A DNA stretch of 64,000 nucleotides, taken from NCBI RefSeq assembly GCF_964355755.1, contig NC_092671.1:2088501-2152500 (forward strand). Direction: 5' to 3'. Below the pieces are notes generated by a model. That model did not search any database. It was not told where the DNA came from and saw only the letters and a program-made list of their open reading frames with translations. The DNA comes from Antedon mediterranea. Taxonomy: Eukaryota > Echinodermata > Crinoidea > Comatulida > Antedonidae. The translations under genes and the position numbers were made by a program. Shown one piece after another: positions 1 through 64,000 of the stretch (position 1 is the stretch's first letter; each line of letters starts with the position of its first letter).

Positions 1-160
1 TTTACATTTTAAAATTTGTAGGGAAAAAGCAATTGAATGAATTGCGTTTTAAAATTGCTTTAAAAATACTACATGATTGTATCTAAGTCACAAGTTAACA
101 CTTGATTCTGCAGGCTCTACATTTTGAACAATACATATGATTTCTAGCTCTTCTACACTT

Positions 161-1194
161 ATACCCTTTTTACACTATCGACTGAGAGAGGAACACGAGT
201 TGAACTCGGAGGCAATTTCCATTTACACTAGCCAAAAAAACTGCGAGATAAACTTGAGTTGCGCCCATTTACACTACATCGATCACCCCGGTGCTGTCAA
301 TCAAACCACTATTGCAAGCGCACACCACGTGGAACTTAACTGACTATGGTTCAACTTTAAACGTTTAAACACTGGAACATATCAACAAATCTCATAAAAA
401 CATAATAATCTGAATTTACACATAATTTATTTAATTTTGAATGTAGTCCAGTGTAATATTTTCTTTGTGGCTATTAAGATTATCATTTATTATTTTAAAA
501 ATTAGGGCCTAACAATTATTTTTCTTTTTAAAATGACTGCATTTCCGCCTTGTAGACTGTAGTACATTAAATAGGCCTTAAATTGTTAGGTTGGCGTAAA
601 AATAGGGTAGGTACGGTAAGTATTTAAAATAAAAATGTATTTTTTAATTAGCATAAACAATGTATCAATGAAGGAAAATTATTATATGGTACTTTTTCAG
701 TTCCTAAAAAGATATCGTTTTCATCCATTGAGATGTCAGTATTATATATATTTTTCCCTTTTTCAATAATTAGGCCAACATAAAATAGGTCAGGGTAGAG
801 TTACACCAATATTACATTATTTTAGGCTTTCTGGTAAGGTACAGAATGCACACGAACAATTTCAATATTTTCAGTAGAAAAGAAAAATCAAAAATTTGTT
901 TGTGCCTTTAAAAAAAAAATAACAAACAGCACAATATATCGTACAATTATTATTGTTTAACAGCTCGGTGTTGAACCACAACCACTTCGTGTCTCCGGTG
1001 TAGATTCGACTACACCGGAGAAGGTACACCGGAAAACATTCAGCTTTGTTTCACCCCGGGTAGAGCACACCGGGGTGGTTGGATTTTCCCATTTACACCA
1101 GTCAATAAAAACCACAACACCGGCGTTTAACGGCCCGGTGTACTAACAACCGCGGGGTTACACCGCTGTTACGGTGATAGTGTAAAAGGGGTAT
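161..1194. mobile_element. Non-autonomous TIR element, ~1.03 kb
   Basis: The left end reads ATACCCTTTTTACACTATC and the right end is its near-perfect reverse complement (GATAGTGTAAAAGGGGTAT), giving terminal inverted repeats of about 19 bp. The interior repeats short CATTTACAC and CACCGG motifs and includes a hairpin at 993-1020 with 11-bp arms. No transposase-like reading frame is visible. A target duplication is not clear, although both flanks are TAT-rich. The call rests only on the paired ends, so the superfamily is unknown. Confidence 0.55.
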
Positions 1195-1325
1195 TATATA
1201 TTACGCCAATACTAGCTAGTCATTAGTTTAAAATTGAATAATACTAGCTCTCTACAATAGTCATTAGTTAAACATTACACTGTACATTGTCACAATACAA
1301 TGGCTGCTACCAATGTAGCTCTAGC

Positions 1326-1981
1326 GGGTATTGCTAAACACCGCAAACCTCCAAAAAAACATAGCAAACCCCATCGAACCAACATAAAAGTGATTGAATT
1401 ATGTAGTGTACAACCCACTGGGTATATCCATGTAAAAAAAATATTAAATTTCTACGGTTAACTACTTATTTTTGGGGTAAAACCTCATTTTTTGGTCAAA
1501 AATGATTGCTAAACTCCGCAAACCTCCAAAAAAATATAGCAAACCCATGTAAAAAAATTATTAAATTTCTACTGTTAACTACATATTTTTGGGGTAAAAC
1601 ATCATTTTTTGGTCAAAAATGATTGCTAATTTTTGACCAAAAAATGATGTTTTATCCTCAAAAAAGTAGTTAACAGTAGAAATTTAATAATTTATATACC
1701 CAGTGGGTCGTACACTACATTATTCAATCACTTTTGTGTTGGTTCGGTGGGGTTTGCTATGGTTTTTTTTTAGGTTTGCGGGGTTTAGCAATCATTTTTG
1801 ACCAAAAAATGATGTTTTACCCGAAAAATAAGTTGTTAACAGTAGAAATTTAATATTTTTTTTACATTGATATACCCAGTGGGTTGTACACTACATGATT
1901 CAATCACTTTTATGTTGGTTCGGTGGGGTTTGCTATGTTTTTTTGGAGGTTTGCGGGGATTTGCGGGGTTTAGCAATACCC
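1326..1981. mobile_element. 656-bp TIR element inserted in the tandem array, 8-bp TSD
   Basis: The ends are GGGTATTGCTAAAC and its reverse complement GTTTAGCAATACCC, and long inverted arms run inward (conserved blocks around GTGATTGAAT, CCCACTGGGTATAT and TTTTTGGTCAAAAATGATTGCT). GCTCTAGC occurs immediately on both sides (1318-1325 and 1982-1989). Neighbouring uninterrupted units contain this 8-mer once, which proves a target-site duplication. An 8-bp duplication is typical of hAT, P and some other superfamilies; the ends do not decide between them. There is no coding capacity. Confidence 0.9.
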
Positions 1982-2552
1982 GCTCTAGCTATTATTAGTT
2001 TAACACTGTAAATTGTCACAACAATACAATGGCTGCTACCAATGTAGCTCTAGCTATTAGTTTAACACTGTACATTGCCACAATAATGGCTGCTACCAAT
2101 GTAGCTCTAGCTATTAGTTTAACACTGTACATTGTCACAATACAATGGCTGCTACCAATGTAGCTCTAGCTATTAGTTTAACACTGTACATTGTCACAAT
2201 ACAATGGCTGCTACCAATGTAGCTCTAGCTATTAGTTTAACACTGTGCATTGTCACAATACAATGGCTGCTACCAATGTAGCTCTAGCTATTAGTTTAAC
2301 ACTGTGCATTGTCACAACAATACAATGGCTGCTACCAATGTAGCTCTAGCTATTAGTTTAACACTGTACATTGTCACAATACAATGGCTGCTACCAATGT
2401 AGCTCTAGCTATTAGTTTAACACTGTGCATTGTCACAATACAATGGCTGCTACCAATGTAGCTCTAGTTATTAGTTTAACACTGTGCATTGTCACAATAC
2501 AATGGCTGCTACCAATGTAGCTCTAGCTATTAGTTTAACACTCTACATTTGA
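1982..2552. repeat. 59-bp tandem array
   Basis: About nine to ten head-to-tail copies of a 59-bp unit are present; each contains GCTCTAGCTATTAGTTTAAC and AATGGCTGCTACCAATGTA. Copies differ by single substitutions (tgtacatt/tgtgcatt) and by a three-base CAA expansion. A partial copy continues to the left at about 1241-1325, so the array was interrupted by the element at 1326-1981. No coding function is suggested. Confidence 0.9.
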
Positions 2553-2583
2553 ACAATACATGAATACTTTAGGTAGCTCTATT

Positions 2584-3488
2584 TACCGTATATTTCGGTG
2601 TATAAGTCGCCCTTTTGACACGCAAATTTGACCTCTAAATTAAGGGTGCGTCTTATACACCAAACATAAATGCCTCACTACACAGATTGTACATAGGCCT
2701 ATGCTATCATCACCTCGTTTGCTACTGCTAGGCCTAGCTACAGTAACTAACTAACGTAACGGCAACCTGCTTCTGCCTAGTTTTCAAGGCATTTTAGCAT
2801 GATGTTATACTAAATATGATGAAAAGATTTGTTCATTATGGCACTCCCATAAAATTTCATTTGTAAACGTTTACGTACGATTAGAATAGTATTTATTTAT
2901 ACAGTAGTTATACGCACGATCGCCGTACCCCCAGCGGAGACCTTTCTTGGTGGCCACATGGTGTATTTATAGTTATACGCACGACCGCCGTACCCCTAGC
3001 CTAGCGCAAACCCTTCTTGGCGGCCACATGGTGTACGGTATTCGACTAGTATATTCTCCAGTTGATTATAGCATGGACCTAGCGTATACACTTCTCGGAT
3101 ACATAGATACTAATCGAATACGATTGTCCGTGAAAACGTGCGCCCTCTCGAAATGATCGAGCGAGGCTAGCCCACACACGTACGTGTTACACACACGGTC
3201 ATGCACTCGATGTTGCGGCGAAACTCATGAATAACAAGTTAGAAAGAACTTGTTGAGGCTGGGCGCGGCCGAGCCTAGGTATGAAAAAACCTAAATAAAG
3301 GACGCCGTTGTAGATATAACAAAATATATTATTACAATAATATTGATTACAATTTAAAAAAAACATTCTTTTGATGAAAAATAAGGTGCGTCTTATACAT
3401 CGACGATATAAAAAATACCGATATTTTACTCTCAGTTAGGGGGTGCGTCTTATACACAGGTGCGACTTATACACCGAAATATACGGTA
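2584..3488 (+). mobile_element. TACCG...CGGTA TIR element, copy A
   Basis: The element is bounded by TACCGTATATTTCGGTGTAT and its reverse complement. Each end carries further copies of GTGTATAAGNCGCAC-type motifs. A second copy in opposite orientation lies at 41175-41969. The outer TA could be part of the repeat or a TA target duplication. Inside this copy a segment of about 70 bp (GCACGA.CGCCGTACCCC to GGCCACATGG) is duplicated at about 2911-2965 and 2980-3035. No transposase is visible. Confidence 0.8.
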
Positions 3489-4909
3489 GTTTAATAATAG
3501 TCTCTATTTTGAACAATAGACATGATTGTTAATAGTCACTAGTTGATTTAAATAATTGTGCGACAGTACTTAGCTAATAGTGAGATTGAAAGGTGATGAA
3601 GCTGGTGATGCTAATGAATATTCATTAATAATTAAGTAAACTGCTTTTGGGGAGTGGCTTGTGTAACAAGAAATGCTGACCTTGGGGAAGGCACCCAATA
3701 TTCTAAACTGCCTTAATTTATGATAATTTAAAGTTCAGAAAACAGCTCTTTAAACATAGCATCAAAAAAGTAAATAAATTCAAATAAAAAGAAAATAATT
3801 GAGAGCTAATGCACATGAATGAGTTAATAAACTTAAATAATAAAAATAAAACACAAAATGATTTTGAAATTTAGAAGAAAACATAATTATAGACTGTCTC
3901 TAGGTATAGGACTTTCAACAGTAATCCTATTCATGAATACTTAACCATAATACAACTATTTTATAAGAAAATTGACAATAAATAAAAAAGAAATAGTAAC
4001 TTAGTACTATTAGTAGTGTAGTAAACAAGTTAAAAACAATAAACAAACAAACAAAGTAGTCCTAACTGTAACTTCTCAGGTTTTCAATTATTATTGATAA
4101 TGCCAATTTTTTGCACAGATGTTGAAAGTTAGTTTGTTGTTTAAAGTATCTGTCAATTTGTTATTTCAATAGTGTATGGGATATGAAGCAGAATAATCAT
4201 CATTGTCTATAACTGTCAGTAATTTCAACTGACAGCAAGCAAACTTTCTAACATCAATAATAATATATTATACAGTTGACTAGAATTTAAAAGTGAAAAT
4301 GATGGTTTTATTCACGGTCAATCAAAACGTTAAAAAAACAAACCATGTTTTTTCTCTCTATTAGTATTAATAATCTGTCAATCTACCAAATTGATTGGTA
4401 TGGGACTGGTTTATTGTATAGGTAATCAATTTTGTATCGCATGCACCCATTGAAAGAAAATTTATTTTGGAATTTTTGCATTTGTATTATCATTTTTACC
4501 AACAAAATTGAATGAACAAAAGTACAGTATGCAACAATGAAGTGTATGAGATAAGGTAATTACAATTGTTATGTTACCATGTAAATATAAATGTCTCAGG
4601 GTCACAATGAATAATATGACAAACATAATTACAGATACAGATCAATTTTGTTCTTTGTCTAAATAGTGAAATGTGAATTTGATTGACAAGAAATGTTCTT
4701 TTTTTTTTCATATTTCCTATTTTTCTTCAAGAAATCTAATTAATCTGGTTTTAAAATAGTAAATATGACAAATTAATAACTTTTAATCTGTATAGCATCT
4801 GCTATTAATGTAGTTAATTATAATTATATTTCACACAATGAAATTTATAACATTTTAATTATTTGTCAATGAAAAATAATTATAATTATTTAAAATGTTT
4901 AGTACTCAC
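3489..4909. other. Intronic sequence with no recognised feature
   Basis: This is AT-rich sequence lying in the intron downstream (in the minus-strand sense) of the last visible exon of the Sp-class gene. I looked on the minus strand for zinc-finger linker coding (HTGE-type) and C2H2 patterns and found none. The zinc-finger exons therefore appear to lie left of the window. Confidence 0.5.
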
Positions 4910-6664
4910 CAGCAGCATTTGCTATTTGTCCTGCAGTTGTTGTAGATATTCCTTGTCGGATCTGAGTGGACACCGTTGGTACAGTTAACGTTGGCACGTT
5001 ACTGTAACTCTGCACGGCAACAGTTGGATTGGCAAGACCGATACTCGTACCAGAAACAGCGGCCAGGATGGGCTGGCCCTGAGCATTTGTACCGGATATG
5101 TTCAAGCCTTGGAGTTGAACTTGCTGCAAGTTTAACGTATTCGGTATAGATTTCATAGTTAAGAACGGACTCTGAAGCAACGTTGTACCCTGGGTATTTA
5201 CCGCTTGCGCAATGACCTGTTGCGATTGCGTACTGACTTGCGTCGGAGCTTGCGTTCGAACCGTGATAGCTCCCTGATGAGGTTGTAATATTGTTTGTTG
5301 TGGGTGAATGGAAATAGTCTGCTGGGGTTGAACTGCGACCTGTTGCGGTTGCAGTGTAATGTGTTGCGGCTGTATGACATTAACGATTTGAGCACTCTGG
5401 GATTGCGGTTGCTGAATTGTAAATACTGGACGTTGCTGCTGTTGTTGGAACGCAACAACCTGTTGCAGTTGTTGCTGCAACTGAGTTGCAGGGTCTTGAA
5501 TCTTCGCATCTTGTTGAAATGAAATCGTGCCCTGTTGAGGCTTTATGTTCTGCGTCGTTAAAATATTCTGCGGTTGGGACGTTGTAGAGGTCACATTGTG
5601 AGAACTGACCTGTTTTAAATCAACCGTTGATTGTGTCCTGTCTTGCTTATTAACAGTCTGATCAGCTGACGCAAATGTAGCGTCAGAAATGTCCTGCTGA
5701 AATATCTGTTGGGGTGCAACGATACTGTAAACTTGACCCCCTCCCTGGTCACTGCTAGCAACAGAAACATTTGGGGAGGGTGCAAGTTGTAACGTTAACC
5801 CCTGTGAGTTAAGTGCAGTTAACCGAGGAACTGAAAAGTTTTGGACTAATTGTCCATTTGTTGAAATTATTTGTCCGGTAGGCAAAGCAAAACCTGAAGT
5901 AGCAGCAGAGGAGAGATTTAAATTAGTTTGTGCTGGAGCAGTAGCTCTGAGTATTGCCTGATTTGTACCAGGAATTTGTGTTGCAATTAAACTTCCATCT
6001 GAATCAAGATGTAGCTGAGGAATTATACTGTACTGCAGTAAATTAGTATTGTTCAAAATTTGTGGTTGTAAAATTTGCTGAGAATTGATTCCTGTTGCTA
6101 TCACAGTTTTAACGGGCGAACCGTCCACTATTTGAGCAGTTGTTCCAGTAGGCAACTGTGTCGCGCTCGCAAACCGAACGGGAACGGGCAGTCCAGTTTG
6201 AATGGGTTGAGCAATGGACGCCTGTGGCACAGCGGTAACAATATTTCCTGTTGCTGTTGTTATGAATTCACCAGCCTGATTTTGGCCTAGAATCTTTACA
6301 GTTGTTTGAGGAGCATGAGTTGTTGTTCCCCCTGTCTCCGCAACAGTTCCAATCTTACTACATGTGGCTGCTAACATCGCGAGGGGGGAAGGCTGGATAT
6401 CCTAAAAAACAAGGGGCGGGAACAAAGAAGTGGGTGTGAAAAAGCGGTATACACACAAGGAAGTTTTCATGAACGAAAGACAAACGATATGTACACATTA
6501 AAAATAGGTATAACCTATAAATAATTTTTTTTAATTACCTGTGATGCACTGGAAGGTTGAATATAATCACTCTGTGGTCTAGCAATGGCAACTGTAGCCA
6601 TTTTAGGCCCAATATTCGCATTTGTGATAACAATTTGAGCGTTGGATAGTGATGTTTCCGACAT
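4910..6664 (-). CDS. SP4: Sp1-4-class transcription factor, 5' part (partial at left edge)
   Basis: The protein is a sequence-specific nuclear activator that binds GC boxes through three C-terminal C2H2 fingers in this family. Two coding exons are visible, 6664-6539 and 6401-4910, joined in phase 0; the second donor is G|GTGAGT at 4910. The start chosen is ATG at 6664 (MSETSLSNAQ); an in-frame ATG exists at 6703. Residues 47-60 read SPLAMLAATCSKIG, the Sp box that marks this family, and span the exon junction region. The remaining ~480 residues are Gln/Thr/Ser-rich, with a dense Gln block near residues 325-400, like the glutamine-rich activation domains of Sp1, Sp3 and Sp4. The zinc fingers are not in the window. 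Family assignment is firm; the SP4 label rather than another Sp1-4 paralogue is a guess, since invertebrates often carry one such gene. Confidence 0.88.
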
Positions 6665-8570
6665 GAATATAATCTTCGCAATCCACACACTCCATCTGCT
6701 CATTTAAACCGCATTACTAATCTTGTCATACCAAATATTAATACGCCTCGCAGACGTAAACAAAACCTTATTTTTACTAATTTATGCAACAGATAAACAT
6801 ACATCATTTACAGGAATTGTTTGTAAATAAATTTATCATTTTCCTACAAAAATATTACAGAAGCAAACTTTGGATATACAAAATAAAGGTACTATTTAAG
6901 AATCAAATCGCAGTTGTTATTCGTGTAGCGGTCTGCCTTGATGTGCAATGATTGACAGGGGAGGGACAAACGCGAGAGTTCAAAGGAAATACCCGACATT
7001 AGTTTCGAATTCCCAAAGTACCCATTCGAAGGAAAAAATATGGACTGTTTCCTTGACGAACGAAACAACAAAAGAGTTGATCTGCAATTTTGTAATTTCT
7101 TGTTTACAAAAAAATGAAAAATTCATACCACGCCTTCCGGGGGACGAACGACGGAAGACATAATTTGCATAAATTGCTCTAAAAAGATTTGATTGATTAC
7201 TTTGTAAGTGGACAAATTACTCACGGCCGTTGAGGAGGCGGACGTGATGAGCAAAGACCATCACCCATTGGTCAACAAACATCAAAGACACCGACACTAT
7301 GAAAAACATCAGAACGTACTTAAAACTAGACTGGTCGTCGTGAGCCGAATCTGTCTCACATCAAATTCAAATATTAATTTCTCAAAATTAATCTATCACT
7401 AAATAATGCTTAAATTGTATGATACTGTAGTGAACTTACGGTTAGGGACCATCTTTAATATTAATTCATGAACAAAAAAATAATACAACCCTGATCTGCA
7501 TGACTGGCTTATGAGGCTGGCTAATCCGTGGTTAGGGTTGGCCATAGGACAAAAGGGGGCGGAATAATTGTTAATCTGTCTGGCACTCTGCTTATATGGA
7601 ACACTCACAATTAAGCGTATTACGGTGAAAAGTACAAAGAATAAACCTTTCTGTGTTAATTAGGTATGTCATAGGTCAAATCTTATTATAATTAGCACCA
7701 ATTGACTTGTTTAAATATTTGCAAAGGCGTGGACAATAAGTGTTTATTTGATAATATTGATTTAATAAAACCTAATTTAATTAGTGTCACTATAAACTAA
7801 AAGCATCTTGCAATACTCAAGTCTTAATTAAAAAATATTTAAAATAATTTTTTTAATAGGTCAGATGTATCACAATTAATATTTATTATATAATTTTTTT
7901 TAAATCTTATATTTACTGTATAAATAAATTAATATAAATTACCAACAATTTTGAAACAGATGTTTTTATTTCACTTTAAACTGAGAGATTATTTAAAGGG
8001 TTAATATTTAGAATATAAAAGTGCTGTTTCTGTCAGAAGAGACAATACTGCAGGTTGTTTATTGTCACTAGACCTGATACAGTACATACAACAATCAATT
8101 GTTATCTGAATAGTATGAAAATTACTCACAATCATAATCACTACAATCAACTTTTTTCTTCAAGTTTTTATATTTTGCTCTTTCTACATTTTCTCGCATA
8201 AATTATTTGCTTATAATTTTTTTTAAAACATTGCCAATGAAATGATTACAAACTCAATAGTTAGTCTTCAAGAAAATTTATTTTACGATTTTATTAATTG
8301 AAGACAAAGATAAAATAGATAAGATCTAAAGAGAGATAACTTATACATTATTATGATCAGATAAAACCAAAATAAATGTTACATAAGGAGTTAAAAGATA
8401 ATATGGTCTTAAGTAGATAAAAAGAAATTAGGCAATTAAAATTATTATGGCACACCAACGTTCTTTGAATTTTGTGAAGCGAGTCAAAAATTAACTTTTC
8501 CAAGGCTGTAGCTAGGATTTTTTATAAATTAATTAGGCTGCTTGTGTAGTCTAAAGGCAAAACTAACCCT
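6665..8570. other. Intergenic region upstream of the Sp-class gene
   Basis: No convincing exon or repeat was recognised. Short open frames at 6948-7163 and 7208-7402 have no recognisable domain or splice context. The stretch just beyond 6664 should hold the promoter and any non-coding first exon of the minus-strand Sp gene, but no core promoter element stands out. Confidence 0.4.
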
Positions 8571-8773
8571 TAAGATCTGTCAACACTATAAAACTTCATG
8601 TGACAACAAATGTTAGGTGCCCATATATGGACATGATGATGTCATATCGCTACCATATTTAGGTATATCACTACCATATTTAGGTATATCACTACCATAT
8701 TTAGGTATATCACTACCATATTTGGACACATTTTTTTATAAAGTTTGATAGTGTAAAGCTTTAGACAGAGCTT
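8571..8773 (+). mobile_element. CArG-bearing palindromic MITE, copy 1
   Basis: The copy starts with a degenerate CTGTCAACACTATAAAAC end and closes with AAGTTTGATAGTG plus GACAGAGCTT. It contains CCATATATGG and an internal four-fold tandem expansion of a ~21-bp TATCACTACCATATTTAGG unit. It lies about 320 bp downstream of the OLA1 stop codon. Confidence 0.8.
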
Positions 8774-8993
8774 TACAGGCTTGATTTGTTGTACAAATTT
8801 GGCACCCTTTAAAATGTTCTTGGTCTCACCACACTTTGTTTTGTGGTAGCGTTAAACTGCAAATAATAAATACCTGTACTATTTTCTGAAAGTATTCTAA
8901 AATGTAAAATGGCCAATTTTGGAATGATTTCCCTGTGAATAGAACAAAAGACAATGTTTCAACATTACAGCAAACCACTATTCAGAGAACACC

Positions 8994-8999
8994 TTTATT
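8994..8999 (-). terminator. Candidate OLA1 polyadenylation signal
   Basis: TTTATT on the plus strand reads AATAAA on the minus strand, about 100 bp past the OLA1 stop codon at 9096. Confidence 0.5.
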
Positions 9000-9095
9000 A
9001 AGAGGACACTTTGTTGGGTCCTAAATGTATTCCCTAATAGAGGCTCTACTGCATTCTAAATATACCATCAATATCATCAACAAATTCATTTGAAA

Positions 9096-12000
9096 TTATT
9101 TCTTTTTTTTATCCGATAGACCTGCGCCTGCGTTGAACTTAAATAGAATCATGTCGCCATCTTCTACGACATAATTACGGCCTTGTTGTCTGTACTTGCC
9201 AGCACTCTGTTAGAAACAGAATATCAAAAAGTAAATAGAAATAAACAAAATATTTGCAAAAAACCTATATCTTTCTTTCATATACAAAATTGTTATATTA
9301 TTTATTAGTTTATTGTTAGTTTATAAGATTGAGCCATAATCATTTACGCACACTCAGAAATTTATGAGCATGCGCACAGCATAGATTAATGCATTGAAAA
9401 GTTGTTAATATATAAACATGACAACTGTAACACCATCAAGAAAAACACATTTTACCTTAACTGCTCCTTCAGAGCCTAGCTCTTTAAAATCAACAAATTT
9501 CATTACTTCTGCCATAATGAAGCCTTTCTCAAAGTCTGTATGAATTTTACCAGCAGCTTGAGGGGCCTTTGTTCCTTTCTGTAAAAAAAAACCCCGAGAG
9601 ATTATCAAAACACATGATCTTTATTATCAAGATAAGAAGCCATTACTCAATTTTTATAGTAGCCCAGGCTTTAGGCTCAAAGTAAATTTAGTTTTCACTT
9701 CAAAATTCTAAAGCTATCTTTGTGTCTCTGTCTAATATTATAGAGTATATATACTTTATTCGATACTATGAAGAAGAGTTGACCTTACCTGTATAGGCCA
9801 AGCTTTCACTTCATCCGCACCACTGGTGAAGAAGTATTCCAACTGCAAAGCTTTAAAGCCATTTACAATGATCTTGTTTAGGTTACTGTAAAGTAAAACA
9901 AAACAAATATTTGAAATTATATTATATTTAATACAATATCCTAATTTATAACACTAAATATATTCTTGTCATTTGATTAGACAATTGTGGGTCACGTGGC
10001 GGTTTGATAAAACAAAATCGCAAGGCCAACACTGTAAACATCCTTCCTGCCTGTTGCTTGACTTTGGCGAAACAATAACAATACAGAAATGGCACTTGAT
10101 TAGTTACATTTTTGTATAGCGATATATATACTTATTTAGCCCATACCTTGTTGTTTTGTGCTCTTCTAAATATTTCTTTTGTTCATCTTCATCCATATTA
10201 AAGTAGGTCAGTTCAAATCCAGCGCTGAATGGGATAATCAAAGCTCCTGGGTCATTCTTATCAACCCACTCTTTTATCTTTCCTAACCTGAAGAAGAAAA
10301 AACAATGTCACTTTTGGATGAGGTGGGTAGAGCCTGGGTTACACTAATCAAAGTTGTTCATGTGAATCAAAAGTGTCAACATGCATATTCATATTTTAAT
10401 CTTTCAAATCCCCTTCTGTGACAAATTCTAGTTTCTTGCTTCAGTGAAATCAATAGTAGTTTCTACTTTTTAATGAGCAATTGTACAACCAATCAGGGCT
10501 CAGGAAAACGAGTTATAACATATTCATGAGCACTCATGTGAATCAAAAAGATGGAAATGAAAATTGTAGCTAATCAATCAATTTTTTCTCTGCGAAAAAC
10601 ATTGAAGTCATGAAAACAAATTTGCCGAAGGGTCATTCAACCTATACTTATTTTATAGCCTTTTATTAACCTTCTAAATAAACAAATAAATGTTTTAAAC
10701 AAACCATTTGTTTTTCTTTCTCAGGTAATTCCTTTCTGATAAATTAACGAGATAAATGACAGGTTTGGATGTAATAAACATGTGTTTATTGAGAACTTCA
10801 ATCTGCAAAAAAAATAGTATGAATAAAATAAATAATAAGATACTGAATAATGTGTACAACTGAATTTAGTCCTTCAAAATAATATTTCATGAACCCAAAG
10901 TATATTTATTTATTTAAGTTAGTAATTTGGCACTCACTATGGAGATTCAAATGTAGAATGGAGTTGTGGCTTGGTGGTTAAGATTCTTGCCTACTAATCC
11001 AAGGGTCCTGGATTCAAATCCTATCAGATGCCAGAATATTTCATGATAAATTCCACTCCCAATACCTACTAAAACTTTGTATTAAGACTATGTGTCTTGT
11101 TTTATAAGAAGGATAGTCACTGAATTTGGGTATACTTGGAAATGCAAATAATAAAAAAAATAAAATTAAAAAAAAAATATTATTACCTCAAAACTACTCC
11201 ACTCTTTGGTTCTTATCCACATTTTTTCCTCATTCAAACATTTACCTATTTTCGCAAGGGCATCCTGAAAAAAAAAGGCATGCCATTAAAATATATCAAG
11301 AACAATGTTTCATATATATTCAATTTTCATTTGCCTTCTTTATAGCCTCCAATATATTGCTATCGAGTCTAAATTTACATGAAAATTTATTTGTAACAGT
11401 AGACAAGTCTATGAAACAGCAGGCTGTTTAAGAAAAATGAATAACTTACAAATTCAGGTTGACTCTTTTTGTCTCCACCCCGTTTAACTTTCTTCTCTAA
11501 ATCGGTGATACGACTTTCAAGAAATTCAATGTCTTTCAGACGAAGTTCTTCCTTGATGATTTCAAGATCACGTACAGGGTCAACCTCGCCCTCAACGTGA
11601 GTTATATCATCATCTTCAAAAGTTCCTTAATTAAAAAAATAAATAATTTTTATTATTTCAAATAAATTTGTTAATATTCAAACAAAAAAATGTGATGTGC
11701 CAATATATGGACATGATGATGTCATATCACTACCATAATTTTTTTTCAAACTAGTTTGGTAGTGTGGACAGAGCTTTAGTTTTGCACAATAAACACCACT
11801 TACGTACGACATGGTAAATCCCATCTACTGCTTTAATATGAGATAAAAAAGCATTTCCGAGCCCCTTGCCTTCATGCGCGCCCTTTACTAGCCCGGCAAT
11901 ATCCGTTACATGAAGAAATGCTGGAACTTTGCTGAAAACAAATTTACAAAAGTATGATAGAATTCACATAGATATGAATAGGTGAGGCACTGGATGGGGA

Positions 12001-13357
12001 TAATATCTGGGCTGAAGAAAATTATACCGTATATGACTAAGTAAAGTCCCATTTAGCTAAAATTATTGGGTGGGATTACATTCGGATTACATTAACAATG
12101 GATATTGTGTCAAATTTAGGGGTGGGACTATACTTGAGCATGGTATGGCATACTCAGTCATAACGATTTGATACGTGAACCAAACTTAATTTCAGTTTTA
12201 ACATCCTTCAACATATCCTATTTATCAGGTACAGTATATAACTAAGAGTGGTCTGTATTTTTAAAGGGTTTTTATTGCGATTTTTACCTTGCAGGTTTAA
12301 AGAAATCAACAAGAAAATCATATCTTTCATCTGGGACTGGTACCCTACGTGCAGAAAAAGACAAAAGACAATTAAACATTTATTAGGTAACATTTCATTT
12401 AGCTTGAATATAAATGCAAGTTTACGATTTTATTTAAATATATTGGATCATGAAAAAGAGAGTTTTCATTTAACAACAGTTCATTTAGTTACCATAGCTC
12501 TGTCTACACGATCACTATAACTTTATGTGACAAAAATGCCCATATATGGACATGATGATGTTATATCACTACCATATTTAAACATATCACTACCATATTT
12601 GGGCACATCATAAAACTAGTTTAGACAGAGACAAAACTTTAGTAACTGAATATGGTACTATATTTCGTAGAAATGCTACATATTCAAAATAAGATAAAGA
12701 AATACTTATTTTCATTAGGATCTGTAACCACAAACCAAGTCACCATCAAGACAAATGACAAAATAGAAAAAAAGGAGGAAATTATCAAATAGTACACAAA
12801 TAAATCATGTTTAATCAATAATTCATTGAGCTAAGCAATTGAATTATATGTAATAAATAGTGATTCTCTACCATACCTTAAATCTGCCAGAATGGCGAGA
12901 GGTCATGGGGTCAATCATGTGTGTGTATGTTTCTATATTTGTTCTTCAGCTTTATTACTCAAAAAGTTATTTTCATAAGAGTTTAAAGGATGGTTTTATA
13001 GATATATGGGAACACGTCATGAACAAACAACGTCATCAACTGTTCTTTTAAAATAAAAAAAATACAGCAGACAAACTACCTATTGTGCAAAATGGAAAGT
13101 TTTCTGCAGATGCTTGACTTTTGGTAAGTACATTAAAAAATGTTGATTTCCTGAAACAAAGAAAAGTTATCACATTTTATCTTGAAATCTAATACAAGTA
13201 CATTTTCTCCACAATCAGAACTTTTGAAATAGTTTTGCAGCATTGTGTACACTTACCCTACATTTGGTAGACCAACTATTCCACATGACAGTGATGTCCC
13301 CACCCGACCAATAAGTGCGGGGGCTTTTGGGGCTTCTCCCTTCTTTTTTGGTGGCAT
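9096..13357 (-). CDS. OLA1: Obg-like ATPase 1 (OLA1/YchF family), complete, 12 exons
   Basis: OLA1 is a cytosolic P-loop NTPase of the TRAFAC/Obg class that prefers ATP and is linked to translation and stress control. Exons: 13357-13257, 13150-13080, 12721-12706, 12344-12288, 11931-11804, 11625-11450, 11264-11187, 10802-10705, 10287-10147, 9885-9789, 9578-9456, 9206-9096. The sum is 1,197 bp, 398 residues; human OLA1 is about 396. The start is [11 protein letters not shown]. Motifs: P-loop GLPNVGKST at residues 29-37, split by intron 1; [10 protein letters not shown] (G3); NLSE in place of the GTPase NKxD, the mark of ATP specificity in this family; and a C-terminal TGS domain ([20 protein letters not shown], then [17 protein letters not shown]). 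It ends DKKKK. Exon 3 is a 16-nt microexon. Introns hold a SINE and MITEs. The assignment is essentially certain. Confidence 0.97.
10962..11175 (+). mobile_element. tRNA-derived SINE
   Basis: A tRNA-like head carries a box A-like TGGCTTGGTGGTTAAG and a box B-like GGATTCAAATCC at about 10967-11026. It is followed by a short body and an A-rich tail (AAATAATAAAAAAAATAAAA). It lies antisense inside OLA1 intron 7. The box B mismatches and lack of a closed cloverleaf argue against a functional tRNA. Confidence 0.65.
11681..11779 (+). mobile_element. CArG-bearing MITE, copy 2 (left end lost)
   Basis: The copy begins at AATGTGATGTGCC and runs through ATGGACATGATGATGTCATA to the right terminal repeat AAACTAGTTTGGTAGTGTGG-ACAGAGCTT. 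The first CArG is mutated to CAATATATGG. It lies in OLA1 intron 5. Confidence 0.75.
12494..12646 (+). mobile_element. CArG-bearing MITE, copy 3
   Basis: It starts AGCTCTGTCTACACGATCAC and contains CCATATATGG, TGATGATGTTATATCAC and CCATATTTGG. The right terminal repeat is truncated (ACTAGTTTAGACAGAG). It lies in OLA1 intron 3. Confidence 0.8.
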
Positions 13358-13540
13358 TTCTTTGGCAATCTAATAACTACAAGAGCACAAAACAATTGCT
13401 GATTGAAAAATGATTGAATTATTAGGCCAACCAATTGACAGGAATGTTATTAATTTGTGTGTTTTAAGCCGTCTCTATTTTATTTATTATTAAAAATTCC
13501 AATAAAATTATATTACATTCGATCCGGGATCGCGATCGAG

Positions 13541-13840
13541 CAATTTTATTGTATTAAATATATGTAGTGATTCATTTATCAAAGAGTGAGTGTCGGTTAA
13601 AACTGGTAGCATATTCAATTTTATTGTATTAAATATATGTAGTGATTCATTTATCAAAGAGTGAGTGTTGGTTAAAACTGGTAGCATATTCAATTTTATT
13701 GTATTAAATATATGTAGTGATTCATTTATCAAAGAGTGAGTGTCGGTTAAAACTGGTAGCATATTCAATTTTATTGTATTAAATATATGTAGTGATTCAT
13801 TTATCAAAGAGTGAGTGTCGGTTAAAACTGGTAGCATATT
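13541..13840. repeat. 75-bp minisatellite, four near-identical units
   Basis: The four units are 13541-13615, 13616-13690, 13691-13765 and 13766-13840, each starting CAATTTTATTGTATTAAATA. They differ by one visible C/T change in the second unit (GTCGG/GTTGG). Because 75 is a multiple of three, a frame stays open on the minus strand with a 25-residue repeat (LNMLPVLTDTHSLINESLHI...). The array starts about 180 bp upstream of the OLA1 start codon, so it is more likely promoter-proximal or 5' UTR repeat than protein. Confidence 0.95.
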
Positions 13841-14964
13841 CAATTTCGATGACATTTTAAAATATAGAAATACTAAATAGGCATGGAATAAAATTAAGAA
13901 AAAAAAATGTGTTAAAGTTGAGTTGATGCTTACATTTTTATAAAGTTTTAACTTAATTAAGTAGGAAGAATAGTATTTTTTGTGACAGTGTAGCAATGTA
14001 TACAAACAATCAAGATCATTTTATGAAGATTAGCCTTTAGACCAGGCCCGGTGTTACCAGTTGCCTTATTTAGACTAAATATGCAAATATGGTATGGACT
14101 CCACTTGCCATTCAGCTGCTCTCCATCGAGCCAGTTGCCAGCTCCTGTAGTGCGAGTGTGGCTGCAGTTCTCTCTCTACACTACAAACTAGGCTAAAACT
14201 ATTGCCAAGCAAGGCGTTTGACGCGGGTGTAAAACTAAAGAGATATTTATCGTACGAGCTACTTTTTGCCAATCTGGTTTACTGTATTTAATCATTATAA
14301 AATTGTGTATCACATGGTCAAATAATATAAAATACAAATTAAGTACATATAACTAAAAGTATGACTTGTTTCTAGGCCTACCATACTTACTCTATGCACA
14401 ACACCACCGTCCGTATGATGACCGTCGGTGGTGCAATCGTCCACATGGAAAGTTGTCTATGCAGCGCCATCAATGCATTAGATACAATACATTTTCGACG
14501 CATGTTCGACAGGACCAATTTGTTCCACGTTCGACTCCTCTTCTATAGCACCATATATAAATATACAAATTACATAACGTAAAAAAAAAGATTCATAATA
14601 TAATTCAAATAAGTCATTGTTGACTTATAAAGAAAGACAATTTGTTTAATTTTTTATGATTTTTTTTTCCAAACAAAAAAAATGTTTCTTCTTCTAATTC
14701 TAGCTTCGTGATGTTGCAAGCTTGTACAAAAATATTAATATATTGGAAGATAAAAAGTAAGCTAGAATGTTAGTCCAGAATTGTACATCGCCAAATAAAT
14801 AACAATAATAATACAGAAAAACATTTTAACTAGGGGCCTACAGTATTATAATTGTTTTACTGTAGATAGTTCAGAAAACATGAATTGATATTTTAAAATA
14901 AAAAAGTAAAATATTGCTTTTTTTATATTATCGTTCTATGCACACCTGTGAGGCGTTCACACAA
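13841..14964. other. Intergenic, nothing recognised
   Basis: Two short open frames (minus 14272-14075, plus 14366-14548) show no domain. Composition is ordinary AT-rich sequence. No repeat end was recognised before the foldback element. Confidence 0.4.
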
Positions 14965-15924
14965 TAGTAGAGCAGTTAATGACATGAGCTGTGCATTTTA
15001 TTACCAAAGCATGAAACTTGGCACAAAGTTTCTATAATGTATATAGATTCAAAATATCGGGGGGTGCCAAGTGTCCAACGTCCGGTATGGCGGCCATCTT
15101 GATTTCAAAATGGCCACCATAAAAACAAAAAATGTTCATATCTTGGCAACTATACACATTAGAGACTTAATTCTGGTCTCAAATTGTTCACAAACTATAT
15201 ATTTCTATTTGCTCTAATGAAAATTTTCGTCAAAAAATGACCGGAAATGACGTTTCTTTCAGTTTGACCTTTGACCTCGTATTTGTATATCTCTGTAACT
15301 ACTGGTCATTTTCAATCGATTTTGGTGTCATTTTGTTCAGAATAAATACATTTATATTTGTAGTAATGAAACATTTTCACATAAAATGACCGGAAATACA
15401 ATTTATGACCTTTGACATTTAATTATTGATTTTTAATTATGTGAATATACTGTATGTGGTTTTTGGTGGTCTTAAATGCACCTAATTTTGAACTAAACTT
15501 TGACCTGATAGGCGTAATTATATTAAATGATTAATGGACTTAAATTGTATATAGTACATAAAATTGGTAAACATTGTGCTTTTGGTGGTACCATTAGTTC
15601 AATGATGTTGGCACCTTCTGATTCGCTAAAAGTTTTAATAGTTTGACAGAGGAAATAACATACATGTTATGGAATACCGTAAAACCTCGAAAAGGTGATA
15701 GTATGAGCTTCTTTTCGAGATAGACTGTATTTGAATGTCAAATTAATAGTATGATGATCGTGTTTATATCAATATATTATTAATGACCTTACAAAGAACC
15801 CTTTATATTTCAACAATCAAGCCTCAGTTATTCTACAATTTATTGTTTTCCAAGTGGCTGGTAGGCCTATTTTGATTGCATCTTCTTTTTGTAGGCCTAT
15901 GCTTCCTCGGTAATATGGTCCTAC

Positions 15925-17376
15925 CCCTCCTTCTTTGTCTGTAGATGGTCTTATACCCCATTCTTTGTCTGTGGATGGTCTTATACCCCCTTCCTTGTCT
16001 GTGGATAGTCTTATACCCGCTTCTTTGTCTGTGGATGGTCTTATACCCGCTTCTTTGTCTGTGGATGGTCTTATACCCCCTTCTTTGTCTGTGGATGGTC
16101 TTATACCCGCTTCTTTGTCTGTGGATGGTCTTTACACCCCTTTCTTTGTATGTAGATGGTCTTACACCCCTTCTTTGTCTGTGGATGGTCCTACACTCCC
16201 TTCTTTGTCTGTGGATAGTCCTACACCCCCTTCTTTGTCTGTGGATAGTCCTACACCCCCTTCTTTGTCTGTGGATGGTCTTATACCCCCTTCTTTGTCT
16301 GTGGATGGTCTTGAACCCCTTTCTTTGTCTGTGGACGGTCTTATACCCCCTTTTTTGTCTGTTGATGGTATTAAACCCCTTTCTTTGTCTGTTGATGGTA
16401 TTACACCCCTTTCTATGTGTGTGGATGGTTTTACACACCTTCTTTGTCTGTGGATGGTCTTACACCTCCTTCTTTCTCTGTGGATGGTCTTATACCCCCT
16501 TCTTTGTCTGTGGATGGTCTTATACCCCCTTCTTTGTCTGTAGATGGTCTTATAATCCCTTCTTTGTGTGTGGATGGTCTTACACCCCCTTCTTTGTCTG
16601 TGGGTGGTCTTACATCCCCTTCTTTGTCTGTGGATTGTCCGACACCCCCTTCTTTGTCTGTGGATGGTCCTACATCACCTTCTTTGTCTGTGGATGGTCT
16701 TATACCCCTTCTTTGTCTGTAAGTGGTCCTATACCCTTTCTTTGTCAGTGGGTGGTCTTACACCCCCTTCTTTGTCTGTGGACGGTCCTACACCCCCTTC
16801 TTTATCTGTGGACGGTCTTACACCCCTTTCTTTGTCTGTGGACGGTCTTACACCCCTTCTGTGCCTGTGGACGGTCTTATATCCCCTTCCTTGTCTGTTG
16901 ATGGTATTACACCCCTTTCTTTGTCTGTTGATGGTCTTACACCCCTTTTTTGTGTGTGGATGGTCTTACACCCCTTTCTTTGTGTGTGGATGGTCTTACA
17001 CCCCTTCTTTGTCTGTGGATGGTCTTACACCCCCTTCTTTCTCTGTGGATGGCCTTACACCCCTTTCTTTCTCTGTGGATGGCCTTACACCCCTTTCTTT
17101 GTCTGTGGACGGTCCTACACCCCTTTCTTCTTTGTCTGTGGATGGTCTTACACCTCCTTCTTTGTCTGTGGATGGTCCTTACACCCCCTTCTTTGTCTGT
17201 AGATGGCCTTATACCCCTTTCTTTGTCTGTGGATAGTCTTACACCCCCTTCTTTGTCTGTGGATGGTCTTACGCCCTTCTTTGTCTGTGGATAGTCTTAT
17301 ACCCCCTTCTTTGTCTGTGGATGGTCTTATACCCCCTTTTTTGTCTGTGGATGGTCTTACATCCCCTTCTTTGTCT
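15925..17376 (+). repeat. 30-bp minisatellite, about 48 units, inside the foldback element
   Basis: The unit is TTCTTTGTCTGTGGATGGTC plus TTAYACCCCC. Units are mostly 29-31 bp and diverged by substitution and one-base indels. As 30 is divisible by three, long frames stay open on both strands (for example repeating SVDGLIPPSL on plus and TIHRQRRGYK on minus). These frames shift between units and have no gene-like start or domain, so they are repeat artefacts. Confidence 0.95.
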
Positions 17377-17590
17377 GGACCCACTACTTTGATTGATTAA
17401 ATCAGACATTGTTTCTTGTATGATTAGGAGACCAAGACCTTGAAAGTGAAAGTCCACAAGTGGATGCCTAAATAGGTCTTGTACAGAACAGTATATTGTA
17501 GGTCCATGTCACTAATTTGAGAATTACTTGAATAATTATATTGAGATGTCTTTTACGAATTGATTTGGTTCGGATTTTGCTAAAAAACCA

Positions 17591-17935
17591 ATGAGTAGAG
17601 AAAATCGAGGAAAAGGATTCAGATGGTTTACAGCAAAGGCCCATTACCATAAAAATGGAGTACATTTTTTTAGATGCAACGAAAATGAACAAGAATTATC
17701 TGAGTTTCTGACTAATGAAAGTAGGTCTACTGCACAAATGCAGGATAAGTTTGTAGTAAGTACTTTGAAAGACGGTATTCTCTTAACTCATGAAAATGAA
17801 AACTTTCCGAACTTGTCTCATATGCAACATCAAAGAGGCCAACGAAAGAATGCTACTTTACATCAAAAATATTTCCAAATGGCATCTAACAATTCAATTC
17901 AACTTTTATTTCAGACAATTGTCCATATGGTATAA
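17591..17935 (+). pseudogene. Decayed transposon-type reading frame
   Basis: An open frame of 114 codons starts MSRENRGKGFRWFTAK and includes RCNENEQELSEFLTNE and DKFVVSTLKDGILLTHENEN. In the next frame (from about 17829) comes CNIKEANERMLLYIKNISK. After another frame change the first frame resumes with MASNNSIQL. From memory, uncharacterised repeat-borne proteins common in marine invertebrates carry a [FR]-N-ENxxEL-FL segment followed by a C-x-HEEADTR-x-LLH motif and an IRTVDTDVVV strand. The order and spacing here fit that layout with frameshifts. The exact family and its enzymatic role are not known to me. Confidence 0.5.
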
Positions 17936-18672
17936 TACAGTGCAAAAAAAAAAGATGATGGAGAGAGGACCAAAACTTTTATCTAACGATTGACACATCA
18001 CAGTTTAGCAAACAAGTCGGCATAGATGAGCTCAGTGATTGCTGTTTCTCAGTGATCTGTCATACTTTACGCCTATCCTATCACATCAAAAGTCAAAAAT
18101 TCAGAATAATAATTCCTGGTCATTTTTGCAGTGTCAGTTATTTCGTTAAAAAAAATTAGGTGCATTTATACCAATGTAAACCACATACAGTATGTTCACA
18201 TATTATATATGTCAAAGGTTATAAATTGTATTTCCAGTCATTTTATGTGAAAATGTTTCATTACTACAAATATAAATGTCTCTATGCTGAACAAAATGAC
18301 ACCAAAATCGATTGAAAATGATCAGTAGTTACTGAGATATACAGATAAGAGGTCAAAGGTCAAACTAGGAGAAACGTCATTTCCGGTCATTTTTTCACGA
18401 AACTTTTCATTAGAGCAAATAGAAATATGTGGTTTGTGAACAATTTAACACCAGAATCAAGTCTCTACTGTTTATAGTTCCCAAGATATGAACACTTTTT
18501 GTTTTTATGGTGGCCATTTTGAAATCAAGATGGCCGCCATACCGGACGTTGGACACTTGGCACCCCCCGATATTTTTAATCTATATACATCAAAGAAACT
18601 TTGTGGCAAGTTTCATGCTTTGGTAATAAAGTGCACAACTTGGCTATTTTTATGGCACTAACTGCTCTACTA

Positions 18673-19026
18673 CAATGACTGTGCGTTGTAATGCCACTTA
18701 TTTGTTATATTCAATGTAAAAGGCACTAACAGCGTGCCACATAGGTATGACCTTGTGTGTTATGTGACCTTTTGTAAGCCGATGTGAACCGCGAATGTTT
18801 GAATAAAGGAATGGCGACATTGTTAAGTTTTCACTATTTTCAAAATACCCCAATGATGCAAGATGACGAAAAAGTTAAAACAGGTATATAAATGTTGTTT
18901 ACGGTACTATCTTGTATTATTCTAGGTCAAATAAACCTGTAAACGTACACATTTTTAGCGTTACTTGTAGTAGGCTCTAGCCCGTCGTCCGCCGAGAGTG
19001 CAGTTGCCAGCAGCAAGGGTTAGTAT
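18673..19026. other. Spacer between two repeat elements
   Basis: There is no gene or repeat that I can support here. A GTAGGCTCTAGCCCGTCGTC stretch near 18970 is locally GC-richer but has no open frame of note. Confidence 0.4.
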
Positions 19027-19824
19027 GTTATGCGCGATTTGAACGATTTGCGCAATTTTAAATTGCGCAAACAAAATCCTTGCGCAATTTGAATTGAAAC
19101 ATGTGTTTCAAATTGCGCAAGCAACGTATTAAATTGCGCAAGTAATCTGCAAATTGTGCAAGGTTTTTCGACAGATTGTGAAATCATGTACACCCATATT
19201 TTTATAGTAATTTCTAAGAATGATTCAAAAATAAAGATAAATATCGCATTTCCTTATTTTAGTAGTGCAAATATTGTTATAAGTTAGCATATCGTCGAAG
19301 AACCGACGAAGGAAAACGAAGCGGTGGTATTCCACCAGGCGGGCGCGGCGCGGGCGGCCGGCTATACTACTCTAGCCTAGCTAGGGTCTGGACTACTGAT
19401 ACTGACTTAGGTTACATGGCCTAGCTTAAACTAATATTAAAAACTTAAAAAGTGAGTATTAAACATTATCTTCATTGAAATGGTCTTATTTATATAATAA
19501 AATACTAAATTTTAAACTCCTCTGCCTAGGCCTAGCCTAGCCATGTATGGGAAAATTTACAGTTCGTTTTCAAATTGCGCAAAGGTGTCATATTGCGCAA
19601 GAACTATCTTGCGCAATTTACAAATTGTGCAGCGCAATTTAAAATTGCGCAAAGATTTTCTTGCGCAATTTGAAATTGCGCAAGTTGATTGCGCAATTTG
19701 AAATTGCGCAAAAAAATCCTTGCGCAATTTTAAATTGCGCAAGAATTATTTGCGCAATTTCAAATTGCGCAAGGATTTTTTTGCGCAATTTCAAATTGCG
19801 CAAATCGTTCAAATCGCGCATAAC
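19027..19824. mobile_element. TIR element built of TTGCGCAA palindromes
   Basis: The left end GTTATGCGCGATTTGAACGA continues into TTTGCGCAATTTTAAATTGCGCAA. The right end is the reverse complement, giving almost identical arms of about 43 bp. Both sides then carry arrays of TTGCGCAATTT-N-AAATTGCGCAA palindromes: about six on the right (19560-19805) and three or four weaker ones on the left (19045-19165). The middle (19180-19555) is partly GC-rich (GGCGGGCGCGGCGCGGGCGG) and has no gene. No exact target duplication was found. Confidence 0.75.
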
Positions 19825-20232
19825 AAGTACACTACTACTCAACTGTCACTCTGTCAGTCATTTTGTTCCTCGCGATACTTCGTACCAATGGGACTGCCTA
19901 GCTAGCTATAGCCCTTTAGTTGGTACCACTCCACCTACTATCTAGGCCACTACAGTACTGCTACTAGGTACAAAATTGGCAAATAATAGTATAGAAATGC
20001 CAATCAATAATATACTAGGCTAGGCCTAATAAACACTCAATATTATTCATATTAATGATTGATAACATACATAACAACAATATGAATGATAAAAAATGTA
20101 TTTATTTTATTCCAATTTTTATGATGAAACAACATCAATTTTTCACTTACAAAAATGTAAATTTGTTACTGATACTGTAGGCACATTCAGTATTCTATAG
20201 TAATAACACAAATGATTGGTTAATTACTCTAG

Positions 20233-23200
20233 GACCATTTAGAGCTACCAAGATATGGCACGATATCATAAAAGAAATTCATGACAAAGTTACTCCAAAG
20301 CGCCACCGTCATTTGATGAAAACGTATGAAAATTGTTTCTCTGGAACGGAAGTAACTGATGTTCTTGAGAAGTACTTGAAAGAAAATGGTAGTTTTGAAG
20401 AAATAGTTCCAAGAGACAAGTCCATCAAATTAGCACAGGTATAAAATAGATGAAATTAACAATTAAAATTGTATGATGAAATATATGTGTTTTATATATC
20501 GTTGTTTGCCACTGTAGTGCAGTAAGATAATAACTTGTCTTAAGGGTCTTTCACATTGCAAATCAAATCAAACGTCAATGTTTAATTTTCACTTATATCG
20601 ATTTGCACAGGGAGTGTTGTAAAAACCAAACACAGACATTTGTTTTGCCGGCGCTTGACCAGAACTGTGTCGGAACAGGTGTGACACTGACAGACCATTT
20701 AACCTTGAAAAATGTACTACTATAGTATCCAGTACATCTTCACAAATATATATATATATACGCGATTATGAGATCATGTTCCGAATATGAGCACTGTTTC
20801 TATAATTTACAGTATGATTTATGCACTTGTCAATTGTATGACCCACTATACGACCCCCGGGAGAGGTGCGTCATTTGTCCGATGTGCGTCATACCTTTGA
20901 ATACCATGACGCACCCGTTAAAAATGTGACTTTTAGGTGACCATGACGCACCCATTTTGACGCACCCATTTTGACGCACTGTGACCATGTTGTTTATGAT
21001 ATGGTGGGTGGTAAAGTGACGGACATTGACACACCTTGTTCATTGATGTGACGTACCATCTAGGTTTTTTGACGCACCCCTGCGTCAGTAATTATTTGTA
21101 AATGACTCACCCATGACGCACTTCTCCCGGGGGTTGTATAGTGGGTCATACAATTGACAAGTGCATTATATATATATATATACTGTATATGTTTTTTATT
21201 TAAATATGTTGTATTTTATGTAAATTCTGTACACAGCAAAAGCCAGGCATTACTATCATAACATATTCAATTTTAGATTCTTCAAAACTTTTATTTGTAT
21301 TGATAGCTTTTGTTAGATGCTAAGGTATTTCTGGAAACCACAACAGTTGGCCAAGTAGTAAAGAAAGCTACATTCTCTGATAGTAACTCTCAATTTTATC
21401 GGTAAGTACAATTTGATCCAGGATTTTGAAATGGGTGGGGGGGGGGGGGGACTGGTGTGATGGTGGGGGTGGAAACTTAAAAATGGTTAAATAAAGTGCT
21501 GTACTTATGTCTTATCTTTTAAATTGTAATTTTCATATAGGTTTGTTGAATCAGATTCAGGAACCAAATGTTGCAAAAGAAAAAGGTAGGATAAGATGTT
21601 TATATATAAACTATTTTTGTATATCTCTCAATAATTGTATTTTGTGTCTTTTATGTGTAAACTGACTTTGGGGTTCGGTCAACCAATTCAGCTACAGTGA
21701 TTAAGTTCACTTAGGTTGACCCTGGTCTCCCCAATTTCAGTTTTTGTATATACTGAAATAGACTAATAATAATGAATAAATTATGAGATGAAATAAGATT
21801 ATTATTTTCTTAAGTATATCGTACAAGTAACTGCTTTTTTCTAAATTAATAGTCTTAATAATATAAAAAAATAATGCTAACATTTGTCAACAGAATCTCT
21901 TAAAATTTAATTTAAGATTAAATTTGTCTTCTTATTAAGATCAACACAAATATAAAATTGATTTTAAAATCTTAATCGTGATGTAGAGAAAGTGATGCAT
22001 TAGATTTAGAGATGCAAACACCAAGTAAGTCACGCTGTACCTGTGCTAAAGAGAACCTATCTAGATCATCTGATCCTGCAAGGCAAGCAGAGATGTTGTG
22101 CAATCCATCAGTAAGTGGTGACAGGGTTCTGAGAGGGAGCCATCGGTATCTGCAGAGAGCTGCCAGCAAGTCCAAGAGATATCACAAGCCAAAAGTTATG
22201 CCTCCATATCGTAAGTTAAACATATGACCATGTCCAGAATGACTTTTAGACTCAATAGCTGTATAGTCGCAAAGCCCATGGTTAAAGCAAAAAGTAGCTA
22301 TACTATTAATATTTGTAGCCTATAATCGTTTACAATGATAAAGTGCTTGATTTTTGTGTTTGTTATTTTCAGTTAAAGAAGAAATATGGCGAGAATCCAC
22401 AATCCAGCATTTGTTAAAGCTTGTTGAATTCCCAATACTCGATAACCTCTTGTCATGTGACATTAGCCAATCATGTCCCGGGTCAGATGATGTCATTGGA
22501 ATTTCCTCATTAGAACAAACGTTTAGGGAAAGTTGTAAAAGGTATGTCCATAATCATGTATCATTTAAAGCTCAGGTACAGGCATGAATTTTAAATATAA
22601 TATCTGATTAATTGTACATATATCAAATATTTGTAACAGAAATCAAGATGAAAAAACATGAATTTCCCTTAATATGGTCAAATACAAAATTTGACAAAAT
22701 TCTGCCATAAAAACCAGGAAGACTTTTTTTCAGTAGTTAGGTAGTTTAACCTACTATAATAACATGTCTGGTGAAAAAAGATGGTGGATATACGGTAGAT
22801 AATTTTTGCTGTAGCATAAAAATGAAAATCTGAAGTTGAAAAAATACCAGAAATGTAAAATTCAAGTTATATTACCTAGTCATCTGACAACATTTTTTAC
22901 CACACCGTTTATTTTTCATAGCTTTTTAAAATGCCTTTCTACAAAATTTGTTTGCCCGCACCTGGCCTTTAAAATAATTTTCTGAAAGCCTTTTGGGCAC
23001 ACATTTTTTCAGGACTGTGCACTAGTAGTATGAATTGCATTTTAAAATCTCACTTTTTTTTTTGGAAAAATTTGTTTTAGCCCGGTTGATTCCTGGATGT
23101 CAGCCGCATTTTCTTGTCTAGAGCATCATCCCAACGGCAACGTCATTACTAAAACTTGTGTGGAAAACGAAAACATTATAGAACCAAAGACCACAAAACA

Positions 23201-25659
23201 TGCCAGGAAAATCCTTCTCTTTGATGAGCTTGTTAAATCCTACAGTAACAAGAAGTCGCCGCTTTTACCTGCTAAGTGCTCAGAGGTGTTAGTCATTGTC
23301 GTGAAGTTATTGGCGTCTGGGAAGCTGAGACTAGCTCTTGAAGTCTTACAACTTTGCATGATAATGCTTAGCTATGATAGCTGTGAGCAACTACGACATT
23401 TATTGAATTTTATGTCACATGCTGGCAGTAGGGATGCAGTACGTTTACGATTTGAGGTGAGTCAGTCCATTTCATTTTCATCCTATTCAGTGGGAATGCT
23501 CACTGTGAGGTGTTTGTGTAATGTGAGTGTCCAGTTAAATATTCCTATAGTAATCAATATAAATTGTTTTTATCAGTTGGACAACCGATCCACAGTGTGC
23601 CGCAGCTTCACGTCTGCCATTATAAAGACAGCATGTCTGACATCAACCCAGTGTAACTATCTAGTGGGCTTCATGATGGATCACAATGAGAAGCTGTTTA
23701 CTATTCCACAAGCTGTGAAAAAATCAGTTGAAGAGAGGACCAAAAAGTGGAAAAATGGAGAGGAGGATTTAAGTGAAGGTAATTGGAGGTTTTAGAGGCG
23801 ATATTGGAGACTCACTCGAAAGCAGTAACAAGCAGTAACAATTTGGCCTTGACTCTTCTTAAAATATAAATACTACATAATGCCAAATAAATACACTCTC
23901 CCAATACCGGACTTTTCTTGAGTGCCAAAACTTAAAAGGTCCTAAATTCTTATTTACGATTAAAAACCATTCAGAATATCAGACATAATAACCCAGTATT
24001 GGGAGAGTTGACTTGATTAGACTGAGATATTATACAAAACATTCATTATAGTGATAATAATCACAAATGTTCTTAACCCAGTATTGGGAGAGTTGACTTG
24101 ATTAGACTGAGATATTATACAAAACATTCATTATAGTGATAATATTCACAAATGTTCTTACTGAATTTAAATCAGTAAATTGTATCTAACTAGATGGTAC
24201 GCTCGCTTCGCTCGCGTACCATCTAGGTCGTGCCCACAGATGGTTCTCGAATACACAGTAATTTCAGCGTAAAAAATGTACGTATCGCAGGACTATAGTA
24301 CATTGTCATTTACAGAAACGAATAAATAGACAGGATGATTTATGTAAAATTAGCACCCTGGGAATTAGGCCTTGTCTTAAAAATGAGTCCAATTTTTTTA
24401 TCTGAACTCATTTAAACAAACCCAATTTGTGTTTTGTATATAACATTAGAGTTGAGGGATGGGGAAGAAAATGGGAAGAAAAATTCTTTAATATATTCTC
24501 TATCCACTCAGTAACGAAATATTGTTTTAAATGTTTTATAGGCCTATTAATAATATACCACTAAACACAGTAAAACATTTACGATTTATAATGCTTTTTT
24601 AAAACTTTCCGTGTTATACGGTAGTCGACCGAAATAGTAAAGTACATAACGATACACTACTACGACGTTTATATTTTTTTATAATTATTAATTACTACAA
24701 ACGTTGAGAAGCAACTGTCAGTAATCTACCCACAGTCAAAGTAATAAATGTTCTTTGTATATTTTGTTTATATATCTAACAGTAACCACATTCACAGTAA
24801 GACAATTTAGATTCAAATGGCGAACAAAATTGGTTAATACGTACAGTATTTACAATATTGTCAAAGTATTGCAATACTATATATAAGTTTTATTCTCCAC
24901 GGGCCCATAAATTTACCTACTTTTGTTAAACCAATGGCTCATAAATTTACCTACAAACTGGGAGTCTGAGAGATTGAATGTTCCATTCATCGCAAATCAA
25001 TACATTTGTTTAAACGTATATTAAATCTATCAAAATAGTATTTTTTAAAGAAAATCGGCCTGTCTTCAACATTATGATGCTGTACTCGAGCTGTTCAACC
25101 GGTTTTTAGCCATTAAAAACAATTATCGTAGGAGGAGATAGGAAAATGCGAAGCATCCTCGTATTATCGTCTGCGGGTATTTTTCAAGACGGACATCCAT
25201 TAGACAGTGTATACCACGATCGAAAAACACCCCTATTTGGGGCAAATCGTTGAACCTAAATTCGTTTTAATCATCAATAACTAATTATCGAACTCAATTT
25301 AATTAGTAAACAGGGTTACATCAGGCGGTTAAAATCAGTACCGAAAGTACGAACCAACTTTATATACCATCGAGTAAACATTCTAGAAATAACGCGCGAT
25401 TTACTGAATTTTGCCCTTACGTAAATTTATATATAGATAATTTTCTTTCATCTTTGCAGTGAATCAATTCTGTGTAAGAATATCTGTGAAAGAATTCTAT
25501 GAGCAAGGCATAACAGCTACTGACAGTGGGTTAAAAGAACTAATGAATAAAATAATAGATGATACCAGCCTTCCACTCAAAGAGAAGAAACAACGTCTTA
25601 AACAGCTCCAGAAACACCATCAAACAATTTATGATAAGCATTTTCCAAATATGCTATAA
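20233..25659 (+). CDS. DEPDC7: DEP domain-containing protein 7 (first coding exon not identified)
   Basis: Exons: 20233-20438, 21307-21401, 21541-21585, 21987-22210, 22373-22541, 23081-23456, 23577-23778, 25460-25659 (stop TAA). All junctions are GT-AG and in phase, totalling 1,517 bp (505 codons plus a split first codon); human DEPDC7 is about 511 residues. The first two exons encode a DEP domain (GPFRATKIWHDIIKEIHDKV, CFSGTEVTDVLEKYLKEN, then AKVFLE and FYRF). The later part matches the family's C-terminal region (EEIWRESTIQHLLKLVEFP, SWMSAAFSCLEHHPNGN, LMKFMSHAG-like LLNFMSHAG, LKEKKQRLKQLQKHHQ). The frame upstream of 20233 closes at 20178 without an ATG, so roughly 20-30 N-terminal residues lie in an exon I could not place. 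Its molecular role is poorly defined; DEP domains bind membranes or G-protein partners. Confidence 0.93.
20822..21165. mobile_element. 344-bp TIR element in DEPDC7 intron
   Basis: The ends TGCACTTGTCAATTGTATGA and TCATACAATTGACAAGTGCA are perfect reverse complements, and the inverted arms extend through GACCCACTATACRACCCCCG to the GTGCGTCAT motif (about 50 bp). Between them the GACGCACCC motif and its complement recur about eight times. Both flanks carry TTA, a possible short target duplication. A TA microsatellite follows. Confidence 0.85.
23893..24013. mobile_element. Small inverted-repeat element (CTCTCCCAATAC family), copy A
   Basis: ACTCTCCCAATACCGGACTT at the left pairs with CCCAGTATTGGGAGAGTT at the right across about 120 bp. 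A diverged copy with the same right end lies at 63566-63739. It lies in DEPDC7 intron 8. Confidence 0.6.
23991..24160. repeat. 85-bp tandem duplication
   Basis: Two head-to-tail copies (23991-24075 and 24076-24160) start ACCCAGTATTGGGAGAGTTG and end AATGTTCTTA, with one or two differences. The duplication includes the right end of the neighbouring small inverted-repeat element. Confidence 0.95.
24191..24225. repeat. GC-rich hairpin
   Basis: TAGATGGTACGC pairs perfectly with GCGTACCATCTA around an 11-nt loop TCGCTTCGCTC. It sits in otherwise AT-rich intron sequence (DEPDC7 intron 8), probably as the end of a repeat whose other boundary I could not find. Confidence 0.8.
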
Positions 25660-25846
25660 GTGCTTATAACGAAGCTTTCGATTTTTGCGGTGACCTGGTA
25701 ACAAGCTTGATCAGTACAGGTCAATGTCTCATTGGTTAAAAACTGTGTCAAAGTGGGGAGCATGTCTGAATGAACAATGAATTCACATTACATAGTCGTC
25801 GCAAATCTGAAGCCCCCAATTGTTGTTAAGCCATGATATTCATTCG

Positions 25847-25852
25847 AATAAA
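25847..25852 (+). terminator. Candidate DEPDC7 polyadenylation signal
   Basis: AATAAA lies 188 bp after the DEPDC7 stop codon. A second AATAAA at 26438-26443 is a possible distal alternative. Confidence 0.45.
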
Positions 25853-26235
25853 TTGATATAATCACATTTGGTCAAAATACAACTTAATTAATGATTGAAT
25901 TTATTTAATATTTCACATTTTGATGTTGATATTTGAAATTTATTTTTTTCATATAACCATAATGTATAATTAAAAAATGATTTGGTATTTATATACTGAA
26001 TGTACTAGTTTAATTTGTGGCCAAATGTACTATGCAAATATTTATGTAGAGAAAATGTACACGACCATATATGGAAATTGCCACTATTATAATTGCCAAT
26101 TACAATTTTTTTTAGATATCAAATCTTGTATATTTGCAAATTTGTGTAATCATTTGTCATTACATGTAAATAATCATAGTAATTTATCACTTAATTTTAC
26201 AGGGTGAGTTGTGTAGTAGACAACAATTTTCCCCT

Positions 26236-26364
26236 TAAGCTCTGTCTACACTATCAAATTTTATGTGACAAAAAAATGTGATGTGTCCATTAAACATGAT
26301 GACATCATATCACTACCATATTTGGGCACATAACACTTTTTTTGTCAAACTAGTTTGAGCCTTA
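26236..26364 (+). mobile_element. CArG-bearing MITE, copy 4
   Basis: It starts TTAAGCTCTGTCTACACTAT and contains GTGATGTGTCCATTAAACAT and CCATATTTGGGCACAT. The right terminal repeat breaks off after CAAACTAGTTTGAG. It lies between DEPDC7 and ACTR6. Confidence 0.85.
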
Positions 26365-27200
26365 GTATATGCATGTATTTTAGAATGTTCTTTTGTTTGT
26401 AAATAAGTCTGTAAATAGATGAATGATGGTAAAGAGAAATAAATTCTTTATGCCTAGCATACCCAAAGTTGTTGTATGTCATTATTAAAATACACAATGC
26501 AATAATATTACTTATTTTAAAAATGAAAAAGCAATTTGTAATTTATCACCAGGTGATTGTACAGCAAGGAGTTCTGTATTTCACCTGTACTGATTTAATA
26601 CCTGGAATGTTAACATCATCTCTAGTCTCAACACATTAGGCCTATATTCATATACTGTAAGGATATCCTACTGTAATACAGGCCTAATTCTATATATCCA
26701 TCTCATTCAGTACCAAAGTGGTTTCTGCACATTCGGTGGAAAAAGTATGTTAGCTGGTTGGACTGAGAACAACGGCAACACAGTATAATGAAAAGACTGT
26801 TACAGTGTAACCCAAAATGTGTTACTCTATGTCCTAAAAAGCAAAACTAATATTAGCACCGTTCAAGCTGGGGTCTCTTTTATTTCCTCTTTATCCATGT
26901 TAGAATGGCAAATTTGTATGCAAAATGTGTTTTTTAGACCAATTTCTTTGGAACTGTTGAATGCCGCATTCTCCAATTCTCTGCCTTTTTTACTACGTCA
27001 CATCAGGTCACAGAGTGGTTATTGCTGGCCGTTTACCTGTCCAATGGAAGGGTACTATCTAGTATGGTTGTAATAGTCCTTTTTTAATTGGACAGCTGTT
27101 ATTATTTCAATGCCTAATAATAAAAATAGCATCAGGTATACACAACCCAAACTATAGATACAGGTACTTTCAAGCTGAAGCATAAATAACTTGTACAATG
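26365..27200. other. Convergent intergenic region
   Basis: This stretch lies between the 3' ends of DEPDC7 (plus) and ACTR6 (minus). The open frame at 26819-27073 shows no domain or splice support, and no repeat was recognised. Confidence 0.4.
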
Positions 27201-27206
27201 TTTATT
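27201..27206 (-). terminator. Candidate ACTR6 polyadenylation signal
   Basis: AATAAA on the minus strand lies only 7 bp beyond the ACTR6 stop codon. If used, it would give a very short 3' UTR. Confidence 0.4.
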
Positions 27207-27213
27207 CATTGAT

Positions 27214-30200
27214 TCATATATCAAACTTGTCTGTACAAATGCTCTGGCCACTTTCTTCATATTCCTTCTTGCTGACACACATCTTGGATGAGAACTCATC
27301 TGACTTACTGATACACTTGCCGCCATGCCATGCGTATTCAACCGGGCTAGAAGAAAAACAGAAACTCTCCTTAATATAAACAATTTACACTGATTACGAA
27401 TACTGGTGTCTTTCCTATGATTGAGATGCCTTGGTCTTATTGGTACAAATTGGTCTTCAATTAGAGGTAATATTTAAGGCTCTGACTACACTATCAAACT
27501 AATTTGACAAAAATAAGTGTGATGTGCCCTATTATAGTGGTGATATGCTCAAATATGGTAGTGATATGACATTATCATGTCCATATATGGGTACATCACA
27601 TTTTTTTGTCACATAAAGTTTGATAGAGACAGAGCTAAAGAGTTTTAATTTTTGGACAGAACTATAATATTCAAACTTGATGTGCAATGTGAAATAAAAC
27701 AAAATGCTATTCAGTGGCAAACAGTACTTTTGACTGGAAAATAATGGAATGTCTTACTTTTTTGGTAGGAATACATTAACATGGTATTCTTGTGGTGCCA
27801 TTGAACGAACGTCACGCTCCACTCGTTCCCTAAATCCTGGAAACAATGTGTTTCCACCGGTCAAGACGATGTTATTGTAGAGGTGAGGATGCATTTCTAA
27901 ATAAATTTAAATCATTACAAATTAAAATCATTGATATATATATCAAAATATATAAACACAACAGGCACATGATTCTCAACCACCCTGAGATATACTGAAA
28001 TCTAATCAATTAATTTGAAACGATTGAAATGAGGAAATCTGTGAGAAGGAGAAAAGTCTCCCCAACCAAAATTCTAACCCGGAACCTTCTACTTGATATG
28101 CAGATGTCCTAACCATTAGACCACTGGGGATTAATATATATATATATATATAATACTGTTTATTGACTTTTTTGGATGCAAGATACACAGAGAACAACAT
28201 AATTAATATGGCTCTCATGTATAGTAATATTATTTTAAGAATATGGAAAATAGTTGGTGAAGTATTACTGTACCTTCAGGTGTGGCTGATATGGAGTCGA
28301 CGATGGCTTCAGACACACCCATCTCACGAATGGCGATGTCAGAAGGGTGGAACAGCACCTCTGGTGTTGTGAATCGCTCATTGTTCATTTTAACAATCTG
28401 GAAAAAATGTTCATATTTTTTAAGATATATTGTCCCCCTGAAAAATTTTTTTTAAAACACTTTGAAGATTTACCTGAAAAAACTGTAATTTAAAGGAAAA
28501 ATGTTTTTTTTTTTTAATTTACCAGTTTTGCTTTTTCATTTTATAAGTAAAGTGAAAACATTATTTTTTCGGTTTTTTTTCTACGGAAGAGATTAACTAC
28601 AAAATAAGTATGATTTTCATGTTAGCCTATTGTATGTCAGTATTTGATGGAAAGGGATGTTGAAAAAGAGTAGCAATAACGGCAGTACATTAAAGTTTAT
28701 TCTTTTAGGCAGTCTCAATGATAATATAATTATCAACATCATTGGTCTTGCCATTAATTGTATTTAAAAAACATCTAGTTAGTCAAACCTCACAGCAGAA
28801 ATAAGCAGAGGGGCCGAGCCGGAAAAGTAAGTAGTGGTTAGTCAAACCTGTTCGTGAGACTTTGTTGATGTAGACGGCTCTTTTACATAACCTCTCTTGA
28901 TTTGTGAGAAATCTGGCAGCACATAATCTCGGATTATTGTATTGTCTGGATATTTTAATCTGAAAAAAGTTCATAAATATTCAATTCAGGGCTAATTATC
29001 TCAAAGCTCTAGCATGGAGTGGAGATATTTAGGATTTTTAGTCAATTCTAATCATAGAACGGATTTGAAAACCCCAACCATCTAATTTCATTCAGGATGG
29101 AAAACTGTATCCAACAACGTACCTGGCAATCTCCATATCTTTATTGAATTGTAACGACACAAACGACACATCCTCTTTCACTTGATTGACCACGTACGTC
29201 TCGTCCATCACATGAAGTTGACGGTATGAAATGATCTCCTTTAGGTGGTTCGTTAATAATTTACCTCCAACATTTATTCTAAACAAAAAAATTAAGATCA
29301 TACTGATATTTATATTTAAAGTGTAAAGATACTGGATTGGATCAAAACAATTAAATCTGGAAGCAACCCTGGACTCATTCGTAAGTGTAAACAGAGTCAA
29401 AGATGATTACATTGGTTGTGGGATAATATTGATATTTGATTTAATAATTTTAATTTCCAAAGAGAATGCACATTTTTGACTCCTACACCAATCTACCTAG
29501 CTGAGTCTCTAGAACATGATTTAGTTTACCATCAATGTCCTACCTTCTAACAGCATGTTTGATCTTCTTTTTGCCATAGTATGGTGCAATATGTGTGAAT
29601 GAGTAGCCACTATCAACAACCAAACAACATTTATCTTCTTTATCATCATGCAGTCTTTTATAAGAACTTAGTGATCCAGCTGACAAAGACAAAATAAAAA
29701 AAATGAAAGAAAAAGAATTAGTTTAACCTCTCTCAACTAAATCAAGTTAAAAAACCCTAAAGCTCTGTCTACACTATCAAACTTTATACGACAAAAAAAT
29801 GTGATGCGCCTATAAACATGATGATGTCATATCACTACCATATTTGGGAATATCACTACCATATTTGTGCACATCACACTTTCTTTATCAAACTAGCCTG
29901 ATAGTGTAGACAGAGTTTTATTTTATTACATTGCCTAATTACCATTTGTTCTGAGAATTGCATCAAACTTGTATTCCTCAAAGAATATTTCATTCATTGC
30001 TTCTTGTATGGACACAAAGTTAAAGTAAGGTTCAGTGATGACTATTGACGTGTCTGAGAAGTCTACGTTCATCACGTCTTTACCAAACACGTAATCCCAC
30101 ACCTGGCGTTGTACATCCCAGTTCACCAAATAGCCCTGAAATATAATATACAATTCCTCAGTTAATGACATGTAATACAATTGGTGCTAATACACTTTTG

Positions 30201-30936
30201 CACCTACTACACTGTACCTTGGGCATCTTTAAGATTAGTGTGTCCCATTCAACAACAGGTTAATGTCACTTTTTCAACCTTAGTTTAGTGTTTCATTCAA
30301 CCATTCCTTAACTTTTAAGATAGTCTTGGTTGGTAAAATGTGTACTAATCCATAAATACAATCGGTCTTTAAATAATAAAATAAACTTAACTCACTTTCT
30401 GAAAAGGCAGAACATAGTAGAGAGAAGAGAGGTCCTTACAATCATCTATTTGACTTCCAATAAACTGCTTTCTTCTTTCACTTTTTGCTTTCATGATGCA
30501 GTTTGGAAAGCAGCTTAACATTTATCAATACAAAAACCAACAAAATAAATTGTTTATACTTAATGCTCCACAACATGATGGACCATCGATCCGTGAATGG
30601 ATACAATTTTAAAAAATGAAATTAATAACTACGAAAAAAAACATAGATAGATTTTCATTAATAAATAACAAAACGTATAAATTTCATGAAAAAAAAATCA
30701 CCTGGTCGACTTAATATTGAAATTTATTTTTCTAGGCCGGCTCATACCCTAGTTTATATTCAAGCTATTCTATACGCAAATATTGCAATGAAGGTGCCTC
30801 ATATTTTATAATCTACCGTGCGGATCTTCCACAGTCTGGCCTACTAGACATTATCAGATACTTACTTTGGTTTCTCAGAAGTTGACCGACCAATTTTTGC
30901 TTGATATGCTCCATTATCTAATATTAATGTAGTCAT
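27214..30936 (-). CDS. ACTR6: Actin-related protein 6 (ARP6), complete, 9 exons
   Basis: ARP6 is a nuclear actin-related protein and a subunit of the SWR1/SRCAP remodeller that deposits histone H2A.Z. Exons: 30936-30866, 30513-30396, 30135-29943, 29679-29544, 29278-29123, 28959-28848, 28397-28274, 27896-27758, 27346-27214. The sum is 1,182 bp, 393 residues; human ACTR6 is 396. The start is [16 protein letters not shown] (actin-fold phosphate loop region). Diagnostic stretches: [91 protein letters not shown] and a C-terminus ending CTDKFDI. Exon 2 is the least conserved part ([16 protein letters not shown]) but keeps phase and ends YYVLPFQK as expected. The gene is head to head with giantin. 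Confidence 0.97.
27477..27640 (-). mobile_element. CArG-bearing MITE, copy 5 (inverted)
   Basis: The terminal repeats are GGCTCTGACTACACTATCAA and AGTTTGATAGAGACAGAGCT. The internal order is reversed relative to other copies (CAAATATGGTAGTGATATGA, then CCATATATGGGTACATCACA). It lies in ACTR6 intron 8. Confidence 0.85.
28050..28131 (-). mobile_element. tRNA-like SINE fragment
   Basis: On the minus strand, CCCCAGTGGTCTAATGGTTA-GGA resembles a tRNA box A region, and GGTTCCGGGTTAGAATTTT follows at box B spacing. No full cloverleaf can be drawn, so this is treated as a tRNA-derived repeat rather than a tRNA gene. It lies in ACTR6 intron 7. Confidence 0.5.
29758..29918 (+). mobile_element. CArG-bearing MITE, copy 6
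   Basis: It starts AAAGCTCTGTCTACACTATC and ends GATAGTGTAGACAGAGTTTT. It contains two CACTACCATATTTG units, one of them a perfect CCATATTTGG. It lies in ACTR6 intron 3. Confidence 0.9.
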
Positions 30937-31721
30937 TATGTTTCAATATGATTTAAAGTAAATTTAATGTATTTATTCAAACGAAAACGAACACATTTCT
31001 TTCTTCTATTCATTCATTCACGTTTCCCTCCTCCTCTTGTTTTTTTTTTTTAGGAAAGTGTGTGAGCGCCCTCAATTTAATCTGAGAATTGTTTTGATGG
31101 TCGACATACGACGATGATCAGAATGACGAGATAGACGTTCGAGGTTTGTTTTAGAACTTTGATTTACTTGTTTATCGATGATCAATTTGCCTTAAAATAC
31201 ATGCTATATTATTAATCTATTCATATAGTTTTTATTTTCAGTGCTTTCTTTAAAAACCATCCACTAAATTCTTAATTAAAGTGAACTAAGCGTAGGCTAT
31301 GCCACATGCTACATACTACGACACGGCTGCCTATCTCCTATCTATTCTGTTACAACGTGTCAGGAGGTGAGCAGCTTTGTGATTGACTCACTTTCTGAAC
31401 AAGGCCAGTAGTTGGGCTTCTCACTAGCCTAGCCTGATAGACTGTAGGGAAGGGAAAAAAGGAATATTTCTGGACGCTACTGTACTTTCGCACCTGACCA
31501 AATTGTTAAAACATTAACCCGCTGCGCAGCGATGAGTGTGAGTGATCGTAAAGTTAGTTAATGTTGATTTTTAGGAAGAATATAATAAATATCATCTCTC
31601 TGTAATTATTATAGTAACATATACTCCTATATAATTTAATATACAGTAGTAATAATATTGTAAATGTATTTTATTTATAAATAGGATATTGATCAATATT
31701 CCTGAAGCCAGATTCTAGAGG
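30937..31721. promoter_or_regulatory. Shared upstream region of ACTR6 and giantin
   Basis: The two start codons are 785 bp apart on opposite strands, so both promoters must lie here or in the adjoining non-coding exons. The giantin start exon is preceded by a plausible acceptor (TTATAAATAG|GATATT at about 31685), implying a non-coding first exon upstream. One possible donor is TTCGAG|GTTTGT near 31145. No clear TATA box or initiator was identified. Confidence 0.5.
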
Positions 31722-34700
31722 ATGTGGAGTCGATTTAGCAACCTGGCACAAAATGTCCAGGACAAACTTGATACTGTGGTGGATAATGTCAACAAGTCGC
31801 TGACAGAAGAGGAGGCTGCAGCTGCTGCCGCCGCAGCAGCAGCTGCACAACAGGTAATGGAGCTTTTTCAAGGAAATGTAACGTTGTGGTGATTACCGGC
31901 CCTAATAATACAAATATCTTACCACAGTGCTGGATAAAAAAATTAAACGTGATATTCATTTTATAATATAGGCTGGGTCAGAAACGCCGTCTAAGCCAGA
32001 GGGTGCGGGGGATGCCAGCTTCCAGTCAGCAACTGATAGTAGCTTCATATCACACTCAGATGCAGAGGATCAGTTGCTGGAGCAAAACAAACTAATAAGT
32101 CAACTGAAAGATATGATCAGAGAGAAGGACGCTCAATTACGCCAAAAAGAAACAGATATGAAGGTGTTTATAATCTTATGAAATATATTCATTCATTTCC
32201 TTTATTTCAGATAGTACATCCATATACGATACGAAACATACAAAACAAAAAGAGAAACAATTTCACCAGGAAATTAACAATAGCAACTTCCACAAAACTA
32301 ACCTAAAATATCCTAAAATACTTGATCAATTTGCACCATTTATAAAACTAAATATATTACAGGATAAAATATTATAAAACTTTATAAAAAATCAAAGATC
32401 TTATAAAATTATAAATACTATGTACATATTTAACATCATTTATCTAATATTTATATTAAATTTGAATTTTTAGGATATCAAAAATAGATCATAAATTATT
32501 TAACCATCCCCATTATCAGTCACATTAATTATCATTCAACACCCTACTGTATCATTATCTTTCTTGTCTTTTTCCCTGGATGAGCTGTTTATTCAGTAAA
32601 ACTAATTATCAATTGTCAATTATAAATCTATTTTTAAATAGAAATACTTAATTAACTAGCTTTATAATTGTCATTATTACTAAAAGGTTATATCAATTTT
32701 TAACACAGGAAAACAATGCTAAAATGTCAAAGTTCAAACTGCAAGCAAAGGCCAAGATTTCATCGCTTAACAACCAGATAGATGAACTTAAGAAATCCAG
32801 TGACATCACAGCCACGCCCCCTGTCAAGGTTTGGAAGATTTTATTTATTTTATTTGAGCATCCACTCTATTCTATTTATATATTTTATACTTTTTTTACT
32901 GAAAATGCTATTTATTTATATATCTTGCATGCATTTTATTTATACATCTTTTTTAACGAATATTAATAATTAAAAAATATATTAAAAATGTAGTATCTTA
33001 TTTTGATGATCAGATTTACCATTTATTCTACGAAAAATCAAATCTATCAAATCCTCGAAAAATCAAGAATTCTTTGGTCTAGAAGATTGCTCTTCTCAGA
33101 AATTAGAAATTATTTTTTTTTTATGTTTATTTTATTTCATTTCAAGCACGATACAATAAGATAAAATTATAACATTGTAAAACTAAGAAATGAAACAGGA
33201 ACAACCACAAAACATGCAAAAAAGCTTTCACAACTTGTGGTGCCCTAAAAAAGAAAAAAAAAGAAACCTACCTACATACTCTATAATTTTGGACCTGTTA
33301 CTCCAACAGACCTTTTTTTGGCCTAATCATAAAGTCAAATGACCTAATCAGGCAGATATAAATACTAATCTATCACTTTGTATCTAAACATATCTATAGC
33401 AGTTGAATAATAGTGGGCATGCTCAGTTATAATTCTCTTCACAATTTTCTCTTTTTCCGACTGGATGCTGAAAATAACAACATTTTATATATTTAGTTCC
33501 TTGTTTGCACGCTGTGTCTACATACTCCAATCATCATTATTTCAAATTAAATAAATTAATTTACAAAAGTGGTATTTTTTTTATACTTCATAATATTTTT
33601 TATAATTTTTGATATTTTATAATAAGTAATAAAGAATAATACAGGCATCGTTTATAATGATGACATAACAATATTATATGTTTAGAAGAATTCATAATTA
33701 TTTGAGAATACTGACAAAATTAGTATTTTTATTTATTCAAATTTGTATAGATAATAAATACTCGTTCCTTTAATGTTTGTAGTGTGTATTTTGTTTGTTT
33801 TTTTTTACATTACTGTACTGTAAAGAATAGTAATGTCACTAATTTTATTATATATTTAAATAAATATCTTGAATAAAAATAACCCAAGAGAAGTCTGTAA
33901 TTGATTCAGCTGACTGGATACATAATGTAATTTATTTTTTAATAAAGCCAACTTCCTTAAAATGTTCAATTGATGTGTTGAATGTTAAAACATTTTCCTG
34001 TTGGTGTCTGACAGCATATAATAATATACAAAGAAATACAATACTTGCGAAGTAGTTCAAATATCAGTCTTTAGGGGAATGTGTTAAGGATAAATCAATA
34101 TATAAGTGAACGTCATTATGCAAAAACAATTTCTATATTTTACAAAATTGACGCAAAAATAATTTGATTTTAACTGTATAGAAAATTCACTTAAAAACTA
34201 AACTTTAATTTTCACATCTGTTATATGTAATTTCACTAAAGTATAAATATATAGCAGTACGCCATAATAATTTTTAAAATATTTTGTAAGGTTTTAAGTC
34301 AATTATTCGTGTGTGTGTGTATTTGATATTTATTTTGCAATGCGATTACAATCCAGGAAACGAACGAAAAACCTAGCAGAGACGATCCATCATCACGCGC
34401 CAAGCTTCTAGTTATCCGCAAAAAACTAGAAGAAAAAAGCAAATTAGTTGAAGAACTTGAAGGGAAATTGAAAAAACTACAAGATACCTTAGAAGAAAAA
34501 GTTGCACTCATGCAAACGCAGGAAATATCTCTCTCGTCCAATGAAAAGCTTCTTAAAGAACGTGAAGAAACAGAACGTAAAATCTTAGCAGATCTTCAGA
34601 GTCGAGAAAATGAACTGTTAAAGAAAGATGCTGTAATTGAGGCTATGAGATCAGCTGGTGCAACAGAGTCTAAGCCTACTAACCAACCAATGGCATCTGA

Positions 34701-37700
34701 TTCATCATCTGAGGTGAGACTTAACTTAAATGCATTTTAAATTGGTGTAAAATTGGATAGCCTATGGTAGGAAAAATATAATATGTTTGCCAATTCTCTG
34801 TATCTAAATTTGTCCAGTATCATTAGCAAATTCCATGATACAGCATCATGTGTGTTGTACATGTAACCAAAACCATCCATGATACAGGCACCACATGGTA
34901 CAGACACAGATGAGGCAGATTTTGCCTAATTCCAGTATTGATTTTTACCATTTTTTCTGGTGTCTGTTTTTTGTAGGATTCAGCTAAGGTGCAAGAAATG
35001 TATGCACAACTTGTTTACAAAGACAAGATGATGATTGATCAAAATAATAAATCACTGGAACTTGAGGCTAAGATAATGGAATTGCAAGAGCATGTAAGAA
35101 ATAAAGATGAAGTTATCCAAAGCAGAGATAAGGTTATCAAGGTAAAATACAAGCAGATACAGTGTTTTTTAGAGATAGAAATATTTAACAAGTTTAGAAC
35201 AGACAGAGGAGACTATCAATAACATCTGCTGAAAAAAAATAATTATATTTTTTGTTTTAGGTCATTAGAGATGAACTAACAACCAAGGAAGAAGTCATCT
35301 CCAATCAGAACTCAATAATGGACAATATGAGGTCAAAGTTTGAAAGTGGGGATGAAAAAATGACATCACTAGTTGATGAGATCAGCGAAAAAGAATCTAA
35401 AATGCGAGAAGAGAAGGAGAAATCAGAAAATGAAAAACAACATCTAGAAGGACGATATAAGCAAAAAATCAGTGAGTTGGAGTCAATGTTAAAATTTCAA
35501 GAGGATAAAATTGGAGCAATAGAACTCGAACATAAAACGCAACTTGAAAATCTTGTGGGAAAATCAGAAAGTGATGCACAAATGGAAATGATTAAATCAA
35601 TAGAACATCGTTTGCAAGAAAAAGAAGAAATACTTTCTGGAAAAATGCAAGTTTTGGAGATGTTGCAGAAGGAAATTACTGAAAAAGATTCAGTAATAGA
35701 AGAAAAAGAATCTTCTTTGAAAAGCATTACTGAAAAACTAGAAGTGATGCATCAGCAATTTCAAGGATTACACGAAGATGCAATGTCAAGGGAAGATAGG
35801 TGGACTCGGGATATGAAAGAATTTGAAGAGAAGTATGAACAAGAAATAAATGAAAAGAACACAGCCATATCAGCATTGCAGACTGCTCTTACTCAGTATG
35901 ATGCAGCTTGTAAACAAGCCAGTACACAGTATACAGCTCTACATCAAACCTATGAAAAGAACCAGTCAGAACTGGATCAAACCAGATCAGATCTGGATCA
36001 ATCTAGAACTGAGTTGGATCAACTCAAGTCAACTCAAGCTGACAACCAGAAAGCAAATAATGAAGAACTGAGTAAGAATGTTGATGAATTACAAGATAGA
36101 ATTTCAAAAATGGAAATTGTTCTTGGTGAAAAAGAAAAGGAGATAGAAGACTACAAGAAGAAAACAGAAATTAAGATGGTCAAAATGAAGGCACAAGCTA
36201 AGGCGAAAATTAAAACCTTAGAGGATGAATTACAAGAGATGAAGAAGGTTAGATTTGATCACAGATTCCATTTCATTCTTCCTGCTGGTAAAGGGTTTCT
36301 TTCCTCAATCACTCATTCTGACATCGTTCCAAACTTTCTGCTTTCAGTTTTTAGCCTTTTCTATGTTCTTATTTACCATTCCAACACGCACAATTGTCTG
36401 GCAGCTGCTTAAAAATAAATTTATATCTCTGTTATATTTTTTGCTTCACAAATTGTCAAGGTATTTTTTTGTTTTCTGTCTGCTTTTTCAAATGATGTTG
36501 TCATTTTGTGATTGTTAAAATCAAAATTTGAAAACTACCCTAATACCAGCTGTGTTTACAATTTGATACTTATGATGAGATTGATTTGACTAACTGACAT
36601 TTAAAAAAGAAATGTTTGTAAACAAACCTACATATTATATGTAACATATTTTGTTTTTAAAATTCCAAGTATTATTAATAGGTATTTTTCAAAGTTATTA
36701 TTTTAGTGATAGTGTATACATCATTAGGATAATATATGTTTTAAACTAACAATCCGTAATAACATAATATTTAATTATAACATTTTTTATACACTATTAA
36801 CTTTTTGCTACTTGTATTTATATTCATGTCATTTGCCTTCTCTTGCTACACCTTTCTGCTTTATAAAACCAAAAAATAGTAATTCTAACATTTTTATATC
36901 CACTGTGTTATACTAATTGCTATTATATGTTAGATATTTTCATTGTAAGGCAAGAATCTACATCATAATTAACTTTTATCACTTGTTGTGCATTTTTAAC
37001 ATCACAACCATGCATAATGAGTAACAGTAATTTTTGTTTACCATATTGAATATTGTATTTAAAAAAAAAACATTAAAACCAATAATATGTAGAGAAATAA
37101 TTATTGTAATAAGGATAATGTTATATATTTTGTTATACTGTAATATTACAGTTAATTTGCAGCATTTTGCAAATAATCACTATTATTGAATATGCATTGA
37201 TTGGTGTGATTTTATAACTGTTTTTTTAAAACTCCAGCTCACACATTTTCTACTTATAATTTTATACACATTTACCATAATAATCCTTCAAAATAATGTC
37301 TTTTTGTAAACAGACTGCATCTTCTGTTGATGATGTGGAGGAATTGAAAATGCAGATCACAGAGCTGGAAGATGAGAAAGGAAACTTACAACTTAAGTTG
37401 GTTGACTTTGAAGAGGTCAAGATTCAATTAGGTAAGTGAGGTCAAAGTTCAATTAGGTAGGTGTGGTCTAAAATTTATTTTACTGGCAATGCGAGTGATA
37501 TTAAATTCTAGAAACTATAGTATAGAGAAAGTAAACAGATTAGACTAAAATAAACAAATCATTTTTACATAATTTTAAATTCAGTAAAAAACATTTTAAC
37601 CTGGAGCTGCGTGTGGTCAAATGAGGTTTTTAAAACCGTATTTGTTATTTTTATTTGGACCTGTTTCTAATAGCAAAAAAATACTGTTCTTTCAAAATAC

Positions 37701-40700
37701 AGTATTTTTAAATATGTATTCGCTTGCTCATTGGAAACAGGCCCAATACAATGCCTTATTAGGGAACATTTTGACTAAATAACATATTAATCACATCATT
37801 ATATGTTATTACTTTGTAGGTAAAGAACTGGAAACTATCAGTCAACTGGAAAAAAATAAGAAAGAACTTTTGGAAGAAAAAGAAGGATTGAAAGAAATGA
37901 TTGGCAGTCACCTCGAAAATGAGCAAAAATTGCTGAGCAACATTGAGGATTTACAAAAACAAGTAGACGAGGTAGGGAAAATGTATGGTGGTGTATGACT
38001 GCAATTCAAACTAAGCCCTACTTTTATATTCAGAGGCCTAAACTCCCTCAACAATTTTCTAGGACCGATAATTATATGTTCTCATAGTATAGAAAATTGT
38101 CCTAGTACCTCTAGTACAATATTGGAAACTTGTTTTTTTAAGGCATTATCCTCTATTTATTCTGTACTTTTGTATGAGGTGCCATTGCAAGAATTTGAGT
38201 AATGAATGATGTAACCAGGGAGTTGTTATTATAACAACTCCCTGATGTAACTGACTCAGTTTAAAATGAAATTGTTTTTCTTGTTTCAGAACCAGGTGAA
38301 CCATGATGCTAAACAGATGGAAATGCAAGAGCAGTTTCGTCGAGATCTTACGCAGGCAAAGGCTGACATTCAGGAGATGACCGACGAAAGGGATGAAGAG
38401 AGAAAATCTCGGGTCAGTGTTGAAAGCAAGCTTGTAGAAGTGAGCGAGATTAAGAAAAATGCTGTTATAAATATGGTTAGATTTAGTCCTCTCTCTCTTC
38501 TTTCTTTTGGTATCCATCTTGGTTTATATAATTGGGTGTGTGTGCTGGGTTGAGTAAAATACAGCATGCATGTTTTGTTTCAAGGTGTTTTGTGTGATCT
38601 GCCTGTTGTCTTGTCACAGCCTAGGATCTTGTGTATCCTCACAGCCTAAGGTCTTGTGTTTCCTCACAGCCTAGGGTATTGTGTTTCCTCACAGCCTAGG
38701 GTATTGTGTATCTTCACAGCCTAGGATCTTGTGTATCTTCACAGCCTAGGGTCTTGTGTTTCCTCACAGCCTAGGGTCTTGTGTCTCCTCACAGCCTAGG
38801 GTCTTGTCCTCCTCACAGCCTAGGGTCTTGTGTCTCCTCACAGCCTAGGGTCTTGTGTCTCCTCACAGCCTAGGGTCTTGTGTTTCCCCACAGCCTAGGC
38901 TCTTGTGTATCCCCACATCCTAGGGTCTTGTGTTTCCTCACAGCCTAGGATGTTCTGTATCCTCACTACCTGTTGGTATAGGCTTGTGTATGTTTTTGAT
39001 TTCCTGTGGTAAATTTAAATGTATAGAAAATATGATTTTTCGCTTACAGTATATATCCTAGAAGTACAGTAGAACTTGTGTCCCTTTATAGATATAGGGG
39101 AAGGCCATAATTGCCTCTTATCATTTCATCGGAAAATGAGGGGTCCTGCTGTAATTTCAACCTGTGTTAAACTGTAGATCCCAGTTTATTGCTTGTTTCC
39201 TATTTGAATTGCATGACTTGTTTTTGTGAATACTATGATTATGTAACATATGTACTATGTAGAAGTCGGGTATGAGCACAAAGGTCATTGACCCTGAGTA
39301 TTTTGAACTAATTTGTTAAAGCAAATAATGCTACTTTCTCACCCCTAAGGATGATCAAAGTATATTGATCAAAACGTTGAGAAACTCTTCTTTTCAGAAC
39401 TATACAATCACATGGTATACCGAAAACTTGATATCAACATAATGCCACTATAGGTTTTAATTTTTTTATTATTATAAGTAACTATATTTAAAAACTAATG
39501 TGTGTAAGACTGTGTCAGAGGTCACTATCAACTTTCCTTTAGTTTTTTATACTATATAATATTTCTTTAACAAACTAAGTAACAGGTTAATTAATACTTT
39601 AATTATGGTTTTAATAGTGCATGTATTTATTATTTTTGTCTACACTATCAAACTTTATATGACAAACAAATATGATGTGCATAGTTTTTTTTGTCAAACT
39701 AATTTGATAGTGTAGACAGAGCTTAAAACAAATTATCAACAACAACACATTTTGTTTAGCAGTGTTTTGTTTCTTTTTTTATATTCGCTGTGTCTGAATG
39801 CAACTATCTATTTTATTGTTTTTCTAGGCTTCTCAAGATAAAACAATAGAATCTTTAAAAGAATTACTTGAACAGGAGCAAATTAGTTTGAAAACAACTG
39901 AAGGTGAAAGGAAACAGCTACAAGAGGACAAGGTGAGCTTGGAAATAAGGATGGTTCAACTGGAAGAAGAGAAAGAAAGTAAGTAATTATGTAGAGAATT
40001 TACAATACAGTCAACTATTCTAAAACTCAACATTCTTTATTTCTAAATGTATTTAGTAAAATAGAATTATGTAGAAAGTGTATGTTATTCATTCATACAT
40101 TAATTTCCTTTATTTCGGATGGTACATCCATATACAAAATATACAATATAAAGAGTGCTAAATTTCAACCAGGAAATTGACATCTTACACAACACAACCT
40201 ATAAATTTGCACCAGTCCTGATCATGTTATTCAGCAGTTGGTTTGTTGTTTGTTTTATTTGATTGCCACAATTAATACATAATATATTTCTTTATAAATA
40301 ATTAGTTAAGTATAAATGTGGATGGTGGTCAAAATAAGTCTAAGAAAATAGACTTTAAGCAGAGACCACCATTAACAAAATAGAAAAAAATTAGGCCTAC
40401 ATTGAGGTTATAGTAAAATAATTCATTCAAGTAAATAAAATAAAAGGTAGAGTGGTTTATAACACAAATCTTCTTTGGTGGCTGTACATGTCATATATCA
40501 GATGAGCAGTGGAGATACAATGTTTTTAAACAGGCCAATCAGACCCCAACACTCCAAATTTAGGAAAGTTATACTATATAGGGTGACAATTTCTTTTGGG
40601 TTTTTTTTTGGCATCCATTTGCAAATTGTACATGATGTGGTCTGTACATTTATTTACCACCTTTTGTTGTCACATCCCATCTATGCATTCAAGAGGCTGT

Positions 40701-43700
40701 ACTTTAAAGTGTACCTTACCTACATTTACATTAGTTTACATTGTCAGAACAAAAAATGTTTTTAGTCAATACTTCAAAATATTACTTGAAATCTGTTTCA
40801 ATCTTTTAAATCTAGATTTAAATTCTGCTAAAACAAAACTAGAAGAGGAGGTTGTCAGACTAAATAATGAGAATAAAGAACAACACAGCCAACATGAAGA
40901 AGAAATCAACACACTCAAGAAGGACATGGAGAGCGAACATATGCCTATCGTGGTCATAGAGGATGAGTGCAAGTTACTACAACAGAAAATAAATGAATTG
41001 GAAGAAATAAAAAGAGGTTTGAGTTCAAAGGTTACTGACCTAGAGGAAGGAAAATCGATCCTAGAGACAAAGATTTATGAACTTCAAGTTACTCAAAAGG
41101 TATAGTCAATTTTACATGTTCATGCCAGTGCTCTCTGTTAGTCTGTCATCGTTTAATATTAGTGTGAAGATTCATACCGTATATTTCGGTGTATAAGTCG
41201 CACCTGTGTATAAGACGCACCCCCTCACTGAGAGTAAAATATCGCTATTTTTTATATCGTTGATGTATAAGACGCACCTTATATTTCATAAAAACAATTT
41301 TTTTTAAAATTGTAATCAATATTATTGTAATAATAATTTTGTTATATCTACAACGGCGTCTTTTATTTAGGTTTTTCTTACCTAGGCTCGGCCGCGCCCA
41401 GCCTCAACAAGTTCTTTCTAACTTGTTATTCATGAGTTTCGCACCTGCAACATCGAGTGCATGACCGTGTGTGTAACACGTACGTACGTGTGTGTGGGCT
41501 AGCCTCGATCGATCATTTCGAAAGGGCGCACGTTTTCACGGACAATCGTATTCGATTAGTATCTATGTATCCGAGAAGTGTGTACGCTAGGTCCATGCTA
41601 TAATCACCTGGAGAATATACTTGTCGAATACCGTACACCATGTGGCCGCCCAAGAAGGGCTTGCAATCGTAAACGTTTAAAAATGAAGTTTTATTGGAGC
41701 GCGTAAAACAGCAGCTCCATAATGAACAAATCTTTTCATCATATTTAGTATAACATCATGCTAAAATGCCTTGAAAACTAGGCAGAAGCAGGTTGCCGTT
41801 ACGTTAGTATAATGTAGCTAGGCCTAGCTTACTCAGGCCTAGCAAATGAGGTGACGATATGTACAATCTGTGTGGTGAGGCATTTATGTTTGGTGTATAA
41901 GATGCACCCTTAATTTAGAGGTCAAATTTGCGTGTCAAAAGTGCGACTTATACACCGAAATATACGGTATGTGTTGGTGTATATAAAATTAGGAGTTAAA
42001 CTCTTAATAAAAGAAGAAAATGTTTTGTCTAACAGCTGTAGACATCATCGTTAATTCATTCCTTTAGCATTGTGCTTTTTATGTAACTTCTTATTTACCT
42101 CCGCCAAGGAGGTTTGTGTAATCGGTAGCGTGTGTTTGTTTGTTTGTTAACAAGATTACTCAAAAAGTAATTACAAGATCTTTACCAAAATGTGGTCAAG
42201 GACCATTCCATTAAATTGGGACCATGGTCCCAATTCTGGACCACTTTTTTGTATACTTTTCAGACCTGCTAGTGTTAAAAGATAGGACAGAATTTTTCAA
42301 AAGCTGGCAGGCAGTCTTAAAGTAACAAGTAAACTGAAATTGCATTTTCTCGAGAAATACTTGTCCAAAAAACTTCATTTTTGTACAAGAGGCAAGAGTT
42401 ATAATTTGTGATTTGTAATTTTGAAACATAATTTGATTTTATTTGCACGTTTTTAGAGGTTGATGATAGTTTAAAAAACCTATTTCTTTTCAAATTTACT
42501 TGTTTGATTTTCGCGTTGCTGTTCTATTGTTAGTCAACTGAAGCTATTGTTAATTGAAAGGCTTGTTACATAAACATTACACCAAACTCGCATACACATG
42601 CTTGTAGTGAAATTAGCCTAAATCACAAACAGCATTAAGACACACACAAATATATATATTTTTTTTACTGGGGAAATCTTATGTAGGAGAATTTTACAAT
42701 AGGTGGAGGTATGCACTCTCGGAGTGGCTTTCTAGTTCTAATATGTAAACTGATTTTATCCTATAGGAAGTGAGCAAAGGTCACTTACAATTGTCTGTAA
42801 GTAACATGGAAGAAATAACCAGACTAAATAAATCCAATGCACAGTTACAATCTCAACTTGAAAGTTTGACAGTGTCCAAAGAAAGTCTAAATAAAGAACT
42901 TCAAAATCAGGTATATTTTTCATATAAATTCAATACATTGATTTAATTTAAGATTAATTTAATTTAAGATTGTACTAATACCTAAAGAAGAGTTTTTATT
43001 GATGTTGACTTAGGCTCTGTCCACACTATCAAACTGACAAAAAATGTGATGTGCTCATGTACAGTATGACATCATATTACTACCTTATTTGCGAACATTA
43101 CCATTTTTTGTCAAACTAGTTTGAAAGTGTAGACAGAGCTTTAGTTAAGTTAATAATAATAATGTGTTCATCAGTTTGTTATAAGTCTTTTCAATACATG
43201 AAAACATGAATATATATACGCTACATTTTATATTCTATAGTGTTTTTAATTAAAATCTTTAATTCAATTTTTGCATGCAGGTAGTTCAACTTCAAGCAGA
43301 GATTGACTCAACTAATACACAGTTAAAGCACACAGTTGATAAACTTGACAAAGCGGTTGAAGACTATGAAAACAAAGTGTCAACTATGACTAGAAAGGTG
43401 GAAGCTAGTAATCATGAAATTGAACTTTTAAATGACAAAGTGAAACAAACTGTGGAGAACTTAGAAGAAGTTACGGAAAGATTGAACTTAAAAGAAGAAG
43501 AATTAGTAGATACTGTATCCAAGTTGCACATGAAGGAGACTGAACTTGCAGAAAGCCAGGCAAAGCTGATCGATTTGACTGATAAACTTAATCAGGTTAC
43601 AATAGAATCACAAAGAAATGAAACAAATTTAGAGTTACTTCAAATGGATATTGAACAAGCAAATTCTCAAGTTGAAAATCAGAAGTCTATATTTCTTTTA

Positions 43701-46700
43701 GAGAAACAAGAACTTAAAGGAATCCAGAACAACTTAGAAAAGGATATACGTGAACTTAAACAAGATTGCGTAGAAAAAGATGACTTGATTTCAACACTGT
43801 CAAGTAATGTGACTGAACATTTACAAGAATTAAACAAAATGAAAGATCTACTTAATGAGAGAAATCATTCAATAACATCTCTGGAAAACGCAGTCAGCAA
43901 AGCTGAACGAGAACTGGAAGTTATAAAAGATGGTCAAAGTTCAGAAGGAAGAAGAACAGAATCCAAAGTAACATCACTTTTGGAGCAAATTTCTGACCTT
44001 GAAACTGAAATCGCAAGTAACCAAAAGACGATATCAGATTTTCAAAATCAACTTGATAGTTTAAATTTGCAATTGGAACAAACAAAATCTGAACTTGATC
44101 TTAAAAGCAATGAGATGGAAAACACAGTGATAAAATTTACCAAACAACTTGAGGAAAAAGATCAACAGAACTCATCTCTGCAAGAACAATTGATAACAAC
44201 ATTAAAACAGGTACAAGAAAATGAAAGTTCTTATCAAGAACAACGTAAATTAGACAAAGACAATTTTAATGAAGTTCAAGCTACGTTGAACACTAAACTT
44301 GCAGATTTAGAAGAAGCACAGCAGAAAAAGATTGCTGAATTTAAAAATGAACTAAAGGAAAAATCATCTGCAATTGATGCTGCTAGTAAACAACTACAAA
44401 AAATGAAAGAAAATGTTAAACAGAAGCTAAAATCTACAAAGAAAGAGTTGAATGAGGTAAAAGCTGAATTGAAACAAGAAAGAGAAACTATGAGCCAAAA
44501 GGAACAGGAGAACACGGAGGAAAAAGAAAGACTGTCCAAGACACTTGAGAACTTAGAAACTGAATTAAAAACTAAAGAAGATCGATTAGTAAAACAAGAA
44601 CAAGAAATTCAAGGCCAGGAAGCTTCAGCATGTGATATAACAAACAAACATCAGTTGGCAATTGAAGAAGAAAGAAAACAACTTAAAATGTTACAAATGG
44701 AAAAGGAACAAGTGGAGAAAAATCTACAAGATCAGATCAGAAGATTAGATGAATTAGAAAATCAGAATCAATCGTTATCTCAAGAACTTACTAATGCACA
44801 AGAACAATTGAAAATAGTACAAGCTAATGCTGATGAACTATTGCAAAAAGTTGACAAATTACAGGTTGAAAAGGAGCATTGTGATAGCAATGCTAGGACC
44901 GAGAAAGAAAGACATGAAGAATCTATGCAGGAAGAATCGGCCAAATTTAATCAATTACAAGAGCAGTATAACAGTTTAACTCAAATTGAAAAAGAAAGAG
45001 AACAGTCTATTGGTTCAACAGTCCAAGAAAATCAATCTTTAAAGTCATCATTAGTGAAACTAGAAAACAATTGTTCTGAAATTACAGAAAGGTTTAAAGA
45101 ATTACAAGAAAAACATCACAATATGATGTTGGGTGATGATGAAAGAAGCAATTCATTACAGTCAGCCAATCAGGAAATAAGTTCTCTTACAGAATCACTT
45201 AACATTACTGAAGAATCTCACAAAGAAAATGTTGATGCACTTAATAAACAGATTCAAAAGTTTGAAGAAGAGACCGCAAACTTACAAGATGCGCTGAAGC
45301 AAAAAACAGAATCATTCAATGTACTAAATGAAGAGTATTCCAAATTAATGAGTATAACCTCAAATGAAAAAGAGGAACTGCAAGAAAGAAACAACATTGC
45401 TGAAGAGAAATTAAAACATCTTGAAGACAGTCTAACTGAAAAAACAGACATGCTCCACCAGGTTACGCAGAAGATTGTAGACAATGAAAAAGCTTACCAC
45501 GAGGAACTCAATCAGTTACAAAGACAAATAGATCTGGTCTCAACAGAGAAGGACAAAGTATCATCAGAAATTGTTGAGTATGAAGCACAAATTAAAGAAT
45601 ACAAATCACAACTCGCTGTAAGTGCAGACAACTTTAGCGCTGAAATATCATCTTTGAAGGAAAGTATAGAGATGTATAAAGAAGAGATTCAGAGGATTCA
45701 GGAAGAATTCAATAAAAAGGAAGCTGAAGTAAAAGAATTAAATGAAACTTATAATTCTGAAAGCCAACAATTACAAATGAAGCTGCGTCATCTTGAAGAA
45801 GAGCACCAACGTGAAACATCCAAAATAGAGACTCTTGAAAAACAGACAAGTAGTCAAGAATCAGAGATTGCTAGTCAACTCTCAGCCCTTAATGAAGCAT
45901 TTGAGAGATCAATGGAAAAAGTGCAGGATCTGGAAAGTCAGCTGAGAAGTAAAGAAAATGATATAACAAAACTAGATCTTGTTTTGAAGGAACAAAGAAG
46001 CAGTTATGAAGACCAGTGTAGTAAATTACAAGAAAATATTTCTAAGATCAGTGCAGAATTAATTGAGAAAAGTGAAAAGTCTAGACATGAGAAGGAAGAA
46101 ATTGAAAGTAAATTAAATTTGCATATTCAAGAGTTAACTGAAAAACTTGAAAATAGTGAAGAATCAATTCAGAAATTAGAATCAGAATTACAAAATACAA
46201 CTTCCAAAATGTCTTCCATGAACAGTAGTTTAGTAGCTTATTCTGAACGAATTCCCGAGTTAGAAAATGAATTACAAAATAGATCTTTGCAATTAGAAGA
46301 TCTTGAAGCTAAACTTACTGGACAAAATGTTCAATTTGATGAGTTAAATCAAAGTGTTTCTGAAAAAGACGTCTTGATCTCCACTTTAGAAAAAAAATTA
46401 GACGAAATTCAAACAGAGACAGATGGCTCAAAGCTAGAGAAGGACGATGAACTTGAAAAAACACAAGAGCAATTTAAGAAAGAGAAAACAAAATTACAAG
46501 AAGAATTACAAGGACTAAAAATTAAGTATGGTAAACTTTTAACAAAAGCAAAGGATGTTAAATCACAACTGGAAGGAGGTAAACAAGATATTAGTTCTTT
46601 AACCATAGAAAAAGAAAACCTGCAGAAATCATTAGGAGAAAAACAGGAGATATTGGAGAACCAAGCAACTATGTTGGATAGCCTGAACTCTAGACTTTCT

Positions 46701-49700
46701 GAGGTACTACAGCAAAAAGAAGAGCGAGAATCCACAGTTAATGAACACGCCAAAAAGCTGCACGAATTGGAGAATCAGCTTGAAGGCATGAATTCCAAAC
46801 TGGAAGAAGAAATAAATAAAAATGAAGAACTTAATTTACAATTAGTTTCCCTTAGAAAACGAGCTGAAGATTTGCAATATGTTGAAGAGGAGTTTAATTC
46901 TCTGAAGTCCAGCACACGGACCATTGTTGCTGAAAAGGAGAAAGATATTGCACAGTTAGAGCAGGTTAGAGATTCACTTAAGCAAACTGAAGACCGCTGT
47001 GCCAATCTGGAAAAGGAGAACCAAAGTCTGTGTGACCAGTTAGAAGAACTGAAAGTAAATTTAGAAAAACTTAAAGAAACTAATATTGATGATGGAAATA
47101 ATATAAGATTACTTACAAAACAACAAGAAAATATGACAGAGGAGTTAAATGAAGAAAGAAATGCTAGAGATGTTATTCAAAAGCAGAATGAAAAGCTGAA
47201 AGCCCGGTTGATGAAAACGGACGAAACCTACAAGGCAGTAACAAAACAGTTAGAAGATTTGAAAAAGAAGAAGGAAGAGTTAAGTGAGACTGTTATACGT
47301 AAGCATGAAGATGTTTTTGAACAAAAAATTGGGAATATGAAGATTGAATTCGAAAGTCTTAGACAATCACATGACCAAAGTTTTGAAGAAAAAAACTCTC
47401 TTACAAAAGATCTCCAGAATGAAAGAGCAAAATATGATGCATTAAATACTGAACTGACTGAGTTACAAGACAATTACAAACAAGCACTTTCTACTGTTGA
47501 TGAAAATGAAAAAGATATTTCTATGCTGAAAAAACATCTAAAAACCGCTAAAGAAAAGATAATGCAACTAAAAAATGAAAAATCTGCAGATAGTGATGCT
47601 GCAGCTGCTGTAGAGGTCCAGAATAAAGAGCTGCAAAGTACAATAGAAGCTGCAACTAAGAAAGCTAAAGAGCTACAACTGATGAACCAGCAAATCTCAA
47701 AAGATTTAACAACTGTTAGAGATGAGAATGCTCAGGTACAAGAAGAAGTTGGCAATCTTAAAGTCAAGTTAGACAAAATGAGAATCTTAAAAGAAGAAGA
47801 AATTACCCAACTGCAAGAAGAATTGGATGAAACACAAAATGATTGGCAAGCAAAATATAATGAAGATATAAAGAAATCGAAAGATGAATGTGAAACAATG
47901 AAGACTGAATGTAGCAATGTGTTGGAGGAAAATTCTAAGTTGATGTCTGAAAATGATAAAATGAAATGGGACCACGATGAAACACAAGCTGAATTTGAAC
48001 TTTTGCAGGAAGATCATAATAAATCATTGTTAGAAATTGAAAGCTTGACAACACAACAATCAGAGCTTAAAGATGATAGTTCCATCCTCCGACAAGAAAA
48101 AGACAAGCTAATAGAAGAATTAGAAAAATGCAAACATGAACTTGGGAATGTTTCAACTCTGTTAGATGATGTGAACGCTCAAAAACATACTATTGACACA
48201 GAAAATGCAAATCTTGTTCTTGAAGTTGAAAAGCTTAGAGAAATAGCAAAACATGAAGAAGAACTTAGAGAAGAGGTTGATACATTAAAATCAGGATTAA
48301 AGTCAACGAAAGAAAAACTTGATATAAGCTTTGATAATAATCAGAAATTGACTTTAAACCAAAGTGGCATTGACTTGGAACGTTCTAAAGCTAAAGCAAC
48401 AGAAAAAGAAATTTTAGAAGAAATGCGAATGATCTCCACCGAGAAACAGCAGTTGAAATCAAGTGTTGAAACCCAGAACACTCAACTTGCTCAGTTGGCA
48501 GAACAGTTAAAACAAGTTCAGTTAACTGCTGATTATTATCAAGCAAGAAATGAGGAACTGACTGATGAAGTGGAAGAAATGAAAGAGACAATGCAAGAAA
48601 TGACAAATGAAAAGACAAAGAAAATGAGCTCTCCAGTAGCCATCATCCCAGAGATGCCACCAAGTTCGGACGTTGAAAGAGAAAAACTTCAAGGGTCTTA
48701 TGATGAAAGTCGTCAACAGCTTCAAAGTGTATTAGAAGAACGTGACCTGTTGACACGCAGTCTTCATTTACGTGAGCAAAGGTCAGTTAGTAACATTTTG
48801 TTTCATAGATGGCAATTTATATTCACTCTAGAATCTGTATTTTCTATAAAAAAAAAACAATGAAAGCCTATTTGATAACTGCAAGAAAATCAGAAAGAGT
48901 AGTACTGGAAAGTCAACACATGACACAAAGGAATCTTAAATAACTGACACATTTTTTTTTATAGGAACCAGGAGTTAACTGCTCAAATCGGGTCTGTGGT
49001 AGAAGAACGCAATAATCTTTCAGTACAACTGCACAATATTCATCGGACATTACGGGACACTGATAATCGATACAAGGAATTAGCTTACAGACATAATGCC
49101 TTAGAACAAAAGTTTGCTAGCGGCCAGGTCTCTCAACCAAAGGTATTTTTTTATAATATTAATTTGTCTTATGTTTCTTTGTTCTATTCTAATCCATTTA
49201 GGCTTTGTATGGCTACTAAGCCTAAGTCTACTAAGAACAGAGCGCCTAACAATATTAAAACTATTTTATAAAAATAAAAGTCTTAAGATTATGTTTAATC
49301 TAATTCGAAAACATTTTCATATGCAGTTTAATATATTCAGTTGTTTGTCACGAACATTATTATGTTGCATATTTTTATTTTATAGATTGTTGAAGAACCA
49401 ATAGTAGTTCCACATACAGCAGAAGTTCAATGGTCAGCCCCTCCTACAAAACAAGAGGACCAATCACATGACTTGTTACAGACTGACTTAATTAATCTCA
49501 CTAAAAGGTACAGTATTGTGTTGAATGTGCTACATAATGTAGAAGTATATGCACATTGTTGAACATTGCATAGTTATTTTTTTTTTTACATCATAGACTA
49601 AAAGAAAAAATTATATGATACACCTTAAAATTAATATATGAACATTAATGTGTTATTTTAAACATTTACATGTAAAGTTTGTGTTAAGTTATTTGTTTAT

Positions 49701-51426
49701 ATTTATACATTACAGATTGGAAGAATCAGAACAAGCCAGGCTAGCAATGGCAAAGGAGTTTGCTAAGCTTGAGGTATTTAAATTTTTAAGTAATTATTTT
49801 AATTAGCATTAGTATTAAAAATTCCATAGCAATATGCCTAAATAATAATAAATTTTGTCATTGCATAAGGCTTTGTCCACACTATAAACTCAAAATCACT
49901 CACTATCAAAAATGTGTGATTTGCCCAAATATGGTAGTCGTATGTCCATCAAGTGTGACAGTGTTGACATTGATGTTGATATTGATAGTTGTCTTATGTT
50001 GTTAAATAAACATTTTCTTTTGTGAATCTTTTTTTTGTAGACCGCTGTAGAGGTTGAGCAAAACAAACGACTACAAGTTGAAGAGTCTCTCTTCAGAGCA
50101 CAAGACCAACTTAAGTTTGAAGCTAACAAGCTACCGCCCCCCACATCTGAATACAGCAGCATCATGATCGATGATAGTGGTAGTGCGCCCTCTATGCTTC
50201 CTCACTCGTCCGATACCATTCTTAGTAAGAAAGCCTTACCTCCTCCTTCTTCAAGGGAATTTAATTTTCTGCGGGCAGACACAACCCTTGGTATGTTTGT
50301 ATTGATACAGAAATAAAAATACTGTCGCCTTTGATGCACTTTGTAAAATGCCTGCGCCGGTTTGTTTTACTCCTTTCAACTTTATTTAGTCATTTATTTT
50401 TTTCAATATTTATTAGTTCAGATTTTATTTTAGGCTTCAATGCGTACATGCATGTTTTACTTCATTTCTCTGTCCCCATATGTATGTATTTCTCAATGAG
50501 AATGCATTATATTTCAGTCTTTTTGTTATTTCAACCTTACATCCCACAGTATATTTTTTGTAAAAATTGTTTTTATTCTGTAAAATTTTGCTGTACAAAG
50601 CATGCATTGGTAACCATCATAATGTCACAGTTTATGTGTACTTTCATTGATTCATGTGTTCTTTATCACTTGTTTTTGTGTACTTGCATAGATTCATGTA
50701 ACTATTACTGTACAAAGTATTGTATGAATTGTACACCAGATATGTGCATTAGAAACCATGATGTCACAGTTTATGTGTACTTTCATTGATTCATGTGTTC
50801 TTTATCACTTGTTTTTGTGTACTGTCATAGATTCATGTAACTATTACTGTACAAAGTATTGTACACCAGTTATGTTATGTTCATTGGTAACCATCATGTC
50901 ACATTTTATGTGTAAATTCTCTGATTCATGTGTTCCTTGTCACTTGTTTTTGTGTACTGTCATAGATTCATGTGTAATTTTTATATTATTAACTGATTTA
51001 ATATTTGAAACACAATGATTGATAAATAACTATTTCTTCTTTGGTCTTTAGCTCGTCATGCGCATTCATTTACCTCTCATGTGAAACGTTGGTGCCAAGG
51101 TAGAAAGTAAGTAGCCTTCTCAAGATAAAAGAAACCTTTCATTTTCACTACCGAGTGTAACAGTCATTCTGAGCACGCTTAAAACATACGAACGACATTT
51201 ATAGTGGTTACCAGCTCGCACTCTATTATACTTTTATAATTTAAAACAATTGAATTATTAGTTGTTTATTGATTTATATTTTTTCTACATTTATTTATGA
51301 TCTGTATGTATTTTTATATTCCACAGTCAATACTTCCAACGCAAGTTCCGTCAAAACCCACCTCTACTATCGTTATATCTATTCTTAGTACATGCTGCTC
51401 TAGTGTATATGTTGTACATATGCTAA
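31722..51426 (+). CDS. GOLGB1: Giantin (golgin B1), complete coding region, 19 coding exons, 3,083 aa
   Basis: Giantin is a tail-anchored Golgi-rim coiled-coil tether. Exons: 31722-31853, 31972-32163, 32709-32828, 34357-34713, 34977-35141, 35261-36247, 37314-37431, 37820-37971, 38290-38475, 39828-39978, 40816-41099, 42767-42910, 43281-48781, 48965-49142, 49386-49507, 49716-49773, 50041-50290, 51052-51106, 51327-51426. The sum is 9,252 bp; human giantin is about 3,259 residues. The N-terminus is MWSRFSNLAQNV with an 11-Ala run; it then matches giantin in QLKDMIREKDAQLRQKETDM and KFKLQAKAKISSLNNQIDEL. Nearly all the rest is Glu/Lys/Gln-rich heptad coiled coil. A Pro-rich break (KLPPPTSEYSS) precedes the end. 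The final exon encodes basic residues then LLSLYLFLVHAALVYMLYIC-stop, a C-terminal membrane anchor with almost no lumenal tail, as in giantin. The 5,501-bp exon encodes 60% of the protein. Confidence 0.95.
32191..32345 (+). repeat. Dispersed repeat shared by two giantin introns, copy 1
   Basis: The segment ATTCATTTCCTTTATTTCAG-ATAGTACATCCATATACGAT, then ACCAGGAAATT and TTTGCACCA, recurs in the same order at 40087-40230. The two copies are too diverged to be a recent duplication. The class is unknown. Confidence 0.6.
38615..38963 (+). repeat. 25-bp minisatellite, 14 units, splice-acceptor-like
   Basis: The unit is CACAGCCTAGGGTCTTGTGT plus TTCCT. Each unit boundary reads pyrimidine-rich then CACAG, resembling a 3' splice site. 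It lies in giantin intron 9 (38476-39827), 140 bp after the donor at 38475. Confidence 0.95.
39636..39724 (+). mobile_element. CArG-family MITE, copy 7 (internally deleted)
   Basis: The terminal repeats TGTCTACACTATCAAACTTT and AATTTGATAGTGTAGACAGA are intact, but the centre is reduced to GATGTGCATAG, so both CArG boxes are missing. It lies in a giantin intron 100 bp before the exon at 39828. Confidence 0.85.
40087..40230 (+). repeat. Dispersed repeat shared by two giantin introns, copy 2
   Basis: This is the counterpart of 32191-32345: ATTTCCTTTATTTCGGATGG, TACATCCATATACAAAATAT, ACCAGGAAATTGACA and TTTGCACCA appear in the same order. Confidence 0.6.
41175..41969 (-). mobile_element. TACCG...CGGTA TIR element, copy B
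   Basis: The termini are identical to the element at 2584-3488, and the interior is homologous but reversed: it starts with the CACCCCCTCACTGAGAGTA block and ends with the TTAGAGGTCAAATTTGCGTG block. It lies in the giantin intron between exons ending 41099 and starting 42767. The internal ~70-bp duplication of copy A is absent here. Confidence 0.85.
42097..42739 (+). repeat. Dispersed repeat with ACCTCCGCCAAGGAGGT start
   Basis: It starts with the perfect short hairpin ACCTCCGCCAAGGAGGT followed by TTTGTGTAATCGGTAGCGTG and (TTTG)n. It closes with AGGTGGAGGTATGCACTCTC and GGAGTGGCTTTCTAGTT. I recall such ends from repeats in several invertebrate genomes; the class is unknown to me. Its right end lies only 27 bp before the giantin exon at 42767. 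Confidence 0.55.
43012..43143 (+). mobile_element. CArG-family MITE, copy 8
   Basis: The ends are GGCTCTGTCCACACTATCAA and AGTTTGAAAGTGTAGACAGA-GCTTTAG. The internal CArG-like sites are mutated (CATGTACAGT, CTTATTTGCG). It lies in a giantin intron. Confidence 0.85.
49866..49960 (+). mobile_element. CArG-family MITE, copy 9 (degenerate)
   Basis: The left end GGCTTTGTCCACACTATAAA and internal AATGTGTGATTTGCCCAAAT with ATGGTAGTCG remain, but the right end is not recognisable. It lies in a giantin intron. Confidence 0.5.
50595..50975 (+). repeat. ~130-bp tandem repeat, nearly three copies
   Basis: Each unit runs from TGTACAAAGYATTG through GTAACCATCATGTCACAGTT, TTCATTGATTCATGTGTTCT and CACTTGTTTTTGTGTACT to ATAGATTCATGTAACTATTA. 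It lies in the giantin intron before the exon at 51052. Short open frames here (50331-50789, 50758-51018) are repeat artefacts. Confidence 0.85.
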
Positions 51427-53165
51427 ACACACAGTTACTAAAACAAGTCATCATCTCATCTCCCAGAGGACTACAAGACTACAGTTACTACTAGTCTGTC
51501 AGGTATTCTGTATTTATTAATAACCAAATGTTTGAGTTGTTTCTGCCTTATATCTGTATATTCTACTCACTTATGTGTAACAAGCCGGTAGCCAGGATTT
51601 TTATAGTAGGGGGTGCTGGGGGAGGGGAGAGATTCTTCTTCCACAAAAGTTGCAAAAAAATGGTCAGGCAAGTTAGGGCTATTTAATGTCATCTTCAATG
51701 CTGTTAAAAAGGCCACATCAAGAAAGGGGGGGCTTTTTGTACTCTGAAATTGACAGTTGTGTAGCCTATTATGACCCACCTTATGAAATAGTGCAGTTAA
51801 TGCACAGATGTAATATATTTCAATTTAAACTGCACATTATTATAATTGTTTTTGTTATAATTTTATTTTAAATTTTGTTTCTGTTTATCATTATTATAAT
51901 ACATTTATTGCAAACTAGAATTTTTTTTTTATTAAACAGTAATACTAAACTATTTTATAATTTTTGAGGAACTGTATTTTCTCATGTAAAATACTCACAC
52001 AATATCAATCGTGCTATTTTAAAGTCAGCTTTTTAAATCTTCACATTTTGTTCCATTCAAATAATCATTATCAACTTCACTATGTGAATATTTAAATTTT
52101 AATAAAATGTAATCATGATTTATTATGTAAGTATCTTGTATTATAAGATAATATTTTATTTAGTATTTGAATTGAATGATCGATTGATTGATTAAAGTAT
52201 TGATTAGTTGATTGATTAATTGATCGATTGATTGGTGGATTGGTGGTGGTTGTTAGATATAAACCTAAAGAGCTTATTTAATTAACTTTAAGTATGTTAT
52301 AAAGAAGTGTATGTAATAAATGTCATGAACATTTAAAGATTTATATAAAGTTTATTTCAGTTTTCTTTAAAATATTAATTATTAATAAATTAATTCATCA
52401 ACTCTGTGTTACATATGGTACAACAATACATTATTTAAAGATTTATATAAAATTTATTTCAGTTTTCTCTCACAATATAAACAAAGCTTAATTATTAATA
52501 AATTTGTTTGTATTCAGTAATTCCGTGTGATATGCTACAACAATACATTATTTTATATATTTAATCTATGCCTGTAAATGTCTATCTTACGTCTACTATT
52601 TCAGTAATTGTCTATGTTATAGACACAATACATGTTTTGATGTGGACATTACACACACACAACAAACCTAAATATAGAACACACTTTTCAATATATAGTA
52701 TTTTTATATTTTATCTACTATTTCAGCTTTTTTCTATACACACAGAAACATACATAACAAACTAATTCATTACTTGTCAGTCTATAATATTTCAGATTTT
52801 GTTTCTTTGATTTATAAAATAAAATTCTTTACAAAATATTAAAGCCTCATTTTACAAAATACATTAAATTGCATTGTTTTTAATGTTAAACACGAACCAA
52901 GAAGACACCTTTAAAATGAATACTGTAATTTAAAGATGTAAATGTTACAGGATTCAATATAACAAGATATAATTCATTAATGGCAAAACTGTGAAAATTT
53001 TAATTACTGTTAATAATACATAAACAAATTATGTAAATATGCTATATCGATGGATATTTTAATAGTGTGATAAAAACGCCTCAGATGGGATTCTAACAAG
53101 GCAATTTAATGAAACATAGCTTAATGGTGGATTTACTGCCCATGGCAGCGGGTGGTGTACTATAA
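51427..53165. other. 3' flank of giantin, convergent with the transporter gene
   Basis: AT-rich 3' UTR and intergenic sequence. GATT-rich short repeats lie at 52170-52240. Related blocks with TTTATATAAARTTTATTTCAG occur at about 52341 and 52441. No gene was seen. Confidence 0.4.
52101..52106 (+). terminator. Candidate giantin polyadenylation signal
   Basis: AATAAA lies 675 bp after the giantin stop codon and is the first plus-strand copy I noticed; another is at about 52316. Confidence 0.35.
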
Positions 53166-53297
53166 AGCTCTGTCTACACTATCAAACTTGTGACAACAAA
53201 ATGTAATGTGCCCATATATGGACACGATGACGTCACATCACTATATTTGGGCACATCACACTTTTCTGTAAAACTAGTTTGATAGTGTAGACAGAGA
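53166..53297 (+). mobile_element. CArG-bearing MITE, copy 10
   Basis: A near-complete copy: AAAGCTCTGTCTACACTATC, CCATATATGGACACGATGAC, then ACTAGTTTGATAGTGTAGAC-AGAG. It lies 180 bp beyond the stop codon of the minus-strand transporter gene and may fall in its 3' UTR. Confidence 0.9.
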
Positions 53298-53478
53298 TTC
53301 GAACAAGAAACCATTACTGCTTTATGGTAGATTTACATGCTTACAAGAAATTTTGGGAATTATATATAGAAGACGACTGACGAATTGACCATCTTCCTGC
53401 TACAACGTCTGATGAGGACCGTAACACGATGCGTTTCTAGCATCTGCACTCGACACAAGCGCGTAATTTGTTCCAACT

Positions 53479-56400
53479 TTATAAATGAGCAGCACTTGCG
53501 TTGACGTAACAAGGCACCGTAAACGATGACGCACCGGATGCCATGTCATCGATTGCTGAGAACGTTGATGCAATTCCACCGAATATTCCAATTAAAATTA
53601 TCTCGTAATGAATCACTCTTTCGTAAAGAGGGATTATCCTGAAGGAAAAAATGGAAAAATATGCTAAAACTTGTAATGTGTCTCATGGGTTTTTGTTCCC
53701 GCTTCGGATGATCGAAGGTTGTTAAAAGGAGAGATGTTGTAAGCAGAGAAGAAATATATTCTATATATGTATGGAAGAGATGTTTACACACACAGAACAA
53801 CTACCACACGACCAACTACCACACGGATAACTACCCCTGGACAACTACCCCCTTGACAACTACCACACGACCAACTACCACACGGATAACTACCACCCGG
53901 ACAACTACCACACGGATAACTACCCCCCGGACAACTACCCCCTTGACAACTACCACACAAACAACTACCATACGGACAACTACCCCTGGACAATACCACC
54001 CGGACAATAAAGTTTGCACCTCATTCTCCCAGTACAAAATAAGTCTTTTGTTTTGAGTAAGAATTAAGTTTGTAGATACTTACACAGGTTTATTGCCATC
54101 ATCTTCCATTGTCATCAGACGAATGTAGAATAAAGACGGAAAAACAAACGTTAGAAAAACTACAGTCGAGCCTCCGACCAGAGATAAAATAGCACCAAAA
54201 TGAGGGATAGTTTCAGCAACAAACAAATTACATGCTACGACAAACGACCGCACGATGCAGCGTTTTATTCCGAACCCTGAAAATAAAGATTAAAAATTAA
54301 AGTTATTTTCTTACAAACGAGAACATCTGAGATTTGGAAGCGACGGCGAAGGATTGATAAAGATAACACCGATGTACCAAAGGGATAGTTTAAAGCTTCG
54401 TTCTCAATGGTGGAGACGCAACATAAGAACGTAACGCAACGTGATTTGACCAATCACAAGCGATGAAATATTCAAACTGTCGCTTATCATTGGTCAACAC
54501 GCTTACGTTGCGTTACGTCCTTGTGTTGCGTCTCTAGTGAGAACCACTCTTCAATGTTGTGTGACGTCAAATGAGAATGAGAGGATTTCGACATGTGTAG
54601 ATTTGTTGGCAACATGATTCTGAGGATGGTAGTTATTGTCGGGCAACAGTGGTTAACCAATGGAAGAGTAATTTATGTGAAGAGACATGCCGCGAGTTGG
54701 GTTGTATTGAGGATCCAGATTCCGATCCAGGAAAGAAAGGAACAATAACTGTAGAAATATAGTGTTTTAATTCTTTTTTAAAGACAATACGTTTAACTTG
54801 AAATAACGTACAGTAATGTGAACATCAACACTAACCTGGTTTGACCCCTAGAGCTTCCTCAAACTGTTGACAAAAAGGATTTATAACAATAATGTAGCCA
54901 AACGTGAGGTGAGCAGTTATCAACACTGTCACAGTGGTAGTAATGCCACCGGGTGACATAAGTGATAGAATACTGTCACCGTTTGGGTTCGTGTCCAACT
55001 TGTCACCGTAGATGAAATACCCGGATGTTGCCACTGGTAGATACATTAAGACAATAACTGTAATAATAAATTATTATTCTAATCGGATTGAAGACAACAA
55101 TATTTAAAAGTATACTCTTCTCTAACTCCTCCAAATATTTTGGGATAGGCCCTACTTCTTGCGTAGCTAACGCCGATGACAAAAACTATAAATGTACACT
55201 GCTAAACCTTGATTGCTTAGCTAATAATACTTGTCGTTCAAGTTGCAGGCGCTAACATATATTACAGAACCTACCAACTGAAATAAAATATTTCCCAACA
55301 ATTGTTTCATTTAAAGCTAAGATATCAATCTTATTTTTTCCACAAAACTAACTTTTTCCCCCGATTTATTTTGTATTTAGGACCACAATGCAAAACAGGT
55401 TTTCTTTTACCTGATTGTGTAATCCTGGATAAAGATGTAAATAATAAATAAATAAATAAATAAATACAATATTTGTCTATATAATATTTCATTAATCAAT
55501 AATATCAACTTTACTATACCTGCATAAGACCATATTACACCCCATTTAAAATTACTAGGTCTCTTCATGTCGTGTTGGATTGTCGGAAAGGCGGCATGTC
55601 CTCCAAATGCAAATAAAATAGTACCAAATGCGACAAAGAACTTCTTGAATGTTGTGTTGGAATGTTGTGGTTCTGGGTTAATCTTAATGTCCATTAGAAT
55701 CTGTACAAACATCAGTAGACATGCGAGCACGGTAGCTGACATCGCACCGACTGCAATCGGCCTATATTCAATTGAAGTTTACATTGATTCAGGATTGAAA
55801 GCGCTTATGAATGTTACTTTATTACATGGATCTTCGTAATAAGAAGATGCTTTTACATACGAACCAGAAAGATGGGTAATAGCAATTTAAATTGTACCTG
55901 TCGTTTAAGCCAAACTTTATAAATAAGTACGGTAAATAAACACTTATGTTAGTTTGTTTTCTCGTGTGAACACAAAAGTATACTTTTTCTCGTGCGAACA
56001 CGAAAGTATACGTATAATAATTATTGAAAAGAAGTTGTTCTCTTTTGTGTGGGAGAAAACTCAGTACTACTGTATACGGGGGTATACCCAGTATTAAAAT
56101 GTGTTGTATTCAAAGACGACAAAGCCAATAAACGACAATGCAGACATAATGTTGACGAATGTGCACTGTTTATATTATTACGAATGAGGGTACGTTTATT
56201 GTAAATACATAATAGAAGAATAACGGTTAAAAAAGAACGACGTTTCAACAGCATCATGGGGTCATTATCAAGTCCAATGAATGAAATTTTATTATTGTTT
56301 TAATTATAAGAAAACAAACTAACCAGAAATCCTTTGGTGTTCCAAGCCAAGTAAACGGACATAGAACAGCGGCTATAATAGGCAACCAGGCGCAAAATGA

Positions 56401-58493
56401 TATTCCTCCAGTGAACAGGGATTGTATATTCTCTGATGCTATGAGTAGAAATACAGTACTGACGCCGAACAATGTAAAAAGTACGCAGAAACTGACAATA
56501 TACCTAAAGATAAACGAAATATTTGACATTGCCAATGCAGAATTAATAAAAATACATTTCCTTCTAAATTTTATAAAAATTCAGATTTTTATTAGAACGC
56601 AAAAGAATTCATCAAGACGCTTGGATGATGAAGCTTGTCACCCTGTTCAATCAAGGATCTAACCAGACGCTGAGCTCCGGAGATCAAAGGTTTTACCTGT
56701 TACTGCAATATGATAACGATCAGTTCAACGCCCCTTAATATAGATCAAAGGACTTATACGAGTTCCTATTTTGGCAAGGCGAGCTCAGTGTCTTGTTGGA
56801 TTGCCTTGTCCTAATTCTCTTTAGATCTTACTTGATCACACGATGGGTCGTGCGTGTCAGCGAAACAAAATACTTCTAAAATGGATGTGTTTATTTCATC
56901 AGTGTTTGGACACGGGAGCTAACAGAACACTCGCTGATTTGTACAATTGGGCGCATTTTACAATACGTTTGTGTGGTCAGCAAAGACCTGAGCCAATGTC
57001 ATGTAATCGAAAATTCGTTATTAAGAACAGTTACTTACTTTCCAGGGTTTCCAAATGCCTCGTACCCAATAGCAGGATAAGGGTATGGCACGTGTTCCCT
57101 GTAGAGTGGAAATCGGTTTTGTAAAATGATCCAACATCGACCAAGAATAATGGCAGTGTACGCTGATGATATTGCACACAAGATGATCATAACTATGCCG
57201 AACCAACCTAAGATATACAAACTATTGTTAACATTAATAATCGTTTACACAGACGCGGCAACGATAGGCGAAAAACCTTGTAGTTGTCCCACGTAGAATC
57301 TGTATTTATCCGAGCGGGTTTCCGCTCAACTACACGTCCGCTCTGCGTTTTGCGTAAATGGTCATAAATAAATATAACATAGCTTCTATATTATTGATCC
57401 GCTTATACCGTTAACCGCTCGTCTGTGTAAATTGGCATTTATATTCTTTGAAAAATACCATTTGGGACAATACATGAAGCTTCATATCATAGGCCTAATA
57501 TGTTTTATTTCTCAATTGTATTTTTGATGCTGCATCGTTTTTATTTGATCATTTCCATGATGTATTTATAGGCATAATTGGCAACGGTCGTCCGTGTGTG
57601 ATAAGAATATTACTATTAAGTAATACAATCATTTAGCCCGAAAATGAATCCAAACAAATGTCTATCCTACCAGTATCAACCACCGCCTTCGGCAGGGCTA
57701 GAACACCACTTCCAGCCATCTCACCGACAACAAACACCCCTGCGGTCAAAATAGTCAAACCCTTAAATAAGATAAAAGTTTGAATATTAAGTTTACAATT
57801 CGTTTAAGCGAAGACGTAATCCGTTCAACGAAAAATAAATCTGTTTAACAGAAAACAAATTATTACTTCAACACATTTTTAATCTGTTTAAATAAGAAGT
57901 TCAACTTCTATGTTAATGAATCTTTAAGTTGTATAATGCTGCTGCAGGCCTATGCTATGGAATCAGCAGACCGGATTTAGTAGCGTGATTCCCAGACGCA
58001 AGAACGTACGCGCAACGCAAGCGAGTTGACCAATAAATGACAAGCCACTGTTCGAATAATCACTTGTGATTGGTCATATCACTTACGTTGCGTTACGTCC
58101 TTGCGTTGAGTCGCTAGTTGGAACCAAGCTTTAGTAAGACCTAAGCCTATTGAAATTGACCAATTTCAAGTTTACGACTACTATAGAAAATGTCATTTTT
58201 GTTGTGAATAAAATTTAGGTGAATTCGTTGAAACAAGGCAACCTTGGTTAAAATAACGAATATATAGCATTACAAGTCTAAATGATCTACTCTTTTACCC
58301 ACTCGACATGGTTATATATAAACTGGGTGTTTACACAAAAAATGTCGTTGTTTACATAAACCCTGGTATTATATATTACGGAAGAATTATATAGGACTTT
58401 GTATAATGATAATAGTGTTTGATTTACCTTAACTGTTCCGGCATCGACATTAGCCGTCATGAGTGGTGTTAACTCGTCCTGTAAACTCATCAT
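53479..58493 (-). CDS. Amino acid/auxin permease (AAAP, Aa_trans) family transporter, 8 coding exons
   Basis: This is a multi-pass amino-acid transporter of the SLC32/36/38 superfamily. Exons: 58493-58428, 57761-57671, 57207-57039, 56503-56324, 55761-55520, 55057-54836, 54276-54084, 53638-53479. The sum is 1,323 bp, 440 residues. The start [12 protein letters not shown] is the first ATG after an acceptor at about 58502. The cytosolic N-terminus is short, then TM1 reads [20 protein letters not shown], the family's signature helix. Other helices are [57 protein letters not shown] (TM6 region, strongly conserved), [26 protein letters not shown] and [20 protein letters not shown]. About ten to eleven helices are expected. 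It resembles the invertebrate AVT1-like/SKAT-1-like branch, but substrate and subfamily cannot be told from this. It is divergent to the RWD-RING gene. Confidence 0.9.
53805..54002 (+). repeat. ACAACTACC minisatellite in the transporter's last intron
   Basis: About 13 units of ~15 bp are present, of the form ACAACTACCACACGG / ATAACTACCCCCCGG / ACAACTACCCCCTTG, with higher-order runs of four or five units. It lies in the intron between 54084 and 53638. Frames open through it encode only Thr/Arg or Gly/Val/Cys repeats. Confidence 0.9.
54400..54545. mobile_element. Foldback MITE (GACGCAAC family), copy 1
   Basis: The arms GAGACGCAACATAAGAACGT-AACGCAACGT and ACGTTGCGTTACGTCCTTGT-GTTGCGTCTC pair around a short loop near 54475. 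The outermost ends are GTTCTCAATGG and TAGTGAGAACCA. Each arm includes GACCAAT. It lies in the transporter intron between 54836 and 54276. Confidence 0.8.
57983..58126. mobile_element. Foldback MITE (GACGCAAC family), copy 2
   Basis: Same design as copy 1: CAGACGCAAGAACGTACGCG-CAACGCAAG, GTTGACCAATAAATGACAAG, then GATTGGTCATATCACTTACG-TTGCGTTACGTCC. It lies in the first coding intron of the same transporter gene. Confidence 0.75.
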
Positions 58494-60439
58494 GTATGTC
58501 TATTAAAATTACATAAACAACATTTATTTTCGTATAGGCCTAAACTCATATTTACGTCAATAACAATACAACATAATAGCGCAATGCATTAAAAATCGGT
58601 TTTAATAAAAAGAATGTTAGGCCCTTATGGAAAATCACAACCTGCCGATGATGTCGCTCAAGCGTATTTCTTTTAATTTTAAAACGATAAACTTATTATA
58701 CCAAAGAAGACTATCTGTACACATAATAATATTGAAGTTAAAATGTGAATAGAATATACAAGCGTTTAAACCAATTCAGATCTAGGCTTAGTAGGCTATT
58801 ATAATATTATATTAGGCCTATACTAGTTTTCCACTGAGAGTAATATATATTAACGGTTGAATTATTAATTCATAACCGTGTAGCCTATCACGAGTTATAT
58901 ATCCGCCTCCTGCGGTGCAGTGGATCCATAGAGTGTACGATGCTGTACCATGCATGGTGTAAGGTGGTTTCGCAAATGTTTAAAATAAATGATAGGAATG
59001 ATAATATTAAATATATTAATTAAATTAATGATGGAGAGATATACAATTCACCGTAAAACTATTACACAAGCGTAAATAATCCACACCGAAACACTCACTG
59101 CAGATTATGACGATACAAAATATAAACTCTTTTTAAAGTGGTGGTGGTGGTGGTCGCACCCCAGGAACCAATGAGTAGACCCCGCCCCCTCCCCCAACTG
59201 AAACCAGTTTTTCAATGTATAGTAAATATAGGCCTACCTAGGAAAATATGTCATTTTTTAAAAGTAAACTAGTTAATTCGCATCTACCAACGTACGATCT
59301 CTGTCATCGACAAAGTTACTAATCAAACAAAGTTAAGTAAAGTAATTAGTAAGGTACCCTATTAATTATAGGCCTACTTACTTTTTTTGGTTTCTTGGTC
59401 CCTGGTTCCTTCTACTATCTTGTCTAGTGTTGTTGGAATCAACCTTTATCGCTCCTAATATCATGGTTCAAAGGACAGAAACGTACCAATCACGTGATAC
59501 TACAACCAACAATTATTATCATGGAGGATTTATTTATGTTCTGTAATTTCGTCATCCGGCGCATAAAGCCAATATGACATTATTACACCTTTGTATAGTA
59601 GTAGCCGTAGAAGTAGACGACCGATTTTGTTTCGGTCTCACTGTTTCGATCGCGTAAATTGTATTAGGGCTACGTAGTAGACCAACTAATAACGGGACAC
59701 CTTTAAAAGCCCCCTGAAAGAAAGTGTCCTTAGAGGTGGTGTCCCAATGAGTTATTTCACCATTTTCTTCGTCTGTGACCATGTCCCACTTCCTCATAAG
59801 TAAAATAATTATTTTTGATCAATGACAAAGCACATTTTGCTTATTGTCGTGGAAGATCCAAAATGTATTGAAACTTGATTAGAGGGTAGGTAGGGGGTGA
59901 GGAAAGAAAAAGTTGGTTTGATTGTTGTTTCTTTATTATTATTTATGTTCGCAATGATGATTCTGATAGTTTCATTTTTACGACCGCGTAGGCCTATAAT
60001 GTGTTAATTTTGTCACTGACGTGATCTAGGATTCGTTGTACATTTTTATATTTTTGAACAATAAAAATGATTTTTACAGACTGCGCACGCTAATAAATTA
60101 CAGCGTACGTGAATATTTTGGTTTAGTGTGCCCATGTTGGAAATTTTGATTTCATTTATAATCTCGCTGGCTTGTTTAGGCTATATTGGCGTTTCATACC
60201 TGACACACTGACATCACCGATCATCGTTGAGGTCGAGAAAAGTTGTTTTGTCCTGGCTGGGATTCCCCTCACTCGTCTAGTAGGCTAGCCTAGCCTTTAG
60301 GTTAGATCTCCACACAAATAATAATATAGTAAGATCTTATAATAATATGCATATGTATGTAAACAATTATTGATATACTAGTTTAGCATGTAGCTAATCT
60401 TCTATCTGATGGAGGCCTATTTATGGATGCCTATCTTGG
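58494..60439. other. Upstream region of the transporter, no supported gene
   Basis: A GT-AG-compatible open segment at 59464-59382 (MILGAIKVDS...) runs into a stop if joined to the transporter's first coding exon, so at best it is 5' UTR. An 81-codon minus-strand frame at 59797-59552 has no recognised domain. A GGT run lies at about 59140. Confidence 0.4.
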
Positions 60440-60740
60440 CCTCTTGACTGGCAGACCCGGCTAGCCTACTAGCTAGCTAGGCCTAGCCTAGCTAGGGCTA
60501 GGTTAGTTAGGCCTAGCTAGGCCTAGCTAGGCCTAGCAGTAGTACTATAGGCTACAGTAACTAGCTTGCTCTCCCTAACTATTCACTGCCGAAAAGGTAT
60601 TGGTAACTAGGCCTAGGATAATAATTAATATGCCTACTGAGTAAGATGAACAAGTAGGACTAGCCTAGCCTCCGATCCTATCTAGGCCTAGGCCTATACT
60701 AGGCCTAGCTAGGCCTATACTATATACGTAGGCCTAGGCC
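60440..60740. repeat. TAGGCCTAGC palindromic low-complexity tract
   Basis: Dense overlapping CTAGGCCTAG, GCCTAGCTAGG and AGGCCTA motifs occur in loose clusters rather than as an ordered tandem array. The tract is within 200-450 bp upstream of the first coding exon of the RWD-RING gene and probably lies in its 5' non-coding region. Confidence 0.8.
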
Positions 60741-60901
60741 TATATAGGGCCTTTGTTTTTAATTAATATCTAACTTCATAATATGACAGTGTAGTGACAC
60801 ATTTAGTAATTTAAATAACCATTAGTTTTATTTTTAATTTATTTGATTTTGTCTTGCCAAAAAAATCACTTTTTCATTTTCTGATTTACAGATTTGTTAT
60901 A

Positions 60902-63900
60902 ATGGCTTTTGTGAAAGAAGAGCTGGATGAACTAAGAACAAAATGTACAAGTGAAATTGAAAACTCGGAACTGATCACATGTCATCAGGCGTCAGTTAGA
61001 GTCAAAATAAGGTATAATAACAACAGAATGCTTTGATCTTTGAAGGGTCGCAAATTTATCACCTACATGATATCACGCATCTACAAGACCCATAAGTGCC
61101 CTATCTTGTTCAATAATTAATTAGTTATCTGATTTTTTATTTTTAGCAAAACCAAGTTTAAAACGTTAGTTGTATGTCTTCAATTCGGTGATGACTATCC
61201 CAAGTCTCCAGTTATTATTGAACTGAAAAGTAAAACAATATCGGAGAAGTTGTTAGCAGGAATATGCAATATAGCTGATGCTGAAGCTAAGAAATATCTA
61301 GGTAAAAAACAGGTAATATTGTGTTAATGGATATTTGATTTTTATTATTTACTGCATTCTGTATGCTTTTCTACTTGGATGAGGCATAGCATAAAACACA
61401 AATCAGACAGTGAAAACTCCAGTATCACAAATACTCAATTGAGGTTCTGCAAGATGATGCAGATAATATTGAATACATTTTAATATATGTATAAGTTCCT
61501 ACAGTGTCAATGTATACACAAATGGCATCCAAACAGACAGTGCTATAACTTGTTATCGAAACTCAATGATCCCCACCAATCTAAATCCGAGTTCTATGAA
61601 CTCCAACCTTTGGAAATGAAAATAATATTTAAACAGCTTTAACATTTGAATAAAAGAACAAATCACACATCTACACATAATCCAACATCCTATACTCTAT
61701 CTCTAACAATTTTTTCAATCTTCTATCGACTAAAGCCGAAATATAGTCGTTATCTCGGGACCGTTCTATGGCCACCACCAGGTAGGCTTACTTCATTAAG
61801 GCTTCTATGAATGGATGTACTGGTTGGGAGCAGGAACGCTAGTAGACCAAACCCAGTACCGTTTTGATTATGATCAATCGGGAAATTACCTCACAACAAA
61901 AAATAAAATATTTACCAGGTTATTGTGTGTGATAACTGAAGCAAAAATTTGTTTATGATTTTAAAGTTTGATTTAAAATACATTACTCTTGAACCAAATA
62001 TAAATAGACTTTATTCCAGCTGTACAAACATGAATACTGTAGTAGTATAAACTTCTTGATGTTGAGATAGTTTTTCAGTTGAGTGATGATGACACTGTTT
62101 AATAAAGTTTTTTTTTTTCAGGTCCTACCAGTCTTAGTTTTTATAAGGCAATTTTTAGAAGATAATGCTTTTGTTGTTTGTAGCGATGAACTTAGTTTTA
62201 TAAAGAAAGAATTAATAACATCTGAAGATGAACTGAAGGTGAAACAAAAATCTGGAATCTTAATTGCAAATGTTTTTGAAAAGAATTATTTTATGAAATT
62301 AAAATTTACGATACCCAACACATACCCTGAAGAACAAGTTAGGTACGTATAATTATTTTTAAGCCATGTCTACACTATCAAACGTTATGTGACAACAAAA
62401 TGTGATGTGCCCATATATGGACATGATGATGTCATATCACTACCATATATGAGCATAGCACTACCATATTTGGGTATATCACTGCCTTATTTGGTAAACT
62501 TTAAACTAAAGATAATGTTATAATTCATTCTAAAAATAATCAGTGCAATTTGTTTTGTTTTGCAGTATAGAACAAAAAGAGACAAATTTTCCTGACCTGT
62601 TTGAGAAAATGTGTGTAGCTAGGGCGACTGAATTGGCTAGACAATGTGTGACACCTCCTTTAAAGAAAAGGCCAAAGTAAGTGAATGTAGAACATGCAGT
62701 GCAAGGAAGTTGTAACGACAAAGATGGTATCATATTTGTTGTATAACACCACTGTAAGATCATAGTTGTGTGGAACAATGGTAATGTCATTGAAAAAATG
62801 TAATATGCCCATATATGGACATGATGTCATATTAAGTACCATATTTTCGCATATGTGCAATTGGTAGTGTTTGGTCGAGGCAGCGTGCTTATTGAGCTCT
62901 GTTTACACTATCTAAAAATGTGATGTGCCCATATATGAACATGATGTCATATCACTTCCATATTTGGCCATATCATTATCATATTTGGACACATTACACT
63001 GGAATTCTGGAAGCTCAAACCTAAATGTATCCTGAATGGTTTTCATGCTTTACATATATGATAATTTGCTTACTGATGGTGATATAATCTTGGCATTGTT
63101 GTATTTTATAGAGATCCCCCATTTGAAGTCAAACCATCTCTGAAATTATGCGCTGAATTATTAATACGTGGTTGCATCAAGCGATACCCGACGGAGAAGT
63201 GCGCCGTTTGCAAAGAATATGTTTTCCCAACTGATCCAACTGTAAGTTTATATATGCCTCTTCTATATAACTGTTATTACTATTAGTAATAGTAAATAAT
63301 ATTAATGTATAATTCATTACCAAACAATAGAGGGTGGTATACTAATAATATATAATTCATTACCAAACAATAGAGGGTGCTGTAATGTATGTTACGGTGC
63401 AGCATAAGCTATGTAAAAAAAATCGTATTGGCGGAAAATGAAATGCATTATTTCTTTCTATAATGTGATTGTACTATCAGTGATAATGGGTCACTAAGTG
63501 AATCACACATACATAGAATATGGTATATCATTATGGAAGAATAAGTGACAGCAGTAACAACTTGTACAGTCAACTCTTCCAATACACCTTTAGGCTGGCC
63601 CAATATGTCTGGAAAGTCTGGTATTCAGAATGTGTTTTTAATGGTAAAAACAAATTTGGGACCTTTTGGGCATCAATAAAAGTCGGGTTTTGGGAGAGTT
63701 TTCGGTTTCAGACACTCTAGTATTGGGAGAGTTTACTGTATTTGTCGAATGCATTTGCTAATGTGAAATAAAACAAATTATGTGATGTTTTTATTTGTTT
63801 AATAGCACGTAGTGAATGATCCTCATCATGGCAGGCATGTAGAGTGGGTTTACTGTGGACATTTATTTCACAATGGTTGTATATCAGAGTATATGAAAAC

Positions 63901-63914
63901 ACCACCCTTTACAG
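60902..63914 (+). CDS. Tandem RWD-like plus RING-type protein, partial at right edge
   Basis: Not recognised as a named gene. Exons: 60902-61011, 61147-61312, 62122-62342, 62566-62676, 63112-63241, 63806-63914, all GT-AG with consistent phase (847 bp, ~282 residues so far). The start is MAFVKEELDELRTK, just after an acceptor at 60892, so an upstream non-coding exon is likely. Two segments look RWD/UBC-like: residues ~1-120 with FGDDYPKSPVIIEL, and ~135-205 with LKFTIPNTYPEEQVSIEQKE (the YP turn typical of RWD). Then comes a RING-type site: CAVCKEYVFP, about 25 residues, CGHLFHNGCISEYM (C-x-H-x2-H-x2-C). RWD plus RING recalls RNF25, RNF14 and FANCL, all ubiquitin E3 ligases, but none matches this double arrangement. 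E3 activity is inference. The last zinc ligands lie beyond the window. Confidence 0.8.
62362..62515 (+). mobile_element. CArG-bearing MITE, copy 11
   Basis: It starts AAGCCATGTCTACACTATCA and contains CCATATATGGACATGATGAT and three tandem ACTACCATATNTG units; the right end is degraded (TTTGGTAAACTTTAAACT). It lies in the RWD-RING gene intron 20 bp after the donor at 62342. Confidence 0.8.
62785..62885 (+). mobile_element. CArG-bearing MITE, copy 12 (ends degraded)
   Basis: The core AATATGCCCATATATGGACA-TGATGTCATATTAAGTACCA is clear; the terminal repeats are decayed (GGTAGTGTTTGGTCGAGGCA). It lies in an RWD-RING gene intron. Confidence 0.65.
62896..63002 (+). mobile_element. CArG-bearing MITE, copy 13
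   Basis: It starts GAGCTCTGTTTACACTATCT and contains CCATATATGA, TGATGTCATATCACTTCC and CCATATTTGG; the right terminal repeat is missing. It is adjacent to copy 12 in the same intron. Confidence 0.75.
63566..63739. mobile_element. Small inverted-repeat element (CTCTCCCAATAC family), copy B
   Basis: GTCAACTCTTCCAATACACC at the left pairs with GTATTGGGAGAGTTTACTGT at the right. An inner TTGGGAGAGTTTTCGG repeats the motif. It is related to 23893-24013 and lies in the last visible RWD-RING gene intron. Confidence 0.5.
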
Positions 63915-64000
63915 GTAATGCATAGTATACAACTAATGAATGTTTATGAGTGCAATGGTACAAATAATTTCATGAGATATTCTATTTTCATTGGAGTAGT

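Follow-up and report, generated by a model that had tools for sequence, protein, structure and literature searches.

A recently mobile, minisatellite-bearing non-autonomous transposon family in Antedon mediterranea and its probable AcademX-like ancestry

Introduction

Foldback elements in the strict sense, i.e. those of the Drosophila FB, Galileo and Tetris type, have modular arms that consist of tandem repeats; the target duplication is ~9 bp long for FB and 7 bp long for Galileo. Academ elements carry a DDE transposase domain of the Academ type and a Cys8 zinc finger. The duplications that flank AcademX elements are of 3-4 bp and those that flank AcademH elements are of 9-10 bp, which has been tied to the encoded nuclease and helicase (PMC10045372); the mean size of Academ elements in bivalves is 5,565 bp (PMC10294476). 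Tetris, from Drosophila virilis, is non-autonomous, with long inverted arms and internal tandem repeats that are carried along with the element; its 220-bp repeats are located in the arms and have seeded satellites (PMC4079207). Transposon segments are known to turn into satellites and minisatellites, and satellites that derive from coding regions have been described for ORF2 of LINE-1 and of CR1 (PMC6947457, PMC9659126); slippage or unequal exchange is the usual route of tandem-repeat expansion (PMC6947457).

Here, we have analysed an element that is located in a 64,000-nt stretch of the genome of the crinoid Antedon mediterranea (NC_092671.1, positions 2,088,501 to 2,152,500), which we refer to as the window and to which all plain coordinates refer. 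The element is a real, well-bounded, recently mobile non-autonomous DNA transposon, and it has very probably arisen by internal deletion from a cut-and-paste transposon of an AcademX-like kind and would be mobilised in trans. Its family has the 3-bp duplication of AcademX, and a gene-bearing partner in the same genome, at 6.9 kb near the Academ size range, encodes a putative XPG/FEN1-like nuclease domain; unlike AcademX, the window element is 3.7 kb long, has no working gene and carries a minisatellite that has grown out of transposase codons. The family resembles Tetris in being non-autonomous and in carrying tandem repeats between long inverted arms, but its 30-bp repeat is central and derives from coding sequence. 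The passage from transposon segment to tandem array is shared with the satellites of transposon origin, from which this family differs in that the source is a cut-and-paste transposase gene, in that the array has remained part of a mobile element and in that a relative with a single unit persists in the genome.

Results

Structure and boundaries of the element

The element is complete and its limits are exact, with CAA located directly outside both ends (Table 1). A sequence-only reading of the locus had described arms of more than 500 bp that pair across 3.7 kb, a minisatellite of ~1.45 kb with 48 units and a frameshifted reading frame, and measurement bears out each of these. The inverted arms, of ~520 bp each, terminate in a 14-bp mirror pair (TAGTAGAGCAGTTA...TAACTGCTCTACTA); positions 14987-15421 pair with positions 18206-18640 at 93% (435 nt, ungapped), the outermost 21 nt pair at 90%, and the gapped alignment covers 503 nt at 90%. 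The minisatellite has a period of 30, with 87% matches and 48.9 copies (about 49 units). The frame at 17591-17935 runs for 114 codons without a stop; a different frame holds the CNIKEANERMLLYIKNISK stretch. No match to the spacer at 15690-15914 was found in the alignment with the 6.9-kb partner.

Table 1. Coordinates of the element, its parts and its target-site duplication in the window.
Feature	Position	Strand	Basis or remark
Target-site duplication, left copy, 3 bp (CAA)	14962..14964	.	Sequence; rule as in 16/16 other distinct copies and the 6.9-kb partner
Left terminus TAGTAGAGCAGTTA	14965..14978	+	Copy set; sharp boundary backed by paralogous empty sites
Left terminal inverted arm	14965..15489	+	~80-bp subrepeat twice: 15170-15248, 15318-15397
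Internal spacer	15690..15914	+	Alignment to the 6.9-kb partner ends at ~15680
30-bp minisatellite, 48.9 units, unit ATGGTCTTACACCCCCTTCTTTGTCTGTGG	15915..17377	+	Unit equals codons TPPSLSVDGL; source: transposase codons TPPSLSEDGR
Decayed piece of the last large exon of the partner	17398..18033	+	Collinear with L061:4717-5262 and L061:5291-5335
Residual open frame, 114 aa	17591..17935	+	Departs from the ancestral frame just before CNIKEAN
Right terminal inverted arm	18152..18672	-	Arm pairing
Right terminus TAACTGCTCTACTA	18659..18672	-	Copy set
Target-site duplication, right copy, 3 bp (CAA)	18673..18675	.	Sequence

Copies, target-site duplication and empty sites

The search of the 354-Mb genome with one arm, as the sequence-only reading had suggested, has returned at least 40 copies of the left arm that are 98-100% identical and spread over the chromosomes (best 40 of 1,953 candidates), so that the feature is neither a product of chance nor a local duplication, which that reading had considered in case no other copies existed. 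With a 24-nt pattern taken from the left end and a tolerance of two mismatches, 116 left termini are found genome-wide, versus 0 for the reversed control pattern. There are at least about a hundred copies of this non-coding transposon family in the genome, a number with which a local duplication is ruled out.

The comparison of the flanks, also suggested by that reading, has fixed the target duplication at 3 bp. The flanks diverge exactly outside TAGTAGAGCAGTTA, and the left end is preceded by the same 3 bp that follow the right end in 16/16 distinct copies in which both ends were read, against 20/240 for mismatched left-right pairs; when the window copy (CAA on both sides) and the 6.9-kb partner (TAA) are added, the rule holds in 18/18 copies checked. 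The window copy would by itself suggest a duplication of 5 bp (ACAAT) or of 2 bp (TA), both of which are ruled out by the copy set, in which the duplicated 3 bp lie outside TAGTAG.

The copy at C7:13612175 is inserted in another repeat, and other copies of that repeat are uninterrupted across the joined site; two such empty sites, read directly, show GCAATA|AG with one ATA, whereas the occupied site has two. For the window copy itself no empty site was found; its flanks are single-copy in the genome.

Outside the array, ten full copies, one of which is that of the window, share 97-100% identity, in many cases more than 99.5%, and all contain an array of 38-59 units; the element has therefore moved recently as a single block. 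The left and the right arm of one copy differ by ~7%, whereas left arms compared across the best-scoring copies differ by 0-2%, which indicates that the arms have been inherited from a master element and not homogenised in each copy. The low divergence between copies also suggests that the age of the family is small.

A gene-bearing relative with the same ends

The reading frame had been proposed as a lead to the mobilising enzyme, and the remnant does belong to the gene of a partner element, to which it has led. A protein search with the remnant has recovered the same broken fragment many times over and, at C1:25513358, a single long open frame, which comprises 816 aa, so the frame is not without a homologue; the 816-aa frame resides in a 6,924-bp element with a multi-exon gene (C1:25508126-25515049, L061/L075). 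The 14-bp ends of this partner are identical to those of the window element and its arms are ~89% identical to the window's, its own two arms being 93% alike; the ends and the duplication of the window element are thus common to a larger, gene-bearing element, as befits a non-autonomous derivative.

Relative to the partner, the window element retains the two arms and, at 82-90% DNA identity, a piece of the 816-aa frame; the initial exons and the final part of the gene are missing. Within the fragment, the domain is truncated, the conserved EEAD has become KEAN and a frameshift lies just before the motif; given the KEAN residues and the frameshift, no enzyme can be made from it. The 6.9-kb copy has an apparent in-frame stop at the end of a 520-aa frame (three-frame translation), at which a relative (L062) reads through. 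Because of this apparent stop and the ~11% divergence of the arms, the 6.9-kb element, although the nearest one that bears a gene, probably does not supply the transposase today; no close partner that is fully intact was found in the assembly.

The enzyme family

Related, collinear frames of 1,064, 1,547 and 1,555 aa occur in the same genome. The HEEADTR-type motif that the sequence-only reading linked to repeat-borne proteins of invertebrates is real, being present in relatives with long open frames as HEEADTR, NHEEADTK and CNIEEADER. The central region of the relatives gives DUF6589 matches in a consistent register, all below the Pfam cut-off (best E 0.00043). The C-terminal part contains, in order, the motifs D, VFD, (H)EEAD, DxD and GCD, with the positions of D, EEAD and DxD being invariant or nearly so; D, VFD, EEAD, DxD, GCD is the acidic-motif order of XPG/FEN1 nucleases. 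When a profile of 10 relatives is compared with all PDB sequences, human EXO1 ranks at the top (E 0.0046; next unrelated match 0.22), in an alignment of remote similarity that meets the relatives at the VFD and GCD motifs. The C-terminal domain is likely to be a nuclease domain of the XPG/FEN1/EXO1 type.

EXO1 is reached by the family profile only: when the window fragment or single proteins served as queries, neither Pfam nor PDB gave anything useful, NCBIfam gave no match, and Pfam, NCBIfam and PDB together offered no better assignment for the enzyme family. A scan of IMG/VR found no relatives. Most of the related proteins terminate in a cysteine-rich, CXC-like stretch; L061, L077 and L078 have it, together with a sub-threshold TCR match, whereas the frame of L079 lacks it.

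Origin of the minisatellite

In the 6.9-kb partner, the 30-bp unit has one match (L061:4670-4697), in the codons TPPSLSEDGR, and the consensus unit of the array reads TPPSLSVDGL; the sequence 3' of the array resumes collinear with the partner at L061:4717, and the motif PPSLs..G.LR is kept in other relatives. This single, collinear unit and the resumption of its flank show that the array has arisen by expansion of transposase codons at their original position, while the remaining gene was being lost or afterwards. Among the matches listed from a genome search with the array (of 331), the array lies, as judged by eye, where the arm or gene-remnant searches also match.

Open frames cross the array (window 15914-16543, +) in several copies and reach up to 440 codons in L065; they are long because the unit is of 30 bp, and automatic gene calls can be expected to include them as an artefact.

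Other features of the window

Several further repeats are located in the window. A segment of ~0.9 kb occurs twice, at 2584-3488 and 41175-41969, in opposite orientation and 38 kb apart, with pieces that are 93-100% alike, and is probably another interspersed repeat; a 59-bp tandem array (1993-2560) adjoins its first copy, and a compact inverted repeat (1333-1964) has arms of 202 nt that are 94% complementary and 228 nt apart. The 21-bp unit catatcactaccatatttggg forms short arrays in both orientations at 8644-8723, 27511-27568, 29831-29877 and 62433-62494. Two clusters of the palindrome-like motif TTGCGCAATTTnAAATTGCGCAA (19030-19140 and 19570-19820) are situated around a G+C-rich, promoter-like stretch. 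As for coding sequence, a 1,866-codon frame for a long coiled-coil protein (43263-48863, +), with a strong A-over-T and G-over-C strand bias, is probably joined with 35261-36412 as exons of one golgin/giantin-type host gene, and a 500-codon, glutamine- and threonine-rich frame (4899-6401, -) resembles Sp-type transcription factors in their activation region.

Discussion

We consider it very probable, as stated above, that the window element descends by internal deletion from an AcademX-like transposon. As the comparison with the 6.9-kb relative shows, an ancestral gene-bearing element of ~7 kb has lost most of its gene, so that the arms and a portion of the last exon remain; the 30-bp stretch of transposase codons has expanded into the minisatellite, presumably by slippage or unequal exchange; the derivative, array included, has then spread to about a hundred sites, and the array has later gained or lost whole units between near-identical copies. 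The mobilising enzyme, judging by the relatives in the same genome, would consist of a central DUF6589-like region (a weak match), a C-terminal XPG/FEN1-like nuclease and a terminal cysteine-rich, CXC-like motif; such a transposase would recognise the long inverted arms and the terminal TAGTAGAGCAGTTA, cut the target with a 3-bp stagger and act in trans on the element of the window.

The sequence-only reading had regarded the locus as a possible decayed autonomous transposon, and it was right that the element is mobile; what is found is an internally deleted, non-autonomous family that has been amplified recently. A gene remnant with a frameshift is indeed present, as would be the case if a full gene had once been located here and had degenerated on its own after insertion, but copies on other chromosomes have the same deletions, the same array and the same truncated frame, with up to 99.9% identity outside the array. 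Since this deletion structure is common to the copies, the deletions have preceded the spread, and an independent decay at this site is extremely improbable. The label of a foldback element, given by the same reading, suits the locus descriptively, with its long arms that pair over several kb, its internal tandem array and the 80-bp subrepeat that each arm contains twice. That it is a strict foldback element is nevertheless very unlikely, because the array is central and not in the arms, the duplication is of 3 bp, and the arms are mostly unique sequence, i.e. ordinary long terminal inverted repeats that also delimit an element of another kind, which bears a gene and has the same ends.

Duplications of 3 bp also occur in PIF/Harbinger, Zator and EnSpm/CACTA, and the window element could have been a non-autonomous member of one of these superfamilies; we find this very unlikely, as the gene between the same ends has no Pfam match to their transposase domains and its nuclease-like domain fits the nuclease reported for AcademX. 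The derivation from an AcademX-like element is accordingly preferred over these superfamilies, with AcademX as the likely name of the superfamily, judging by how long the duplication is, by the domains present and by the features described for Academ elements.

The family is new as far as could be checked, and the kind of element is already known and ordinary. It is conceivable, if very unlikely, that the minisatellite is more than a passenger, and that an array grown in place, with exactly 10 codons per unit, has been of use to the derivative, for instance through chromatin, pairing or the spacing of the arms. If so, the tandem expansion of transposase codons would be a recurring path from gene-bearing transposons to successful parasites of their own enzyme.

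The proteins with the HEEADTR motif, which are poorly annotated in invertebrates, are linked by this analysis to transposons with 3-bp duplications and a likely XPG-like nuclease domain. The descent of the repeat from transposase codons is unusually clear: one genome holds a gene-bearing relative with a single 30-bp motif, a derivative with 38-59 units and ~100 near-identical insertions with clean ends. With this full genealogy legible within one genome, empty sites for one copy included, the birth of a minisatellite inside a transposon can be read directly.
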